From the NCBI RefSeq assembly GCF_902506555.1, contig NZ_LR732707.1, positions 2,813,290-2,877,289 on the forward strand: a stretch of 64,000 nucleotides of DNA, given 5' to 3'. Numbering within the stretch: the stretch's first letter is position 1; each line of letters opens with the position of its first letter. The translations under genes were made by a program, and so were the position numbers. Positions 1-64,000 of the stretch are shown in pieces. Under the pieces are notes generated by a model, which was not told the DNA's origin, did no database searches, and saw only the letters and a program-made list of their open reading frames with translations. This DNA comes from Sphingorhabdus sp. 109 (GTDB lineage Bacteria; Pseudomonadota; Alphaproteobacteria; Sphingomonadales; Sphingomonadaceae).

Positions 1-1113
1 CCCCTCTTCAAGGAACGCGGGATCAACGCCGCGCTCGAAGCGTTGCCGGGCATCGCTGGTCAGCATCAGCTTCTGGCCGGTGCGGGCGATATGGGCGGGA
101 TCGAAATAGGCGCATTCGATCAGTACATCGGTGGTGTTCCCGTCGGTGCCATTGGCCGCGCCGCCCATGATGCCGCCAATGCCATGCGCGCCCGCCTGGT
201 CGGCGATCACGGTCATGGTCTCGTCGAGAATATATTCCTTGTCGTTGAGCGCGACCAGCTTTTCACCGTCCTGCGCCTTGCGCGCAACCAGTCCGCCGTT
301 GAGCTTGGCAACGTCATAGACGTGCAGCGGGCGGCCCTGGTCGAGCGTGACATAATTGGTGATATCGACCAGCGCCGAAATCGGTTTCTGGCCGGCAGAC
401 TTCAGCCGGGCCTGCATCCAGTCCGGAGACGCGCCATTGGTCACGCCGCTGACGGTGCAACCGTAAAAGGCGGGACAACCTTCCGGATCGTCAATCGCGA
501 TATCGGGACCTGCGCCATTGCGGGCGATGTTGGCGATGTCCATCGGCTTGAGCGCGCCGAGGCCGGCTGCAGCGAGATCGCGCGCTATGCCGCGCACGCC
601 CATGCAGTCTTGGCGATTGGGCGTGATGGAGACATCGATCACCGGATCGTCCAGCTGTGCATAGTCGGCATAGCTTGTGCCAACCGGCGCATCAGACGGC
701 AGTTCGATAATGCCGTCATGATCCTCGCCCAGTTCCAGCTCGCGCGCGCTGCACATCATGCCAAAGCTCTCGACATCCCGTATTTTCGCGGGTTTCAAGG
801 TAAAATCGCTACCCGGAATATAGCTGCCGGGAGGGCCGAAGACACCGACCATATCCTTGCGCGCATTCGGCGCGCCGCAGACGACTTGCCAAGGCTCGTC
901 GCTACCGTCGTCCACCTTCAGCAATTGCAGCTTGTCGGCATTGGGATGGGGTCCGGCTTCGATAACCTTGGCGACACGGAACGGGCGCAGGGCATCGGCA
1001 GGGTTTTCAACGCCTTCCAGTTCCAGGCCGATTGCGGTCAGCTTGTCGGTGATCTCAGTGAGGCTTGCATCCGTTTCGAGATGGGCCTTGAGCCAGCTTA
1101 GGGAAAATTTCAT
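1..1113 (-). CDS. pheT: Phenylalanyl-tRNA synthetase beta subunit, N-terminal part (cut by window edge)
   Basis: Beta subunit of the cytoplasmic alpha2beta2 enzyme that charges tRNA-Phe; the beta chain carries the tRNA-binding and editing domains. The 371 visible codons begin [12 protein letters not shown] and contain the EMAPII-like tRNA-binding domain (about residues 39-150, with [14 protein letters not shown]) followed by the B3/B4 editing domain, ending near [13 protein letters not shown]. The catalytic-like C-terminal half lies beyond base 1. The ATG overlaps the pheS stop in an ATGA, so the two are translationally coupled, as is usual. The reading frame is open to the window edge. Identification is secure. 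Confidence 0.97.
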
Positions 1114-2228
1114 GCGCCGACTCCTCCGCTCAGCGTGGGGACGTCGAGCGCGTCAAAGCCGTAATGGTCGGCCCAGCGCAGATCGCCGTCGAAGAAAGCG
1201 CGCAAATCGTCCATGCCATATTTCAGCATCGCCAGCCGGTCGATACCGCAACCAAAGGCAAAACCCTGCCAGACATCTGGATCGAGTCCGCAATTGCGGA
1301 TGACATTGGGATGGACCATGCCGCTACCGAGTATCTCCATCCAACCGCCATTTTCACCGCGCGGGTCGCCACCGATTATGCGCCGGCCCCCTTCGACCGA
1401 GAAGCCGACATCGACTTCGGCGCTGGGTTCGGTGAACGGAAAGTAGCTCGGGCGCAGGCGTAATTCGATATCATCGCGCTCGAAGAAAGCGCGGACGAAG
1501 GTTTCCAGCGTCCATTTCAGATGGCCCATGTGAATGCCCTTGTCGATCACCAGCCCTTCGACCTGATGGAACATCGGCGTATGCGTGGCATCGCTGTCGC
1601 TGCGATAGGTGCGGCCGGGAGCGATGAGGTAAATCGGTTCACCCGCTCCGTCGGTCTTCTTCGCAACATCCATCATCGTGCGGATCTGCACTGGCGATGT
1701 ATGGGTACGCAGCAATTTGGGCATGCCGCTGTCATCCGTCTGCGGGAAATAGAATGTGTCGTGCATCGCCCGGGCCGGATGGGTTTCTGGAATGTTGAGC
1801 GCGGTGAAATTATGCCAGTCGTCCTCGATCTCCGGCCCAGTGGCGACGGAAAAGCCTAGATCGGCGAAAATTTCGGCCAGTTCATCCATCACTTGAGAGA
1901 CCGGATGGATGCTGCCTTTCGGGGCGGCTGGCGGGGGCAATGTCAGATCAAGTGTCTCGGTGGCAAGCTTCGCGTCCAGCGCCGCGGCTTCCATCGCCTC
2001 CTTGCGGGCAGCCAGCGCATCGGCAACCGCCTGCCGCGCGCCGTTGATCTTCGGGCCCTGTTCCTGCCGTTCTTCCGGCGTCATCTTGCCCAGGGTTTTC
2101 AACAGCAGCGAAATCTCGCCCTTCTTGCCGAGCGCGGCCACGCGGATTGCTTCCAGCGATTCGCCATCGGCCGCCGCGCCAATTTGCTCCAGATATTTGT
2201 CCCTGACCGCTTCGATGTCGCTCATCAT
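1110..2228 (-). CDS. pheS: Phenylalanyl-tRNA synthetase alpha subunit
   Basis: Catalytic alpha subunit of PheRS (class II aminoacyl-tRNA synthetase), which forms Phe-tRNA-Phe. At 372 residues it is of usual length. It has an N-terminal coiled-coil arm (about residues 1-90), then the class II core with motif 2 around [20 protein letters not shown] (about residue 206 on) and motif 3 around [14 protein letters not shown] (about residue 323 on). Two consecutive ATG codons open the frame (2228 and 2225) and either could be used. Its stop overlaps the pheT start by 4 nt. An intrinsic terminator separates it from rplT upstream, so pheST probably has its own promoter or relies on read-through. Confidence 0.97.
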
Positions 2229-2280
2229 ATTGTCCCGTTCTTGCTCGTTGCCCGTCTAGCAAGCCTCACGAAAAACCCAA

Positions 2281-2314
2281 TAAAAAAGCGCCGCGAGATT
2301 GCTCTCCGGCGCTT
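2281..2314 (-). terminator. Rho-independent terminator after rplT
   Basis: Read on the minus strand, an 8-bp perfect stem (AAGCGCCG / CGGCGCTT, at 2307-2314 and 2286-2293) with a 13-nt loop runs straight into a T-rich tract. It lies about 20 bases past the rplT stop and before pheS. This is the standard end of the rpmI-rplT transcript and could also act as an attenuator in front of pheST. Confidence 0.85.
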
Positions 2315-2334
2315 CTTTGAAATTATGAAAATGC

Positions 2335-2697
2335 TTAGGCTTTGGCCAGAGCATCCTGCGCCTGTTTGATGATGCCGCCAAAGACTGCCGGTTCATTCAT
2401 CGCCAGGTCGGCCATCACTTTGCGGTCGAGTTCAATGCCGGCCAGTTTGGTGCCGTGGATGAACGTGCCGTAGGTCATGCCTTCGGCGCGAACCGCAGCG
2501 TTGATACGCTGGATCCAGAGCGCGCGGAAAGCCCGCTTCTTAACTTTACGATCGCGATAGGCATATTGGCCGGCTTTTTCGACAGCCTGCCGCGCGACGC
2601 GGATGGTGTTCTTGCGGCGGCCATAATAGCCCTTCGCCTGAACCAATAATCTTTTATGTTTTGTACGAGTGGTCGTACCCCGTTTTACACGTGCCAT
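2335..2697 (-). CDS. rplT: 50S ribosomal protein L20
   Basis: Large-subunit ribosomal protein that binds 23S rRNA early in assembly. The 120-residue product starts [18 protein letters not shown] and keeps the L20 core [24 protein letters not shown] and the [21 protein letters not shown] segment. It follows rpmI with a 39-nt gap and ends just before a rho-independent terminator. infC, which often precedes rpmI-rplT, is not in the window. Confidence 0.98.
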
Positions 2698-2736
2698 ATT
2701 CTATATCCTGTAAGTTTGAATGTCGCTGCGGCGGGA

Positions 2737-2940
2737 TTAACCCAGACCGTATGGCGCCCATTTCTTGACTGTCCGGGCATCCGCATCACACAATTTCTTG
2801 GTGCCGCGCTGCTGACGGATATATTTGCTGTTATGGCTCATCAAACGGTGGCGTTTGCCGGCGACGCCGTGCTTTACCTTGCCGTTCGCAGTGATCTTGA
2901 AGCGTTTCTTCACACCACTTTTGGTCTTCAACTTGGGCAT
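2737..2940 (-). CDS. rpmI: 50S ribosomal protein L35
   Basis: Small basic large-subunit ribosomal protein of 67 residues, starting [20 protein letters not shown], the L35 signature, with the conserved [20 protein letters not shown] segment. A good ribosome-binding site (GAGGAGACC) sits directly upstream of the ATG on the minus strand. It is first in the rpmI-rplT pair. The 129 bases upstream, before hisN, presumably hold the promoter. Confidence 0.97.
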
Positions 2941-3069
2941 TTTGGTCTCCTCTAGATGGTACCGTTACGGACACTTGTGGCAGCCCAACACTGGCCAGAG
3001 CGTCACTTCGGAAGGGCGTCTTTAGCGGGATTCGGCAGGAATGCAAGGGATATCAAGAGAGAAAATCCC

Positions 3070-3849
3070 TCAATGATGGCAAGCAATAGCCTCCAGCACA
3101 TCATCCACCCGCGCGTGATCACCGATCGCCAGTACATGGCCGTCTGATTCAGCGTGCAATGGTTCGCCGTTCCAGTCGCACATCATCCCGCCGGCGCCAT
3201 CGATAATCGGGGCGAGGGCGGCGAAATCATGGAGCAGCAGGCCCGCTTCGCAGACGACATCGACATGGCCGCTGGCGACCAGGCCGTAATTGTAGCAATC
3301 GCCGCCATAGATAATCTTGCGCGGCGCAACTTTGCCGGCCAGTCCCATGAAATGATCGGCGTCATGCTCGTCGAAAAGGTGGGGAGAGGTGGTGGCGAGA
3401 ACGGCGTCCTTGAGTTCCCGGCAGCGCGCCGATCTGGCCGGCTGGCCGTTGAACAATGTCTCGCGGCCGACGACGCCGACCCACCGTTCTCGTGAAATCG
3501 GCTGGTCGATTATCCCGATCAGTGGAAAGCCCTCCTGCATCAGTGCGATCAGGGTGCCGAATATCGGCCGCCCCGCGATGAAACTGGTGGTGCCGTCAAT
3601 CGGATCGAGCACCCATTGTCGCGATGCGCCTTCATTGCGCGTGCCATATTCCTCGCCGATAATGCCGTCATCCGGCCGTTCCGCTTCGATGATCGCCCGC
3701 ATGGCGGCTTCTGCCGCGCGATCTGCTTCGGTAACAAAGGTCGAGTCGCTTTTTGCTTCCTGGTCAAATTTGGCGCGGAAGAACGGACGGATAGCTTCGC
3801 CCGCAGCTTCTGCAAGTTTTTGCGCAAGTTCGATATCTTTGGGTGTCAT
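3070..3849 (-). CDS. hisN: Inositol-monophosphatase-family histidinol-phosphatase
   Basis: Predicted Mg2+-dependent phosphatase of the inositol monophosphatase superfamily, of the HisN type that removes phosphate from L-histidinol phosphate. The 259-residue product has the metal-binding EE pair (66-67), the hallmark DPIDGTTSF (82-90) and a C-terminal LLHDFAALAP that replaces the usual WDxAA. An upstream extension of the frame to 4110 would run through the neighbouring DUF2269 gene, so the ATG at 3849 (MTPKDIEL) was chosen. Substrate is inferred from similarity; a general inositol or sugar phosphatase role is the alternative. Confidence 0.85.
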   Translation of the reverse strand: MTPKDIELAQKLAEAAGEAIRPFFRAKFDQEAKSDSTFVTEADRAAEAAMRAIIEAERPDDGIIGEEYGTRNEGASRQWVLDPIDGTTSFIAGRPIFGTLIALMQEGFPLIGIIDQPISRERWVGVVGRETLFNGQPARSARCRELKDAVLATTSPHLFDEHDADHFMGLAGKVAPRKIIYGGDCYNYGLVASGHVDVVCEAGLLLHDFAALAPIIDGAGGMMCDWNGEPLHAESDGHVLAIGDHARVDDVLEAIACHH

Positions 3850-3863
3850 AACTTGTCCTATCG

Positions 3864-4337
3864 TCAAAAAACTGATTTGGCGAGCATCAGCCAGACAATC
3901 AGCAAAATTGCTGCAAAGGCGGGAATGCCAAGCGCGAACCAGACCCTGTAGAGCCGGTAATATTCCGGTGGCAAGGCAGAGTGCGTCTCGCAGGACTGCC
4001 GTGCCAGGTTTCGCAGACGCAACTGGATCCAGACGACAGGAAGCCAGCACAGCCCGATGAAAATATACAGTGCCAACGACCAGATTATCCAGGGTGTCAT
4101 AATCGGCCATCCGGTCAGAGCGGCCAGCCAGAATCCGGTGATCGGTTGAACGATCACCGCCAGAGCGGTGAACAGGAAATCTGCAACAACCACGGTATGG
4201 GCAACATGGGCAATAAGTTTTGGATCATCGGTGCGATGGGCCATCAGCATGAAAAACGCAATTCCCGCGCCGGTACCAATCAATATCGTTGCACCGATTA
4301 TATGCAGCCACTGGGCGAAGAGCAGCAAGTTGCTCAT
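3864..4337 (-). CDS. DUF2269-family integral membrane protein
   Basis: A 157-residue protein with about four membrane segments, starting MSNLLLFAQWLHIIGATILIG. The QWLHIIGATILIGTG opening and the later ITGFWLAALTGWP and WLPVVWIQLRLRNLA are typical of the DUF2269 family, whose function is unknown. It overlaps the stop of the upstream SDR-DoxX gene by 4 nt, so the two are translated together, and lies 14 nt before hisN. The pairing with an SDR-DoxX protein suggests a shared membrane redox or envelope role, which is inference only. Confidence 0.75.
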   Translation of the reverse strand: MSNLLLFAQWLHIIGATILIGTGAGIAFFMLMAHRTDDPKLIAHVAHTVVVADFLFTALAVIVQPITGFWLAALTGWPIMTPWIIWSLALYIFIGLCWLPVVWIQLRLRNLARQSCETHSALPPEYYRLYRVWFALGIPAFAAILLIVWLMLAKSVF

Positions 4338-5647
4338 CTTTTATCCAGCGCGATCAGGCAAGTCATGGATAACCCAACGCACGCGAGGGCCTTGATCAGC
4401 GGCGCCAACGGGTCAAGCCAAAGCAGTGGTGTCAAAATCGTGCCACCGGCCAGATAGGCGAGCGAGATTGCAATGGTGCCGACCAATGCTGCCCGCACCG
4501 TTTTGCGAAAAAGCAGCCCGGCACCCAGGATCAGATCTGCGACGGCTCCGCCGTAGACCATGATCAACGCGATATTGGACGAAAGATATGAGCCATCCAG
4601 CAGCGCAGCGGCTTCGTCAGCCTTCCAGATTCCCAGCAGGCCCGAACCCAGCCAGAGGAGAGCGAGCATTGCCAGAAATAGTGGCAGTCCGAGCATCAAT
4701 TGCGCATGGATGCGGTCCTGCTTTCCTGCCGGGAAGCCCTCCAGAACCTGTCCCAGCGCAATGGCTGGCCGTCCGAGGATGATCGCCGTCTGCTCAGACT
4801 GGCCCTGCACTCCGTTGATGAGGGATCGGATTGCGTTGCTACGCATCGGAGACCGCCAGCCGAGCCAGCCAAGCGCGTCGGACATCATGGCGGCGATTTT
4901 CGTTAGAAGGCGCCCGACGGGAAGCTTCCGGCCGACGGCGCCAAATCCGAGCCATTCCCGGTGCAGTGCAATGATCTGATCGACGGGCCGGGATTCGGTT
5001 TCCACGAGATCGTAGGAACCGGCCAGCGCAACAGGCCGGGCGATAGCATTCACGGTCGCTTCCACTACGTCGGCAAGTGCGATGCACTGGATTTTGCCGA
5101 AGCCGGTCAATCGCGGTGCGAAAAGGGGAAGGGCGGCAATCATGCGGATCAGTTCGGTGCCGCCATAACTGTTTCTACCGATCACCAAGCCCGGCCGCAG
5201 AATTGTTGCCGTGAGCGCCGAATTGTGGAGCTGTTGATCGGCACGGGCCTTGCTCGTCATGAAATCATGTGCGGCATCATTTGACGCGCCGCAGGCCGAT
5301 ATCTGGATAAATTGAGAGATATCCGAAATCTCGCATGCTTTGATCAGTGCGAAGATGGCGTCGGCCTGAGTGATATTGACATCGTTCCCCGGGCTGGACT
5401 GCAAAACTCCACTCGCATTGATGACGACATCGACTTCGTGCAGCAGAGGCAACCAGCTTTGGGGGTCACAATATTGGCGAAGATCGCCTTTACACCATTG
5501 GATATCCGGGAGAATGGCCCGGCCATAGGAAAGATTGCGACCGAAGCCGGTGACTCGATGTCCGGCAAATGAAAGCTCCTTGGCAATGGCGCTGCCAATG
5601 AAACCATATGCCCCCAGAACCAATATCGACTTTGGATTCCGATCCAA
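4334..5647 (-). CDS. SDR/NAD-dependent epimerase-like protein fused to a DoxX-like membrane domain
   Basis: A 437-residue two-part protein. Residues about 1-290 form an atypical SDR/NmrA-like Rossmann domain with the nucleotide motif LGAYGFIGSAIAKEL near residues 11-25. Residues about 305-435 form four hydrophobic helices resembling the DoxX-like family. No clear YxxxK catalytic pair is visible, so the N-terminal half may sense or bind NAD(P)H rather than act as a classic dehydrogenase. It is coupled to the downstream DUF2269 gene (4-nt overlap). Substrate is unknown. Confidence 0.75.
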   Translation of the reverse strand: MDRNPKSILVLGAYGFIGSAIAKELSFAGHRVTGFGRNLSYGRAILPDIQWCKGDLRQYCDPQSWLPLLHEVDVVINASGVLQSSPGNDVNITQADAIFALIKACEISDISQFIQISACGASNDAAHDFMTSKARADQQLHNSALTATILRPGLVIGRNSYGGTELIRMIAALPLFAPRLTGFGKIQCIALADVVEATVNAIARPVALAGSYDLVETESRPVDQIIALHREWLGFGAVGRKLPVGRLLTKIAAMMSDALGWLGWRSPMRSNAIRSLINGVQGQSEQTAIILGRPAIALGQVLEGFPAGKQDRIHAQLMLGLPLFLAMLALLWLGSGLLGIWKADEAAALLDGSYLSSNIALIMVYGGAVADLILGAGLLFRKTVRAALVGTIAISLAYLAGGTILTPLLWLDPLAPLIKALACVGLSMTCLIALDKR

Positions 5648-5722
5648 CGGACGGTCAATCCAGTAGAATGGTCGCGGAACTTTCTACGACCGGATGATCT
5701 GGAAGTTGAAGAGAGCGAGAGG

Positions 5723-6130
5723 TCATGGCTGGTCCGTCTCGACAAGGGGTGGCCGCCAAGTCCACAGGTAGAGGATCAGGCCGGTGATGATGAACATCGC
5801 ACAGCCGGAGAGAACCCAGGCATTGGCATACCAATAGTCACCCCAGGTAAATTGGCCAGCCATGATCTTTTTCCAGCCGTTGAAATGCTGCATTCCGGCG
5901 ACAACCAGCCCAAGTAGTGCCAATGTTGATGCTATCCACCGGTTGAGCCAGTGCATGGGGTTGGCCAGTAAAAGCAGGCCAAGCAGTCCGATGACCGTCC
6001 TTTGTGCGCGGCAATAGGGGCAGATGTAAACCCAGTCGGCCCATTCGGTAAACCATGCGAATAGCGAGATAAATATCGCCAGCAATGCGATATGGATGCG
6101 ATATTTCAACAGAAGTTCAAAGCTGGGCAT
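5723..6130 (-). CDS. Short DsbB-like membrane protein with a single CxxC
   Basis: A 135-residue protein with four predicted membrane segments. After the first helix it has C37-P-Y-C40 followed four residues later by R44, matching the DsbB pattern CxxCxxxR, in which the Arg contacts quinone. DsbB proteins normally carry a second cysteine pair in the second periplasmic loop; here that region (about residues 80-105) has none, and the only other cysteine is C110 inside the last helix. It could be a reduced DsbB/BdbC relative or a redox protein with another partner. It stands alone between the SDR-DoxX gene and prs. Confidence 0.6.
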   Translation of the reverse strand: MPSFELLLKYRIHIALLAIFISLFAWFTEWADWVYICPYCRAQRTVIGLLGLLLLANPMHWLNRWIASTLALLGLVVAGMQHFNGWKKIMAGQFTWGDYWYANAWVLSGCAMFIITGLILYLWTWRPPLVETDQP

Positions 6131-6165
6131 TGTCCTCTCCCGAAATCGGAAAAATGCTCTCCCGA

Positions 6166-7101
6166 CTAGTCAAAAAGGCTGCTCACCGAGCTTTCGTCCG
6201 CAATTCGCTTGATCGCCTCTCCCAACAGAGGGGCGATCGGCAGGATGCGAATCCGGTTCGAATCGAGCGCGGATTGCGGCGCGCGGATGGTATCGGTGAT
6301 GATCAGCTTGCGCAGCGAGGAGTTGTTGACCCGTTCGACCGCCTTGCCGGAAAGAACGCCGTGCGTGATATAGGCCGCAACATCGGTCGCGCCTGCCGCG
6401 ATCAGGGCATCGGCGGCGTTGCAGAGAGTGCCGGCGCTGTCTGCAATATCGTCGATCATGACGCAGAAACGACCTTCCACATCACCGATTATATTCATCA
6501 CTTCGGACACGCCAGCCCGTTCGCGGCGCTTGTCGACGATGGCGAGAGGGGCGTTGTCGAGCCGTTTCGCCAGCGCCCTGGCGCGCACCACGCCGCCAAC
6601 GTCGGGGGAAACAACCATGATATCCTTGTCGGCGTGACGCGACTTGATGTCTTCGCTGATCACCGGGGCGCCGTAGAGATTGTCGGTCGGAATATCGAAA
6701 AAACCCTGGATCTGGCCGGCATGAAGGTCGACGGTCAGGACCCGGTCGGCACCGGCTTCGGTGATCAGATTGGCAACCAGCTTGGCCGAAATCGGCGTGC
6801 GGGGTCCCGGCTTCCGGTCCTGCCGCGCGTAGCCGAAATAGGGGATGACCGCGGTGATGCGCTTGGCTGACGCGCGGCGCAAGGCATCGATGCTGATCAG
6901 CAATTCCATCAGATTGTCATTGGCGGGATGGCTGGTCGACTGGACTACAAACACGTCCTCGCCCCGAACATTTTCATGAATTTCGATAAAGATTTCATCG
7001 TCGGCAAAGCGCTTGACGCTGGCGTCGGTGAGCGGAATATCCAGATATGCTGCAATTTCCGTTGCAAGGGGCAGATTGCTGTTGCCCGACATGAGTTTCA
7101 T
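6166..7101 (-). CDS. prs: Ribose-phosphate pyrophosphokinase
   Basis: Makes PRPP from ribose 5-phosphate and ATP, feeding purine, pyrimidine, histidine, tryptophan and NAD synthesis. The 311-residue class I enzyme shows the ATP-binding YARQDRK and the phosphate-binding [15 protein letters not shown]. The PRPP-binding loop appears as [11 protein letters not shown], a mild variant of the usual DDxxDTxGT. Length and motifs are as expected. It is followed 35 nt later by the DsbB-like gene. Confidence 0.97.
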
Positions 7102-7204
7102 AATTGTGTTCCCCGATCCAGCGGCCCGCCAGAATCTCCAACGGAACCTCGTGATGATTTTGCGACCCTGTTAAACAGGTGCTAGCTGAATCAAAAGAGG
7201 CTTT

Positions 7205-7969
7205 TCATTTAATCCATCCTATTTGTTTGAGAGCGGCCACCCGGTTGCGGGCAACCGGAATTTCCAGACTATTGGTGAGCAGCAACCGCCAGTTGCGATC
7301 CTGCCGCTTTGCCGACGCCACGGCTTCGGCCGCAACCCACCAGCTGCGGTGGACCTGATGGCCCTCGATGTGTTCCATCTCGCGAATTGCGTCGCCCAAT
7401 CGCATTAACAGCATCTCGCTGCGCTCTGTTGCGTGGACGCGGACATAATGGTCTTCTACGCCGAGCGCGAGTATCGTGTCGGGAAAGCCCTGCGGCAGCC
7501 GGTTGTACAGGGCTGGCAGTGGCAGGGTATGATCAGGCCCTTCTCCGTCACCCTGATCGCCGGTCGACCGATACTCTCGCGGAAACAAGTTTCGCATGAC
7601 CAGAGAAATGCCCAGGCCGATACCGATAACCTGAAGATAGAGCAGGGCAAAATCGTCACTGAACATCAGTCCCTGCCAGCGAAAACCGTTGATCATGAAA
7701 CCGATCATCATCGATAGCGGTAAGCCTGCGACGAGCAGTGCCATGGTCATGGCACCCCAGTAAGGAACAGTGGTCGCTTCGTGCAGCCAGATAGCGGCGA
7801 AGCTGATCGGCCGGAATATCAAATAACCAACGAGGATGAATATTACCCAATAGGCCAATCGTAGCGCAAACGGCATCGCATAAGTGCCGAAAGGACCGAG
7901 CAGGCCCATGATCAGGCCGATGCCGCTGATAACGAGCAACTCGATCGCCAGTTGTTTTTGCCAAGTCAT
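7205..7969 (-). CDS. Membrane-anchored LytTR-domain transcription regulator
   Basis: A 254-residue regulator with four membrane segments in the first 140 residues and a C-terminal LytTR DNA-binding domain (about 160-253) containing EDHYVRVH, the hallmark VHRSWWV and a final VARNRVAALKQIGWI. There is no receiver domain, so it probably senses a membrane or ligand signal directly. The longer frame to 8032 starts with TTG and lacks a better ribosome-binding site, so the ATG at 7969 (MTWQKQLA) was preferred. It is divergent from the DUF2306 gene with a 164-nt gap, which makes that gene a likely target. Confidence 0.82.
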   Translation of the reverse strand: MTWQKQLAIELLVISGIGLIMGLLGPFGTYAMPFALRLAYWVIFILVGYLIFRPISFAAIWLHEATTVPYWGAMTMALLVAGLPLSMMIGFMINGFRWQGLMFSDDFALLYLQVIGIGLGISLVMRNLFPREYRSTGDQGDGEGPDHTLPLPALYNRLPQGFPDTILALGVEDHYVRVHATERSEMLLMRLGDAIREMEHIEGHQVHRSWWVAAEAVASAKRQDRNWRLLLTNSLEIPVARNRVAALKQIGWIK

Positions 7970-8133
7970 GGTCACGAGGGTTTCTTTAGCTACCCGTTCG
8001 CGTTTCGCCAACGGGCAAGTTCCGGTTTTCAAGCCATTTCACGAAGAAATATGGCGGTAGCCGTATGGGCAATAGCGACAAGCAGATAAAAGGTCCATGT
8101 TCTTGAAATCAAACGATAACAAGGAATGCCTAT

Positions 8134-8664
8134 ATGTCAGATAACAGCAGCATCGCTAAAGGATATTCCGTACCGGGGATGATCATGATCGCTGGGGCAA
8201 CCATATTGCTCACGTTGCTGCTGATGGCATTGACCAATTTCGGATCCGGCAACGCCGCAGCGGCCGCCAGCGTCTCTGACAGGTTGACGCTGCCGGTCAT
8301 CCTGCATCTGGCCACTGTAATTCCGGCGCTGCCCCTAGGCGCCTACATTCTGCTCAGACGCAAGGGGGATCGTCTACACAAGATCCTGGGCCGGACGTGG
8401 GGTGGCTTGATGATGACAACTGCGATCACCAGCTTCTGGCTGGGCCGCAGCGATGGTTCGGGCTTGTTCGGAACACATCTCGGGTTCATCCATATATTTG
8501 CGGTGGTTACTCTGGTCTCGATTCCGCTCGGCGTCTGGCAGGCGCGGATCGGCAATATCAAGGAACATTATCGAGCCATGCAGGGGCCCTATATCGGCCT
8601 GATCATCGCGGGAATTTTTTCGTTCATTCCGGACCGCATTCTCGGCAATCTCGTTTTTGGATAA
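8134..8664 (+). CDS. DUF2306-family membrane protein
   Basis: A 176-residue integral membrane protein with four or five helices. It matches the DUF2306 layout: an HLATVIPALPLGAY helix, RRKGDRLHKILGRTW, then FIHIFAVVTLVSIPLG and a final KEHYRAMQGPYIGLIIAGIFSF. Conserved histidines at helix ends are typical of the family, whose function is unknown. It is transcribed away from the LytTR regulator and sits 40 nt before nadE. Confidence 0.75.
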   Translation: MSDNSSIAKGYSVPGMIMIAGATILLTLLLMALTNFGSGNAAAAASVSDRLTLPVILHLATVIPALPLGAYILLRRKGDRLHKILGRTWGGLMMTTAITSFWLGRSDGSGLFGTHLGFIHIFAVVTLVSIPLGVWQARIGNIKEHYRAMQGPYIGLIIAGIFSFIPDRILGNLVFG

Positions 8665-8704
8665 ATCATTTGCCGATCATGCCGCCCCTTTCTATCAGGG
8701 CCCG

Positions 8705-10360
8705 ATGACCGACAAGCTTATCATCACCATGGCGCAACTGACTCAGAGTGTCGGCGATCTGCGCGGCAATGCCGATGCGATGATTGCGGCGCACGGCAGC
8801 AAGCCGGATAGCGATCTGATTGTCTTTCCCGAATTGCAGCTGATCGGCTATCCGCCGGAAGATCTGGTGCTGAAGCCGGCGGTCTGGGAGCGGGCGGAGG
8901 CGGAACTCAACCGGCTGGCCGCGGCGACTGCGGGGCCGGGACCGGCGATGCTGGTCGGATCGGTGTTCCGCGAGGATGACAGGCTCTACAATGGCATCGC
9001 CCTGCTCGAAGGCGGGCATGTCAGGGACATCCGCTACAAGGTCGAATTGCCGAATTACGGCACATTTGATGAAAAGCGGCTCTTCGCCTCCGGCCCGCTG
9101 CCGGAACCTATTCAATTCAAAGGCTGCAGGATCGGATTGCCGATCTGCGAGGATGTCTGGTTTCCGACCGTGTGCGAGCATCTCAAGGCGCAGGGTGCCG
9201 AGCTGTTTATTTCCGTGCACGGCAGTCCGTACGAGATCGAGAAGGACGACAAGCGTCTGGGACAGGTGGCGACGAAGCGGGTACGGGAAACGGCTATACC
9301 GCTGTTGTTCCTGAACCGGGTCGGCGGACAGGACGAGATTGTCTTCGATGGTGCCAGTTTCGTGCTCAATGGCGATGCGAGCGTGATGCACCAGTTGCCG
9401 GACTGGGACGAAGCGATCGTCGATACCCACTGGTCGCGGGAAGACGGCGAATGGACCTGTGCGCCGGGAGATATCCATCAACTGGATGATCATCCGGCCG
9501 ATATCTACAACGCGATGATCGTCGGCTTGCGCGACTATGTGAACCGGAACCGGTTTCCGGGCGTGTTGCTCGGACTGTCGGGCGGGATCGACAGCGCCCT
9601 GTCGGCTGCGGTAGCCGTCGATGCCCTGGGCGCGGACCGGGTCTGGAATGTCATGATGCCCTCGCGCTTCACCTCGCAGGAAAGCCTGGATGACGCGGCG
9701 GGTTGTGCCGAAATGCTGGGTACCAGGCTGGACACCATTCCGATCAACCCGGCGGTTGAAGGCTTTGATGCGATGCTCGAGGACAGTTTCGCCGACAGCA
9801 ATGTCGATATTACCGAAGAAAACATCCAGTCGCGGATCCGCGGCGTGACGCTGATGGCACTGTCGAACAAGTTCGGCCATATGCTGCTGACCACCGGCAA
9901 CAAGAGCGAGATGAGCGTCGGCTATGCCACCATCTATGGCGATATGGCGGGTGGCTATTCGGTGCTCAAGGACGCCTACAAGCTGACCGTCTTCAAACTG
10001 TCCTCCTGGCGCAACCGCAACAAGCCGAGCCTCGGTCTCGGTCCCGACGGGCCGGTGATGCCGGAAACGGTCATCACCAAACCGCCAAGCGCGGAATTGC
10101 GGGAAGACCAGAAAGACAGCGACAGTCTGCCGGATTACGAGATTCTCGATCCGCTGCTGCACGGGCTGATCGAGGAAGAATTATCGGTCAACGACATGGT
10201 CGCGCGCGGGTTTGACCGCGAAACGGTGGTGCGGATCGAGCGGCTGCTCTATATCGCCGAATATAAGCGCCGCCAGGCTCCTCCGGGCGTCAAGCTGGGC
10301 ACCAGAAATTTCGGCCGTGACCGGCGCTATCCGATCACCAACGCATTCAGGACCGTATGA
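8705..10360 (+). CDS. nadE: Glutamine-dependent NAD+ synthetase
   Basis: Converts nicotinate adenine dinucleotide to NAD+, using ammonia released from glutamine. The 551-residue product has an N-terminal nitrilase-fold amidotransferase with the triad Glu43 (FPELQLIGYPPED), a Lys in the KVELPNYGTFDEKRLF region and a Cys in LPICEDVW. The C-terminal synthetase domain has the ATP loop SGGIDS at about 292-297. The ATG at 8705 (MTDKLIIT) was chosen over a 16-codon upstream extension because it matches family length. Its stop overlaps the gltX start (ATGA). Confidence 0.96.
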   Translation: MTDKLIITMAQLTQSVGDLRGNADAMIAAHGSKPDSDLIVFPELQLIGYPPEDLVLKPAVWERAEAELNRLAAATAGPGPAMLVGSVFREDDRLYNGIALLEGGHVRDIRYKVELPNYGTFDEKRLFASGPLPEPIQFKGCRIGLPICEDVWFPTVCEHLKAQGAELFISVHGSPYEIEKDDKRLGQVATKRVRETAIPLLFLNRVGGQDEIVFDGASFVLNGDASVMHQLPDWDEAIVDTHWSREDGEWTCAPGDIHQLDDHPADIYNAMIVGLRDYVNRNRFPGVLLGLSGGIDSALSAAVAVDALGADRVWNVMMPSRFTSQESLDDAAGCAEMLGTRLDTIPINPAVEGFDAMLEDSFADSNVDITEENIQSRIRGVTLMALSNKFGHMLLTTGNKSEMSVGYATIYGDMAGGYSVLKDAYKLTVFKLSSWRNRNKPSLGLGPDGPVMPETVITKPPSAELREDQKDSDSLPDYEILDPLLHGLIEEELSVNDMVARGFDRETVVRIERLLYIAEYKRRQAPPGVKLGTRNFGRDRRYPITNAFRTV

Positions 10361-11694
10361 CCATAAAAACCCGCTTTGCCCCGTCTCCCACGGGCCACCT
10401 CCATGTCGGCAATATCCGGACGGCGCTGCACAACTGGATGTTCGCGAAGAAACAGGGCGGAACCTTTCTGTTGCGGCTCGACGATACCGATGGCGAACGA
10501 TCGAAAGAGGAATATGTCGAGGCGATCCGTGCCGATCTGGCATGGCTCGGTCTGACCGCTGACGAAGAGCAGCGTCAGTCTGCCCGCTTTGACCGTTATG
10601 AAGAGCATCTGGCGAAGCTGAAGGCCGATGGCCGGGTCTATCCGGCCTATGAGACGGCGCAGGAACTGGACCTGAAGCGCAAGATCCAGCTCGGCCGGGG
10701 CAAGCCGCCGATCTATGACCGGGCCGCGCTCGACCTGACGCCAGACCAGATTGCCGCCTTTGAAGCCGAGGGGCGCAAGCCGCACTGGCGCTTCAAGCTG
10801 GATCACGAAAATCCGATCGTCTGGTCCGACCTGATAAGGGGTGATCAGAATTTCGATCCGGCCCTGTTGTCCGATCCGGTCATCCTGCGCGAGGATGGCA
10901 GCTGGCTCTATATGCTGCCCTCGGCGATAGACGATATCGAGATGGAGATCAGCCACGTTGTGCGTGGCGAGGATCATGTTGCCAACACCGCGGTGCAGAT
11001 ACAGATGTTTGAAGCACTTGGCGCAAAACCCCCGGAATTCGCCCATGAAGCCCTGCTGGTCGGGACCGAAGGCAAGCTGTCCAAGCGGCTCGGCTCGCTC
11101 GGCGTCAGCGGCTTTCGCGAGAAGCATATCGAGCCACAAGCGATCGTTGCCTTGCTCGCCCGTATCGGGACCAGCGATCCGGTGGAACCGATTGCCGACG
11201 TCGAGCAGCTGATCGCGACCTTCGACTTTGCCCGCTTTGGCCGGGCACCGGCGCGGTTTGACGACGAGGAACTGGTGCAGCTCAACCAGAAGATTGTTCA
11301 TCTGCTGGACTATGCGGATGTGAAGGACCGGCTGCCGGAGTCCATGGATGCTGACGGCTGGGCGGTGATCCGGCCGAACCTGCATGATATGGGCGATGTC
11401 GACAAGTGGTGGCAGGTGGTGACCGGTCCAGTTGCGCCGCCAGAATTTTCGCCGGAAGACCGTGAATTTCTGTCGGTCGCCCATAGAGAGCTGGAAGAAC
11501 TGGAAGCATCTTCCGGCTTGTGGAAAGAGCTGACCGGCACGCTAAAGGAAGCGACGGGCCGCAAGGGCAAGCCCCTGTTCATGCCGCTGCGGCAAGCTCT
11601 GACGGGACTGGATCATGGCCCCGACATGAATGTTTTGCTGCCTCTGATTGGCCGCGAAGAAGCGCTAACAAGACTATCAATATCAATAAGTTAA
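10357..11694 (+). CDS. gltX: Glutamyl-tRNA synthetase, second type
   Basis: Class I aminoacyl-tRNA synthetase that loads glutamate on tRNA-Glu or, in organisms that use transamidation, on tRNA-Gln. The 445-residue enzyme shows the HIGH-type motif HVGN (about 15-18) and KLSKR (240-244). No zinc-binding cysteine cluster is visible. The short length and the GVSGFREKHIEPQAI segment resemble the second GltX commonly found in alphaproteobacteria beside a longer one. It is coupled to nadE by a 4-nt overlap. Assignment as GltX is firm; preference for tRNA-Gln is inference. Confidence 0.93.
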   Translation: MTIKTRFAPSPTGHLHVGNIRTALHNWMFAKKQGGTFLLRLDDTDGERSKEEYVEAIRADLAWLGLTADEEQRQSARFDRYEEHLAKLKADGRVYPAYETAQELDLKRKIQLGRGKPPIYDRAALDLTPDQIAAFEAEGRKPHWRFKLDHENPIVWSDLIRGDQNFDPALLSDPVILREDGSWLYMLPSAIDDIEMEISHVVRGEDHVANTAVQIQMFEALGAKPPEFAHEALLVGTEGKLSKRLGSLGVSGFREKHIEPQAIVALLARIGTSDPVEPIADVEQLIATFDFARFGRAPARFDDEELVQLNQKIVHLLDYADVKDRLPESMDADGWAVIRPNLHDMGDVDKWWQVVTGPVAPPEFSPEDREFLSVAHRELEELEASSGLWKELTGTLKEATGRKGKPLFMPLRQALTGLDHGPDMNVLLPLIGREEALTRLSISIS

Positions 11695-11745
11695 CATGAT
11701 TTTCTATAGCTGGATTTGCGGCTGCAACCACCCCTGATTGCATTT

Positions 11746-11760
11746 TACTATGTAATAGTA
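11746..11760. promoter_or_regulatory. Perfect palindrome upstream of tonB-like gene
   Basis: TACTAT-GTA-ATAGTA is a perfect 6-bp inverted repeat with a 3-base spacer in an AT-rich stretch about 90 bases before the tonB-like ATG. A TATAAC that could serve as a -10 overlaps its right edge, and a TTGCAT lies 15 bases before that, so the repeat would cover a promoter. It is a candidate operator; no known regulator consensus was matched. Confidence 0.35.
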
Positions 11761-11846
11761 TAACATTACAATCGGCGCTGCGGTGTGATAGTCGAAAAGG
11801 CACGGAGCCGCTCCGCCATGTTGAGGATGGTTGAGAGGACAGTATC

Positions 11847-12500
11847 ATGAGCTATGTATCTGTATATGAAAATAAAATTCCGCGTTCGAAAGGCCTGATA
11901 ATGACCGGCGCCGTGCATGCGGCGATCGTCGCGGCGGTGATCGCGATGCCGGCGATCGTGGTGCCGGATAGATTCGAAGGCACGATCCTGGCTATCCCCG
12001 AGAGAGTGCAGCCGACTCCAGAACCGGTGGTCGAAGAAGTGAAGCCAGACGTCAGAACAGCGGCGCCTGTACGGAAAACCGCACCAGAACCCCGGATAAC
12101 CGACTTGCCGCCGATTCCAAAAGATCAATATGCAACGACCAGTCTGGCCAGCGCCTCGGTAGGAGAAGGCATGGTAATACCCCTGGAAACCATCACCATC
12201 AAACCCGATCCGGTGATTGTCGGCGCACGGCTTAACACTCGCTATGCGGACCGGTTCCAGCCTGCCTATCCGCCGGGCCAGTTGCGGCTGGAGCGGGAAG
12301 GCGAAGTCAGCGTCCGGGTACTGGTCGGGACGGACGGCCGGGTCAAGCAAATCAAACTGATCGATGCGCCGCATGAGGATTTCTGGGAAGCTACGCGCAG
12401 ACAGGCGCTGAGCAAATGGCGCTTCACCCCGGAAACCAGAGATGGCAAGCCTTTTGAAAGCTGGATAACCCTGAAAGTCCGCTTTGAAATCAACAGTTGA
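11847..12500 (+). CDS. TonB-family energy transducer protein
   Basis: Periplasm-spanning protein expected to pass inner-membrane proton-motive force to TonB-dependent outer-membrane receptors. The 217-residue product has a single N-terminal membrane anchor (about 18-42), a proline-rich linker (about 45-115, VQPTPEPVVEEVKPD and similar) and a C-terminal TonB domain (about 135-215) with GEVSVRVLVGTDGRV, the WEATRRQALSKWRFTPETRDGK pattern and WITLKVRFEI. A good ribosome-binding site, GAGAGGA, precedes the ATG. No ExbB/ExbD genes are adjacent. Confidence 0.88.
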   Translation: MSYVSVYENKIPRSKGLIMTGAVHAAIVAAVIAMPAIVVPDRFEGTILAIPERVQPTPEPVVEEVKPDVRTAAPVRKTAPEPRITDLPPIPKDQYATTSLASASVGEGMVIPLETITIKPDPVIVGARLNTRYADRFQPAYPPGQLRLEREGEVSVRVLVGTDGRVKQIKLIDAPHEDFWEATRRQALSKWRFTPETRDGKPFESWITLKVRFEINS

Positions 12501-12590
12501 TCTACGGGCCAGCCGGTCGACCAGCGCTTTCCCGCGGCAAATTTGCGGGAAGGGCTGGTCATCCGGCCGTTGCCGCACTATCTGAACGCC

Positions 12591-13004
12591 ATGGGAATGT
12601 TGAAAGATGTATCCGTTACCGGCGGTTTTGGTGATCTGGTTGCCGTTTTTCGCCAGAGTGAACCGGGGGAGCGTCTGCTTCCCGCGGTGATGGCGATTGC
12701 CTGCACCTCGTTCATACTGTTCCTTTTCTGGCTCGATCCCAAGGTAAATACCTACACTTATGTACCGCAGGAGGTCGTTTATGTCGAAAACTGGACACAT
12801 GATCGCACCGACGAGGAAATTCTGCAGGACCGCTGGCAGGTCCAGTGCCTGAAGGACAAGCTGGCAGCCAAACGGCGCGAATCAATGAAGGAGCTGGGCC
12901 GGATGTCCGGCATGGATGTCGAGGCGATCGAGGCAGATATCGAAGCCGAACGTCTGGCGCGAGGTGAGGTTGAAGTCGATCGCCCGGCCGGTCTGCAATG
13001 CTGA
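12591..13004 (+). CDS. Small single-pass membrane protein, function unknown
   Basis: A 137-residue protein with one membrane helix (around MAIACTSFILFLFWL), then YVPQEVVYVENW and a charged C-terminal tail rich in Glu, Arg and Lys that looks helical. No family was recognised. The frame opens with TTG at 12543 but ATG codons at 12591 and 12597 are more likely; the start is uncertain because no clear ribosome-binding site is visible. Its stop overlaps the ribD start by 7 nt, so it is probably cotranslated with riboflavin genes. Confidence 0.65.
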   Translation: MGMLKDVSVTGGFGDLVAVFRQSEPGERLLPAVMAIACTSFILFLFWLDPKVNTYTYVPQEVVYVENWTHDRTDEEILQDRWQVQCLKDKLAAKRRESMKELGRMSGMDVEAIEADIEAERLARGEVEVDRPAGLQC

Positions 13005-13978
13005 CCCCCCCCGGCGACGCACATTTCATGGCTGTTGCACTGGCTCTGTCGGAGCGGGGACGTGGCCGGACCGGTGCCAATCCCAATGTCGGCTGCGTCA
13101 TCGTGAAAAAGGGCGTCGTCGTAGGTCGCGGCTGGACCCAGCAGGGTGGTCGTCCGCATGCCGAGGCGATGGCGCTGGCCGAAGCCGGAACCGCCGCCCG
13201 GGGCGCGGATATCTTTGTCACGATGGAACCCTGTGCGCATGAAAGTACTCGCGGTCCGACCTGCAGCAATGTGATCATCGAGGCCAGACCGAAACGGGTG
13301 ATCGTCGCCACCCTCGACGCCGACGAGCGGACGAGACGCCGCGGCATTGACCGGCTTGGTGAAGCGGGCATTCCAGTATCGGTTGGTATTAGAGAACCGG
13401 AAGCGCGCCGCGCGATGGCGGGATTCCTGTGCCGGGTCGAGAATGGTCGTCCCTTTGTCACGCTCAAGCTTGCGATGTCACTAGACGGCTGCATCGCGAT
13501 GGCCGACGGCTCCAGCCAGTGGATCACTGGCGATCAGGCACGGGCGCATGCCCATCTTGAACGAGCGCGCAGCGATGCGATCCTGGTCGGCGCCGGCACC
13601 GCCAGAGCGGACCGGCCCGGGCTGGATGTCCGGCTTGACGGGCTGGCCGATCGATCGCCGCAACCGGTCGTTCTTGGCAATGACAAGGATAAGCCGGAGC
13701 ACTGGCTACAGCTGAACGAGCCGGCCGCGATTGCCGGTCTGGTCGATATCAACTGGCTGCTGGTCGAGGGCGGCGCACAAACCGCCACCTCCTTTCTTGC
13801 GGCGGGGCTTGTCGACCGGCTGCTGCTCTATCGAGCCCCGATCATCATCGGTGGCGGCCTGCCCTGCATCGGCGATATCGGGCTGGAAAAACTGGGTGAG
13901 GCGCATGGCCAGTGGCGGCGCACCGACCGGCGCGAACTCGGGCAGGATATGCTTGAGATATATGATCGCGCCGCCTAG
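12998..13978 (+). CDS. ribD: Bifunctional diaminohydroxyphosphoribosylaminopyrimidine deaminase / reductase
   Basis: Carries out the deamination and side-chain reduction that turn the GTP cyclohydrolase II product into the ribitylaminopyrimidine precursor of riboflavin. The 326-residue protein has an N-terminal cytidine-deaminase-like zinc domain with H54-A-E56 and C79/C89 (in MEPCAHESTRGPTC), then a reductase domain starting at VTLKLAMSLDGCIA with SQWITGDQARAHAH and a final LLVEGGAQTATSF. It overlaps the upstream small membrane protein and is followed 46 nt later by ribE. Confidence 0.96.
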   Translation: MLTPPGDAHFMAVALALSERGRGRTGANPNVGCVIVKKGVVVGRGWTQQGGRPHAEAMALAEAGTAARGADIFVTMEPCAHESTRGPTCSNVIIEARPKRVIVATLDADERTRRRGIDRLGEAGIPVSVGIREPEARRAMAGFLCRVENGRPFVTLKLAMSLDGCIAMADGSSQWITGDQARAHAHLERARSDAILVGAGTARADRPGLDVRLDGLADRSPQPVVLGNDKDKPEHWLQLNEPAAIAGLVDINWLLVEGGAQTATSFLAAGLVDRLLLYRAPIIIGGGLPCIGDIGLEKLGEAHGQWRRTDRRELGQDMLEIYDRAA

Positions 13979-14024
13979 GTTCCGCCGGGTTTGTCGCAAA
14001 TAGACACAGCAAATAGGATCGCGC

Positions 14025-14633
14025 ATGTTCACAGGCATTGTTTCAGACATCGGTACCATTGAATCGGTCGACCAGCGCGGGGATCTGCGCGTGGTGGTCC
14101 GGTGCGGCTATGCTATGGACGATGTCGATATGGGGGCCTCGATCGCCTGTTCCGGTGTCTGCCTGACGGTGGTTGACAAGGGGCCGGACTGGTTCGCCGT
14201 CGACGTATCGGGCGAGACCCTTTCGTGCACCGCGCAGGGCCAGTTTGCCGCCGGACGGAGACTCAATCTGGAACGGGCGCTGAAAGTCGGAGACGAACTG
14301 GGCGGGCATATTGTGACCGGCCATGTCGACGGCGTCGGTACCGTCTCCTCGAGCAACGCCGCCGGCGATTCGCGGGAAGTCGTGATCCGGGTGTCGAAAG
14401 ATCTGGCGCCGTTCATCGCCGCCAAGGGATCGATCACGGTCGACGGCGTCTCGCTGACCGTTAACGCGGTTGCCGACGATGATGAGGGCGCATTGTTCAC
14501 GCTCAATATCATTCCCCACACCGCACAGGTGACAACGCTCGGCGAGCTCGAGCCCGGCCGCGCGGTTAATCTGGAGATTGATATATTGGCCCGCTATCTG
14601 GCGAGAATGGAAAAAGTCCGGTCGCGGGGTTGA
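14025..14633 (+). CDS. ribE: Riboflavin synthase alpha chain
   Basis: Dismutates two molecules of 6,7-dimethyl-8-ribityllumazine to riboflavin. The 202-residue protein is two lumazine-binding repeats: MFTGIVSDIGTIESV opens the first, and GHIVTGHVDGVGTV opens the second at about residue 96. It lies directly after ribD in the same direction. ribBA and ribH, which often follow in sphingomonads, are not here; the next gene, eipA, is convergent. Confidence 0.96.
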   Translation: MFTGIVSDIGTIESVDQRGDLRVVVRCGYAMDDVDMGASIACSGVCLTVVDKGPDWFAVDVSGETLSCTAQGQFAAGRRLNLERALKVGDELGGHIVTGHVDGVGTVSSSNAAGDSREVVIRVSKDLAPFIAAKGSITVDGVSLTVNAVADDDEGALFTLNIIPHTAQVTTLGELEPGRAVNLEIDILARYLARMEKVRSRG

Positions 14634-14725
14634 GCAAAATCGCAACCCGCCCGTGACGGTCGCGGCCCCGCGGGAAGGGGATGGCGTGCCGGGCCGTATC
14701 GCTCAGGCTGTTGGTGGTGAGCCGG

Positions 14726-15508
14726 TCAGAACGGCAGCCATTTCTGCTTCTTGCTGAATTTCATATAGCCGACATTGGCGCCAAGCCGCAGGCCCGCGCC
14801 GAGTCGCACCGGAATCAGAACCTTGTCACCGCTACGCAAGTAGCTGACGTGGAAGCCGCCGATGAAATAGGCCGCGCCTTCGCCCGCCGGGAAGCGCTGA
14901 TAAAGTTCTTCGGTGTCATAGAGATTATAGACCAGCACGAAGGTGTTTGCGGCATTGCCGCCAACATCAAAGCCGATGGACGGTCCGGTCCAGTAGACCG
15001 GGCGTTCGCCCTCGACCTTGTGATAAAGCTTGCCCGAACCGTAGCGCAATCCGACGACAAAAGCGCCGCTGGCTTCCCGTCCCGCAATATAGGCATTGGG
15101 CCGGCCCTGCTTCTTGAGAATATCCTCGATCACCTCGGCGAGGCCTTTTGCGCCCTTGCCGAACACGCCTTCGGCCGCGCCGATCAGGTCATCGTCCTGA
15201 TAGGTGTTGCTGTCCTCGATCGCTGCACCGATGCTATCGCCGCCTTGAGCGCCGGTTGCAGCCGAACTGGAGGGGGCGATAATGTCGGCATTGAGGTCGC
15301 TATCCAGTGGCGCATCCTCCACGGTGGCCGACCGGGAGCTGTCGGGTTCAAAATTTCCGTCATAATCGGGTGCGGCCAGATCGGCATCGATCACGTCATT
15401 CGGATCGACAGTTTCGACCTGCGCAGATGCGGGCGACAGCGCCGGTGCACCGGCGAGAGCCAATATGGCAAATAGACCCAATGATTTCTTCAAGCATAAC
15501 CGTAACAT
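14726..15508 (-). CDS. eipA: DUF1134 family envelope protein (EipA-like)
   Basis: Secreted or periplasmic protein of the DUF1134 family, linked to envelope integrity in Brucella. The 260-residue product has a signal peptide ending around PALSPASA, a low-complexity acidic segment (about 33-105), and the conserved domain from DDLIGAAEGVFGKGAKGLAE to a C-terminal GLRLGANVGYMKFSKKQ. The ATG at 15508 was chosen because GGAAGGAG lies directly upstream and the signal peptide starts there. It is convergent with ribE. Family assignment is firm, function is by analogy. Confidence 0.88.
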   Translation of the reverse strand: MLRLCLKKSLGLFAILALAGAPALSPASAQVETVDPNDVIDADLAAPDYDGNFEPDSSRSATVEDAPLDSDLNADIIAPSSSAATGAQGGDSIGAAIEDSNTYQDDDLIGAAEGVFGKGAKGLAEVIEDILKKQGRPNAYIAGREASGAFVVGLRYGSGKLYHKVEGERPVYWTGPSIGFDVGGNAANTFVLVYNLYDTEELYQRFPAGEGAAYFIGGFHVSYLRSGDKVLIPVRLGAGLRLGANVGYMKFSKKQKWLPF

Positions 15509-15732
15509 GGGCAAACTCCTTCCGGTTACCAGCCGAATACAGGCTCTCGGCCGTCGACTATGACCACGCAATGAACGGACGACGAACGGACTCGATTCTG
15601 CGGCGATCCGAGTCCCCCCAGCCCTGCTTTCACCGGTTCCGGATTTTTTCCGGCAGGAATCCAAAGGGGCCAATTTTCCCGTTGCAGCCAGCGCTATCCG
15701 CCGTTATAGCGCTTTTTCAAGCCAAACTGCGT

Positions 15733-15822
15733 GGACACGTGGGTGAGCGGCTGAAACCACCTCCTTGCTAAGGAGACAAGCCTTTACGGGCTTCGAGGGT
15801 TCGAATCCCTCCGTGTCCTCCA
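15733..15822 (+). tRNA. tRNA-Ser(GCT)
   Basis: A 90-base class II tRNA. The acceptor stem GGACACG (15733-15739) pairs with CGTGTCC (15812-15818); the loop TTGCTAA holds anticodon GCT at 15767-15769; a long variable arm with stem AAGCC/GGCTT marks serine; the T arm is GAGGG-TTCGAAT-CCCTC; CCA is encoded. The outermost anticodon-stem pair is C-A, and the discriminator base is T rather than the usual G of serine tRNAs. It marks the border between core genes and the accessory region. Confidence 0.93.
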
Positions 15823-16226
15823 CTCCCTTGTTCCTATCATTGCTGAAAATGCCAATTCCTTAGCTTAGGCCTTTGGAAATGGCGACGTTCGTGTCACGCG
15901 CCGTCGCTTGCCGTTCCCTGCTAGCCCGACCACGGTGAGGGTAATAATATGTGAAAAAGAAATATGGCCGGGCTGACAGCGACGGCAGCACGTCGAGGAT
16001 TAATTCCGACATCGCGGGGGCTGCTGGCTCCAGTTGCAGGCCAGATGTGTGGGGGCGGGAGAACCAACCCCACGGCACAGGAGAGGTTTGCCGCAACCAA
16101 TAGGCGCGCCTAGATAGGGGGGAATCTAAATTTTCCAGCTGTCAATCCGCAGCGATAACGTTGTTACGGATTCTTTTTCGCGCGCCGGGCAGTGGTCTAG
16201 GGGCAACACATTAACCAGCGGCGGGT
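15823..16226. other. Gene-free interval after tRNA-Ser
   Basis: About 400 bases with no credible gene. A 78-codon minus-strand frame (15860-16096) has a composition unlike any protein and no good start signal. No direct repeat of the tRNA 3' end and no integrase fragment were seen. Confidence 0.5.
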
Positions 16227-16379
16227 TTAGCTCGGCCCATAACTGGAGGTCTCAGACGGGGCGTTGTAATATTTTCCCTCAGTTCCATCGCGCATATCTG
16301 AAAAAACAATCAGCGCGGGTTTTTCATAGGTCAGTTTGTTGTCTTTGACGATTTGATCTTTCCCGTCTGAATTTTTCAT
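16227..16379 (-). CDS. Candidate lasso-peptide precursor (orphan)
   Basis: A 50-residue peptide starting MKNSDGKD, preceded by a good ribosome-binding site (AAGGAAGC) 3-8 bases before the ATG. Residues 18-33 match the lasso leader pattern Y-x2-P-x-L-x3-G-x5-T with exact spacing (YEKPALIVFSDMRDGT; Ser replaces Gly). Thr33 is then the penultimate leader residue and cleavage after Glu34 would free GKYYNAPSETSSYGPS. That core begins with Gly and has Glu at position 9, fitting a nine-residue macrolactam ring with a seven-residue tail. No B (protease/RRE), C (cyclase) or transporter gene is in the window. A longer GTG start at 16409 is less likely. Confidence 0.6.
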   Translation of the reverse strand: MKNSDGKDQIVKDNKLTYEKPALIVFSDMRDGTEGKYYNAPSETSSYGPS

Positions 16380-16713
16380 TTTGCTTCCTTGTTTTACAAT
16401 GGCCAGCACGGCGGCAAGATCATGTGATCTGCGACCATGTACCGAAGGCCGACATTTAATCGGGGCAAGATTGAAAGCAAGCGAACTCCGTGTTCCGCAC
16501 TCGCCAATTCCCGACCATCGCTGACTTCTTCGCCCGCTTTTTGTCAGTTGGTGTGGAAGCGCTTCGTGCTGCTTGCTTGCCGCTCGGTCAACCGGTGCCG
16601 ATGAAGCGCAATGGCATCAAGACCGTTTAACGCGTGCAGCGGAACCGCGCATTATTTCTTCTTGCCTCGCTGATAAATTATTATAATGAAACATAAAAAG
16701 GGGGAAATATTCA
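16380..16713. other. Intergenic region between divergent lasso-like gene and secreted-protein gene
   Basis: About 330 bases. It must contain the promoters of both divergent genes; a good sigma70-type candidate is visible at 16659-16687. A short open plus-strand stretch ending at the TAA near 16627 (reading VPMKRNGIKTV at its end) has no start signal and no recognisable family, and may be a decayed gene fragment. Confidence 0.4.
16659..16687 (+). promoter_or_regulatory. Candidate sigma70 promoter for the 16714 gene
   Basis: TTCTTG (16659-16664), a 17-base spacer and a perfect TATAAT (16682-16687), placed 26 bases before the GTG start of the downstream gene in a locally AT-rich stretch. Confidence 0.45.
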
Positions 16714-17562
16714 GTGAAAATGAAACTTGTGGTGCCCATTCTGGCGCTCCTAACTGCCGTGCCTGCCATGGCAGAGACCTTGAGCAACGATACGGTGCTG
16801 TCGATGATTGGCCTCGGCCTGGGCGATGAAGCCATTGTCGCGAAAATCCGCACTTCGGATTCCGAATATGACCTGTCGATCGATTCCATGGTGAGTCTGA
16901 AAAACCAGGGTGTTTCGAGCGCCGTTATCGCGGCGATGATCGAGGCGCAGGAAAGCAACAAGGCGAGTGCGCCGGCGATGGCGCCGGATTCGCCAGATCC
17001 CATGGTCCCGCATCCGGCGGGCGTGTACCTGCTGGACGAGACCGGGGAAGCCGCCAGAATGGTGCGGATCGATTCTACCATTTCCAATCAGGCCAAAACC
17101 GGTGGTATATTGGGCTACGCAATTACCGGCGGCCTCGCGTCGATGAGCGTTAAGGCGTCCATTCCCAATGAGACGGCTCGTGCGGGAACAGATTCACAGA
17201 CGCCTGTTTTCTATATGTTTTTTGACGAATCCAATCCGGACACTGTGGTTCAGGCCAGTAGCTGGCAATCCGGTTCGGCCCAGACAATCAACTCTCCCAA
17301 CGAGTTCACGCTGATCAAGCTCAAACAGAAAAAGGGACGCCGTGAAGCGCGGGTCGGCAGCATGAATATCGGTGGTACGAAAGTCGGTGTGATGGACAAG
17401 GATCAGCACCAGTTTGATTATGAGATTGTCCGGCCCGGCGTCTACAAGGTTGTCGCCCAAGAAGTTCTCGAGCAGGGTGAATATGGTTTTATCTACGCCT
17501 TGAACGGTGGCGCCGCGGGAGGCGCGCTCACGGCACGTATTTTTGATTTCACCATTTACTAG
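16714..17562 (+). CDS. Secreted protein of unknown function
   Basis: A 282-residue protein with a clear signal peptide (MKMKLVVPILALLTAVPAMA). Residues about 22-80 form a small helical motif: LSNDTVLSMIGLGLGDEAIVAKI, then LKNQGVSSAVIAAMIEA, a pattern seen at the N-terminus of several exported proteins. The rest (about 95-282) is predicted beta-rich, with Gly-rich turns and a final GALTARIFDFTIY. The start is GTG; GGGGGAAA lies 6-7 bases upstream of it, a better spacing than to the ATG two codons later. No function is recognised. It precedes the polysaccharide export genes by 350 bases but nothing links them directly. Confidence 0.75.
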   Translation: MKMKLVVPILALLTAVPAMAETLSNDTVLSMIGLGLGDEAIVAKIRTSDSEYDLSIDSMVSLKNQGVSSAVIAAMIEAQESNKASAPAMAPDSPDPMVPHPAGVYLLDETGEAARMVRIDSTISNQAKTGGILGYAITGGLASMSVKASIPNETARAGTDSQTPVFYMFFDESNPDTVVQASSWQSGSAQTINSPNEFTLIKLKQKKGRREARVGSMNIGGTKVGVMDKDQHQFDYEIVRPGVYKVVAQEVLEQGEYGFIYALNGGAAGGALTARIFDFTIY

Positions 17563-17913
17563 GCCCGGGGCTGCATGGGTGGATGCTTTTGATCTGGCGG
17601 TGGCCATGGTAGCGCCACCGCCGCCTGAGCTAAGGCACGCCGCGCCTGCGCTCGCTTTCAAGGCTGAAGCGGCCAAACCGGCGTGATCGAGCAGCAGGCC
17701 GTTCGCATGAATAGTGCCGGTCCCTGCATTCGTCCGGTTCCTTCTTTTGTGGAGCGCTGCCGGAAGTTTGCGCGTCATACCGTGCTGATGGCCTGATGGC
17801 TTGGTTTCAAGCGGGCCGGCCACGCGATGCGACATGAATTGCATTGACTATCCGTTCCCGCCCGATCATCAATTCCGCACGCCATCGCGATTGCAGTTCA
17901 CAATATTTGGGCC
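17563..17913. other. Intergenic region before polysaccharide block
   Basis: About 350 bases without a credible gene; the long minus-strand frame here continues antisense through the 16714 gene and is a shadow. It holds one strong hairpin (17596-17622) and presumably the promoter of the plus-strand export block. Confidence 0.5.
17596..17622 (+). terminator. Strong GC hairpin downstream of the 16714 gene
   Basis: GGCGGTGGC (17596-17604) and GCCACCGCC (17614-17622) form a perfect 9-bp stem with a 9-base loop, about 34 bases after the stop codon. No T tract follows, so it may protect the mRNA 3' end or act with Rho rather than as a classic intrinsic terminator. Confidence 0.4.
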
Positions 17914-19353
17914 ATGATGAATAACAGAAAAAGCAGGAATATAGCTCCGAAAGGCGGGATTGCCGACCGCGCTTTGCTGCTGGTGCTGGGGGCTTTTATC
18001 ACTGCTATCTGCCTGTTGGGTGGCAGCGTTCGCGGCGATGCGGTGCAGCTGATAGTGCTGCGGCCGGCCGCTTGCCTGGTGGCCGGCTATGCTTTGTATC
18101 AGCTTGGAGCGAGTCGCGCGGGCGGACAAAAGGTTCAGGGGCTTGCGCCGCTTTACGCGGGGCTGGCGGTGCTGGCCGTCTGGATGATCATCCAGCTCAT
18201 ACCCTTGCCCTATCAAATATGGTCCGAATTGCCGGGCCGGGCGCTGATCGCCAAGCTTGATGCGGCCGGCGGACAGAGGGGCCTGTCGCGTCCGCTGTCC
18301 TTTTCGCCTTCGCGAACGGCCAATTCGCTGGCCGCGCTGATCGTCCCGCTAGCGGCCCTTCTGTTATTTCATCGCTATCCGAACCGGCGGAAAAAGGACT
18401 TTCTCGCGCTGATCATTGTCATTGCTCTCGGCAATTCGCTGCTGGGTATCCTGCAGATCCTCGGTCCCAGCGGCGGTCCGCTCTATTTCTATGAATTCAC
18501 CAATGCAACAGAGGCCGTCGGTTTCTTCGCCAATCGCAATCACTCCAGCGTATTCTCGGCAGTGGCGCTGCTGATCATCAGCTATATCTATTCGCAAAAC
18601 TGGCGCTTTTTCCGCCTCGACAGGAAATATACCAACATGGTCCTGGTCACCATCTATCTGCTGATTTTCCTGTCGTCGATCCTGAACGGGTCGCGTGCCG
18701 GATTTCTATGTGGCGGCATAGCGCTTTTCCTCGGTCTGGTCCTGTATAATCTCAGGCCCGCGGATGCCAAGGGACCCGGCATGAAGCAGAGCCGGAAAGT
18801 CGCATCGATCATCGGTTCGGTTGCCATTGTGGCGTTCAGCCTGACGCTGATTCTGCTGTTCTTTGCCTCGGATCGCGTCCCGGCTGTCACCCGTCTGATC
18901 GAAGCTGACAATATGTCGAACCTGCGGACGAGCGCGATGCCGACGCTGCTGGAAATGATCGGCACCTATTGGCCGTTCGGCACCGGCTTTGGCACGTTCG
19001 ACAAGGCCTATTTCATTCATGAACCGAACGAATTGCTGATGCCCAGCTATTTCAATCAGGCGCATAATGACTGGCTGCAGATGATCATCGAAGGGGGCGC
19101 GCCGGTAGCGGTGCTGGCGATTGCCGGAATCCTCTTCTATTTTGCTGCTGTTCTGAAACTGTTCGTCCTGACCGCAAGTAATCGCGCGCATCTGTTTTTC
19201 TGGTTCGGCATCATGACCATATTGGGGGTCGCCAGTCTGGTCGACTATCCCCTGCGAACGCCATTATTCAGTGCGGTCGCTGTCTGGATCGTGGCTCTGC
19301 TGCTTGCAGCGCGGCGCAATCCGGAAGCTCTCGGCTTCATCAGGGATCCATGA
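17914..19353 (+). CDS. O-antigen ligase / Wzy-like polymerase membrane protein
   Basis: Multi-pass membrane protein of the O-antigen ligase superfamily, which polymerises or ligates lipid-linked glycan units on the periplasmic face. The 479-residue product has about eleven to twelve hydrophobic segments. The Wzy_C-type region around LNGSRAGFLCGGIALFLGL is followed by a large periplasmic loop with FGTGFGTFDKAYF and the motif NQAHNDWLQMIIEGG. It heads the plus-strand export block (Wza, Wzc, envelope protein). A second such protein lies in the minus-strand block at 39525; which acts as polymerase and which as ligase cannot be told from sequence. Confidence 0.87.
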   Translation: MMNNRKSRNIAPKGGIADRALLLVLGAFITAICLLGGSVRGDAVQLIVLRPAACLVAGYALYQLGASRAGGQKVQGLAPLYAGLAVLAVWMIIQLIPLPYQIWSELPGRALIAKLDAAGGQRGLSRPLSFSPSRTANSLAALIVPLAALLLFHRYPNRRKKDFLALIIVIALGNSLLGILQILGPSGGPLYFYEFTNATEAVGFFANRNHSSVFSAVALLIISYIYSQNWRFFRLDRKYTNMVLVTIYLLIFLSSILNGSRAGFLCGGIALFLGLVLYNLRPADAKGPGMKQSRKVASIIGSVAIVAFSLTLILLFFASDRVPAVTRLIEADNMSNLRTSAMPTLLEMIGTYWPFGTGFGTFDKAYFIHEPNELLMPSYFNQAHNDWLQMIIEGGAPVAVLAIAGILFYFAAVLKLFVLTASNRAHLFFWFGIMTILGVASLVDYPLRTPLFSAVAVWIVALLLAARRNPEALGFIRDP

Positions 19354-19365
19354 TCCACCCTCGTT

Positions 19366-19386
19366 TTCGGCCCTTGTCTGGCCGAA
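19366..19386 (+). repeat. Hairpin after the Wzy-like gene
   Basis: TTCGGCC (19366-19372) and GGCCGAA (19380-19386), a perfect 7-bp stem with a 7-base loop, 12 bases after the stop codon. No T tract follows. It could be a weak terminator or an mRNA stability element between the Wzy-like and Wza-like genes. Confidence 0.35.
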
Positions 19387-19516
19387 GAATCCCCCGGTTC
19401 ATTGGCTCCGGAGAACGCAGGTTCATCACCCGTTCGGAAATAGCGATGGATCGAGGTTGCCTAATCGCAAATTGCTGTTTACGGCTGAATTCCGTTGTGT
19501 GGATTAGAGAGTGGAA

Positions 19517-20221
19517 ATGAAAATCCAATTGAAACAATTGTTCATTTTAGCGATATCGGGGGCTCTGCTAAGTGCCTGCGCAACCGCACCGATCGGTATG
19601 TCGAGTGATATCGAGCTGACCACATTGGAAGAGCTTCCCGCCAGCACTGCCGGGTCGCCTTATCAGGTCCGCCCGCTTGAAACTCTGGAAATAGCTGTTT
19701 TCGGATCGGAGTTGCTGTCCGGAACCTATCTGCCGGATGAACAGGGCCGGCTGAATTTTCCTTTGATTGGCCAGGTCGACACGGAGGGATTGACACCTTC
19801 GGGAGTCGAGGATGTGCTCGAGGATAAATTGCGCGGGCAATATATTCTCAATCCGCAAGTCACCGTTCGACCGACCAAATTGCCGGAGTTGACCGTTTCG
19901 ATCGGCGGTGAAGTGAAAAAACCGGGAACCTATACATCCTCCAACTCGCCCACTTTGCTGCGCGCGGTCTATAATGCCGGCGGCCTCTCGGACTATGCGA
20001 AGTCTCAGGAAGTGCTGGTATCGCGGACGGTAGACGGTCAGAAATATATCGGTGTCTATAATCTTACCGCGATCCAGCGGGGAAACTACCCGGATCCCGC
20101 CATATATCCGAATGACGTAATTGCCGTGGGCGATTCCCCTTCAAAACGTTTCCTGCAGGGTCTGCTGGCATATGTTCCGCTTCTAACAAATACTGCTGTT
20201 CTGATCGACAGAGTAAGATGA
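19517..20221 (+). CDS. Polysaccharide export outer-membrane lipoprotein (Wza/GumB type)
   Basis: Outer-membrane exporter component for capsule or exopolysaccharide. The 234-residue product has a lipoprotein signal (LLSAC, Cys21), a polysaccharide-export domain (about 48-125: YQVRPLETLEIAVFG, then LPDEQGRLNFPLIGQV) and one SLBB domain (about 130-210: ELTVSIGGEVKKPGTY, LLRAVYNAGGLSDYAKS). It is shorter than E. coli Wza, as in GumB-like proteins. The ATG at 19517 was chosen over GTG at 19511 because GAGAG lies 5 bases upstream and the signal peptide starts there. It precedes the Wzc-like kinase by 15 nt. Confidence 0.92.
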   Translation: MKIQLKQLFILAISGALLSACATAPIGMSSDIELTTLEELPASTAGSPYQVRPLETLEIAVFGSELLSGTYLPDEQGRLNFPLIGQVDTEGLTPSGVEDVLEDKLRGQYILNPQVTVRPTKLPELTVSIGGEVKKPGTYTSSNSPTLLRAVYNAGGLSDYAKSQEVLVSRTVDGQKYIGVYNLTAIQRGNYPDPAIYPNDVIAVGDSPSKRFLQGLLAYVPLLTNTAVLIDRVR

Positions 20222-20236
20222 TAGGTTGATTGAATA

Positions 20237-22378
20237 ATGGCAACGAACCTCCAAACTGCGAGATCAGCCGGTGAACGTGACCCATTTGAAGCGGAAGCGC
20301 CGGATTCCATAAGCCTCCACGATCTGGAGCGTTTCTGGCAGCAGGCCATCAACCTGCGCTATGTGATTCTCGGCATCATTGTCTTTTCGCTCGTGGTCGG
20401 CTTGATCATGACGCTCTTGCAGACGCCTCTGTACCGGTCGACGGCGCGGATCGAGATCAGCCAGATCGAGTCCGATGTGACCAATATCGGCGACGTCGAA
20501 CTGCAGAATATCTCGAAAGACCGGCAGTATTTTGCCACCCAATATGAACTTCTCCAGTCCCGCAGCCTCGCCAACCGGGTTGTCAGCGCCGGTAATCTGA
20601 CTCGCGACAAGAAGTTTCAAGAAGCTTTCGGACTGGGGGAAAAGGGAGTCTCGGACACCGCCGCGGCCAATATTTTGCTCGCGGATATTTCCATTCAGCC
20701 AATCGAATTCTCGAACCTGGTCGATATCAGCTTTTCCAGCCCGGATGCGCAACTTTCCGCTCAAATCGCCAATCTCTGGGCGCAAGAATTTCTGGGCATG
20801 AATTATGACAAAAGATTCGGCTCCAATGCCCAGGCCCAGAAGTTTCTTGGCGACCAGATTTCGGAAATGCGGGAAAAGCTCGAACGGTCCGAACAGGAAC
20901 TGATCGACTATGCCAATGCAAACGAGATCGTGAATATCGCGCCAATCACTTCAGAGGATGGATCCGCTGGTGGTGGCCAGACTTTGGCTTCATCGGAACT
21001 CTCCGCCTTGAGCGGAGATCTGGCGCGCGCAACCGCGGCGCGGATCGAGGCCGAAAGCGCCTTGCGGGCGAGCGCGGCGGCAGCCGGAACCGGCGGCACA
21101 TCGGCTGTGCTGAAATCCCGGTTGTCCGAGGTGCAGGCCAAGCTTGCCAGCCTGAAATCACAATTCGGTCCCTCTTATCCGCAGATCGTCGCTCTGGAGG
21201 CGGAAGAGGCGTCCCTGAAATCCTCGATGCAGGGGGCATCGCAAGACATATCCAGAGAATTGCAGGCGAACTTGCAGAAAGCTCTGCTCCAGGAGCAGGC
21301 CTTGCAAAGAGCATTTGATCGCGCCAAATCCGGTTATCTGGGGCAGCAGGGGCAGGGTGTCCGGTACGGAATATTGAAACGCGAAGTCGATACGAACCGT
21401 CAACTTTATGATGCGCTTCTGCAACGGTTCAAGGAAGTCGGTGTTGTCGGCGCGGGCAAGAACAACATGGTCATGGTCGACAAGGCCGAAATAGCGCGGA
21501 GTCCCTATGAGCCGTCTCTGACACGCAATCTGCTTCTGGCCTTCCTGTTCGGTGCCTTCGCGAGTGGCGCTCTGGTAATCCTCCGAGAAACCATGGATCA
21601 GAGTATCCGCAACCCGGCCGATGTGAAGCGGGTTCTCGATCTGCCTGTTCTGGGCCTCATTCCGCTGATTCCGGAAGACGCTATCAATGAGCAGCTCGAG
21701 GACAAGAAATCCGAACTGAACGAAGCCTATCAGGCAACACGGACGAATCTGAATTTCCTGACGGACAAGGGCGCGCCCGGTACGATCATGTTCACTAGTA
21801 CGCGGCCAGATGAAGGCAAGACCCTCACCGCGGTTGCCGTCGCCGAAAGCTTCGGCCATCTGGGCAAGCGGGTATTGTATATGGATGCCGATTTGCGCAA
21901 TTCCGGCCTGCACGAAATCTTTGAAAATGTGCCCCAGCCGGGCGTGGGATTGAGCGGCTTTCTGGCCGGGAATGACGATTTCGCGAAAAGCATCGTTTCG
22001 CTGGATTCGCACCCGTTCGATATTCTACCCAGTGGCCGGAAACCACCCAATCCGGGGGAATTGCTGGCCGGAACGCGGCTGCAGTCACTGCTCGAGCAGC
22101 TGGGCACCAGATATGATCATGTCATCATCGATAGCCCGCCCGTCCTGGGACTGGCGGATGCACTCGAGATTGCATCGGTCGCCGATGGCGTCGTTTTCGT
22201 GGTCGAGGCCAATAGCGGCAAGATCCGGACGATCCAGCAGGCTCTGAGCAGGCTCGAAACCAGTGGTGCCCGCATATTCGGTGCTATTGTAACCAAGCTG
22301 GATGACCGCAATCAGACCTACGGCTATGGTTATGGCTATGGTTACGGGCATAGCTATGGTGAAAAAGACGATAGTTGA
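20237..22378 (+). CDS. Wzc-type polysaccharide co-polymerase / tyrosine autokinase
   Basis: Inner-membrane co-polymerase that controls chain length and export, with a cytoplasmic BY-kinase domain. The 713-residue product has a Wzz domain with membrane helices near residues 40-65 and 430-452, a coiled-coil periplasmic region (about 190-370), a Walker A TRPDEGKT with Lys528, a Walker A' VLYMDADLRNSG, and a Walker B VIIDSPPVLGLADAL. The C-terminus is a tyrosine-rich YGYGYGYGYGHSYG tail, the expected autophosphorylation cluster. It lies between the Wza-like lipoprotein and the 22408 gene in one apparent operon. Confidence 0.94.
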   Translation: MATNLQTARSAGERDPFEAEAPDSISLHDLERFWQQAINLRYVILGIIVFSLVVGLIMTLLQTPLYRSTARIEISQIESDVTNIGDVELQNISKDRQYFATQYELLQSRSLANRVVSAGNLTRDKKFQEAFGLGEKGVSDTAAANILLADISIQPIEFSNLVDISFSSPDAQLSAQIANLWAQEFLGMNYDKRFGSNAQAQKFLGDQISEMREKLERSEQELIDYANANEIVNIAPITSEDGSAGGGQTLASSELSALSGDLARATAARIEAESALRASAAAAGTGGTSAVLKSRLSEVQAKLASLKSQFGPSYPQIVALEAEEASLKSSMQGASQDISRELQANLQKALLQEQALQRAFDRAKSGYLGQQGQGVRYGILKREVDTNRQLYDALLQRFKEVGVVGAGKNNMVMVDKAEIARSPYEPSLTRNLLLAFLFGAFASGALVILRETMDQSIRNPADVKRVLDLPVLGLIPLIPEDAINEQLEDKKSELNEAYQATRTNLNFLTDKGAPGTIMFTSTRPDEGKTLTAVAVAESFGHLGKRVLYMDADLRNSGLHEIFENVPQPGVGLSGFLAGNDDFAKSIVSLDSHPFDILPSGRKPPNPGELLAGTRLQSLLEQLGTRYDHVIIDSPPVLGLADALEIASVADGVVFVVEANSGKIRTIQQALSRLETSGARIFGAIVTKLDDRNQTYGYGYGYGYGHSYGEKDDS

Positions 22379-22407
22379 ACGATGATCAATGCGCTGATCC
22401 AAGCAAG

Positions 22408-23565
22408 ATGAACTGGATGAAAGCAGCTGTCCTGTCTGTCGGGGCCGTCGCTTTGAGCGCTGCGCTGGCCATGCAGGCCTTCACCAATGCTCTCGCCAAT
22501 GATCAGCCTGCCGTTGCCGCAGGGGCCTTTCCCTTGAACGGATTTGCACTGGAGCGCGTCGCCCTCGACCGGCTCAACAGCCAGGCAGAGGAACCCCTTT
22601 CTCCCCTGGCCAGAAAGATTTTGGCACAGGAACCATTGTCACCGGTATCCTGGACGATTTTGGCCCTTGATCAACGGGATGAGGGAGCAAAGAACCGGAT
22701 TTTGCTGGCCGCATCTGAACTCAACCGCCGCACTCTGATGCTGCAGTCCAATCTGTTGTTGCTATATGCCTCACGCGATGATTTCGCCAACAGTATCGCA
22801 GTGCTCAACCAGATACTGACCGTTTCGCCCGAGCAACAGAAAACCATGTTTCCGATCCTGATTCAGGCGCTGAAGGACGAACGGTCGGTTCCGGAATTTG
22901 CGCAGGCGTTGAGCCTCGAGCCGGACTGGGCCAATCCGTTCTTGCAAGCCGCAGCAGGGGATCGCGACGCGCTCTTCAATCTCGCGCGATTGCGAATGAG
23001 CCTGTTTGACAAGCTGGCCGTTGAACCGGACACGGACCGAGCCATAGTGGACGCGTTGGTCAGGGCCGGCGACCTGGATTCGGCATTCGCACTCTATCAG
23101 AGAATTTCCGGGCCAGGTTCTGACAATCTGGCTGGCACGACCAGCCGGCAGGGCAAGCTTGGCTGGAGCAGCGAAATGCCGCCGTTTGACTGGCGGCTCA
23201 ACAAAGGTTCCGGAGAGCGCGCGCAAATTGTCGATGATCCCGAGCGGCTGGAGTTTTTTGTCAGGCGAGGAAAAGCCGGCATTCTGGCCGAGCGGATCAT
23301 TTCGGTACCGCAATCTTTCACGCTCAGGGTGACGCATGAAATCTCGCCCGTGGAACAGCTTGAAGACGTCAGGATCGCGCTTCAATGTGAGAATAGCGAG
23401 ACCGGCTTTTTTGACCAGCCACTGACGAAAAGCCCCAGCATTTTCCCGGTCGGACCGCTGCCGTCCGATTGTGCAGCCGTCCGCCTGTCCCTGCTGGCGC
23501 GGGCCTGGTCCGACAAGGATAATCTGAACGGGCAGATTCATTCCATCCAGATCAGTGCACGCTGA
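22408..23565 (+). CDS. EPS-locus envelope protein with TPR-like region, function unknown
   Basis: A 385-residue protein with an N-terminal signal or anchor (MNWMKAAVLSVGAVALSAALAM), a helical region of TPR-like character (about 45-225) and a predicted beta-rich C-terminal domain beginning near SSEMPPFDWRL and containing two cysteines. It follows the Wzc-like gene; a TTG codon overlapping that stop (22375) could give a slightly longer product, but the ATG at 22408 fits the signal sequence. Its position suggests a role in export or assembly of the polysaccharide. No named family is recognised. Confidence 0.75.
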   Translation: MNWMKAAVLSVGAVALSAALAMQAFTNALANDQPAVAAGAFPLNGFALERVALDRLNSQAEEPLSPLARKILAQEPLSPVSWTILALDQRDEGAKNRILLAASELNRRTLMLQSNLLLLYASRDDFANSIAVLNQILTVSPEQQKTMFPILIQALKDERSVPEFAQALSLEPDWANPFLQAAAGDRDALFNLARLRMSLFDKLAVEPDTDRAIVDALVRAGDLDSAFALYQRISGPGSDNLAGTTSRQGKLGWSSEMPPFDWRLNKGSGERAQIVDDPERLEFFVRRGKAGILAERIISVPQSFTLRVTHEISPVEQLEDVRIALQCENSETGFFDQPLTKSPSIFPVGPLPSDCAAVRLSLLARAWSDKDNLNGQIHSIQISAR

Positions 23566-23642
23566 TTTTAAACGCAGCCGTCCGGCGCATCAGCATAGCG
23601 CGCAAGGCCCGCTTATCCACCAGCGGCTGACGGGACTTGCGC

Positions 23643-24776
23643 TTAGCCTTTTCTATCCAGCAGGATCTGGATCCGCTCGATAACCTCGTCTTGCTGATCA
23701 TCCGTCATGTCGCTTCCCGAGGGCAGGCACAGGCCGTTTGCAAACAAGCTTTCGTCAATTCCGGCACCATGATAGGGTGTGCCGGTATAAAGGGGCTGCA
23801 TATGCATCGGTTTCCATAGCGGTCGCGCTTCGATTTCATGCTCCAGCAGCATCAGTCGGATGTCTTCGCGCGATACGCCGGTCAATGCCGGGTCGATGGT
23901 CAGGGCGGTAAGCCAGCAAGTGGAACGCTGTCCTTCGGGTTCCGGCATGAAGGCAATGCCTGGGCGGGACAGGGCCTTGCGGTAGCGTTGACAGATCGTC
24001 CGTCGTCTGGCGACGCGATCGTCCAGCACCGCCATCTGTCCCAGACCGATCGCGGCGCAGATATTTGACAGCCGGTAATTGTAGCCGAAGGTGGAATGTT
24101 CGTAATGCGGGGCAGGGTCGCGCGCCTGGGTCGCGAGAAAACGCGCCTGTTCGGCCCAGTCCTTGTGCCGGGTGACCAGCATGCCGCCGCCTGAGGTGGT
24201 TATGATCTTGTTGCCGTTGAACGACAGGATCGCTGCGTCGCCGCCGCTGCCGGCCTTGCGCCCGCCCAGATAGCAGGCGCCGAGGCTTTCGGCGCTGTCG
24301 AGAACGAGCCGGATATCATATTGTGCCGCCAGCGTTTCAAGCGCGTCGAGATCGACGGATTGACCATAGAGATCGGTCGGGACAATGGCTTTCGGCAGGC
24401 GATCTTCCCGGTCGGCAACGGCCAATTCGTCGGTGAGCCGCGCGATATCGATGGTCCAGCTGGCCGGGTCGAGATCGAAAAAACGGGGCGTTGCGCCGAG
24501 ATAGTTGACCGGGAAGATGCCACCGGCAAAGGTCATGGACGAAATCCACACCTCGTCACCGGTGCCGACACCGGCGATGCGCAACGCGAGGTGCAGCGCG
24601 GCCGAACCGGAAGACAGGCCGACGCAATGCAGGTCGCCGCCGAGATACTCGCCGACGGTGGCCTCGAAAGCCTCGAGCTGCGGTCCCAGTGGAGCAACGA
24701 AGTTCGAGGCAAAGGCCTCGGCTACATATTCCTGTTCCCTGCCGGACATATGGGGGCGTGAAAGATAGATGCGCAT
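23643..24776 (-). CDS. PLP-dependent sugar aminotransferase (DegT/DnrJ/EryC1/StrS; PglE-like)
   Basis: Predicted to transfer an amino group to C4 of a UDP-4-keto-6-deoxy-HexNAc, as PglE does in the UDP-diNAc-bacillosamine pathway. The 377-residue enzyme has the catalytic lysine K190 in LSFNGNKIITTSGGGM, the DSAESLGA segment and a C-terminal LPSGSDMTDDQQ. It is the last gene of the minus-strand block, 2 nt after the PglD-like acetyltransferase, which would act on its product. It converges with the 22408 gene. Fold and class are firm; the exact sugar is inference. Confidence 0.88.
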   Translation of the reverse strand: MRIYLSRPHMSGREQEYVAEAFASNFVAPLGPQLEAFEATVGEYLGGDLHCVGLSSGSAALHLALRIAGVGTGDEVWISSMTFAGGIFPVNYLGATPRFFDLDPASWTIDIARLTDELAVADREDRLPKAIVPTDLYGQSVDLDALETLAAQYDIRLVLDSAESLGACYLGGRKAGSGGDAAILSFNGNKIITTSGGGMLVTRHKDWAEQARFLATQARDPAPHYEHSTFGYNYRLSNICAAIGLGQMAVLDDRVARRRTICQRYRKALSRPGIAFMPEPEGQRSTCWLTALTIDPALTGVSREDIRLMLLEHEIEARPLWKPMHMQPLYTGTPYHGAGIDESLFANGLCLPSGSDMTDDQQDEVIERIQILLDRKG

Positions 24777-24778
24777 GA

Positions 24779-25405
24779 TCAGTCCTTGATTAGTGGCCGG
24801 GCCGGATTGCCGACAACGGTTTGGCCGGCCGCCACATCCCGGATGACAACCGCGCCCATGCCGACGGTGGCGCCGGCACCAATGGTTATTCCCTGCCGCA
24901 GAATCGCGCCGGAACCGATATAGGCATGGTCGCCAATGGTGACATTGCCGTTGGCCTTGGCGCCAGGGGCGAAGGTGACATAATCACCGACAACACAGTC
25001 ATGTTCGACATAGGAATAGAGATTGGCGTGGAAACAGCATCCGATCGAGATATTGGATGTCAGCGTTACAAAAGGCGAGAGGCAGGCGCCCGGACCAATC
25101 GCTACTTCGTCCATCTGCACGACCGATGCCGCCCGCGCTTCAACCAACGGAATATCTGCTGCGGCACATTTATCAGCCAGACGCTGACGAACTTTCGAAT
25201 CCCCAATGGCAATCGATACCGCCTTGTCGCGATTTTCGCGCTCCAGAAAAGCGGGCCAGTCGACAATATCCTGTCCGTTCACGCGGCCGGGTGCCTGGCC
25301 GTCATCGATGAACAGCAGATCGGCTCCGGCATATTGTCCGCGCAACAACGGCAGGATGCCCCGGCCACAACCGGATGCGCCATAGACGCCGATCAGTCGC
25401 TTCAT
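24779..25405 (-). CDS. PglD/NeuD-like sugar O/N-acetyltransferase
   Basis: Left-handed beta-helix acetyltransferase predicted to acetylate the 4-amino group made by the neighbouring aminotransferase. The 208-residue protein has an N-terminal Rossmann-like domain (LIGVYGASGCGRGILPLL) and a hexapeptide-repeat C-terminal half (about 95-205), with the probable catalytic His135 in YSYVEHDCVVGDYVTFAPGA. It overlaps the PglC-like gene by 4 nt (ATGA). The three-gene set matches the pglC-pglD-pglE order of bacillosamine loci. Confidence 0.87.
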   Translation of the reverse strand: MKRLIGVYGASGCGRGILPLLRGQYAGADLLFIDDGQAPGRVNGQDIVDWPAFLERENRDKAVSIAIGDSKVRQRLADKCAAADIPLVEARAASVVQMDEVAIGPGACLSPFVTLTSNISIGCCFHANLYSYVEHDCVVGDYVTFAPGAKANGNVTIGDHAYIGSGAILRQGITIGAGATVGMGAVVIRDVAAGQTVVGNPARPLIKD

Positions 25406-25998
25406 GATTGCGGGCCGGTAAATTTTGGCATGGTCGCTTCCCCTGCTGCCGAGATGCCTTCGCGCTTCAGCACCTTGCGGATCGTGAGCCAGATGATCTT
25501 CAGATCAAGCCAGATAGTCCGGTTGTCAACATACCAGACATCAAGTGCGAATTTTTCGTCCCAGGAAATCGCGTTGCGGCCATTGATTTGCGCCCAGCCG
25601 GTAACGCCGGGACGGACATTATGCCGGCGCGCCTGTTCGGCGGAATAGAGCGGCAGATATTCCATCAGCAACGGACGCGGACCGACAAGGCTCATGTCGC
25701 CTTTCAGCACATTCCACAGTTCCGGCAGTTCGTCGAGCGAGCTGGATCTGAGGCTGCGGCCCAGCGGGGTCAGCCGCTCGCTATCGGGCAATAGCTGGCC
25801 ATTTGCTCCGGTTGAATCCCGCATGGTCCGGAATTTCATCATTTCAAACGGCTTGCCATCGCGCCCGGGGCGTGTTTGGCGGAACAGCACAGGCGACCCC
25901 ATCCCGCGCCGGATCAGGATCACCAGGATCAGCATCAGCGGCGACAGCAGGATGAGGCCGGTGGCGGCGCCGGCAATGTCAAACATCCGCTTCACCAT
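25402..25998 (-). CDS. Phosphoglycosyl transferase (PglC-like initiating sugar transferase)
   Basis: Monotopic phosphoglycosyl transferase predicted to move a phospho-sugar from a UDP-sugar to undecaprenyl phosphate, starting the lipid-linked repeat unit. The 198-residue short form lacks the extra N-terminal membrane domain of WbaP types. It shows the membrane re-entrant helix (FDIAGAATGLILLSPLML), KFRTMR, the catalytic Asp-Glu in SLDELPELWNVLKGDMS, LVGPRP and the RPGVTGWAQINGRN motif. The ATG at 25998 (MVKRMFDI) gives the usual PglC start; the frame is open 26 codons further upstream. Confidence 0.93.
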   Translation of the reverse strand: MVKRMFDIAGAATGLILLSPLMLILVILIRRGMGSPVLFRQTRPGRDGKPFEMMKFRTMRDSTGANGQLLPDSERLTPLGRSLRSSSLDELPELWNVLKGDMSLVGPRPLLMEYLPLYSAEQARRHNVRPGVTGWAQINGRNAISWDEKFALDVWYVDNRTIWLDLKIIWLTIRKVLKREGISAAGEATMPKFTGPQS

Positions 25999-26172
25999 GA
26001 CCTGAGAAGCCTCTGGTCCGTGCAAAGCCCATCCATATGGTGGCTTGTGAGGGGGATGATCCAGCCAATCAGCCAATGGTTGCGCGCTTCGCCAAGGTGC
26101 GCGCCTTCCGGCATATCGGCATCTGCTATCTTCACGCCATTTTCCCTTGTGCGGCCCCGTACATGTCCCGGC

Positions 26173-27315
26173 TTATATTCCCTGTGTGTCGCCCTCGATC
26201 ACCGCGATCATGTCGCGGTTTACCCGGTGCACATCGAACCGTTCCCGTGCCAGACGATGGGACGCGTCTGACATCTTTAGCAACTCTCCGCAAGATGCGC
26301 TGGCCAGCCTGTCCATGGCCCCGGCCAACGCCGCCGCATCGCGCGGAGGCACCAGCATGCCGTTGCTCCCGCCGTCGAGTGTCTCGCGGCAACCGGGCAT
26401 GTCGGTGGTGATGATCAGCCGACCCAGCGCCAGCGCCTCGAGTAGCGAGCGCGGCACCCCTTCGCGATAATAGCTCGGCAGAACCACGACATGGGCTGCG
26501 CGCATCAGGGGCCGTACATCGGCGACCTGGCCGTGCCATGTCAGCACCTGCTCGGCCTGCCAGCGGTCGATCTCCTCGGCGGTCACGCTGTCCGGGTTGC
26601 TGTCGAGCCCGCCGATCAGGTCGAACTGCACCTGTGGATGGCGCTCGCGGGTGCGGCGCGCCGCCGCGGCAAATTCGCGCACGCCCTTAGAGGCGATCAT
26701 CCGCGCGACCAGCACGAAGCGCATCGGCCCGTCGGGCAGCGGCACCCGGGCGAAACGGTCGAGATCGATGCCCGAGCCATCGACAACCCGTGTCTGCGCA
26801 CCGGCCCCCACAATGGCGCGTTTGCGGAACAGCGCTAGATCGTCGCGATTCTGGAACACCACCATATCCGCGCGGTTAAGCGCGGCGCGATAGAGGCCCG
26901 AGACCAGCGCCGTCAGCAACCGTTGCCTGGCGCCCGTTCCCTCGTTGAACGACAGACCCAGCCCGGTAATCAGCGCCACGCGGCGCGGCACCCGCGCCAG
27001 CCAGGCCGCCAGCGTGCCCCAGATGACCGGCTTGACCGTATAGCCCATCATAACATCGGGCTGCAGCCGCCGCATCAGCCGCGCCAGCGCGGCGAGCAGG
27101 CGCAGATCGGCCAGCGGCGACAGGCCGGTGCGGTCCATCGGCACATCATGCGGGGTGATGCCCATCTCGCGCAACCGCTCCGCCTCGACGCTGCTGGCGC
27201 CAAGCCCCGGCGCCGCCGCATGGACCTCATGCCCGCGCGCCACCAGGGCCTGCAGCAGCGGCCCCCGGAAATTCAGCAGCGATCCGGCAAATCCGGCAAT
27301 GATTATGAAACGCAT
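26173..27315 (-). CDS. Glycosyltransferase family 4 (PglA-like)
   Basis: GT-B glycosyltransferase expected to add the second sugar to the lipid-linked unit made by the adjacent PglC-like enzyme. The 380-residue protein has an N-terminal acceptor domain (IIAGFAGSLLNFRGPLLQAL) and a C-terminal nucleotide-sugar domain with FVLVARMIASKGVREF and the EGVPRSLLEALALGRLIITTDMPGCRE region, where the first Glu is the usual catalytic residue. It is visibly more GC-rich than its neighbours. Gap to the PglC-like gene is about 170 bases. Confidence 0.88.
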   Translation of the reverse strand: MRFIIIAGFAGSLLNFRGPLLQALVARGHEVHAAAPGLGASSVEAERLREMGITPHDVPMDRTGLSPLADLRLLAALARLMRRLQPDVMMGYTVKPVIWGTLAAWLARVPRRVALITGLGLSFNEGTGARQRLLTALVSGLYRAALNRADMVVFQNRDDLALFRKRAIVGAGAQTRVVDGSGIDLDRFARVPLPDGPMRFVLVARMIASKGVREFAAAARRTRERHPQVQFDLIGGLDSNPDSVTAEEIDRWQAEQVLTWHGQVADVRPLMRAAHVVVLPSYYREGVPRSLLEALALGRLIITTDMPGCRETLDGGSNGMLVPPRDAAALAGAMDRLASASCGELLKMSDASHRLARERFDVHRVNRDMIAVIEGDTQGI

Positions 27316-27384
27316 GGGATTATCTGTTCTGCCGGTGTGCCACAGCGGAAGCGACGTTGACCTCGGGAGGATATTGCACGGTTC

Positions 27385-28518
27385 TCAGCCTTTCCGCCAA
27401 ACCACCCGGTTCACAAAATCGGTGTAGCTGTGGATGATCCGGACGATTTTCTCCGACACATTGTCCGGTGCATAATCATCGACCAGATGCAATGCCCGTT
27501 CCTCGCCGCGGGGCTGGGTCTGGAGGATTTCCAGACCTTGCAGCACGCGTTCTGGGTTCATGCCGACCATCATCACCGCCGCTTCCTCCATGCCTTCGGG
27601 CCGTTCGTGGGTTTCGCGGATATTGAGCGCAGGGAAATTGAGGATCGAGCTTTCCTCGGTGATCGTGCCGCTGTCCGACAGCACAGCGCGGGCGTTCATC
27701 TGCAGGGCGTTATAGTCGGAAAAGCCGAAGGGTTTCATCTGCTGCACCCGCGGGTCCAGTTTCGCGCCCGTGGCCTCGATCTTGTTGCGGGTGCGCGGGT
27801 GGGTGGAGAGGATCACCGGCAGTCCGAACCGATCGGGCAGCATGTTGAGAATTTCTACCAGCCCCTCGAACTGGCGCGGGTCCTCGATATTTTCCTCGCG
27901 GTGCGCGCTGACCACGAAATAGCCGTGCTTTTCCAGACCCAGCTGTTCCTGGACATTCGAGGCGGCAATCCGGTCGCCATAGGCGGACAGGACTTCGCGC
28001 ATCGGGCTGCCGGTGACGATCACCCGCTGCGGATCCAGCCCCTCGCGCAGCAGATATTCGCGCGCGATCTGGCTGTAGGTCAGGTTTATGTCGGCGGTAT
28101 GGTCGACGATCCGGCGATTGATCTCCTCGGGCACGCGCATGTCGAAACAGCGGTTTCCGGCTTCCATGTGGAAAGTGGGAATCTTCAGCCGCTTGGCGCT
28201 GATCACCGCGAGGCAGCTGTTGGTGTCGCCCAGCACCAGCACCGCGTCGGGCCGGTGTTCGGCGAGTATCTTTGCGGATTTGGCGATGATATTGCCGATT
28301 GTCTCGGCGGCGGTGTCGCCCGCCGCTTCCAGAAACACATCGGGCTGGCGCAGGCCGAGATCCTCGTAGAAAATCCCGTTGAGCTCATAATCGTAATTCT
28401 GCCCGGTGTGGACGATCAGATGGTCACAATGCCGGTCGAGCGCGCCCATGACCCGGGACAGCCGGATCAGCTCCGGCCGGGTGCCGACGATAGTGGCGAT
28501 TTTGAGTTTTTTTGTCAT
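27385..28518 (-). CDS. UDP-N-acetylglucosamine 2-epimerase family, FnlC/CapG type
   Basis: Predicted to catalyse the last step to UDP-N-acetyl-L-fucosamine, C2 epimerisation of UDP-L-PneNAc. The 377-residue enzyme begins MTKKLKIATIVGTRPELIRLS and shows LVHTGQNYDYELNG, VLGDTNSCLA, FHMEAGNRCFDMRVPEEINR and the C-terminal SDSGTITEESSILNFPALNIRETHERPEG, all typical of the WecB/FnlC family. The ATG at 28518 overlaps the stop of the upstream methyltransferase by 4 nt; the longer frame runs through that gene. FnlA- and FnlB-type genes upstream complete the pathway. Confidence 0.9.
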   Translation of the reverse strand: MTKKLKIATIVGTRPELIRLSRVMGALDRHCDHLIVHTGQNYDYELNGIFYEDLGLRQPDVFLEAAGDTAAETIGNIIAKSAKILAEHRPDAVLVLGDTNSCLAVISAKRLKIPTFHMEAGNRCFDMRVPEEINRRIVDHTADINLTYSQIAREYLLREGLDPQRVIVTGSPMREVLSAYGDRIAASNVQEQLGLEKHGYFVVSAHREENIEDPRQFEGLVEILNMLPDRFGLPVILSTHPRTRNKIEATGAKLDPRVQQMKPFGFSDYNALQMNARAVLSDSGTITEESSILNFPALNIRETHERPEGMEEAAVMMVGMNPERVLQGLEILQTQPRGEERALHLVDDYAPDNVSEKIVRIIHSYTDFVNRVVWRKG

Positions 28519-29204
28519 TTGTCCTGTTCTTCCTGAACGCGTAGAATGATCGCCGAAATTTGGTAGTTTTTGACGAGGTAGCTCAGGCCCGAAGCGCGCG
28601 ACCTGGTTCTTTCGATTCCACCACGAAACGTTACCATTCGCGCGATGTCGCCCGCTATTGATTTTAGCGACTGAAATGATGTTCTCGTGCGGCGCAGGTC
28701 GGACCATCGTCCGCCATCCACCAGAATCTCGCTGTCCACAATCCGGGTACCAGGAAACAGAGCATGTATTTCCTCCGGGGATGGCCGGAACATCGTGTCA
28801 ATCGGATCAAGATGATAGGGATAATCGTAGGGCACTGTAACGATGATATATCCGCCCGGTCGAACAAAGCTCTTGCAGGCGTCGGCGAATGCGGCGGGAT
28901 CAACAAGATGTTCGAGAAGATTGCAAAGCAGAAGCGATTTAGCCTGGACGTCTTGAAGTTTCGCGCAGACATCCGGATCGAAAATATCGCCGACGATCTC
29001 GACGCCTTCGGCATCTCGAAGATCGGTAGTGACAATCCGTACGCCTCTTTCCCGCAGTGGAGCATGAACAAACTGCTCGATATGGGGCTTTGCAATTGTT
29101 CGGAATGCGAGACTGGAGGAACCGATTTCCAGCAGCGGTGACAATTCCGCAACATCCATTTCGGCCAGATGTTCTTGTAACCATCTTGATTCGATCAGTC
29201 TCAT
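28515..29204 (-). CDS. SAM-dependent methyltransferase
   Basis: Class I methyltransferase of 229 residues, inserted between the FnlB- and FnlC-type genes and coupled to the latter by a 4-nt overlap. The SAM-binding region is LLEIGSSSLAFRTI (motif I variant), with VGDIFDP and LLCNLLEHLVDPAAFADACKSFVRPGGYIIVTVPYDYP. It probably methylates a sugar of the repeat unit, since all neighbours act on nucleotide sugars or glycans. The substrate cannot be told from sequence. Confidence 0.78.
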   Translation of the reverse strand: MRLIESRWLQEHLAEMDVAELSPLLEIGSSSLAFRTIAKPHIEQFVHAPLRERGVRIVTTDLRDAEGVEIVGDIFDPDVCAKLQDVQAKSLLLCNLLEHLVDPAAFADACKSFVRPGGYIIVTVPYDYPYHLDPIDTMFRPSPEEIHALFPGTRIVDSEILVDGGRWSDLRRTRTSFQSLKSIAGDIARMVTFRGGIERTRSRASGLSYLVKNYQISAIILRVQEEQDK

Positions 29205-29226
29205 ATATTCTATCCCGAAAATTGCA

Positions 29227-30336
29227 TCATGAAGTCAGCCGGTGCGCAATCGTATCCGGACGGTCCCGGTCGAACAGCTCGTTGGCCCAGAGCATGCAGA
29301 TCAGCTCGTCCTCGCCGATATTGGTGATGTCATGGCTCCAGCCCGGCACGGTTTCCACGACGATGGATTCCGCGCCATATGTGTCGAGCGCGTGGGTCTC
29401 GCCGCTGTCCATATTGTAGAAACGGAACCGCGCCCGCCCTTTCAGGACGAGGAATTTCTCGGTCTTTGCATGGTGATAATGGCCGCCGCGGGTGACTCCG
29501 GGACCGGCGGTGAAAAAGCTGAACTGGCCCGAATGTTCGGTTCGCAGCATTTCGGCGAAGACACCGCGCTCGTCGCCGTGGCGGGTGACGGGATAGGCGA
29601 AATCATCCACCGGCAGATAGCTGATATAGGTGGCATAGAGCGCCCGCCCGAGACCGGTGCCGGTTTCGCCCACCGTGTGCGTCTCGCGGATGGCGCGATA
29701 TTCGCGCAACCGGTCTGCGAGCTCCTGCAGGGTGATGCGATATTCCGGCGCGATTGCAGTGATCTGGGCGCCGCTGCCCGGCGAGGCCAGCCAGGCCAGC
29801 CAGCCGGTGATCACGTCATCGACATGGACCAGCCGGACCTCGGCGTCCGGAGCGCTGATCGTGATCGGCAGATCGCGGGCGATATTGTGGCAGAAGGTGG
29901 CGACGACCGAATTGTAATCCGGGCGGCACCATTTGCCGAACACATTGACCAGCCGGCAGATATTGACCGGCGCGCCGCTGTCGCTGGCCAGCGCCTGAAG
30001 ATGGGTTTCCGCGTTCGCCTTGGTCCGGCCATAAGGCGTGTCGCGATCCACCTGGATGGTGGACGCCGCAATCACCGGAATGGCAGCGGACCGGTCGCGC
30101 AGCAATGCGCACAGCTGCGCGGTATAATGATCGTTGATTTCCTCGAATTCCGCTTCCGTGTCCGGCCGGTTGGCGCCGGCCAGATGGACCACCGCTTCCG
30201 CCTGCTTCACCATGTCGGCCAGATCGGCGTCGCTGGTGGCGCGGGTCGCGCCAAGCACGTCATGGCCTGCTTCGCGCAGGCGCAGCGCCAGATTGCGGCC
30301 GATGAAACCATTTGCTCCGGTAATCAGGACCTGCAT
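29227..30336 (-). CDS. FnlB/CapF-type bifunctional epimerase/reductase with C-terminal cupin
   Basis: Second step of UDP-L-FucNAc synthesis: 3-epimerisation and 4-keto reduction. The 369-residue protein has an N-terminal SDR domain with TGANGFIGRNLALRLREAG and a YGRTKANAE active-site segment (YxxxK), and a C-terminal cupin (about 245-365) with RGGHYHHAKTEKFLVLKGRARFRF. This fusion is the mark of CapF. It lies 1 nt after the FnlA-type gene. Confidence 0.93.
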   Translation of the reverse strand: MQVLITGANGFIGRNLALRLREAGHDVLGATRATSDADLADMVKQAEAVVHLAGANRPDTEAEFEEINDHYTAQLCALLRDRSAAIPVIAASTIQVDRDTPYGRTKANAETHLQALASDSGAPVNICRLVNVFGKWCRPDYNSVVATFCHNIARDLPITISAPDAEVRLVHVDDVITGWLAWLASPGSGAQITAIAPEYRITLQELADRLREYRAIRETHTVGETGTGLGRALYATYISYLPVDDFAYPVTRHGDERGVFAEMLRTEHSGQFSFFTAGPGVTRGGHYHHAKTEKFLVLKGRARFRFYNMDSGETHALDTYGAESIVVETVPGWSHDITNIGEDELICMLWANELFDRDRPDTIAHRLTS

Positions 30337-30337
30337 G

Positions 30338-31372
30338 TCAAACCTCGGAATCTGCCGGTTCGCCGGCCATCGTGGAACGGATGAAGGGAAGCTGCAGCAG
30401 CAGCTCTTTCATGCCCTCGACATCAAGCTGTTGCGTGTTTTCCGACGTATAGTCAAAGGATTCGCTGATCCGGCTTTCCCCGGATTCGACATAGACGCCG
30501 TAATTCAGGTCGCGCATGTCGGCCGGAACGCGATAATATTCTCCCAGATCAACCGATTGGGCGAGCTCCTCGCGCGAGAGCAGGGTCTCGTGCTTTTTCT
30601 CGCCGTGGCGGGTGCCGAGTATATGGATCGGATGGTCGGGTTTCCCGAACAGGTCCAGCAGTGCTTCGGCCAGGACCCTGATCGTCGCGGCCGGCGCCTT
30701 CTGCACCAGCACATCGCCCGTCGCCCCGTGTTCATAGCCGAACAGGACCAGATCGACGGCGTGGTCCAGCGTCATCATGAAGCGGGTCATGTCGGGATCG
30801 GTGATGGTCAGCGGCTCGCCCGCCTGGATCTGGCGCACGAACAGCGGAATGACCGAGCCGCGCGAGGCCATGACATTGCCATAGCGGGTGCAGCAGATGG
30901 TCATGCGCTCCGGGTCGATCGCGCGGGCCTTGCCGGTGGCGACCTTTTCCATCATCGCCTTGGACGTGCCCATCGCATTGATCGGATAGACCGCCTTGTC
31001 GGTGGACAGGCAGATCATCCGCCTGACGCCGGAGCGATGCGCCGCATCGATCGTGTTGGCAGTGCCCAGGACATTGGTGTTCACAGCTTCGAGCGGAAAG
31101 AATTCGCAGGACGGAACCTGTTTCAGCGCCGCCGCGTGAAACACGAAATCGACGCCGTGCATGGCGTCCGAGAGGCTGTCCCGGCTGCGCACGTCGCCGA
31201 GGAAGAATTTGAGCTTGTCGTTGCGATACAGCTTGCGCATATCGTCCTGCTTCTTCTCGTCGCGGCTGAAGATACGGATTTCGCGGACATTGCTGTCCAG
31301 AAAGCGCCGCACCACGGCATTGCCAAAACTGCCGGTGCCGCCGGTGATCATCAGGCAAACATCATCTAACAT
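30338..31372 (-). CDS. FnlA/CapE-type UDP-GlcNAc 4,6-dehydratase / epimerase
   Basis: First enzyme of UDP-L-FucNAc synthesis, acting on UDP-GlcNAc. The 344-residue SDR shows ITGGTGSFGNAVVRRFL at its N-terminus, the CapE-type block FSRDEKKQDDMRKLY, the VFHAAALKQVPSCEFFPLEA region and an active-site MxxxK (GTSKAMMEKV) in place of YxxxK, as in FlaA1/CapE enzymes. Three in-frame ATGs (31381, 31378, 31372) lie at the end of the upstream glycosyltransferase gene; 31372 has the best spacing (9 nt) to GGAGA. Confidence 0.93.
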   Translation of the reverse strand: MLDDVCLMITGGTGSFGNAVVRRFLDSNVREIRIFSRDEKKQDDMRKLYRNDKLKFFLGDVRSRDSLSDAMHGVDFVFHAAALKQVPSCEFFPLEAVNTNVLGTANTIDAAHRSGVRRMICLSTDKAVYPINAMGTSKAMMEKVATGKARAIDPERMTICCTRYGNVMASRGSVIPLFVRQIQAGEPLTITDPDMTRFMMTLDHAVDLVLFGYEHGATGDVLVQKAPAATIRVLAEALLDLFGKPDHPIHILGTRHGEKKHETLLSREELAQSVDLGEYYRVPADMRDLNYGVYVESGESRISESFDYTSENTQQLDVEGMKELLLQLPFIRSTMAGEPADSEV

Positions 31373-32600
31373 GAACATCATTCTCCATAAGGGTCCGGTC
31401 GGGGCCGGGCGCGTTGCATTGCGCCAGCAGACGGACAAGGGCTTCGCTGTGAACTTTATAATCAAAATCGGCTTCGGCTGTCGCGCGAGCGGCGCGGCGC
31501 ATCGCCGACAATTGTGCCGGATCGAGCGTCAGCGCCCGCTCGAGAATATTCGCCAGGTCGCCGGGGTCGTGGGATGGGCAGACCAGACCGTTGACACCAT
31601 CGTCCAGATGCTCTGCAAGGTCCGAAGTCAGGTTGGTGATCACCGGCGTCCCGAGGCTGAGACTCTCGCCGAACTTGGTCGGGAAGCCGGCGGTCGACAC
31701 CCGGTTGATCCGGCGCAGAAAGATGGTGAAATCGGCAGCGCGCGTGATCGCGACCGATTGCTCGTGCGTGACCCGGCCGTGCAGCGTCAGACCCGGAGGC
31801 ACGGCATCGTGGCCGTGCAGGCCGGGCAGGGCCAGCACTTCCGCCGCAGTTGGGCCGGCGATATCGAGGCGGATGCGCGCCCCTTCCGGGTCGAGCCGCA
31901 TCAGGGCGGTGACGACCGTGTCGAGCAGATCGTTCGAGGCCGACCCGCAATAGGAGAGGTGCAGCCGGCCGTCATCTGACCGGTTCTCCAGCACCGGTTC
32001 CAGCGCCGTGACGTCGAGAGTGGGCGGCACTTGCGCGACCGCGAGCCCGCGCCGCCGGTAATAGTCGGCGAGATAGGAGGAGATCGCGACCACGCCGTCC
32101 AGCCGGGGGATCAACACGCGCATCGCCAGTTCGATATTCCACAGATAGGGCGACTTCAGAAAGCCGGCGGTGCTGCTGGCCGTATACCATTCAACGGCGT
32201 CGAAGATCAGCGGGATATTGCGCCGCCGGGCCATGCCGGTCAGCTGCAGCAAATAGGGTGAATAGCCGCTGTACAATATGATCGCGGCGGGCGGCGTTGG
32301 CGCGCGCGCGATCCAGTCCCGCGTGCGGCTGCCGGTAAAGATATAGCGGGCCCGCTTCAGCGCGCGCGGCAGATGCTCGGCATCGCGCTCGCCGGTCGAG
32401 GCGAGGCTGATCCCCGGAGCGAAAGGCCGCGCATCGCCGCCCGAGCGGTCGATCTGGGCCGAGATGATCGTCACCCGATAGCCAGCCGCGACCAGCGACT
32501 GGGCGTTGCCCAGCACGCGCCGCGCGCCCGCCCCGCCTTCGGGAAAGTCGAAGGGGACGACATAGGCGATCCAGGGGGAGTGATGAGTCTTTTGGCTCAC
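31362..32600 (-). CDS. Glycosyltransferase family 4
   Basis: GT-B glycosyltransferase of 412 residues, with PFDFPEGGAGARRVLGNAQSL at the N-terminus and a C-terminal donor domain containing LHLSYCGSASNDLLDTV and PTKFGESLSLGTPVITNL. It directly precedes the FnlA/B/C genes, the position held by the L-FucNAc transferase WbuB in E. coli loci, which makes it a candidate for adding FucNAc; sequence alone does not prove this. It starts with GTG, overlapping the stop of the acyltransferase gene by 4 nt. Confidence 0.85.
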   Translation of the reverse strand: MSQKTHHSPWIAYVVPFDFPEGGAGARRVLGNAQSLVAAGYRVTIISAQIDRSGGDARPFAPGISLASTGERDAEHLPRALKRARYIFTGSRTRDWIARAPTPPAAIILYSGYSPYLLQLTGMARRRNIPLIFDAVEWYTASSTAGFLKSPYLWNIELAMRVLIPRLDGVVAISSYLADYYRRRGLAVAQVPPTLDVTALEPVLENRSDDGRLHLSYCGSASNDLLDTVVTALMRLDPEGARIRLDIAGPTAAEVLALPGLHGHDAVPPGLTLHGRVTHEQSVAITRAADFTIFLRRINRVSTAGFPTKFGESLSLGTPVITNLTSDLAEHLDDGVNGLVCPSHDPGDLANILERALTLDPAQLSAMRRAARATAEADFDYKVHSEALVRLLAQCNAPGPDRTLMENDVHVR

Positions 32601-34483
32601 AATGGATTTAATCCCGAAAATTGAGGTGCGGAGAAAAGGCGATATCCCAAGTATGATGCTCCCGCGGGCGTCAGGTGCCGACCGTCGTAGGTGATTATCC
32701 TTCCAGATTCATTGAACGCTGGGCAGCGATTGCCGTCGCAGAGTATAGTCAACGGGTCCACAAACACCTCTTTCCCAAGTGCGTCAGATAACATGCCATT
32801 GGCTGCCAAAGCGCCCTTTCGGGGTCGCACACGGAGATCCACCGCGTCAGTCAGGCTATTCTGGATGAGGATTTTTCGATCACGTTCGAAATCCTTCGTA
32901 CCAATCACTCGCAGCACCGCATCACTGCGCGAACTTAATGCTTTGATAGTGGCAACGGAGGAATCCATCCTACGACTGTTCCAAAAGAACGCCATTAAAA
33001 TGATGTCGGCTTGATCAATGCGTGAATCCGTGCGGAGCTGCTGCCACGCCTCGCGACAACGAGAGAGATAGCGTGCTGATATCTTGGCTTCAGCTTCTTT
33101 TCCGCCCAAACTAGCTCCGCAACGCGCAGGTATATTCAAGGCAGCAATCTGATCATCTGCAAATGCGTGGTTTGCGCGGATCATGTTGAACAAATCTTGA
33201 GAAAAGGAATCGCCGATGATCAGCACCCGTCGTCCTGATGCCTTGCTTTCGAAAGACCGCGCCAAAGCCTCCGCATATTCGGAGCTGTCTGTATAATCCG
33301 TGGAATCAGCTGCTGAGATGGCGACAACATCGCGTTGCCATGTTGGATAGCTATCAGCAAAACCGGCCCGAGCGAGAATAATTGTAGCGGCAAGAATGCA
33401 TATTGCGGCCGTCGATATCACCCATGTCAGTAAAAGCTTGGAGGGCATGCGCTGACGATCCCGGAAGGGCCTTTCTATCCATCGCCAACTAATTGCAGCT
33501 AAAATGAAAGTCACAACCGATAGTAGGAGTAGCACCGATAATGGCGCCTCTCCACCGAAATGTAGACGGGCAAACACGAACAGCGGCTGATGCCACAAAT
33601 AAGCGCTGTAGCTTACAAGACCAATCGAGACGACAAAAGGTAAGGAAAGCACCTTACCGGAGCCGCTCGTAGGTCGTGAAAATCCAATCACTAGCGCCGT
33701 GCCAACCACAGGGATCAGCGCATATCGACCTGGAAAAGGCGTGATTTCAGAAAATAGAGGAACCGAAATTGCGATCATCGCGAGGCCTATCCAGCCAGCC
33801 ATGGCCGCAGGGCCCGGGAACCGAACAACTGCTGTATCGAGCCGACTGAAATGCATAGACACCAGTGCTCCCATACCCAGTTCCCAAGCCCGGGTCGGCA
33901 AAATGAAAAACGCTACATCGGGTTGGCGCGTGGACATCCAGTCAGCGAGTATAAAGCTGATCAAAACAATCGCCCAGAGGAGCCCAAAAACCCATCGGCG
34001 ACCCAACCGCGCTGCCAGCATCAGCAGAGCGGGCACAACGAAATAGAACTGTTCTTCTACCGCAAGGCTCCAGAAATGAAGTAGCGGTTTTAGTTCAGAT
34101 GCCGTTTGGAAGTATCCGCTCGACAGCAAGAAGTGTATGTTTGCAGCAAATAGCTGTGTGGCTATCAGGCTTTTTGCATAATCGACCAGTTGATCGGGGT
34201 ACATGGTCAGCAGAGCCACAGGTATTGTCAGCACCGAAACCAGCAACAATGGGGGGAGTATTCGGCGAATTCGCCTCTCATAGAAATTGCGGTAGGAAAA
34301 TTTCCCGGCTTCGATATCGCTCAGAATTATCCGTGTAATCAGAAAGCCACTGATGACGAAAAATACATCGACACCCACAAAGCCGCCGGAGAAGCCTGGC
34401 ATGTCCGCGTGGTAAAATAGCACGACCAGAACGGCGACCGCACGTAGACCATCAATCTCTGGTCGGTAATTGCGCGCATTCAT
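32597..34483 (-). CDS. OafA/YrhL-type acyltransferase with C-terminal SGNH domain
   Basis: Inner-membrane O-acyltransferase predicted to acetylate the polysaccharide. The 628-residue protein starts RPEIDGLRAVAVLVVLFYHA, the acyltransferase-3 signature, with ten to eleven membrane helices (about 1-370, including GVDVFFVISGFLITR) and an SGNH-like periplasmic domain (about 390-628) whose nucleophile lies in IGDSFSQDL. Base composition is lower in GC than its neighbours, suggesting separate acquisition. The ATG at 34483 overlaps the stop of a glycosyltransferase remnant (ATGA). Confidence 0.9.
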   Translation of the reverse strand: MNARNYRPEIDGLRAVAVLVVLFYHADMPGFSGGFVGVDVFFVISGFLITRIILSDIEAGKFSYRNFYERRIRRILPPLLLVSVLTIPVALLTMYPDQLVDYAKSLIATQLFAANIHFLLSSGYFQTASELKPLLHFWSLAVEEQFYFVVPALLMLAARLGRRWVFGLLWAIVLISFILADWMSTRQPDVAFFILPTRAWELGMGALVSMHFSRLDTAVVRFPGPAAMAGWIGLAMIAISVPLFSEITPFPGRYALIPVVGTALVIGFSRPTSGSGKVLSLPFVVSIGLVSYSAYLWHQPLFVFARLHFGGEAPLSVLLLLSVVTFILAAISWRWIERPFRDRQRMPSKLLLTWVISTAAICILAATIILARAGFADSYPTWQRDVVAISAADSTDYTDSSEYAEALARSFESKASGRRVLIIGDSFSQDLFNMIRANHAFADDQIAALNIPARCGASLGGKEAEAKISARYLSRCREAWQQLRTDSRIDQADIILMAFFWNSRRMDSSVATIKALSSRSDAVLRVIGTKDFERDRKILIQNSLTDAVDLRVRPRKGALAANGMLSDALGKEVFVDPLTILCDGNRCPAFNESGRIITYDGRHLTPAGASYLGYRLFSAPQFSGLNPL

Positions 34484-34623
34484 CTTGAGCACCTATCCAG
34501 CTCTTTGATCCCCTTGATCAATGCCGAGAGCGCATCCAGCTGGCTAGCGTCGTCAAGCAGTACAGCAGAACAGCGACCGTTCGTTAGTGCAGGGCGCTTT
34601 AGTTGGCTACCAATAGAGAGCAT
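34480..34623 (-). pseudogene. C-terminal remnant of a family 4 glycosyltransferase
   Basis: A 47-codon frame ending in TGA that overlaps the acyltransferase ATG in an ATGA, the coupling expected of an intact upstream gene. Its sequence LTNGRCSAVLLDDASQLD is clearly related to LSNDRLPAALLDDAHKLD at the C-terminus of the glycosyltransferase at 35506-36621. The rest of the gene is missing: its place is taken by the sulfotransferase gene, whose 3' end overlaps this frame. This points to a deletion or replacement that left only the last ~45 codons. Confidence 0.65.
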
Positions 34624-35509
34624 CTGGGAACTCCCGCTGCAGTTTTTCTCGATCAGCCTTGTAATATTCCTGAAGCAGTGACTTTGATTCAGGCGTCAGA
34701 ACATCCTTATGCGCGATCGGATTGGTGAAAGGCCATCTTCCGAGCAAAAAGGAGAAGCCGCGACCGGCATTCCGCAACAGTTGCGATGACCGATATTCCT
34801 TGCGCGAACGTCCCAGCGAGTAATGATAGGTCAGGGCGTTTGGCAGCTTGCGGAAAAAGGCGCGCCGATAATCATAGCTGCCGACGTTTTTTTCGCGTTT
34901 TGCTGGAATTTGATCCGGGTCGAACGGCACTTGCAGAAAGGTGCAGAGCCGCTGCGTAACCGTGCCAAAATCTTGCTGTATCGCCTTCTGGCTAGTGACG
35001 AAAATACTGTCAGCGCCATAGACATCCCGGACATGTGTCAGGCTGGAGTGATAAATTCCGTTTCTCAGCAGCGCCGTTCCCACTATGTGTTTTGACAAAT
35101 AGTCGCCGTGAAACATCGCGTGGACGGCGCGGTTTATTTCCATGACCGGAAGCTTGGCGCTGTTCATCAAATGGAAGTAATGGGACACAAAACGACTGAC
35201 CGGCTCCCGGCAGACCATGATCATCTTGCAATCGGGGGAATGGTCCTTGAGCCGGTCGATGGCTACTATATCGGTGAATATGGTCGGCCGCTTTATTCCC
35301 TTCAGCTGCCCGTCTGCCGCGCCGGACAAATCAAGCTGGCGCGCGACACGACCCTGTTCGAAATCCGGCGACTCAAAACATGCCAATTCCCCAAGCGGCA
35401 AATAAAGCGACGGGTGATTATGCAAAAAATGCTGGACGGCCGTGGAAGCCGATTTTTGCGCGCCGATTATGGCGAAATCTATCCGGGTGTCGGAGCCGCG
35501 GGTAGTCAT
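34607..35509 (-). CDS. Sulfotransferase (heparan-type PAPS-dependent)
   Basis: Predicted to transfer sulfate from PAPS to a glycan hydroxyl or amine. The 300-residue protein has the 5'-phosphosulfate loop IIGAQKSASTAVQHFLHNHP near its N-terminus and a 3'-phosphate motif CREPVSRFVSHY, where Arg and Ser would contact PAPS. Composition is like NDST/heparan-type bacterial sulfotransferases. It overlaps the upstream glycosyltransferase by 4 nt and its 3' end sits on a glycosyltransferase remnant. It is one of four sulfotransferase-like genes in the block. Confidence 0.85.
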   Translation of the reverse strand: MTTRGSDTRIDFAIIGAQKSASTAVQHFLHNHPSLYLPLGELACFESPDFEQGRVARQLDLSGAADGQLKGIKRPTIFTDIVAIDRLKDHSPDCKMIMVCREPVSRFVSHYFHLMNSAKLPVMEINRAVHAMFHGDYLSKHIVGTALLRNGIYHSSLTHVRDVYGADSIFVTSQKAIQQDFGTVTQRLCTFLQVPFDPDQIPAKREKNVGSYDYRRAFFRKLPNALTYHYSLGRSRKEYRSSQLLRNAGRGFSFLLGRWPFTNPIAHKDVLTPESKSLLQEYYKADREKLQREFPDALYW

Positions 35510-36621
35510 TTGCTGACCTTTCCAGAAAACAGCAGTTCAATCATGTCCAGTTTGTGCGCATCATCGAGCAGGGCGGCGGGCAAGCGGTCATTGGACAATG
35601 TTTCGCGGAGCGCATCATCCTTCATAAGCTTGTGCATCGCATCAAAAATGGAATCGGCATCCTGCTCGGCGATCAAGCCGGTCTCGCCGTGCACCAGTTG
35701 CTCGTCGACCCCGGATACGCGGGTGGCCACGATCGGTTTTCCCATGATCTTGGCTTCATTGACGACGCCGCACAGGCCTTCGTAATTCGACAGCATCGCC
35801 ACCAGGTCACACTCGGCATAAGCGGGAAAGGGGTTTTCGATGCGGCCAAGCAGATGCACATGCCGACCCAGATCCCGTGCGGCTATCTCGGCTTCGATGT
35901 GGTCGCGGTTGGGGCCGTCACCCAGCACGAACCAGTCGAAATCCAGACCCGCATCCAGCAGTCGGCGCGCCACCTGTGTCATGCGGGTCAGTCCCTTGGC
36001 TTTTTCATGCAGGCGACAGACTGAAATAATGCGCAGCGCTCCGTCGCGCCGGGGCGGAAAGGGGGGCGGCTCGGCCCGCGCCCGCGCCCGCATCTCGTCG
36101 GGATCGAGGATATTATAGACCACATGGACCTTGTCCGCCACCTCCGGCACTGCTGCAACTAGCGACTGGCGGGCGACATCCGAGACGCAGACATAGCTGG
36201 TGAATGCGTGAAGGTTGCGCCGTACCCGATTCACTATGTCCTGGCTCCTGCTCAATTGCGACAGGTCGTTCCGGACAAAATGCAATTTGTTGCTCGCCCG
36301 AACAACATGTCGGATGACCCAAGTCGGTGCTCCGGTCATACCAACCGCCGCTCCGTCATATCGTCGCAAAGCCAAACGCAGAGCTGCTAACGCTCCCAAG
36401 CCACCACGGAGCATTCGAACCGCGGGATTTTCTGACCGTAGTCCTGGCCGCAAGTGCACGATCTTTATCGATGGCGCCAGACGGTCTACCAGTGCGCCGC
36501 CACGCTCGGTCAGCACCAGCGTTATGCGCGCTCCACGCGCCTCTAGGGCGTTGAGAAGCCGTAGCGTGGACATTTCGGCGCCGCCTATATTGAATTGCGA
36601 AAGGTGAAAGAGAATTTTCAC
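35506..36621 (-). CDS. Glycosyltransferase family 4
   Basis: GT-B glycosyltransferase of 371 residues, starting MKILFHLSQFNIGGAEMSTLRLL, with the GGAE acceptor-domain motif and a donor domain containing IISVCRLHEKAKGLTRM, FVLGDGPNRDHIEAEI and SNYEGLCGVVNEAKIMGKPIVAT (the E-x7-E catalytic motif appears as EGLCGVVNE). Its C-terminal tail is related to the remnant at 34480-34623. It follows a methyltransferase by 6 nt and overlaps the sulfotransferase by 4 nt. Confidence 0.9.
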   Translation of the reverse strand: MKILFHLSQFNIGGAEMSTLRLLNALEARGARITLVLTERGGALVDRLAPSIKIVHLRPGLRSENPAVRMLRGGLGALAALRLALRRYDGAAVGMTGAPTWVIRHVVRASNKLHFVRNDLSQLSRSQDIVNRVRRNLHAFTSYVCVSDVARQSLVAAVPEVADKVHVVYNILDPDEMRARARAEPPPFPPRRDGALRIISVCRLHEKAKGLTRMTQVARRLLDAGLDFDWFVLGDGPNRDHIEAEIAARDLGRHVHLLGRIENPFPAYAECDLVAMLSNYEGLCGVVNEAKIMGKPIVATRVSGVDEQLVHGETGLIAEQDADSIFDAMHKLMKDDALRETLSNDRLPAALLDDAHKLDMIELLFSGKVSK

Positions 36622-36627
36622 GTCGCC

Positions 36628-37308
36628 TCAGGTCTTTGCGCGCGCGATGCACCGGACTTGCGAGGATTTTCTGCTCAGCCGTGCCCAGATGCGGGAAGCC
36701 ACATGGAATAGCGGCAAGCCTCCATATTGTATGATGAGAGGCCATTTTGGTGGCCAGCGATGTTTCAATTCAGTTGCTTCAACTATATCAAATCCGCAAG
36801 TCTTCACCAGATTTCCAAGATTTGCCGCGCTCCAGGAATATAGGTGAAAGTCGCGGTCGGCTTCTCGATAGGGATAACTTGTCTGGTCGCATGGGACCAC
36901 AATTATCAGAATGCCATCTTCCTTTAACACCCGTCGCATTTCGCGAATTTGTCTCGCCGGGTCTTCGACATGTTCGACGCAGTGGTTGGAAATCACAGCA
37001 TCGAACGCGTTGTCAGGATATTCGTCGATCAAGGCATGAACCGTTAGCCCCCGCGCCCGCGCCGCTTCAGCAGCGTGCGGATTGATCTCCACACCATTTT
37101 TCCCACCCAAGACAGTGAGCAGAGCACCATCACCGCATCCGAAATCGAGAATTTCCATTCCGTCTTTCAAATAGGGTTCGAATTTCCAGGCATTGGCCTG
37201 GCCGCGCAACAGACCATGCCGCCCCTGATCAGTGAAATAGGCGCGATCATAATGTTCGCTCGCAGCCTCATATTGAGTTTGCGTTTTGTTCCAGCGATTA
37301 TTCACCAT
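36628..37308 (-). CDS. SAM-dependent methyltransferase
   Basis: Class I methyltransferase of 226 residues with motif I ILDFGCGDGALLTVL, the post-I NGVEINPHAAEAARARG and motif IV region DAVISNHCVEHVEDPARQIREMRRVLKEDGILIIVVPCD. It resembles the methionine-biosynthesis/MetW-like methyltransferases found in glycan loci. Its start overlaps the end of the upstream glycosyltransferase by 11 nt. It probably modifies the glycan or its lipid-linked precursor. Confidence 0.82.
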   Translation of the reverse strand: MVNNRWNKTQTQYEAASEHYDRAYFTDQGRHGLLRGQANAWKFEPYLKDGMEILDFGCGDGALLTVLGGKNGVEINPHAAEAARARGLTVHALIDEYPDNAFDAVISNHCVEHVEDPARQIREMRRVLKEDGILIIVVPCDQTSYPYREADRDFHLYSWSAANLGNLVKTCGFDIVEATELKHRWPPKWPLIIQYGGLPLFHVASRIWARLSRKSSQVRCIARAKT

Positions 37309-38257
37309 GGGTATGTCTTTCTTTAATATTTAACGATCTGATGCTGGCCGGCATGCGCCAGTTACGCAGGAAGCGGCGCAGCTGGCCCGGCAGCGATCCT
37401 GAGTAGATTTTGTGAAATGACGCCAGTACGCGAGGGTCTTCGGGAGGCAAGGCCGGATCCAGCGCCGAGCCGGAAGGCGCCAGCGCCGTGTGCATCCGGT
37501 CGTGGGCTCCGGTATGCGTGCCGCTGCCGTCAAAACCGATATTCTGCACCAGATTGCGGACCGGATAGAGGGCCACGCGGTCATTGATGACATGCCACAG
37601 GTTGAACATGATCGACCAGGAATCAATCCGCCCTGCGAGCTGTCTGCCCAGCCGGTCCAGCTTGTCCGATCCGGTTGCCATGAACCGCCTGCGCAAAGCC
37701 CGGTCCTGCCAGAGGCGCGGAGCGTCCCTGCCAGACCAGTCGACCGTTTCCCAGCGGTCGCGCCAGGTGGCCCAGCTATGACTGCAACTGCGCGGAACGG
37801 CGTAGACATCATGCGGGTAATCCGCCGGCGGCTGCGCTATCGGACAATAGCCCGTGACAGACCCGACTTCGGTGGTATGTTCATGCCGTTCCAGCGCGCT
37901 GTTCATGAACCGGAGAAAATCGGGCGCCACCAACAGATCATCCTCTAGCACGATGACGGTTCCGTGCTGATCGATAACCCGGCTGACGCCTTCGACAATG
38001 GATCGCGCCAGCCCCTTGTTTTTCTCTGATGCGATGATCGTCACTTGGGCGAAATCCTGTTGCCAGCGCGACTCGGCCAATATGCTACGGACGGCTGCAA
38101 CCTGGCCCTCGGCGGCGGCATTTTTCGGCCCGTCCGAGAAAATCCAGACACTGGTATCGCGCGCGCCTTCTGCGGCAGACAGAGCCGTGAGCGTCTGCTC
38201 CAGATGGTCGGGGCGTGCATAGGCGAACAAGGCAACCGGAGCGAGCGAACGGGTCAT
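37298..38257 (-). CDS. GT-A glycosyltransferase (GNT-I-like)
   Basis: A 319-residue GT-A fold protein starting with PVALFAYARPDHLEQTLTAL, typical of GNT-I-like bacterial glycosyltransferases. The metal-binding acidic motif is VIVLEDDLLVAPDFLRFMN (EDD), followed by VGSVTGYCP and SCSHSWATWRDRW. It is coupled to the glycosyltransferase upstream by a 4-nt ATGA overlap. Confidence 0.83.
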   Translation of the reverse strand: MTRSLAPVALFAYARPDHLEQTLTALSAAEGARDTSVWIFSDGPKNAAAEGQVAAVRSILAESRWQQDFAQVTIIASEKNKGLARSIVEGVSRVIDQHGTVIVLEDDLLVAPDFLRFMNSALERHEHTTEVGSVTGYCPIAQPPADYPHDVYAVPRSCSHSWATWRDRWETVDWSGRDAPRLWQDRALRRRFMATGSDKLDRLGRQLAGRIDSWSIMFNLWHVINDRVALYPVRNLVQNIGFDGSGTHTGAHDRMHTALAPSGSALDPALPPEDPRVLASFHKIYSGSLPGQLRRFLRNWRMPASIRSLNIKERHTHGE

Positions 38258-39528
38258 TCCGGTTGCCTCGCTACTACGGTCTGATAAGCGTCCACCAGTG
38301 TCTGGATGATGCGGTCCGGATCATGCGTGGCGCTGGCGCGCAGATGCGCTGCCTGCGAGAGATTTCCCGCCAGACTGTCATCCTCGAAAATACGCTGCAA
38401 TTGCCATGCGAGCATGGCCGGGTCGCCGGCGCGATAGAAAAGCGCCTCTTTTCCGTCCTGTGCCATGGACGGCACGCCGCCGACATAGGAGGGCACCGCC
38501 GGGACGCCCATAAGCATCGCCTCGGCGAGCGTATTGGGGCTATTCTCGATCAGCGAAGACAGGACGACGACATGGGACCGGCGCATCCGTTCGGCCATGC
38601 TTTCGGCGTCGAGTTGACCCGTGAAAACCACATGATCCCTTAGTCCGAGATCGGATATGAGGTCCATCAGATAGACCGAGTAACCGACCAGTCGCTGCGC
38701 TGACAGTCGGGACAAAGACCAGGGGTTGCGGCCAGCGATATAGAGCTTGGCATCGGGGAACTTGTGATGGATCTGGGCCAGCGCCCGAACCGCAAAATGC
38801 ACGCCTTTCAGCGCCGAAGCTCCATTGCCGACAAAGATCGAAAAGGGTTCGCAATCCGTGCGGGACCAGCGTTTCTCATAAAAGGGATCACGCAGGATAC
38901 GCGGGCAATGATGATATCGGGCTTCGGGATTCAGCCAGTTCGCTTGGGCGCGGTCCCAGATCGTGCGACCCAGAATATGGTTCGCCATGGCGATCGTCTC
39001 GCGTTCGCCGCGCAGGCGCGGCAGAAATTTGACCAGGTTGTTGGCGAGCAGAGCCAGCCCCACGACCAAATGCTGGGGATGCCTGAGGTTAATGAAATCG
39101 CCGGCCGAAAGATGGCCGAACTGATAGGGCTTGTAGCCGTTGATCACGCCTTGCAGGGAAATCAGCCGGCGGCCGGACCAGCTGGACAGGAAGCGCCGCG
39201 TATAGGCCATCTCGGTGCCCTCGACATGCAGGATATCGGGGGCAAAGTCGGAGAGAACCCGATCACAGTCGGCTTGGCCGATATCATAGCTGTTCCCTTT
39301 GGACTGGGGGATCGCGTAATAGTCGATGCCGTCCTGACGGACGTGCTGAAGATTTTTGACCGGCGCCCGCATCGCCACCCCCAGCCGCAAGCCTTCGACT
39401 TGGGCCAGACGACGGGTGGTCACGGAAAGCCAGCCGCCAAAAGGCGTTTCCGGCACGCCCAGCCGGGCGGCTACAGCCGGCAGGACAATATTGGATGTCC
39501 AGAGTACGGATATGGGTTTCCCCGTCAT
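38254..39528 (-). CDS. Glycosyltransferase family 4
   Basis: GT-B glycosyltransferase of 424 residues. The N-terminus SVLWTSNIVLPAVAARLG with a conserved PFGGWLS resembles WsaF/Epe-like transferases. The donor domain has FSIFVGNGASALKGVHFAVRAL, KLYIAGRNPW and VLSSLIENSPNTLAEAMLMGVPAVPSYVGG (the ENSPNTLAE catalytic motif). It overlaps genes on both sides by 4 nt (Wzy-like upstream, GT-A downstream), so all three are cotranslated. Confidence 0.9.
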   Translation of the reverse strand: MTGKPISVLWTSNIVLPAVAARLGVPETPFGGWLSVTTRRLAQVEGLRLGVAMRAPVKNLQHVRQDGIDYYAIPQSKGNSYDIGQADCDRVLSDFAPDILHVEGTEMAYTRRFLSSWSGRRLISLQGVINGYKPYQFGHLSAGDFINLRHPQHLVVGLALLANNLVKFLPRLRGERETIAMANHILGRTIWDRAQANWLNPEARYHHCPRILRDPFYEKRWSRTDCEPFSIFVGNGASALKGVHFAVRALAQIHHKFPDAKLYIAGRNPWSLSRLSAQRLVGYSVYLMDLISDLGLRDHVVFTGQLDAESMAERMRRSHVVVLSSLIENSPNTLAEAMLMGVPAVPSYVGGVPSMAQDGKEALFYRAGDPAMLAWQLQRIFEDDSLAGNLSQAAHLRASATHDPDRIIQTLVDAYQTVVARQPE

Positions 39529-40808
39529 GCCGCGGACATCCGTCTTCCGGGCGAAACGGCGGGACGACGATATCTGGACCTGTTCCCGAATTCACTGGTG
39601 ATCGAGCATGCTACCGGGAACATGATGAACAGCACCACGCCTATTGCCATTGTCACGCTGTTCAACAGGGGAAACAGGATCATCACCGCCAGTACGCCAC
39701 CGGTCATGCTCAGCACGCCGGGGAGTTGCCGGAGCATCCTGACCGGAAGATAGAGCATCAGCACCATATAAAGCATGCCAAAGAACAGACCGCGCTGTGC
39801 AAAATAGTCCAGATAGGCCGAATGATTGCCCACGCCACGGTCTCCCAGCACCCCGAAGAGGGGGTTCTGCAGGAAGGAATTGAGACTGCGAAGATAGCGC
39901 TCGGTCCGGTCGGCTACCGTTCCGGTCGAGTCTCCGATTTCCAGCGAAAGCTGGAGATCGCGCAACTTGTAGACGAACGAGGTTCCGTCTGCGACGGGGA
40001 TCAACAATTCGACAATGTCCTGCAGGAATATCTGTCCCACGACTACCAAGAACAGGGCCACCAGTGGAGCCATCAGCAGAATCCAGGGGCGGGTCCGCAG
40101 ATACATCAGTGAAACAGCCAGCGTTGCGACCATCACGATGACCGCAATTGTAAAGCCGGCACGCAGGACCAGAATGGTAATCAGTGCCAGCATGACCGGC
40201 GGCATCAGGCGAAACGCGCGCGGGAAAGCCCGAAGAAATCGCGGAGCCGATGAAGTGTCGAACTGGCGCCAGCGGAAAGTCATCAGCACCAGCACGGGAA
40301 TGAGAACGAGCGAGGAATAGATCAGCGAATATCCTCCGACGCCCTGTTGCATCAATTCCATCGCTTCACCAGAAGAACGGACCACGGTTCTTGCGGCATG
40401 GTCTCCGAACGTATCGAAGCCGCGAAGGGTGCTGATCCACCAGACGGGCAGTGCCAGCATCATTGTCCAGAAGACCGGTGCCAAGCTTTTTGGGTCGGTC
40501 CGGCGGCTTTCGTAGATAACCAGCAAAGCTAGCAGAATATACATCTGAATGTGGGATATCAGTTCCCATTCGCCAAGGGCATACCACAGCACCAGATCAT
40601 AGGCGATAAACAGGCCTGCGCCCAAGACTGGCCATGTCGGCCGGCGGAAAATTCCGTTAGAGCGTATGATTTCCAGCAAGCCCCATGTGACGATCGCGAG
40701 CAGCGCCAGCGCTCGTGCGATCGGATTGAGGGTTAGCGGCGGACTTATGATCCACAGGCACAGGATTGCCAGTGCGAAATTCTGCAGGCTGATAATATTT
40801 AGCTTCAT
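39525..40808 (-). CDS. Wzy-like polysaccharide polymerase / O-antigen ligase family membrane protein
   Basis: A 427-residue protein with about eleven hydrophobic segments and a periplasmic loop containing DGTSFVYKLRDLQLSLEIGD, TERYLRSLNSFLQNPLFGVLGD and GVGNHSAYLDYFAQRGLF, matching the Wzy_C-type loop (NHS-YLD in place of HNDYL). It probably polymerises repeat units in the periplasm. It is coupled to the glycosyltransferase at 38254 and follows the ABC exporter by 37 nt. Confidence 0.83.
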   Translation of the reverse strand: MKLNIISLQNFALAILCLWIISPPLTLNPIARALALLAIVTWGLLEIIRSNGIFRRPTWPVLGAGLFIAYDLVLWYALGEWELISHIQMYILLALLVIYESRRTDPKSLAPVFWTMMLALPVWWISTLRGFDTFGDHAARTVVRSSGEAMELMQQGVGGYSLIYSSLVLIPVLVLMTFRWRQFDTSSAPRFLRAFPRAFRLMPPVMLALITILVLRAGFTIAVIVMVATLAVSLMYLRTRPWILLMAPLVALFLVVVGQIFLQDIVELLIPVADGTSFVYKLRDLQLSLEIGDSTGTVADRTERYLRSLNSFLQNPLFGVLGDRGVGNHSAYLDYFAQRGLFFGMLYMVLMLYLPVRMLRQLPGVLSMTGGVLAVMILFPLLNSVTMAIGVVLFIMFPVACSITSEFGNRSRYRRPAVSPGRRMSAA

Positions 40809-40845
40809 GGCAGATCAACTCACGTAAATTGGACCGGTATCGGTA

Positions 40846-42714
40846 TCATTCGGACTTTTGGGCAACAAGATCGCGAAAATCCGGGCTGTCGCGAAGATTT
40901 TCGTCCCAGTTGCCCGATGCCACGATCCGGCCCTGTTTCATGACAATGATCCGGTCGCAGGATTTCACTGTTGTCAACCGGTGAGCGATTACCAACAGGG
41001 TCTTTTCGCCCGGCAGTGCATCGATTGCCGCAACCAGTTCACCTTCGGTCACCGAATCCAGCGCGCTTGTCGCTTCGTCAAACACGATCAGATCAGCATC
41101 GCGGTACAGCGCCCGGGCGATACCGATCCGTTGTCGCTGACCGCCGGACAGGCGCACACCATTTTCGCCGATCGGCGTATCATATCCCTGCGGCATTTCG
41201 CTGGCGATGAAGTCGTGCAATTGCGCTATCCGGGCCGCTTCCTCGATTTTGCTCTGGTCGGCATGGCCGGTTTTTGCGCCGAGGGCGATATTTTCGGCCA
41301 CTGTCGCGTCGGACAGAAAGATATGCTGTGGCACATATCCGATGGCTTTTTGCCAGATCCGGATATCCTCGTCTGCAAGCCGGACATCATCGACCATTAC
41401 GTCCCCTTCGCGGGGGCGCAGCAGGCCAAGAACCAGATCAGCGAGAGTGCTCTTCCCCGCGCCGGTTGTCCCGACTATCCCGATACGCTCACCTTTCAGA
41501 ATTTTCAGATTGATTCCGTTCAATGCCAGACCTTCTGCAGTGGGATAGGCAAATTGGACATCGCGAAGCTCCAGCGACTTGCCGAGCCTTATCGAACGGG
41601 ACGACGGTTTGATCTTCATCGCCGGATCGACGGGCATTATCATGTCGGAATGCACGCTGGTTACAGCTGCAGCGCCGAATTTCATCACGCTGATCGAGCG
41701 GTAGATTTTTTGTACCTCCGGCATCAGCCTTTGTGCGCCGAGCGCCATGATACCCAATTCCGGCAAAACCCCGGTCAGCAATCCCCCATTGATCAGGGTT
41801 TCTTCGTCAAAATATACTAGCGGCAAGAGTATGATCGAAACAAAGATAACCGCTTCCACCATGTAGCGCGGCGCCGAGTTGATCACATTGGCACGGGATT
41901 GTGTCAGCGCCGCTTCACTCGAAAAGCGGCTGTAATTGGACAGGTAGAATTTTTCTGTCCCCGCGATCTTGATGTCCTTGATACCGCTCAGCGCTTCCCG
42001 CGAAATCCGGTAGCGTTCGCTATTTGCTTTCACGCGACTGACGCCCATTCGGCCCAATATCGTGCGGCTGAACAGATAGACGATTGCGTAGGAAAGAAGG
42101 ATCACCCCAAGCGCAATAAGGGTGATCATCGGTGCCAGAGCCATCAGTACGACGATAACCGACAAAGTGCCGAGCACGCCGGCCGCCAACTCGGCAGCGG
42201 GCCGGAAAAACTGCTGCACCACCTCGCGGGTCTCGTTCAATATGCCTTTCGCCATATCCCCGGTATTACGGCCCAGGAAAAAGGTCATCGGTTGCGACAT
42301 GAAAACTTCGAGCAATCGCACGCTGATCGTGTGGATCCGCATCTGCGTGAAGCGTTCGATCATGTAGACGCGCAGCACCTGAAGCGCGGCGTTGATCACG
42401 AGCAGGGCAACAGTCGCTCCGCCCAGCAGCAATATGAAAGTGAATTCAGAAGGTGATCCGACCAGTCGATAGCCCCACTGCAACCAGGCATTGGTCTGGA
42501 TTACGTCGGGACGGGTTAAAACCAGCAGAAACGGATAGACCGATGCAACGCTGAGCGCCAGTGTCACGGAAGACACAAGAAATATTGCCAGTACGATGAA
42601 GGCATTGCGTTGCTCGCGCGGTGTGAGCAGGGAAAAGGCGAGGCGCAGGGGGCTCCCCTGGTAAGGGGTGCCGTCCGCAGAGGCTGATGCCAGCTGACCA
42701 GCAGATTTGTTCAT
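40846..42714 (-). CDS. ABC exporter, MsbA/PglK-type lipid-linked oligosaccharide flippase
   Basis: Half-size ABC transporter of 622 residues with six membrane helices in the first ~340 residues and a C-terminal ATPase domain: Walker A GTTGAGKST (Lys421), Q-loop region VPQHIFLSDATVAENIALG, signature LSGGQRQRIGIARALY and Walker B LIVFDEATSALD. Similarity to PglK and its place among glycan genes suggest it flips undecaprenyl-linked repeat units; no Wzx flippase is present in the window. The start overlaps the stop of the preceding gene by 4 nt. Confidence 0.87.
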   Translation of the reverse strand: MNKSAGQLASASADGTPYQGSPLRLAFSLLTPREQRNAFIVLAIFLVSSVTLALSVASVYPFLLVLTRPDVIQTNAWLQWGYRLVGSPSEFTFILLLGGATVALLVINAALQVLRVYMIERFTQMRIHTISVRLLEVFMSQPMTFFLGRNTGDMAKGILNETREVVQQFFRPAAELAAGVLGTLSVIVVLMALAPMITLIALGVILLSYAIVYLFSRTILGRMGVSRVKANSERYRISREALSGIKDIKIAGTEKFYLSNYSRFSSEAALTQSRANVINSAPRYMVEAVIFVSIILLPLVYFDEETLINGGLLTGVLPELGIMALGAQRLMPEVQKIYRSISVMKFGAAAVTSVHSDMIMPVDPAMKIKPSSRSIRLGKSLELRDVQFAYPTAEGLALNGINLKILKGERIGIVGTTGAGKSTLADLVLGLLRPREGDVMVDDVRLADEDIRIWQKAIGYVPQHIFLSDATVAENIALGAKTGHADQSKIEEAARIAQLHDFIASEMPQGYDTPIGENGVRLSGGQRQRIGIARALYRDADLIVFDEATSALDSVTEGELVAAIDALPGEKTLLVIAHRLTTVKSCDRIIVMKQGRIVASGNWDENLRDSPDFRDLVAQKSE

Positions 42715-43727
42715 TTGCTATCTCCGGCACGTTGCTGCAGTCGCAGACCCAATTGTTCGATCCCGTGGCCCAGAGTGTAGAGCATTGCCCCTCCGGTACC
42801 ATGTTTTTGCTGCCTCCGGCGCCACAGGGCCCGTCTGCGTGACGAGGGCGTCAAGCGTGTGGTCCCGTCGAGAGCGATGGCCTCGGGCCCCGAGAAGGGC
42901 AGGTAGCGCACGGTCAGATCGTCGGTTTCGGCATATTCCTGCAGAATCTGTTCGACCCTGCCGGGTGTAAATTCATCCATGGTGCATGGCGCCTTTTCTT
43001 TAATTCCCTGCGCCTCGAAGCGCTCGCTGAACGGACGGTGATCGATATCGATCCGCACCGCGGCCGTCGCCTTCAATCCCTCCGCCAGACCGGCAATCGC
43101 CACCGCGAAATCATGGTCCGTGGCAGCGCGGCGGCGCATTTTGGGCAGAATATCGCCGAGCAAGTGAGCATGTTTCTGGGCATGGGTATAGCATTTGCGA
43201 AAAATATCGCGATTGCTTTGCCCGAAATCGTGCAACCCTACGACATAAGGTACTTGTGCCCAGGGGTAACCCCGGGCCTTCATCCCTTCCATTGCCGTGG
43301 TTTCTGGCCGAAGCGATTGACCTTCCTCGGGAATCAGTTCGATCACCTGCGGTAACAAGGACGTGCGAAACAGATGGTTCCCGGCTTCGCGGAGCGTTAC
43401 GAACAGCTTGTCCAGCACCACGCCCTGCAGTTCGAAGACTTCCGGTGGCTGCTGCATGGCTTGCCGCATCATCGCCTGAATCGATCCCGGGCGCATCACG
43501 ACATCCGCATCGATACAGAAAGTCCATTCTCTACCGGCGGCAATGCCCGCCTCGAAACTGACACGCATTGCTTTGGAGAAGGGCGCTTCGCGCACCGTCA
43601 CGATCTGGCTATCATCCACCCCCTGCGCGCGAATCGACGCGCGGCACGCCTCTTCGGTGCGCTCGCCAACGGTCCGGATGATCATGGTCACGGCGTCCAG
43701 GACGTTCATGGTCGATGCGTGCTCCAT
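42711..43727 (-). CDS. GT-A-like glycosyltransferase, exact family unclear
   Basis: A 338-residue protein whose N-terminal half looks like a GT-A nucleotide-sugar domain: MIIRTVGERTEEACRASI, then the metal-binding-like WTFCIDADVVMRPGSI (DAD). The C-terminal half, with VVGLHDFGQSNRDIFRKCY and a basic tail, matches nothing recognised. It is coupled to the ABC exporter. Starts at 43727 or at an internal ATG at 43709 are both possible. A glycosyltransferase role is probable but not certain. Confidence 0.65.
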   Translation of the reverse strand: MEHASTMNVLDAVTMIIRTVGERTEEACRASIRAQGVDDSQIVTVREAPFSKAMRVSFEAGIAAGREWTFCIDADVVMRPGSIQAMMRQAMQQPPEVFELQGVVLDKLFVTLREAGNHLFRTSLLPQVIELIPEEGQSLRPETTAMEGMKARGYPWAQVPYVVGLHDFGQSNRDIFRKCYTHAQKHAHLLGDILPKMRRRAATDHDFAVAIAGLAEGLKATAAVRIDIDHRPFSERFEAQGIKEKAPCTMDEFTPGRVEQILQEYAETDDLTVRYLPFSGPEAIALDGTTRLTPSSRRRALWRRRQQKHGTGGAMLYTLGHGIEQLGLRLQQRAGDSK

Positions 43728-43758
43728 ATAAGGTTAAGGCGACTGAGGTCGGCGTGGT

Positions 43759-44862
43759 TCATCGGGCCCCTTTCCGAAGCAGTTTGCGCAATCCGTCTTT
43801 CATACTGCTCAGCGGAAAACCGCCCTGACGTACGGCGCCCTGCTCGGCTGCATGGGCCAGAAGACGCAGCGCTGCTGTCTGGTCATTGGCGAGAAAGCGG
43901 GACAGGGCATCTGTCTCGGCGAGCCCCAAGTCCCGGGCGCCGGTCTCTGCAAGCCCCTTGTCAATTTCTGCCCGGTCGTAAAGCGCGGGTTCGTCAAACT
44001 GAAAATCGAATTTTTCGCGCAGGGCGACCGCTTCGTCATGCCATTCGTCCAGTATCAGCCAGCGAACGGCTGGATTTACAGTTACCCGGCGCAGCGAGAG
44101 CGACTCACCAAGCGCGGCTTCTGCCTCTGCCAGACGCGCACGCCAGACTCGTGACCGTTCGACATAGTCGGAAGCACTGTCGCTGGTCACGTTCATCATG
44201 GCCGCTTGCAGGGCTATGCAACCCTCTCCGGTGAGACTTACATTGGCGTTCCGCCCAGGCATGGACAGCTTTGACGCCAGTCCGGCTTGTACCGCCTCGA
44301 GAAAATCCGTGCGTATATCGCCGACTTTGGCCAGGTCCCGCAATTGTACGGGGCCTATATTTTTCCACCGCATGAGCCGCGAATGCCAGGGCAGGTGACC
44401 CGGAAGTCGTACTTTCGTGGTTCGTCCAAGCCTCTGGGAAGCCTTGGATTCATGATTGGGCACCGGGGCCCGCAGATAAGCGACAGACGATATCTCCGCA
44501 TCCGGGGCAATGCGCGCCAGCCATTCCCGCAGCGTGGTAAAGTCATCGATCGACATGAAGTTTTCGGCCGAGAGGAGTAAAGTTTCTGGATTGTGACTGG
44601 ACACCTGATCGGCGAGCGATTGCCACGCGGCTTCGGTCTTGCGTACGACCAAGGCCGGATCATTGCCATTTCGCCGCAGGTCGATGTCACGCATCGCCTC
44701 AGGGACGTGAAGGCCGGAGGCAAGGCCCGAATGGTGCGTGGCACGTTCGATCGTGGGATATAATATTCCCTGTTCCATCAACCTGTTGCGGTTAGTGTCG
44801 AGTGCAACTTGCAGACTGCTCGATCCGGCTTTGGGTGTACCAATATGAATGATCAGGCGCAT
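43759..44862 (-). CDS. Sulfotransferase-like P-loop protein
   Basis: A 367-residue protein starting MRLIIHIGTPKAGSSSLQVALDTNR, a PAPS-binding 5'-phosphosulfate loop (TPKAGSSS). The remainder is diverged: ETLLLSAENFMSIDD and SSVAYLRAPVPNHESKASQR match the layout of sulfotransferase-like proteins often found in alphaproteobacterial polysaccharide loci. Activity is inferred from the loop. It overlaps the end of the upstream GT2 gene by 10 nt. Confidence 0.7.
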   Translation of the reverse strand: MRLIIHIGTPKAGSSSLQVALDTNRNRLMEQGILYPTIERATHHSGLASGLHVPEAMRDIDLRRNGNDPALVVRKTEAAWQSLADQVSSHNPETLLLSAENFMSIDDFTTLREWLARIAPDAEISSVAYLRAPVPNHESKASQRLGRTTKVRLPGHLPWHSRLMRWKNIGPVQLRDLAKVGDIRTDFLEAVQAGLASKLSMPGRNANVSLTGEGCIALQAAMMNVTSDSASDYVERSRVWRARLAEAEAALGESLSLRRVTVNPAVRWLILDEWHDEAVALREKFDFQFDEPALYDRAEIDKGLAETGARDLGLAETDALSRFLANDQTAALRLLAHAAEQGAVRQGGFPLSSMKDGLRKLLRKGAR

Positions 44863-45626
44863 TCTGCCCTCCGGATTCTACCTGTCTTGCGGGACATTTT
44901 TTTGAGTAACCGCGGGTTCAACAGCCGGAACAGTTCCCGTGAGAGACCCTTATATCCCAGAAGATGGCGATATTTCCAGCTGAAGAGAAGCTTGTAACGC
45001 CGGGCCTGATGCGCTCGCACCCCGTCATGCTGACGCATGATTGCGACCGCCTCTGGTGCTATCGAGATCTTCTCGTCCGCTCTTAAAATTTCCAGCACCA
45101 GAGCCTTGTCCTCAGATGTTCGAAGCCGCTCGTCGAATCCGCCGACTTCCCAAAACAGCTTTTTCTCGATCAGCAGGTTTGTCCCGGTAGTCCCGGGATT
45201 GCGTCGAAGCAATAGCGGGATGGTCAAGGTCTCCGGAGTGGCACATTTAAAACGTTCAATTCGGTTCGTCCGGAAAGTATCCAGCCGGCCACAAGCGCAA
45301 CGCGATTTCTCGGCATGCAGGACAGACCAAATATTCCGCAGAAAATTGTCATCCCACCAGTCATCATCATCAAGAAAAGCGAAATGGGTCCCACTCGCTC
45401 TGGCCGCGCCGAAATTACGAGCGCGCGACGGGCCGATGCGCTGCGGCAGACGATAAACGGTCACATTGCCAGGCAGGGATTCATGGCCGATACTAACGGT
45501 GCAATTGTCCACCACGATCACTTCATGCGGCGGAAAACTCTGAACCATTGCCGATTCAATGGCCTTGTTCAGAAATGCAGCCGGTCGGTTGCAGGTCGGG
45601 ATGATTACGGAAATCATGTCCAGCAT
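44853..45626 (-). CDS. Glycosyltransferase family 2
   Basis: GT-A family 2 enzyme of 257 residues. It shows the standard MISVIIPTCNRPAAFLNKAIES opening, EVIVVDNCT, the donor/metal motif GTHFAFLDDDDWWDDNFL and the FDERLRTSEDKALVLEIL region, where the ED pair is the likely catalytic base. It probably adds one sugar of the repeat unit. Confidence 0.9.
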   Translation of the reverse strand: MLDMISVIIPTCNRPAAFLNKAIESAMVQSFPPHEVIVVDNCTVSIGHESLPGNVTVYRLPQRIGPSRARNFGAARASGTHFAFLDDDDWWDDNFLRNIWSVLHAEKSRCACGRLDTFRTNRIERFKCATPETLTIPLLLRRNPGTTGTNLLIEKKLFWEVGGFDERLRTSEDKALVLEILRADEKISIAPEAVAIMRQHDGVRAHQARRYKLLFSWKYRHLLGYKGLSRELFRLLNPRLLKKMSRKTGRIRRAECA

Positions 45627-45681
45627 AATCCGCTACTTTGGCTTGTCGGTTCCGGTTTAAACTGAAAATAATCTGACATGA

Positions 45682-46446
45682 TCAATCGCCGAACCTGTAT
45701 CCGAAAGCCGCGATTTCTTTGTCATAGAGTCTTTCCACTATCTCGCGAGTTAAAGAGGTGTGAAACTCGGTATAGTTTTTGGACCGGGCCGAACGTTGTG
45801 ATGATTTTGCTTTCGTGATGATTCCCTCAAACGGTATTCCGGCTCCCTTAAGCCCTGTTTCCAACGCGTGTGGGAGTTGCTCATAGTGATAGACCGCATC
45901 GACTGCTATTTCGTCGTCAATCGTATAAATCGGCCAGTTCGAATGGATGTCGAGTGGCACTATCCCGTCGAGCGAATCGGAACGCTCTAAAGCCTGCATA
46001 TAGTGCTCGAATGACGGCGGGTTCGATACGCCACTTGTCCGCCAGTAATAATCCGAAACGACCAGATCATAGGGGTTGCGAACCACGCAGAATTTGAAGA
46101 ATTTGCTCCATTCGACCGGGAAGGTCGTCTGCATGACCTGCGCTGCCACGTGCTGGGGCTTTTTTCCTATCGTCCGGGAGAAACGCTTTTTCGCATGTTT
46201 CGAGACAGCGGCCGCATATTGCTTGTTGCCTTTGACCCTGTTTAGGACAAGGTCGACGGGATTTTCCCGGAGCGCAGCCGCGACAACACGGCGCGGCGGG
46301 TTAATCCCCAAATCCATGGCTTCCTCGATGCCGCCCACAAAAATGTCTTTTGGGCCCAGATTTCGCGCGAGCGAGACGGCGATCGAACTGCCCGCTGTCT
46401 TGCGGCAGTGCATGAAAATATACTGATGTTCGTAGCTTAGGATCAC
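45682..46446 (-). CDS. Sulfotransferase, Sulfotransfer_2 type
   Basis: A 254-residue PAPS-dependent sulfotransferase of the carbohydrate type. The 5'-phosphosulfate loop is YIFMHCRKTAGSSIAVSLARN (RKTAGSS) and the 3'-phosphate motif is FKFCVVRNPYDLVVSDYYW. The C-terminus YDKEIAAFGYRF is typical of the family. It starts with GTG. Base composition is lower in GC than the nucleotide-sugar genes nearby. A 55-nt gap separates it from the downstream GT2 gene. Confidence 0.85.
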   Translation of the reverse strand: MILSYEHQYIFMHCRKTAGSSIAVSLARNLGPKDIFVGGIEEAMDLGINPPRRVVAAALRENPVDLVLNRVKGNKQYAAAVSKHAKKRFSRTIGKKPQHVAAQVMQTTFPVEWSKFFKFCVVRNPYDLVVSDYYWRTSGVSNPPSFEHYMQALERSDSLDGIVPLDIHSNWPIYTIDDEIAVDAVYHYEQLPHALETGLKGAGIPFEGIITKAKSSQRSARSKNYTEFHTSLTREIVERLYDKEIAAFGYRFGD

Positions 46447-46531
46447 AAGATTACTTTCAGGCTAACGCGAAATTCGGAATTGGCGCACCTGCACCGCACC
46501 CGCAATGACGAGCTGCTGGGGTAACCGCCCA

Positions 46532-47242
46532 TCAGCCCTTGCCCTGCGTAGAAGCATTCAACGGTTGCCACAGGCGGCTGTCCAATTTGAAATGCGGTCG
46601 CATCATCTCGATCACCGGATCAATGGCGCTACCACTCTGGACGTTCCGGTCGATCGGCACATGAATGAAGCGCGGGTGACCGGCAAAGAAGGTCAGCGCG
46701 GCCTCGCGATGCTGCGCAAATTCATTGCGCCACTTCGCTTCCGCTTTCTGCGCCGTTCCCCCGTGCACCGACAGATATCGTGGAAGAAAGTCATCCTTGA
46801 AGTTCAGGCGCGATCCAACCCAGCGATCAACATCACGGTCGTTCAGGATGAAATAGGCTTGCGGGAACAGGCGGGCATAGGTTTCGTAAAGATCATGCGC
46901 CTCGAAATGTTCGTTATCGGTGAGATAAACAAAATCGGAATAGACCGTCCAGCGGGACAGAAACGCCTTGAGCGACTTGTCATCTCCGAGCCGGTCACGT
47001 ATTTCCTTGGCCAGATACATGGATCCGATACGGCAGTGAAGCGCACGCAAGCCGTTGCGATGAAAGAAACGGTGAAAGGACGTGGTCGCGCAGCGGTTCG
47101 GACCAATGATGAAAATCTTTATGTCCGGAAACCGGCTTTGGGCTCTTCGGTTGGCTAGAACATTCAGCCAGTTCGCCGTTTTTACATAGTCCCAGGCCCG
47201 CTTCAGATGCTTGCGCTCAAGAGTGATGGATCCAAGGCGCAT
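46532..47242 (-). CDS. Sulfotransferase-like protein
   Basis: A 236-residue protein with an N-terminal P-loop KIFIIGPNRCATTSFHRFFHRNG (PNRCATTS), the pattern of bacterial sulfotransferase-family proteins, and a later FILNDRDVDRWVGSRLNFK that fits the RDxxxWxxS 3'-phosphate-binding motif. It lies 2 nt after the UDP-glucuronate epimerase gene. It is the fourth PAPS-type protein of the block. The acceptor is unknown; the neighbours imply a uronic-acid-containing glycan. Confidence 0.75.
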   Translation of the reverse strand: MRLGSITLERKHLKRAWDYVKTANWLNVLANRRAQSRFPDIKIFIIGPNRCATTSFHRFFHRNGLRALHCRIGSMYLAKEIRDRLGDDKSLKAFLSRWTVYSDFVYLTDNEHFEAHDLYETYARLFPQAYFILNDRDVDRWVGSRLNFKDDFLPRYLSVHGGTAQKAEAKWRNEFAQHREAALTFFAGHPRFIHVPIDRNVQSGSAIDPVIEMMRPHFKLDSRLWQPLNASTQGKG

Positions 47243-47244
47243 GC

Positions 47245-48249
47245 TCAGTCTCCGTAAAAGTCGCGGTACCAGTTGACGAATTCGGCCACGCCTTCCCGGA
47301 ACGGGGTTTGCGGCCGGTAACCGGTCAGCCGCTGCAGCACGCCGGCGTCCGCCCAGGTGGCGGGCACATCGCCGGTCTGCATCGGCATGTAATTGCGCAC
47401 CGCCTTCTTGCCCACTTCATCTTCGATCGCTTCCACGAAATCCAGCAGGCGGATCTTGTCGGAATTGCCGATATTGACCACCCGGAACGGAGCAGCGGGG
47501 GACAGGCTGTCATTCTCAACCGCGGTTTCCGGTCCGCCCGGCACCGCGTCGATCAGCAGCCGGATCCCGCGGACCAGATCGGTGACATAGGTAAAGTCCC
47601 GCCACATCTCGCCATTGTTGTAAATGTCGATCGGCGTGCCTTCCAATATGCCCTTGGTAAATTTGAACAGGGCCATGTCCGGCCTGCCCCAGGGGCCATA
47701 GACGGTGAAAAAGCGGAACATCGTCGTCGGCATGCCGTGGATATGGGCGTAGGAATGGCCCATCGCCTCGTTAGCCTTCTTGGTTGCGGCATAGATGGTC
47801 AGCGGCGTGTCGGCCTTTTGTGTCTCGGCGAAGGGCATTTCGGTATTCGCCCCATAAGCCGAACTGGTCGAGGCCATCAGCAGATGCTGCACCGGCACCG
47901 TGCGGGCAGCCTCCATGACGTTGAAGGTGCCGACGATATTGGCGTCGATATAGGCGCGGGGATTTTCCAGACTGTAACGGACGCCTGCCTGCGCGGCGAG
48001 GTGAACGATGATATCCGGCGCAGCCGCTGTGACGGCGGCTTGCACGGAATCATTGTCTTCCAGCATGGCGTGGGTGAATGTGAATTTCGGATGCTGGTTG
48101 AGCAGCGCGATCCGGCTTTCCTTCAGGCGCACATCATAATAGTCGGTCATGCCGTCATAGCCGGCCACGGTCCAGCCCTCCTGCAGCAGCAGTTCGGCCA
48201 GATGAAAACCGATGAACCCGCCGGTTCCGGTGATGAAGGCTGTTTTCAC
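47245..48249 (-). CDS. UDP-glucuronate 4-epimerase-like NAD-dependent epimerase
   Basis: Extended SDR of 334 residues predicted to interconvert UDP-GlcA and UDP-GalA. It has TGTGGFIGFHLAELLLQEG, the GYDGMTDYYDVRLKESR stretch typical of UDP-glucuronate epimerases, YAATKKANEAMGHSYA (YxxxK) and FRFFTVYGPWGRPDMALF. It begins with GTG, overlapping the ugd stop by 4 nt, so it is translated directly after the enzyme that makes its substrate. Confidence 0.92.
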   Translation of the reverse strand: MKTAFITGTGGFIGFHLAELLLQEGWTVAGYDGMTDYYDVRLKESRIALLNQHPKFTFTHAMLEDNDSVQAAVTAAAPDIIVHLAAQAGVRYSLENPRAYIDANIVGTFNVMEAARTVPVQHLLMASTSSAYGANTEMPFAETQKADTPLTIYAATKKANEAMGHSYAHIHGMPTTMFRFFTVYGPWGRPDMALFKFTKGILEGTPIDIYNNGEMWRDFTYVTDLVRGIRLLIDAVPGGPETAVENDSLSPAAPFRVVNIGNSDKIRLLDFVEAIEDEVGKKAVRNYMPMQTGDVPATWADAGVLQRLTGYRPQTPFREGVAEFVNWYRDFYGD

Positions 48250-49550
48250 CGGCCCACTCCGACATATTCGGTGAAGCCGGCGGCAAGAACCGAATCGCGA
48301 TCATAGACATTGCGCAGGTCGGCCATGACCGGGGACTTCATGCCTCCGGCGAGGCGCGCAAGGTCAAGCGCGCGAAATTCGTTCCACTCGGTCAGGATGA
48401 CCACGATGTCCGCATCGCTGGCTGTCTCGTAGGCGTCGTCAATCCAGGTGACGCCGGGCAACAGCGCCTCGCCCTCACGCAGTCCCTGGGGATCGCAAAC
48501 CCGCACATTCGCGCCACTGCCCACGAGCGCGGGAACGATGGTCAGCGATGGAGCATCGCGCATGTCGTCGGTTTCCGGTTTGAACGTGACGCCCATGACG
48601 GCAACCGTCTTGCCGTTGACCGAGCCGCCGCACAGGTCGAGCAGCTTGTCGATCATTCGCCGCTTGATCGCTTCGTTCACCTCGATCACCGTCTCGGTGA
48701 TGCGCTGGGGGACACCGTGTTCCTGACCGATCCGAGCCAGCGCGCTGGTGTCCTTGGGAAAGCATGAGCCGCCATAGCCCGGTCCGGCGTGCAGGAACTT
48801 GTTGCCGATCCGGCCATCCAGACCGATGCCCTTGGAAACCGACTTGACGTCGGCGCCGACACGCTCGCACAACGCTGCGATTTCGTTGATGAAGCTGATC
48901 TTGGTGGCGAGAAAGGCATTGGCCGCATATTTGATCATTTCTGCCGATTCCAGATCGGTATAGACGATCGGGAATTCGCGCAGGAACAGCGGACGGTAAA
49001 TGTCCCCCATCACCGTCTTCGCGCGGTCGCTTTCGACGCCCACGACCACGCGGTCGGGTTTCATGAAATCATCGATTGCCGCGCCTTCCCGGAGAAATTC
49101 TGGGTTTGAAGCCACGTCAAATTCCGCGTCGGGATTGGCATCACGGATAACCGCTTCGACCTTGCGGTTGGTGCCGACGGGCACTGTCGACTTGGTTACC
49201 ACCACGGCATATCCGGTCAGCGCCTCGGCAATATCCTTGGCGGCGGCCATGACATAGGTCAGATCGGCATGGCCATCGCCGCGTCTTGTCGGCGTGCCGA
49301 CGGCGATGAACACCGCGTCGGCGCCGTCGACGGCGGCCGCCAGATCGGTGGTGAAACTCAACCGGCCGGCGGCGACATTGCGTTCCATAACGGCGTCCAG
49401 CCCGGGTTCGTAAATCGGAACTTCGCCGCGTTCCAGCAGGGCGATTTTCTCGGGCAGCTTGTCGACGCAGACCACATCATGGCCAAAGTCGGAAAAACAT
49501 ACGCCAGAGACCAGCCCCACATAGCCCGTACCGATCATTGCAATTTTCAT
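48246..49550 (-). CDS. ugd: UDP-glucose 6-dehydrogenase
   Basis: Oxidises UDP-glucose to UDP-glucuronate with two NAD+. The 434-residue enzyme has the N-terminal Rossmann motif MIGTGYVGLVSGVCFSDFGH, the SKSTVPVGTNR segment, EFLREGAAIDDFMKPDRVVVG and the catalytic Cys in GPGYGGSCFPKDTSAL, then the C-terminal GVTFKPETDDMRDAPS. It is first in the long minus-strand block, 182 nt after the MarR-type regulator, and is coupled to the epimerase. Confidence 0.97.
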   Translation of the reverse strand: MKIAMIGTGYVGLVSGVCFSDFGHDVVCVDKLPEKIALLERGEVPIYEPGLDAVMERNVAAGRLSFTTDLAAAVDGADAVFIAVGTPTRRGDGHADLTYVMAAAKDIAEALTGYAVVVTKSTVPVGTNRKVEAVIRDANPDAEFDVASNPEFLREGAAIDDFMKPDRVVVGVESDRAKTVMGDIYRPLFLREFPIVYTDLESAEMIKYAANAFLATKISFINEIAALCERVGADVKSVSKGIGLDGRIGNKFLHAGPGYGGSCFPKDTSALARIGQEHGVPQRITETVIEVNEAIKRRMIDKLLDLCGGSVNGKTVAVMGVTFKPETDDMRDAPSLTIVPALVGSGANVRVCDPQGLREGEALLPGVTWIDDAYETASDADIVVILTEWNEFRALDLARLAGGMKSPVMADLRNVYDRDSVLAAGFTEYVGVGR

Positions 49551-49731
49551 CGTCCGATTATTCCCTTAGTTAATAGTCTATTGCTGTCTGAGCGCGCCGG
49601 CATTCCTGCCGATACACTGATATTCCTGTTGCCATCTGCCCGAGACAACATGCAATGGAGCGGCTTCAGTGATCGCGGGCATTCTTTCCTGCCCCGATCA
49701 ACGTTGCTTGTGACAATTTCATGATGGCCGG

Positions 49732-50109
49732 TCATTTACTTTTTACACCATCGTGGAGGCCGGGCATTTGGGATTCGGGCAGTTCCGCTGCGAGACTTTC
49801 GATTTCGGCCTTGAGGGCTTCATGCTCTTCCATTTTTCGCAGCAGAAACCGGCGGGTCATCGCGGCCTTCTCGGATATCCCGTTGAGGGTCAGCTTGTAG
49901 GCATAGCGACGCTTGTCTTCTGCTGCGGTAAAATTTCCCAGTTTGACCAGGCCTTTCTCGATCAGCGCATTCAGTACATAATGCATGGACCCGACGCTGA
50001 CGCCGACGGCTTCCGCCATTTCCCGCTGCGACATCTCCGGATTTTCGGCAAGCAGGCGAAGCACGCGGAAACGCGTATCCTCCTGAAGCTTGCTGCGTTT
50101 GCTGGTCAT
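49732..50109 (-). CDS. EPS-associated MarR-family transcription regulator
   Basis: A 125-residue winged-helix protein matching the EPS-associated MarR regulator family found at the head of exopolysaccharide loci. The DNA-binding region is MSQREMAEAVGVSVGSMHYVLNALIEKGLVKLGNF, then the wing EDKRRYAYKLT and a C-terminal coiled coil. The ATG at 50109 (MTSKRSKLQ) was chosen; the frame is open 20 codons upstream. It reads in the same direction as ugd and the whole block, which it probably controls. Confidence 0.88.
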   Translation of the reverse strand: MTSKRSKLQEDTRFRVLRLLAENPEMSQREMAEAVGVSVGSMHYVLNALIEKGLVKLGNFTAAEDKRRYAYKLTLNGISEKAAMTRRFLLRKMEEHEALKAEIESLAAELPESQMPGLHDGVKSK

Positions 50110-50584
50110 AGATTCAAACCGGTATTTCTCGGGACATGCGGCCGGAATGGCCCGGCGGGTGCGAGGCAATCAAAGGCTATACGGGGGCGCGGAATCGACA
50201 TCGTTCATTTTTGAGCGATAGCATGATGCTGCGCCCGCGAACAAGCCCTAAAATATGATTGCTGAAGCGTCCTGCCGTCCGGTGCCGGGTGTAACAGGCA
50301 CACATCCTCGCTGGTTGCGCGGCTTCCGATATCCGCAATATTATTCGAAAGTCAATGGCCGCCTTGGCCGGATAATCCGCGATCGCAAATATCTGACACT
50401 AGGCCCGGCATTCGAGCAACAGTTACAGTTTAGCCCGGGGATCGCCCTAATGAGCGGGAATATCCCTAGGGCGATAATGCACCGGCCGGGTGGTCGCATC
50501 CATTCCCGTGGTATCTTCCGGCGGGGAAGCCAAAAATGCGGCAAGGGCGGCGATACGGTCGATGCTGGTCATTATCTGCTCCAT
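50110..50584. other. Intergenic region upstream of the EPS regulator
   Basis: About 475 bases with no credible gene; the plus-strand frame here runs antisense into the next gene and is a shadow. It should contain the promoter of the regulator and holds an inverted repeat at 50441-50475. Confidence 0.45.
50441..50475. repeat. Inverted repeat
   Basis: ATCGCCCTA (50441-50449) and TAGGGCGAT (50467-50475) are perfect 9-base inverted copies with a 17-base loop that itself contains the short palindrome GGGAATATCCC. It lies about 110 bases past the stop of the TIGR03084-type gene. No T tract is present on either side, so it could be an operator or mRNA end structure. Confidence 0.4.
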
Positions 50585-51400
50585 TCAGCCGATGGCGACA
50601 CTCCGCGTCCCCTTTGCCGGCGGGTTTTCCGGACCACCCGCGAAACATTGGGCGATTTCCATCCACTGGCGGGCGGTGTCGCCGACCGTCTCGAGCGCAG
50701 TGTCGTCGATATTGCGGGTCTGGGTCACAACCTGCGAGAATTCCACCGCGCTGCCTTTTACCATATTATCCTCTTGCGGATCATTCCATTCCCAGACGGC
50801 GCCTGATGGCGCGGTTAATTGAACGAACGGCTTCGTCGCCGGCGGCTCCTGACGCCGGTTGCGGAAGGTCCAGCCATAAGTGGTGACGCCAAGATGGGCA
50901 ATATTACGGATGCGGTCGCCGTCCTGGCGCTCCTGCCCCAATATGTCGAATATCTCCTGCCCGTGCGACCAGGTTTCCATCTGGCGGGCGATGATCTTCG
51001 AGCGCGTGGTCATGTCCGGCCCGGCCCAGCCGACGCGATGCTCGGGATCCGCTTCTCCATAAGCGGTGGCGAGCTTGGGATAATAGTCGCAATAGGCATC
51101 GAACAGGGCCTTGCCGCGGATCCCGCCGGCATGCTGGTCCAGCCATTCATATTGCACATCGATATGGCCCTTGCCGGTCTTGAACGCGCCCATCATGTCG
51201 CTGAGAAATTGCTTGAAGGCATCCGGGGCCTGCAGGGTCATCAGGGCCGCTGCGTTCCAGATATGAAGATGGCCGATGACATCTTCGATTGTCCAGCTCT
51301 TGAACTGGGTGACCGTGGCAAAGACATCATCACTCGCATCGGCAAGCACGGCTGCCAGCGTGTCGCTTTCCTCATTGAAATCCTTGGCTTCCTGCATCAT
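50585..51400 (-). CDS. TIGR03084/DinB-like metal-binding protein
   Basis: A 271-residue protein of the mycothiol-dependent maleylpyruvate isomerase-like (DinB) fold group. Probable metal ligands lie in EDVIGHLHIWNAAAL and in RQMETWSHGQEIFDIL; the C-terminal part contains QLTAPSGAVWEWNDP. Sphingomonads lack mycothiol, so the cofactor or substrate is unknown. Of two adjacent ATGs, 51400 is used here, with GAGAAGGA upstream. It follows the AtuA-like gene by 14 nt and is presumably cotranscribed. Confidence 0.78.
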   Translation of the reverse strand: MMQEAKDFNEESDTLAAVLADASDDVFATVTQFKSWTIEDVIGHLHIWNAAALMTLQAPDAFKQFLSDMMGAFKTGKGHIDVQYEWLDQHAGGIRGKALFDAYCDYYPKLATAYGEADPEHRVGWAGPDMTTRSKIIARQMETWSHGQEIFDILGQERQDGDRIRNIAHLGVTTYGWTFRNRRQEPPATKPFVQLTAPSGAVWEWNDPQEDNMVKGSAVEFSQVVTQTRNIDDTALETVGDTARQWMEIAQCFAGGPENPPAKGTRSVAIG

Positions 51401-51414
51401 CGATAAAATCCTTC

Positions 51415-53223
51415 TCAATCCAGTTTTTCGGCGAGCTCGGCCGGTATCCTGACCGGATGGGCGAGCAATATCTGGCCATAGCCCTTGCCCTGCGCATCAT
51501 TTCTGATGCTCGCGACACCGCCGCCACCAAGCACCGCGTCGATCAGGAAATTGATCGCGTGGGAGCCGGGCAGATAATATTTGTCGATTTGGGCTGCATC
51601 GGCGCCACCTTCGATAAAATGGCCGAAGCGCTTGGCTACGGACTCCGGGGTAAGAGCCGCCCAGATATAGGGCAGATAGGCAGGATCGCGCGCGATCACG
51701 CCGATATTGGCCTTGTCGCCCTTGTCTCCCGAGCGGGCCCAGGCCAACCGGACCAGCGGAACGGTGACGGCGCTTTCCGGTTCGCGCGGATTTTGCGGCG
51801 GCGCCGGACGGTTTATGGCAGCCGGGTTGAAGCCCTGACCTTGTTCGTCCTGGAATGTGATTTCCTTGCCATCGACATCGATCGTGACGGTTACAGAATC
51901 TTTCGGTGTCAGATAGGAAAAAAGCCTCACGACGGGCGATGGTTTGGCCCGCGCGCCGGAAAAACTCCCCAGACCTGGCGGCGTCGCAAGACCCAGCCCG
52001 GTCAGCTCGCGCAGCAGGATGCCGATGGCTGCGGCTTCGCTGTGTTTGGCGGCAATTTTCGCGACCACTTCGCGCGGTTCATGAAAGGCGGCATAGTCGC
52101 CAAACTGGCTTTCCGCGCCGATCAGCTCGACGCTGGTTTCGCTATAGTCGCCCAGATTGTGGCCGCGCAGGATCTTGTTGGCACGGACAAAGACATTGTC
52201 GCAGAATTTCTGCGCCTTGCGGGCAGCATCAATGCCGTAGAAACTGACATAGGTCCCGCCGCGATAGCCCTCGCCATAGGTCAGGCAGGTCTTGTAATGG
52301 TCGGGTGCAGGATAGCCTTTCGCCGGGGACACGTGCACTTCGTCCAAGCCGGCCTGGACGATTTCAACCTGTGAAAAATCGCACACGACATCGGGCAGCA
52401 TATAGGCCTGCGGATCGCCGATTTCATACAGCATTTGTTCGGACACCGTGCCGACCGTGACGCAGCCACCGGTGCCTTCGGGCTTGCCCACGGTGAACGA
52501 GCCGTCGGGAGAAACCGTGCCAATCGGATAGCCGATATTCGAAATGTCACCAGCCTCTTCCCAGTCGGTATAATTGCCACCGGTCGCTTGCGGTCCGCAT
52601 TCCAGCAAATGGCCTGCCAGGCTTCCGCTGGCGAGCAGGTCATGGTCGCTCGCCGACCAGCCGAATTCATGGATACAGGCGCCCAATGTCACCGCGCTGT
52701 CGACGCAGCGACCGGTGATCACGATATCCGCGCCTTCGGACAGCGCCTTGGCAATAGGGAACGCGCCGAGATAGGCGTTGATGCTGGCGATCCTGTCCTT
52801 GTCCGGAAAGGCCGCGCCGGTGAACATTTCCTTGGGCGCAGCTGCAGCGATTTCATCCCGTTCGCCCAGCAGATTATCGCCGGTGATCACCGCTACCTTG
52901 AGGTCGAGACCCTGTTCCCTGATGACCGCCCGTGCCGCTTCGCCGCAGGAAGCGGGATTGACCCCGCCGGCGTTGGCGATGATCTTCACGCTCTTTGCTG
53001 CAATAGCCTTGGCATGCGGCTTCAGAATCGCGCTGATAAAATCACCGGCAAAGCCAGCCGCCGGGTCCCTGGCATGGGCCCGCGCCATGATCGACATGGT
53101 GATCTCGGCGAGATAGTCATAGACCAGATAATCCACGTCCGCATTGAGCAGCTGCGGAGTAGCCATGGCGCTTTCACCCCAATAGCCACTCGCACCGCCG
53201 ATCCGGATGCTCCTGTCCGGCAT
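51415..53223 (-). CDS. AtuA-like protein (DUF1446, acyclic terpene utilisation family)
   Basis: A 602-residue cytosolic protein of the AtuA/DUF1446 family, linked in Pseudomonas to degradation of citronellol-type acyclic terpenes. The N-terminus RIGGASGYWGESAMATPQLL and the segments KIIANAGGVNPASC, VITGRCVDSAVTLGACIHEFGW and GTGGCVTVGTVSEQMLYEIG are characteristic. The C-terminal ~110 residues (LARSGDKGDKANIGVIARD) form the second family domain. The catalytic role is not established. It lies between a VOC protein and a TIGR03084-type gene. The ATG at 53223 was preferred over a TTG at 53232. Confidence 0.85.
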   Translation of the reverse strand: MPDRSIRIGGASGYWGESAMATPQLLNADVDYLVYDYLAEITMSIMARAHARDPAAGFAGDFISAILKPHAKAIAAKSVKIIANAGGVNPASCGEAARAVIREQGLDLKVAVITGDNLLGERDEIAAAAPKEMFTGAAFPDKDRIASINAYLGAFPIAKALSEGADIVITGRCVDSAVTLGACIHEFGWSASDHDLLASGSLAGHLLECGPQATGGNYTDWEEAGDISNIGYPIGTVSPDGSFTVGKPEGTGGCVTVGTVSEQMLYEIGDPQAYMLPDVVCDFSQVEIVQAGLDEVHVSPAKGYPAPDHYKTCLTYGEGYRGGTYVSFYGIDAARKAQKFCDNVFVRANKILRGHNLGDYSETSVELIGAESQFGDYAAFHEPREVVAKIAAKHSEAAAIGILLRELTGLGLATPPGLGSFSGARAKPSPVVRLFSYLTPKDSVTVTIDVDGKEITFQDEQGQGFNPAAINRPAPPQNPREPESAVTVPLVRLAWARSGDKGDKANIGVIARDPAYLPYIWAALTPESVAKRFGHFIEGGADAAQIDKYYLPGSHAINFLIDAVLGGGGVASIRNDAQGKGYGQILLAHPVRIPAELAEKLD

Positions 53224-53228
53224 ATGAT

Positions 53229-53609
53229 TCAACCCATCTGGTGCAGAGCGCAGAGCTTGTTGCCGTCCGGATCCCGCAGATAGGCGAGATAAAGCTTCAT
53301 GCCGGGATTATCGCGCACGCCAGGAGGGTCTTCAATGGCGGTACCGCCGGCTTCCAGGCCGGCTTTGTGCCAGGCATCGGCCTGATCGGGACTTTCCATC
53401 GCAAATCCTACGGTCATGCCATTGCCGCATGTGGCTTCCTTGCCATCGATAGGGGCCGTAACCATGAAGATGCTGCCGTTGTGAACATACATCAGCCGGC
53501 CCTTCGGATCGACCATCGCTTCCGGACCGCCAACGCTTTTGAACAACGCGTCATAGAATTTCTTCGAGCGGTCGATATCGTTCGATCCGACCATCATGTG
53601 ACTGAACAT
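53229..53609 (-). CDS. VOC-family (glyoxalase/dioxygenase fold) protein
   Basis: A 126-residue single-module VOC protein beginning MFSHMMVGSNDIDRSKKFYDALF, with GNGMTVGFAMESPDQADAWHKAGLEAGG and a C-terminal YLRDPDGNKLCALH, which includes the usual Glu/His metal-site region in reduced form. It is first in the VOC-AtuA-TIGR03084 run. Substrate unknown. Confidence 0.88.
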   Translation of the reverse strand: MFSHMMVGSNDIDRSKKFYDALFKSVGGPEAMVDPKGRLMYVHNGSIFMVTAPIDGKEATCGNGMTVGFAMESPDQADAWHKAGLEAGGTAIEDPPGVRDNPGMKLYLAYLRDPDGNKLCALHQMG

Positions 53610-53734
53610 TTTTCTCTCCTTTGTTCGCGGCTAGTCGGGCAGGAGCGTTCCTGCCCGGATGCAATCTTGCCTTGTTCTAACCGTCTGGCATCTTTAAGCG
53701 AGTGATTAATTTATTCAAGCAGGACAAAATCCAA

Positions 53735-54508
53735 ATGCAATTGCAGGACAAGATTATCGTTATCACCGGTGGCGCCAGCGGCATCGGGGCGGCCATGGCC
53801 CGCCGCTTCGCTGCGGAAGGGGCCAGAAAGGTCATTTGCGCGGACCGTGATCTTGCCGGGGCGCAGGCCGTCGCGGATGAAATTGGCGGCGTTGCAATCA
53901 AAACCGATGTGTCTCTGGCCAAGGATATCAGCCATCTGATCGAAACGGTGGAAGCCGATGTCGGGCCGATCGACCTGTTCGTATCCAACGCCGGTATCAT
54001 AACCGGTGGTGGTGTCGAAGTGCCAGATGCCGATTGGCAGAATATCTGGGAAATCAACGTTCTGTCTCATATCCAGGCGGCACGGATATTGGTGCCGAAA
54101 ATGCTGGCCCGTGGCGGCGGCTATCTGCTCAATACCGCGTCGGCGGCCGGCTTGCTGGCGCAAATCGGATCGGCGCCTTATTCGGTGACCAAACATGCTG
54201 CGGTCAGCTTTGCCGAATGGCTGGCGATCACCCATGGCGCAGAAGGACTGAAAGTGTCAGTGCTCTGTCCGCAAGGCGTTGATACGCCAATGATTGCCGG
54301 TGTCGACACATCCACCGTGGCCAAGGACGGTATCGTGACGCCCGAACATGTCGCGGATATGTGCGTTGAGGCAATCGGCGACGAACGGTTCCTGATTCTG
54401 CCGCATCCGGTAGTCGGCGACTATATCAAACAGAAGGGGGCCAATCCCCAACGCTGGATTTCCGGCATGCAACGATGGCAGGCGATGCTGGCTGAACAGG
54501 ATACCTGA
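53735..54508 (+). CDS. SDR-family oxidoreductase
   Basis: Classical short-chain dehydrogenase of 257 residues, with the cofactor motif ITGGASGIGAAMARRFA, NAG in VSNAGIITGGG, and the catalytic YSVTKHA (YxxxK). It is transcribed away from the VOC-AtuA cluster, with a 125-nt shared upstream region. The ATG at 53735 has AGGAC 9 bases upstream; the upstream GTG extension is less likely. Substrate unknown; a role with the neighbouring degradation-type genes is possible. Confidence 0.9.
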   Translation: MQLQDKIIVITGGASGIGAAMARRFAAEGARKVICADRDLAGAQAVADEIGGVAIKTDVSLAKDISHLIETVEADVGPIDLFVSNAGIITGGGVEVPDADWQNIWEINVLSHIQAARILVPKMLARGGGYLLNTASAAGLLAQIGSAPYSVTKHAAVSFAEWLAITHGAEGLKVSVLCPQGVDTPMIAGVDTSTVAKDGIVTPEHVADMCVEAIGDERFLILPHPVVGDYIKQKGANPQRWISGMQRWQAMLAEQDT

Positions 54509-54614
54509 CGCCGTCCCGACAACGGGCCTAACAATAATGGCCTGACAAAATGGAGCATTGGGACTCTTCCTGTTCGCCTCTAGCGTCGCTGCAGATGCAA
54601 GAGGAGAGAAAATC

Positions 54615-55547
54615 ATGGCATTGGTATCAGTCGTGGGCGCTACCGGTCGGCAAGGCCTGGCACAAATACGACAATTGGCAGCGGCAGGTCACAAGGTCCG
54701 TGCCCTGTCACGCAGTGAAAATCCGGATCTGGGAGGCACAAATGCAGCGGATGAATGCCGCCAGATTGATCTGACCGACGAATCGACCTGGGTCCCCGCC
54801 TTTGAAGGTTCGGATGCGGTTTTCTACACCCACCCGCTACAGGCGCGCGAAGATCGTGCAACCATGGTGGGCAAGGTCGCGGCCGCGGCCAAGGAAGCCG
54901 GCACCGAGCGTTTCGTCTGGAACACCTCGAGCTGGATACCCGAGCGTCCCGGCGACCCGTTCACCTATGGCAACAACACTATCGCGGTAAACGAGATTTT
55001 CCGCTCCGGCATGCCGGCTACCGTATTCGGTTCGGTGCTGTTCATGGACAATCTGCTGACCAACTGGGCGCGGCCGTTCATTGTTGACGAAAAACGCTAT
55101 GTCTATCCGCACAATGCCGATCTTCAGGCCAACTGGATCAGTCTTGATGATGTCGGCAAATGTATGGTTGCCGCAATGGACCGTCCGGACTTCGAAGGTT
55201 CCTGGCTCAATATCGGCGGACCACAGCGTCTGAGACCACCAGAAGTAGCGGAAACCCTGTCACGGGTATTTGGTCATGAAATCAAATATGACCCGTGCAC
55301 GCCGAAAGAGTTCGGCGACTATCTGGTCAAGGCCTTTGGTGACGATGTGCCGCCGGAAAACCGTGAAACCATGGCTGCGGGAATCACCGCATTCTACGAA
55401 TATAACAACAATAATGTCACCAGGCCTTTCGAAGTCGACACCGATTTCATGCAGCAGCGTCTGCCGGAAGTCGAATTCGAGACGCTGGAAGAATGGGCAG
55501 CACGGCAGGACTGGTCGGAAGACGCCCACCGCCCGCCTGCGGGATAG
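54615..55547 (+). CDS. NmrA-like NAD(P)-binding protein
   Basis: Atypical SDR of 310 residues with SVVGATGRQGLAQIRQLAAAGH at the N-terminus, typical of NmrA/HSCARG-like proteins that bind NAD(P) as a sensor or reduce small substrates. A strong ribosome-binding site (GAGGAGAG) precedes the ATG. It lies about 105 bases after the SDR gene. The active-site YxxxK is not visible, so enzymatic activity is uncertain. Confidence 0.85.
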   Translation: MALVSVVGATGRQGLAQIRQLAAAGHKVRALSRSENPDLGGTNAADECRQIDLTDESTWVPAFEGSDAVFYTHPLQAREDRATMVGKVAAAAKEAGTERFVWNTSSWIPERPGDPFTYGNNTIAVNEIFRSGMPATVFGSVLFMDNLLTNWARPFIVDEKRYVYPHNADLQANWISLDDVGKCMVAAMDRPDFEGSWLNIGGPQRLRPPEVAETLSRVFGHEIKYDPCTPKEFGDYLVKAFGDDVPPENRETMAAGITAFYEYNNNNVTRPFEVDTDFMQQRLPEVEFETLEEWAARQDWSEDAHRPPAG

Positions 55548-55582
55548 ACTTTTCCCCATATTGCTGAATTGAATGACGATAG

Positions 55583-55615
55583 CGGCCTTTGCTCCGAACC
55601 CCGGAGCGAAGGCCG
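55583..55615. terminator. Strong bidirectional hairpin between convergent genes
   Basis: CGGCCTTTGCTCCG (55583-55596) and CGGAGCGAAGGCCG (55602-55615) form a 14-bp stem with one T-G pair and a 5-base loop, placed between the convergent NmrA-like and HupE genes. There is no T run on either side, but position and strength suggest a shared transcript end. Confidence 0.55.
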
Positions 55616-55649
55616 GATTCTATGCGGGGTCAACCCCCTGGGAAAATGG

Positions 55650-56639
55650 TCAGGCGACCATCCGCTCGATGAACCAGTAAGTAGAGAGGATCCCGATGCC
55701 ATAGGCCAGGGCGGTTTTTGCCGGATGCAGCCAATCGACCCGGAATTTCCTCAGGCCATATAACAAGGCCAGAGCGAGCGCGACAATCGCCAGCTGGCCG
55801 ATTTCCACGCCGAGATTGAAGGTCAGCAAGGCGAGCGGAACATCGCCTTCCGGCAGTCCGATTTCCGCCAGCGCTCCGGCAAAACCGAAGCCGTGGAGAA
55901 GTCCGAACAGAAAAGCGACGATCCACGGGAAACGTTCCGACAGGCGTCGGTCATCAGGCTTGGCTTTCACCACCTCGACAGCGAGGAAGATAATGGAAAG
56001 CGCAATCACCGCTTCGACCGGCTGCGATGGCAGCGATAGCCAGCCGAGCGTTGTCCCCACCAATGTGATGCTGTGCGCGACCGTGAAGGCGGTGACGGTC
56101 TTGGCAACCAGCCAGCCGCCCTTGAGCAGCAGCACGAGCGCCAGCACGAAAAACAGATGGTCGAAGCCGAGCAGGATATGCTCTATCCCGATGATCGTAT
56201 ATGTCACCGCGACATTGGAAATGATCGAGGGCTTGGCCAGGGTGGCGACCGGCTGGTCTGGTGTCAGGCGCAGAGTCTGCATGGGGCTGCCGATCGGGGC
56301 AATGCGGACCAGCGCATCGGTGGTGGAAAGCGCGAGTCCTTTCAGCCCGATCGCCTGCCCCTGGAGCGTGCCGTCGCAGCGCAAATTGAGATGGGTCAGA
56401 ATATTGCTGCCGGTAAATTCGCGCTGGCGCTCGCCTCGGATTTTGCAATTGGCGGGGATGATGACCTGTCCACTCTGGCCCAGGCGGGAATTGGCGGAGG
56501 CTTTCCACAGCAGCGCCCATTGGCCCGGCGCCTGTTCGGTCAGCTCGATATAGGCCGGGCGCAGCTCGTCGGCGCGGGCGCTGCCGGGTGCGAGCCCGCA
56601 GGCAAAAGAGACCCAGAGAATAGCCAGCCAGCGAATCAT
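55650..56639 (-). CDS. HupE/UreJ-family membrane protein
   Basis: A 329-residue protein with a signal peptide, a secreted beta-rich domain (about 22-145) and a C-terminal membrane domain of six helices carrying the family motif GIEHILLGFDHLFFVLALVL and LLHGFGFAGALAEIGLP. HupE/UreJ proteins are nickel or cobalt permease relatives, but this long form with an exported N-terminal domain occurs away from hydrogenase or urease genes and its substrate is unknown. It is coupled to the parvulin gene by 4 nt. Confidence 0.85.
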   Translation of the reverse strand: MIRWLAILWVSFACGLAPGSARADELRPAYIELTEQAPGQWALLWKASANSRLGQSGQVIIPANCKIRGERQREFTGSNILTHLNLRCDGTLQGQAIGLKGLALSTTDALVRIAPIGSPMQTLRLTPDQPVATLAKPSIISNVAVTYTIIGIEHILLGFDHLFFVLALVLLLKGGWLVAKTVTAFTVAHSITLVGTTLGWLSLPSQPVEAVIALSIIFLAVEVVKAKPDDRRLSERFPWIVAFLFGLLHGFGFAGALAEIGLPEGDVPLALLTFNLGVEIGQLAIVALALALLYGLRKFRVDWLHPAKTALAYGIGILSTYWFIERMVA

Positions 56640-57451
56640 GGCCGACCGGCTACCGTGATGTCATATTCCGCCTGGAGACGGGCGAGGCTTTTGTCTCTCT
56701 GTTCGGCCTGTCGCGTGGCGGACCAGTCATTGGCGACCCTTTGCCGGACGTCCGCAAGCGTCGCTGTCTGACCGGGGGTTTTCGCGGAAATCCTGACGGC
56801 ATGGCTGCCGAAACCCGAGACGATCGGGCCGTTCCAGTCGCCGGGCTCCAGCGTCTCGAGCTGTTCCGCAAAACGCTCGCCAAATTGTCGGGCAATGTCC
56901 GCTGTCTCCGTCCGCGCGAAAGTCCGCGGCGTGGAAAGGGGTTGCGCGAAGCTGTCGGGGTTCGCACCGGCTTTCAGCTGGTCGATCCGCTGACGCGCCT
57001 CGCTTGCATCGATCTGGCCGAGATAGATCTGTTCGAAATCATAGAGCGGGGGAAGGGCGTATTTTTCGGGGTGGTCGTCCATCCATTGCTTCAGGATCGT
57101 ATCGTCCGCTCCAGAGTCTGCCGTCTCTCCGCTTTCGATAAAGCGCATCTTGGTAAACAGCCGCCGCCGGATGACGGGGTCGTTTTTGTCCAGCCCCAGC
57201 CGCAAGGCTTCGCGATAGTAGATTTCCTCGGCAATTTCCTGATCGATCAGGGCGTCCAGTTCAGCCTGCGTAGGCGTCCGCCGGAAATTCTGCACCCAGC
57301 CTGTCTTGAGCCTTTCGATATCCGTTTCATCAATATGGATCGCATAGTCAGCCGGATCCCGATTGCTGCCACTAGCCCAGAAGAAGGCAAAGACGAGCAG
57401 CGCACCCCCGAGAAAATGAACGAGCGGTTCCCGAATAAGCTTGTGCATCAT
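56636..57451 (-). CDS. Membrane-anchored peptidyl-prolyl isomerase (parvulin/SurA-like)
   Basis: A 271-residue periplasmic foldase candidate with one N-terminal membrane helix (about 10-27), a SurA-like helical N-domain with TPTQAELDALIDQEIAEEIYYREALRLGLD, and a C-terminal PPIC-type domain (about 145-245: DFEQIYLG, then LEPGDWNGPIVSGFGSHAVRI). The ATG at 57451 precedes the membrane helix; a longer start to 57526 adds an unlikely segment. It sits between the DUF3604 lipoprotein and HupE genes and may help assemble them. Confidence 0.8.
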   Translation of the reverse strand: MMHKLIREPLVHFLGGALLVFAFFWASGSNRDPADYAIHIDETDIERLKTGWVQNFRRTPTQAELDALIDQEIAEEIYYREALRLGLDKNDPVIRRRLFTKMRFIESGETADSGADDTILKQWMDDHPEKYALPPLYDFEQIYLGQIDASEARQRIDQLKAGANPDSFAQPLSTPRTFARTETADIARQFGERFAEQLETLEPGDWNGPIVSGFGSHAVRISAKTPGQTATLADVRQRVANDWSATRQAEQRDKSLARLQAEYDITVAGRP

Positions 57452-57541
57452 TTGTCGAAATATCCAATCTGTGCAACCGCGGCATGCCAATGCAATCCGG
57501 GCCTGTCGGCTGACAGGTCCCGTCAAATCACTGTCCCGGAC

Positions 57542-59431
57542 CTAGGCTGCCGGCGTATACCAGATGGGCGAGCTGTAGGCGCGCTCCTGCTGGATCTTGA
57601 TGACATCATCGGGCAGGGTCAGGTTGAATTTCAGCGCATCATAGACAGGCCAGGTCGGCGTCGGGATTTCCAGGACGCGCACATAGTAAAAGGCATTTTG
57701 CGCGGCATCGAAATCGGGGTCCTGCCAGAAGGTAACCAGTTCAGGCGCGCCGGTGGCATTGTCCCAGGTGCCCTTGGCCAGATCGACGGTATTGGGAACC
57801 GCGGGCAGCTTGCCATCGCCCCCGGGCTTGCGGTTATCAGCATCGCTCCAGCTGACATTATAGATTTTTTCCTGACTCTTGCCGGTTGCGTCGACCCAGC
57901 CCTTGATTACCTGGATCCGGTCGAGACTGGCGCTTTCCGGGTCCATCAGCGCACTGATCAGGAATTTGGGCGCTTGGCCGCCGCCGCCCTTGAGATCGCC
58001 GCCCATCGGAACACCCTTGGTATAGCCGGCCTTGACCAGATCAGCGGTGTCATCGGCAGAAAAATCAAAGCCGCCGAAGAAGCGGACCTGCATCCGCGGG
58101 CCGGTTGTCGCATAGACTTCGCGGCGCATCATCGCATCGAAAATGGCTTCGCGCGTGTTGCTGGTCGCCCAGACGGCGGCATAGCCGCTGGACAGATAAT
58201 GCCAGCCGAACCGTCCTTCGCGGGTGCCGAGATTCTGTGGCTCCAGAGCGCGTTGCTTGTTATTCGCTTCGTTCGCGCTGTGCTTGCCGAAGAAATTATC
58301 CTCGTCTGCCGTTGCCAGCGAGGTGTGGCTGTCGGTCGATCCGATCATGCCGAATTTGAAAGGATTGGCGCCGACGGACAGGGTCAGTTCCAGCCCGCGT
58401 TTGAGCGCTTCGCGGACATAGCTGCCACCATAGCTTTCCGGTGGCATGTCTCTGGTGCAGCTCAGATTGCATTTGTCCCATCCGGTGACGCCGAAACTGG
58501 CAAACTCGTCATTGGGCGACAGAAAGGGGTGGGATTCGCTGTCGCCCTTGATCTGCGTGACCTCGACAATCGGTTCGCGCAGCGCACGGGTCCTGATATA
58601 GGCTGCGTCAATCGGGCTGCCGTCGAACTTGTTCATCGCGAACATGCGGCCATTCGAGACATTGCTGTTGTGCGGAATGGCGAGTACCTTGCCGCCGGTC
58701 TTTTTCTCATAGGCATCCATATAGGTCCAAAGCTTTTCCGGGTCCTGCGATCCCAGCGCCCCATAAGGAATGGTATCACCCATTTCCTCCGGATCGTCGC
58801 GAAACATCACGACGCGATGGAGGTTGTCGCCTTGCGGCATCGGCGTATATTCAAAGCCCATGAAGGCGGTAAATTTCCCCGGTTCATTATACCGGTTTAC
58901 GATCTCGCCGTGCTTTTCCCACAGATCTGCGGTGCGTTCGCGCGTCTCTTCCGGATCCGTGAGCGATTCCGGCAACGTGCCCTTGGCCGCGCCATCGATC
59001 AGCTCTGCCGTGACCTGTAACGATCCCTCGTCGCTCTCGTTCATCATGTCGTGCCAGCGCAGCAGGAATTTATTGGTGAGCAAGGCGATACGCGGGGCTT
59101 CCATGATCGCCTTGGTTGCGCCCATCGCATCGCTATGGTCGGCGATCACCAGAAAATCGAGGGGCCGGGACAATTTTGCCTTGGCCCCCTTTGTTGCCGT
59201 CACTTCTTCGCCGCGGGCAAAACGCAGGGCATTCTCGGCATCGAGCCGGTTGCCGAAACCGAAAGCGTCGATGCTATTGTCGGTATGGAGATGGGTGTCG
59301 CCCCAGAACACTTGTTCGGGATATTCCGTGTTCGCAATCTCTGCGCCGCCGCCGTCCTCATTGTTGATTTCTGAACAGGCCGACAAGGCCAGAGCAGCGG
59401 TGCATGCTGCCAGCATCAGTGTTTTGCGCAT
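57542..59431 (-). CDS. DUF3604-domain lipoprotein (PHP-like metallohydrolase candidate)
   Basis: A 629-residue exported protein with a lipobox (LALSAC, Cys19) and a DUF3604 domain. Near the mature N-terminus, VFWGDTHLHTDNSIDAFGFG gives the HxH (47, 49) seen in PHP-type metal-dependent hydrolases; further probable ligand segments are LVIADHSDAMG, GFEYTPMP, AIPHNSNVSNG and GSTDSHTSLA. The substrate is unknown. It heads a run with a parvulin and a HupE-like protein. The ATG at 59431 gives the signal peptide; MGDSI upstream is an alternative. Confidence 0.88.
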   Translation of the reverse strand: MRKTLMLAACTAALALSACSEINNEDGGGAEIANTEYPEQVFWGDTHLHTDNSIDAFGFGNRLDAENALRFARGEEVTATKGAKAKLSRPLDFLVIADHSDAMGATKAIMEAPRIALLTNKFLLRWHDMMNESDEGSLQVTAELIDGAAKGTLPESLTDPEETRERTADLWEKHGEIVNRYNEPGKFTAFMGFEYTPMPQGDNLHRVVMFRDDPEEMGDTIPYGALGSQDPEKLWTYMDAYEKKTGGKVLAIPHNSNVSNGRMFAMNKFDGSPIDAAYIRTRALREPIVEVTQIKGDSESHPFLSPNDEFASFGVTGWDKCNLSCTRDMPPESYGGSYVREALKRGLELTLSVGANPFKFGMIGSTDSHTSLATADEDNFFGKHSANEANNKQRALEPQNLGTREGRFGWHYLSSGYAAVWATSNTREAIFDAMMRREVYATTGPRMQVRFFGGFDFSADDTADLVKAGYTKGVPMGGDLKGGGGQAPKFLISALMDPESASLDRIQVIKGWVDATGKSQEKIYNVSWSDADNRKPGGDGKLPAVPNTVDLAKGTWDNATGAPELVTFWQDPDFDAAQNAFYYVRVLEIPTPTWPVYDALKFNLTLPDDVIKIQQERAYSSPIWYTPAA

Positions 59432-59519
59432 AATTGAGTCTCCCATCCCAAGAACAGGAAGCTATCCCTCCCGGCGGCCCGGTGCAATAGGCAGCTGTTC
59501 TGGTTAGCCTGACGTAGCG

Positions 59520-61127
59520 TCAGCCAAGCCATCGCCTGAAAAAGCTGCGCTCCCGCAGAATGATCCGGGCGGCATTGTGACCCGGTGCACCGGTTACACC
59601 GCCCCCGGGATGGGTGCCCGATCCGCACATATACAGACCTTCGAAAGGTCCCTTGTAACCGGCCGCACCAACCACCGGGCGCGCGGCCCAAAGCTGGTCC
59701 AGGGACATGCGGCCATGGAAAATATCGCCGCCGACCAGTCCGAATTTACGCTCCAGATCGTGCGGAGACAGCGCCATCTGGCCGCGAATCAGCTTGCGAA
59801 AGCCCGGTGCGTGGCTTTCTACAACGTTCAAAATGGCTTCCACCGCAGCATCGCGATCATGCATCCAGACACGACCTTCCGGCAATTCGGGCGCAAATTG
59901 CTGACAGAAGAGGCTTGCGACATGCTGGCCGGCGGGAGCGAGACTGTCGTCGACCAGACTGGGGATCAGCATCTCGACCACCGGTTTGCGCGCCCAGCCA
60001 TATCGACGGGCGTCCTGATAGGCCCGGTCCATATAATCGAGCGAGGGGGCCATGATGATCCCGGATTTCAGATGATCGCCGGGTCCGGGCAAATCACTGA
60101 AGTCGGGTAGACCGTCCAGCGCCAGGTTCATTCGGAAACTGCCGGAACCGCATTGATAGCCGTCCATCATCCGGCGGAATCCGGCTGGCAGATCGGCGTT
60201 ATCTATCAGCTCGTCATAAAGCAGTTTCGGGCCGACATTGGCGACAATCTTCCGCGCGCGAATCTGCTCGCCGTTCGCGGTTTCCAGTCCGACGGCAGCC
60301 CCGTTCTCGACCAGCAGTCTCCGGACCGGTGTTTGCAGGCGGATTTCGACGCCGGCCTCTTCGCAGGCCGCGGCCATCAGCTGCGTGATCCGGCCCATAC
60401 CGCCAATCACATGGCCCCATTGTCCCGCCTTGCCATTGATCTCGCCAAAAACATGGTGGAGCAGGACATAGGCGCTGCCCGGCGTATCGGGGCTGGCATA
60501 ATTGCCGACGATGCTGTCAAAGCCGAAGGCCGCCTTGACTGGCGTGCTTTCAAACCACTGGTCGAGCAACTCGCGGGCGCTCAGCGTGAACAGCTTGAGA
60601 ATATCATGTTGTTGCTGCGCCGGAAGCCGCGTGAACCGGCGGGCGGCGGATATCCCCGCCAGCACGGCCGCTGCTCCACCTCCGGCATTCGGTGGAATTT
60701 CCAGCGCCAGCTCGCGTAATATTGCCGCTGCCGATTCCAGCATTTCGTAATAAGCCGGCAGGCGCGCTGCATCGGCTGCGGAGAAACGTGTGATCTCCTT
60801 CTGAGTTGCTTCGAGAGAACCGCCCATCAGCAAATATTCGCCACCGCCGAGTGGCAGGAAGTTGCTTTTCGGCCGCTCGATCACCCGGTAGCCGCGCTCC
60901 ACCAGTCCCATATCGGCGATGATTTTCGGCTGGAGCAGCGAGACCGTGTAGCTAGCCGTGCTGTTGCGGAACCCGGGATGAAATTCCTCGGTCACCGCCG
61001 CGCCGCCGATCACCTTGCGCGCTTCCAGTATCCGGACCTTCATACCGGCGCGGGCGAGATAATAAGCGCAGACCAGACCATTATGGCCGCCGCCGATAAT
61101 CAGTGCGTCCGGTGCATGTGCATTCAT
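59520..61127 (-). CDS. Phytoene-desaturase-like FAD-dependent oxidoreductase
   Basis: A 535-residue flavoprotein of the CrtI/amine-oxidase group, with the dinucleotide motif ALIIGGGHNGLVCAYYLARAG at the N-terminus and a C-terminal GLYMCGSGTHPGGGVTGAPGHNAARIIL, the CrtI-like FAD-binding end. It resembles the pyridine nucleotide-disulfide oxidoreductase domain-containing proteins (human PYROXD2 type) more than true carotenoid desaturases; no crt genes are adjacent. The longer frame upstream of 61127 overlaps the divergent gene's promoter and was rejected. Confidence 0.87.
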   Translation of the reverse strand: MNAHAPDALIIGGGHNGLVCAYYLARAGMKVRILEARKVIGGAAVTEEFHPGFRNSTASYTVSLLQPKIIADMGLVERGYRVIERPKSNFLPLGGGEYLLMGGSLEATQKEITRFSAADAARLPAYYEMLESAAAILRELALEIPPNAGGGAAAVLAGISAARRFTRLPAQQQHDILKLFTLSARELLDQWFESTPVKAAFGFDSIVGNYASPDTPGSAYVLLHHVFGEINGKAGQWGHVIGGMGRITQLMAAACEEAGVEIRLQTPVRRLLVENGAAVGLETANGEQIRARKIVANVGPKLLYDELIDNADLPAGFRRMMDGYQCGSGSFRMNLALDGLPDFSDLPGPGDHLKSGIIMAPSLDYMDRAYQDARRYGWARKPVVEMLIPSLVDDSLAPAGQHVASLFCQQFAPELPEGRVWMHDRDAAVEAILNVVESHAPGFRKLIRGQMALSPHDLERKFGLVGGDIFHGRMSLDQLWAARPVVGAAGYKGPFEGLYMCGSGTHPGGGVTGAPGHNAARIILRERSFFRRWLG

Positions 61128-61284
61128 GATAGCATGAGACCTACCGGTGGATCGTGCAGCCAGCAACCGGCAATTGACGGGACGGCATATCGTCCGGTGC
61201 GCGCAGCGCCAAAGGCGCAATTTGTCGAAAAGCAATCTGGGTGATAGGATCGGCAAAACTTTACCCAATAAGGATGATCTGAGG

Positions 61285-63102
61285 ATGAGAAATTTTTTGC
61301 TGACCGCCGCGTCTGCCCTGGCCCTTTCTGCGGTCACTGTCGGAACTGCAAGCCACGCGCAGACCAGCGAAAGTGCCAGCGAGGCCAGGGAAGATATCAA
61401 CGCACAACTGTCCGCTTTTTTCGAGCAATATGACGAGCAGGAACTGGCCCATTCGCCTCTGTCGAAAGCCTATCGCGGCATTCGTGACGACGATTACGGC
61501 AAATGGGATGATCCGAGCGAAGCCGCGGCAATCGAGCAATATGAGCGCGGACAGGCTGCGCTGGCGAAAATGAAAGCGGAGTTTGACAAGGACCAGCTGA
61601 ACGAAGCCGGCCAGTTGAGCTATCGCCTGTTTGAAGCAAGGGCGGAACGTTCCCGCAATGCTTTCCCGTTCCGCCGGAACAGCTATATTTTTGACCAGAT
61701 GAATGGTGCGCAGAGTCAGATTCCGGCGTTCATGATCAATATTCACCGGGTTGCCAGCAAGGCCGACGCGGGCGCCTATGTCAGCCGCCTCTTCGGCGCA
61801 GGGCCGATGATGGAAATGCTGGTCGCGCAATCTGCCGAGCGGGCCGATGACGGGATCATGGTGCCGGACTGGGTGTTTCCCTATGTCATCAACGATGCCC
61901 GCAATGTCATCGCCGGCGCGCCCTTTACCGAAGGCGATGACTCACCGATATTTGCCGATCTGAAGAAGAAGGTAAATGCGCTCGATATTGCGGAGAGCGA
62001 AAAGGCGGATCTGATTGCCCGCGGCGAGGAAGCGCTGCTCGACAGTCTGAAGCCTGCTTACGAGAAGCTTATTGCCGAGATGGAGCGTCAGCAGGCGATG
62101 GCCGGGGACGGCGACGGTATCTGGCGGTTCGAGGACGGCGAGGCTTATTATGCCGAACGGTTGCAGAATTACACGACAACAGATCTGAGCGCCGACGAGA
62201 TCCACCAGATCGGACTCGACAATGTTGCGCGCATTCACGGACTGATGCGCAAGATCATGGCGGATGTCGGCTTTGAAGGCAGCCTGCAGGAATTTTTCGT
62301 CCATCTGCGCACCGGCGACCAATATTATCACACCAGCCGCGAAGATTATCTGGCCGAGGCCAATAGCAAGCTAGCGGCGATGGAAAAGAAGCTGCCCGAA
62401 TTTTTCGACACGCTGCCCAATGCTCCCTTTGTGATCAAGCCGGTGGAAGCGTTTCGTGAGAAATCCGCGGGCAAGGCCTTTTACCAGCGGCCGGCACCCG
62501 ATGGCTCGCGGCCGGGCACATATTATGTGAATCTCTACGATCTCAAGAGCATGTCGAAAACCGAGCTGGAGGCGCTGGCCTATCACGAAGCCCTGCCCGG
62601 CCATCACCTGCAACTGGCTATCCAGACGGAACTCGGTGATCTGCCCGCATTTCGCAAATTCGGTGGTGTGACTGCCTATTCGGAAGGCTGGGGCCTGTAT
62701 AGCGAAGAACTGGGCAAGGATATGGGCTTCTACACCGATCCTTATTCCGATTTCGGCCGACTCGGGATGGAATTGTGGCGGGCGTGCCGGCTGGTTGTGG
62801 ATACCGGAATCCATGACAAGCGCTGGAGTCGCGAACAGGCGATTCAATATCTGACCGAAAATACGCCCAATCCCGACGGTGACATTCGCAAGGCGATCGA
62901 ACGCTATATCGTCTATCCCGGCCAGGCGACCGCCTATATGATCGGCAAGCTGAAGATACTTGAGCTGCGGACACGGGCGCAGGAAGCTCTGGGCGACCGG
63001 TTCACGATGGGCGGTTTTCATGACGTGATCCTGAAAAGCGGCCCGGTACCGCTCGATATCATGGAAGAACGGGTTGACGCCTGGATTGCGGCGAGCCGCT
63101 GA
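61285..63102 (+). CDS. DUF885 family exported protein (metallopeptidase-like)
   Basis: A 605-residue periplasmic protein with a signal peptide (MRNFLLTAASALALSAVTVGTASHA) and the DUF885 domain. The motif YHEALPGHHLQ (H434, E435, H440) is the family's zinc-site-like element, and GVTAYSEGWGLYSEELG supplies a further glutamate. DUF885 proteins are probable metallocarboxypeptidases of unknown substrate. The ATG at 61285 has AGGATGATCTGAGG upstream and starts the signal peptide. It ends about 165 bases before a strong terminator. Confidence 0.88.
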   Translation: MRNFLLTAASALALSAVTVGTASHAQTSESASEAREDINAQLSAFFEQYDEQELAHSPLSKAYRGIRDDDYGKWDDPSEAAAIEQYERGQAALAKMKAEFDKDQLNEAGQLSYRLFEARAERSRNAFPFRRNSYIFDQMNGAQSQIPAFMINIHRVASKADAGAYVSRLFGAGPMMEMLVAQSAERADDGIMVPDWVFPYVINDARNVIAGAPFTEGDDSPIFADLKKKVNALDIAESEKADLIARGEEALLDSLKPAYEKLIAEMERQQAMAGDGDGIWRFEDGEAYYAERLQNYTTTDLSADEIHQIGLDNVARIHGLMRKIMADVGFEGSLQEFFVHLRTGDQYYHTSREDYLAEANSKLAAMEKKLPEFFDTLPNAPFVIKPVEAFREKSAGKAFYQRPAPDGSRPGTYYVNLYDLKSMSKTELEALAYHEALPGHHLQLAIQTELGDLPAFRKFGGVTAYSEGWGLYSEELGKDMGFYTDPYSDFGRLGMELWRACRLVVDTGIHDKRWSREQAIQYLTENTPNPDGDIRKAIERYIVYPGQATAYMIGKLKILELRTRAQEALGDRFTMGGFHDVILKSGPVPLDIMEERVDAWIAASR

Positions 63103-63266
63103 TCGGCCACCGGGAAAAGAAGCATTTGTCCTTAAATGTCAAAACTATGTGGCGAATATGTCGTATTTGTCCAATCGCGCCGAACCATTAGCGGTGCATA
63201 GCGACAGGGCGACCCGAAGGGCTCCTGCCATCGTAATCCGACGGTATCGGAGTTCTTTTCCTTATT

Positions 63267-63300
63267 GGCCTGACCATTATTTTGGTCAGGCCTTTTTTTT
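63267..63300 (+). terminator. Rho-independent terminator
   Basis: GGCCTGACC (63267-63275) and GGTCAGGCC (63284-63292) form a perfect 9-bp stem with an 8-base loop, followed at once by eight T residues. It ends the DUF885 transcript. Confidence 0.92.
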
Positions 63301-63377
63301 AACTATATTTCTTTGCTATAAAAGCGCATTCCATAGGGAATCTGAACCTGGGGAGGGGCAGATCAAGGGGTCGTAAA

Positions 63378-64000
63378 TTGGTAAGCTTGAGATATTTTGC
63401 GCCGGCGGAAGATGTGCGGGACCTCGTTTCGGTCTATTATCTTTTCGAAGATGATCAGCCGCGCTTTGCGGATAACGAGAGGGCCGCGATTGCGCAATTG
63501 CGCTTTCTGCTGGAGGGCAGCGCGGTCATAAGTTTCGCCGATGGTAGCAGTTTCTCGCATGAGGGGGCGGTGTTGCAGGGGCCGTCGACCGGCGCAATGC
63601 ATGTGGACGTGACCGGACCGTTCCGGATGTTCGGAATTGGCGTCTTGCCCGCTGGATGGGCGATCTCGACGCGGAAATCGGCGGCAGAATATACCGACAA
63701 GGCGGTCAATGCGGCCGAGGTTTTTACCCAGGAAATCGATAAGAATCTCGAATATCTGCGTGGTTGCAAGACCCCTGAAGAAATGGTTGCCTGGGCAGAC
63801 AAAGTCTATCGCTCGCTGAAACCGCGGCTAAAGCCGGAAACAGCCGCCTTTACCAAGATGGTCGATGAGTGGCTGTCTTCGGAGCCGTCGCCACCGATCA
63901 GTGGCTTGATGGAGCGGTCGACGCAAAGCTCGCGGCAGGTGCTGCGGACGGTGAACAAGCTCTATGGCATGCCGCCGAAATATCTCGCGCGCAAATATCG
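63378..64000 (+). CDS. AraC-family regulator, N-terminal part (cut by window edge)
   Basis: The 207 visible codons contain a sensor-like N-terminal domain (SLRYFAPAEDVRDLVSVYYLFED, LLEGSAVISFADGSSF, FRMFGIGVLPAGW) of the kind found in AraC/XylS regulators, then the start of the helix-turn-helix region (STQSSRQVLRTVNKLYGMPPKYLARK). The rest is beyond base 64000. The start is probably the TTG at 63378, with AAGGGG 7 bases upstream; no ATG precedes the domain. It follows the terminator at 63267. Confidence 0.75.
   Translation, partial: MVSLRYFAPAEDVRDLVSVYYLFEDDQPRFADNERAAIAQLRFLLEGSAVISFADGSSFSHEGAVLQGPSTGAMHVDVTGPFRMFGIGVLPAGWAISTRKSAAEYTDKAVNAAEVFTQEIDKNLEYLRGCKTPEEMVAWADKVYRSLKPRLKPETAAFTKMVDEWLSSEPSPPISGLMERSTQSSRQVLRTVNKLYGMPPKYLARKY

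Follow-up and report, generated by a model that had tools for sequence, protein, structure and literature searches.

Dispersed lasso-type precursor genes in Sphingorhabdus, probably matured in trans by a distant enzyme set

How can a bacterium mature a lasso peptide if no maturation gene lies beside the gene of its precursor? In the mining of RiPPs, precursors are usually sought near enzymes, or enzymes near precursors. The locus treated here lies in a window, by which we mean the whole stretch of 64,000 nucleotides that was analysed, C2:2813290-2877289 in its own assembly (Sphingorhabdus sp. 109, G000 hereafter). From the letters of this window an initial annotation had described a 50-residue ORF as a lone, orphan lasso precursor, with a good start codon and ribosome-binding site, a Y-x2-P-x-L leader with a penultimate Thr, and a core with Gly1 and Glu9, and it had seen no protease, RRE or cyclase gene nearby. 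Apart from the loneliness, to which we return, all of this was borne out. The ORF lies exactly at 16227-16379 and on the minus strand, which had been left unnamed, and PF13471, PF05402 and PF00733, searched in G000, find nothing inside the window at E<=0.001. The features of the gene are as follows.

16227..16379, minus strand: apparent lasso-type precursor gene, 50 aa, stop included (ORF reading and profile matches, the window sequence itself being inside the profiles)
16278..16379, minus strand: leader peptide, 34 aa, Y(-17)xxPxL(-12), Thr(-2), Glu(-1) (sequence; positions as in excerpts of PMC10368454)
16230..16277, minus strand: predicted core, 16 aa, GKYYNAPSETSSYGPS, with Gly1, Lys2, Glu9 as predicted ring acceptor and a C-terminal Ser as predicted kinase site (alignment A3)
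16384..16389, minus strand: ribosome-binding site AGGAAG, read from the sequence, 4 nt before the ATG

The translation, MKNSDGKDQIVKDNKLTYEKPALIVFSDMRDGTEGKYYNAPSETSSYGPS, begins at the ATG at 16379 and ends at the TAA at 16229-16227, while a GTG upstream in the same frame would lengthen the ORF to 60 residues. Its leader motif reads Y-E-K-P-A-L, with Pro at -14 and Leu at -12, in agreement with YxxPxL. Is it then more than a chance ORF with a lasso-like motif? A strict lasso regular expression has one match in the window and seven over 400 dinucleotide-shuffled copies of it (0.0175 per window). The pattern by itself is only moderately unlikely and not decisive, and at this rate such matches are to be expected across many windows. 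A second expression matches once in the window and in none of 400 shuffles; it is to be noted that it was built post hoc, after the homologues had been seen. As sole query, the window sequence gives weak matches only (E 0.02-0.5). What supports the reality of the ORF, more than the bare pattern does, are its profile homologues, which repeat its unusual core pattern across three species; lasso enzymes are also encoded in the genome. Against these a chance origin is hardly credible, and the window ORF looks like a genuine lasso-type RiPP precursor, probably a real one.

The homologues were reached from the single sequence via an eight-member profile (A2) and then a 17-member profile (A3). Among 32 genomes of the genus, the single-sequence search gave five weak matches besides those of G000, in G008 and G011, and tandem precursor copies were seen when the loci of the weak matches were read. 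The second locus that it gave in G000 was weak too (E 0.47), and reading showed a clear paralogue with the core GKTFSRTYEGTSAGRGFGVS. A2 recovered members from outside the profile at E 7e-10, 4e-9 and 7e-8, and A3 at E<=0.01 matches in five of the 32 genomes, or in three of the 24 high-quality ones. Counting ringed precursors, there are three in G000, ten in G008 and four in G011, in total 17 in three species. Thus, the supposed orphan has two companions of its kind in its own genome. Two kinds of ORFs were excluded from the 17: one of G016 (a 67% complete draft, without the enzyme set described below), whose core GKNFFNLSRFE... has no acid at 7-9, and a type with a fixed tail found in G000, G008, G011 and G020. 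No NCBIfam model was matched by the four family members tested.

Which positions does this family keep? Lys2 and the C-terminal Ser are found in all 17 cores, and so is a Glu at position 8 or 9 (Glu9 in 11, Glu8 in six). Residue 1 is Gly in 14, Ser in two and Ala in one; leader position -2 is Thr in ten, Ala in three, Val in two and Ser in two; the aromatic residue of the leader motif is Tyr in 16 and Trp in one, and its last position Leu in 16 and Val in one. The proposal of Glu9 as ring acceptor therefore stands for the window copy, but has to be widened to 8 or 9 for the family, and of the three residues expected to be conserved, Glu (8/9) is constant and Gly1 common while Thr-2 is kept in only 10/17. 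Lys2 and the C-terminal Ser, to which the initial annotation had not pointed, rank as the most constant residues of the core.

Where, then, are the enzymes? The initial annotation had proposed to look for B and C genes elsewhere in the genome, and would have given up a lasso precursor if these were missing and Gly1, Glu9 and Thr-2 were not conserved. The residues are largely kept, as described, and the genome does contain a set. One B2 of G000 exceeds a curated cut-off, at C2:3457.8 kb (PF13471, E 3.6e-19; NF033537, 74 bits, cut-off 33). The adjoining B1 has 83.8 bits with NF033536 (cut-off 80), and in the PDB it resembles TbiB1 as well as a second lasso PqqD chaperone. A divergent asparagine-synthetase-like cyclase, C, is at C2:3459.5 kb (PF00733; homology to the C of G011), and the best match of the G011 protein is NF033535, 'lasso isopeptide bond-forming cyclase', at 229.9, below the cut-off of 525. 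In G011 and G008 the set is contiguous and consists of genes for an HPr-kinase-like protein, a sulfotransferase (PF00685), an ATP-grasp protein (PF14397), C, B1 and B2, the Pfam and NCBIfam assignments having been made on the G011 proteins. TonB-system genes are seen by eye on one flank, and B2 is followed by an MFS transporter gene in G008 and G000, assigned from PF07690 in the G008 protein. The ATP-grasp ORF of G000 scores 53.7 with PF14397 (cut-off 31.4). The kinase is narrowly over the PF07475 cut-off of 33.3 (34.0 in G000, 34.3 in G011), with a match mostly restricted to the P-loop region, and far under that of HprK_rel_A (39 vs 200). In G000 it reads LHGNAV...GHSGAGKS...LADD and is 87% identical to the kinases of G008 and G011. 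The pattern His..GxxGxGKS..DD, present in the set kinases of G000 and G011, is described in excerpts of PMC9266682 and PMC8498205 for lasso kinases that act on a C-terminal Ser.

When a 6.2-kb stretch of the set in G011 was used as a DNA query, four of the 32 genus genomes responded, namely G000, G008, G011 and G015, the last (80% complete) with the B1-B2 stretch only. Farther away, a scan of named genomes with B1 led to a locus in a Caldilineaceae MAG at 36% identity, a comparison from which nearer records may be missing. In a plasmid search B1 hit 12 records, all at <60% identity, while the ATP-grasp protein gave no match; two of the B1-matching plasmid records were inspected and contain no clear member of the precursor family. 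Other B2 candidates were set aside: a B2-like fragment of G000 at C2:151698 (23.5 bits, three stops), as noise, and the two B2 loci of G010, which by eye resemble ordinary clusters, with TonB receptors and long peptidase-like ORFs as neighbours.

In G000 the set lies in two pieces. The piece at 3457818-3460418 contains B1 and B2 with the 5' part of C, and that at C2:1-3492 the rest of C with the ATP-grasp, sulfotransferase and kinase genes. Is the cyclase dead in this strain? The split ends of C share 102 nt at 98% identity (C2:1-102 and the stretch ending at a single N), an overlap to be expected if a circular chromosome was cut and another stretch appended, which weakens the idea of a dead gene; the split looks like an assembly artefact at the circular join. 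The single N, in a stretch that is finished in all other respects, is G000:C2:3460421, and the ~104 kb beyond it may be a replicon of its own that the assembler attached.

The usual layout, with the precursor beside B and C, which is a matter of gene order and does not belong to the chemistry, is not what these genomes have. The window copy is ~628 kb from B2. The precursor closest to B2 is at ~96 kb in G000 and at ~43 kb in G008; in G011 the distance is 1.2 Mb on the contig as given (0.87 Mb if circular). Profiles A2 and A3 find no precursor inside the enzyme-set loci, and a regular expression run over four set loci of G000, G008 and G011 (L008, L115, L053 and L054) printed ten matches, all noise by eye. 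Among the 24 high-quality genomes of the genus, ringed precursors occur in three and the enzyme set in the identical three. These carriers form one clade (support 0.986 in a tree built from RibD, RibE and EipA of 30 genus genomes, the other two of the 32 having given no locus), so the co-occurrence has to be counted as one evolutionary event and not as three independent ones. In G008 there is also an accessory tailoring locus flanked by two precursors (L119, G008:C1:1759500-1773500, at 4941-9035), with genes for an Asp/Asn hydroxylase, a P-loop protein, PqqD, a Sulfotransfer_3 protein and a CxxCxxCC protein. It has no B2, the only one of G008 being elsewhere, and no cyclase-like ORF was seen in it; for its two precursors at least, a peptidase and probably also a cyclase would thus have to act in trans. 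Such processing by a distant cluster was one of the alternatives offered initially, and with B1, B2 and a C-like protein ~628 kb from the window gene it is now the best supported. What was observed, namely the sequences, their homology, the co-occurrence and the unlinked layout, is probably explained by a dispersed, multi-copy family of lasso precursors that is matured in trans by one shared, distant enzyme set.

Why this set and not another? G000 has a second lasso-like set (L163, G000:C2:1984000-2003500, at 4785-13867, i.e., C2 ~1991-1998 kb), which encodes a DUF6445 protein, a weakly halogenase/monooxygenase-like ORF, an Asp/Asn hydroxylase, two sulfotransferases, an HprK-like kinase (below cut-off), PqqD, a cyclase-like protein and a family-8 glycosyltransferase. 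With an RRE and a cyclase-like protein of its own it might mature the window precursor in place of the B2-containing set. However, the precursor that lies within it is of a different type (leader WDRPTV, core GGTFDFNSPGDDAWYSS with GGTFDF, no acid at 7-9), and it contains no B2, the only B2 over cut-off being elsewhere; moreover, G011 has family precursors, four of them, with a single B2 and a single PqqD/RRE found by PF05402, that of the B2-containing set. Maturation by the second set is therefore very improbable, and that set may itself borrow the only B2 of G000. It is to be noted that, as G000 contains a second RRE-kinase-sulfotransferase-cyclase set, the partner chosen for the G000 precursors follows the analogy of G011.

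Related sets and precursors occur elsewhere. In G008 a set without B2 (L164, G008:C1:322000-341500, at ~9653-19413) encodes PqqD, a cyclase-like protein, a P-loop kinase-like ORF (a second one by eye), a 2OG-Fe(II) oxygenase, two Asp/Asn hydroxylases, two sulfotransferases and a family-8 glycosyltransferase, and has a precursor-like ORF with the core GGANLRTTDDVAGDNYRAS and Asp9. In a sample of 397 genomes of the family, which does not include G011, A3 at E<=0.001 matches in four (G000, G008, G033 and G092), and B2 is found in 189. The G033 precursor (core GPATFTQEVLIYYTPPS) is ~2 kb from B2 and beside a cyclase-like gene (PF00733, PF13537/GATase_7), with a kinase-like protein that has 19.1 with PF07475, under the cut-off, and is without the motif His and the second Asp; this is a conventional linked cluster. 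The precursor-like ORF of G092, with the core GKPTPIVQAVNTKS, has Lys2 and no acid at 7-9, and adjoins cyclase-like and ABC transporter genes.

How would the shared set work on the dispersed precursors? For the kinase-bearing lasso pathways, excerpts of PMC10368454, PMC9266682 and PMC8498205 state that B1 assists both B2 and phosphorylation, that the substrate of the HPr-like kinases of this lasso subgroup is the linear precursor, in most cases modified at its C-terminal Ser (by BsfK at Ser3), that there are proteobacterial examples, one of them from Sphingobium, and that a penultimate Ile or Val is found in Sphingomonadales. With a similar leader, a variable core, a constant C-terminal Ser and one kinase in the set, the dispersed family fits this phosphorylated-lasso pattern. 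From the sequences we infer a path as follows, in its catalytic steps and their timing as well as in threading, lasso topology, phosphorylation, export, activity and biological role. B1, a PqqD-like RRE, would bind the YEKPxL leader, and the HPr-kinase-like protein would phosphorylate the C-terminal Ser while the precursor is linear. B2 would then cleave after Glu(-1), and C would activate Glu9 (Glu8 in some paralogues) and join it to the amine of residue 1, giving a Gly1-Glu9 macrolactam that is presumably threaded. The sulfotransferase and the ATP-grasp protein might tailor the product further, the latter perhaps at Lys2, and the MFS protein adjoining the set may export it.

The constancy of Lys2 is left unexplained by a plain lasso model. 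Could the ring be another one, a side-chain crosslink between Lys2 and Glu8/9, made in the manner of graspetides by the ATP-grasp protein of the set, instead of an N-terminal lasso ring? Both partners are present in 17/17 cores, Gly1 in 14/17; the set encodes an ATPgrasp_ST protein (PF14397) in G011 and G000; and PF14397 has no match among the ORFs tested of the G033 cluster (two), L163 (six) and L164 (eight), whose precursors are without Lys2. Yet the set has a complete B1-B2-C core, the acceptor spacing of 8-9 fits lasso rings, some known lasso peptides start with Ser1 or Ala1, and we know of no graspetide ligase in the family PF14397. In addition, G092 has Lys2 and no ATP-grasp gene that could be seen by eye, which argues against a simple link between the two. 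We therefore regard the crosslink as unlikely and keep to the N-terminal lasso ring, with an action of the ATP-grasp protein at Lys2 as a weak suggestion from the sequences.

How did the window gene come to its place? The genes that flank it are unrelated: EipA (PF06577) on one side, and on the other an ORF without a Pfam match and an O-antigen-ligase-like protein (PF04932), which by eye belongs to an exopolysaccharide-like locus. A tRNA gene is close by, with the following features.

15733..15822, plus strand: tRNA-Ser (GCT), the precursor lying 404 nt downstream
15809..15827, plus strand: left imperfect direct repeat, 3' end of tRNA-Ser and flank (sequence comparison)
16486..16504, plus strand: right imperfect direct repeat (sequence comparison)
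15828..16504, no strand: 677-bp segment with the precursor, in G000, missing at the G008 site

In G008 the tRNA is immediately followed by the counterpart of window 16486-16637 (83%); a gain in G000 and a loss in G008 are equally compatible with this. A degenerate, integrase-like sequence (by eye) comes after the same tRNA-Ser in G011. Might the window gene thus be a dead remnant of a decayed, tRNA-targeted element, unexpressed or unprocessed? The 677-bp segment between imperfect tRNA-Ser repeats and the integrase-like sequence would agree with that, and so would promoter-like and terminator-like sites, which are no commoner than in shuffles. But no decay is seen in the ORF, its ribosome-binding site and its leader motif, or in Lys2, Glu9 and the C-terminal Ser, and G000 also encodes the enzyme set, so that a remnant is improbable beside a gene that is matured in trans. 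Rfam finds only the tRNA, plus one sub-threshold match.

Three precursor loci, in G000, G008 and G011, share a sirtuin context, and two, in G000 and G008, share a CxxCxxCC-protein context. The closest orthologous pair, G008c/G011b, is identical at 97 of 105 nt in the leader and at 40 of 65 alignment columns in the core, with 126 of 147 aligned positions identical in the upstream 150 nt and 139 of 150 downstream; by Fisher tests the core differs from the leader with p 1.6e-6 and from the downstream flank with p 1e-7. In the other five pairs (three between genomes, two inside G008) divergence is greater and core and leader do not contrast clearly; for two of these pairs the similarity of the aligned core equals or exceeds that of the leader. 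A core that changes faster than its leader is thus seen in only one of the six pairs compared. It might be imagined that the family is a chromosome-wide, evolving lasso library, with mobile or duplicated precursors, fast-changing cores, one promiscuous B1-B2-C-kinase set, and an ATP-grasp protein that installs a new modification or a second crosslink at Lys2, a picture that we find rather doubtful.

Is a layout of this kind known? Precursors of prochlorosins are dispersed, with a conserved leader and a variable core. These peptides of picocyanobacteria (ProcA/ProcM) resemble our case in a large precursor family and a solitary promiscuous enzyme (excerpts of PMC10783134), but they are lanthipeptides with a LanM-type enzyme and other chemistry: the likeness is one of layout alone. 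Caulosegnins of Caulobacter segnis have three precursors with 8- and 9-residue rings and the same enzymes, yet, as far as excerpts of PMC13352647 go, all inside the BGC and not scattered over the chromosome. For citrulassin A an essential part of the lasso pathway is encoded elsewhere in the genome (excerpts of PMC12971885), but there a tailoring enzyme is distant and here the precursors are. The phosphorylated lasso peptides (paeninodin with PadeK, ThcoK, SyanK of Sphingobium yanoikuyae, and pseudomycoidin with PsmK) have B1, B2, C, an HPr-kinase-like K and precursors ending in Ser, and some of their clusters have a sulfotransferase gene, as the set here has. They differ in having the precursor inside the cluster, while here 17 are dispersed and none was found in the set; neither a constant Lys2 nor an ATP-grasp protein is mentioned for them in the excerpts of PMC8498205 and PMC9266682. 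Also known from Sphingomonadales is the BsfA group, whose precursors have Ile or Val at -2 and come from kinase-bearing clusters; position -2 is thus not Thr, as in the two of our 17 with Val, but BsfK modifies Ser3 and BsfA ends in Asp, while the constant Ser here is C-terminal (excerpts of PMC10368454).

No description of lasso precursors dispersed away from their enzymes was found in searches of the open-licence PMC literature. Several precursors in one lasso cluster, a distant tailoring enzyme and the promiscuous prochlorosin enzyme are known already; scattered lasso precursors appear new in so far as they were not found described. A dispersed family could be missed both ways, as a lasso cluster that looks empty and as small ORFs that no family model covers. 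If our explanation is true, lasso enzymes in nature can act on many substrates to which they are not linked, and the 17 cores, with predicted rings of 8 or 9 residues and Gly, Ser or Ala as residue 1, would be a natural test set for cyclase promiscuity, which is a practical question for lasso engineering.

Some smaller observations may be added. Upstream of the precursors, an EcfG pattern occurs in 0/17 regions and a LexA-like one in 1/17; the word GATGCTTA occurs in 4/17, one more than the top 8-mer count of 100 shuffles. A CTTTTCTTCTC-like stretch and GATGCTTA stand upstream of several precursors of the sirtuin locus, and GATGCTTA also before one precursor elsewhere in G008, so a shared control signal is possible (L116 and L123, with the tandem precursors, and L117). 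An EIxLED leader variant is found in three precursors, each adjoining a CxxCxxCC-type protein of 213-235 aa (L114 5055-5993, L120 4033-4982 and L119 8085-9035), assigned through PF03692 in L114 and L119 and through 82% identity in L120. The ORF type with a fixed tail is small, with a KPEL leader-like motif, a near-constant tail that ends in DALLTSLFRAS or ALLASLFRAS and no ring residues; its loci are L063 (G000:C2:2059334), L037 (G011), L168 (G008:C1:3100500-3101500) and L020 of G020, a genome without the enzyme set. In the family sample, lasso-like precursor ORFs near B2 were also seen in L088 (2450-2301) and L094 (2437-2285), whose cores GGTDGDFTDF... and GASTGSAIDA... likewise end in Ser.
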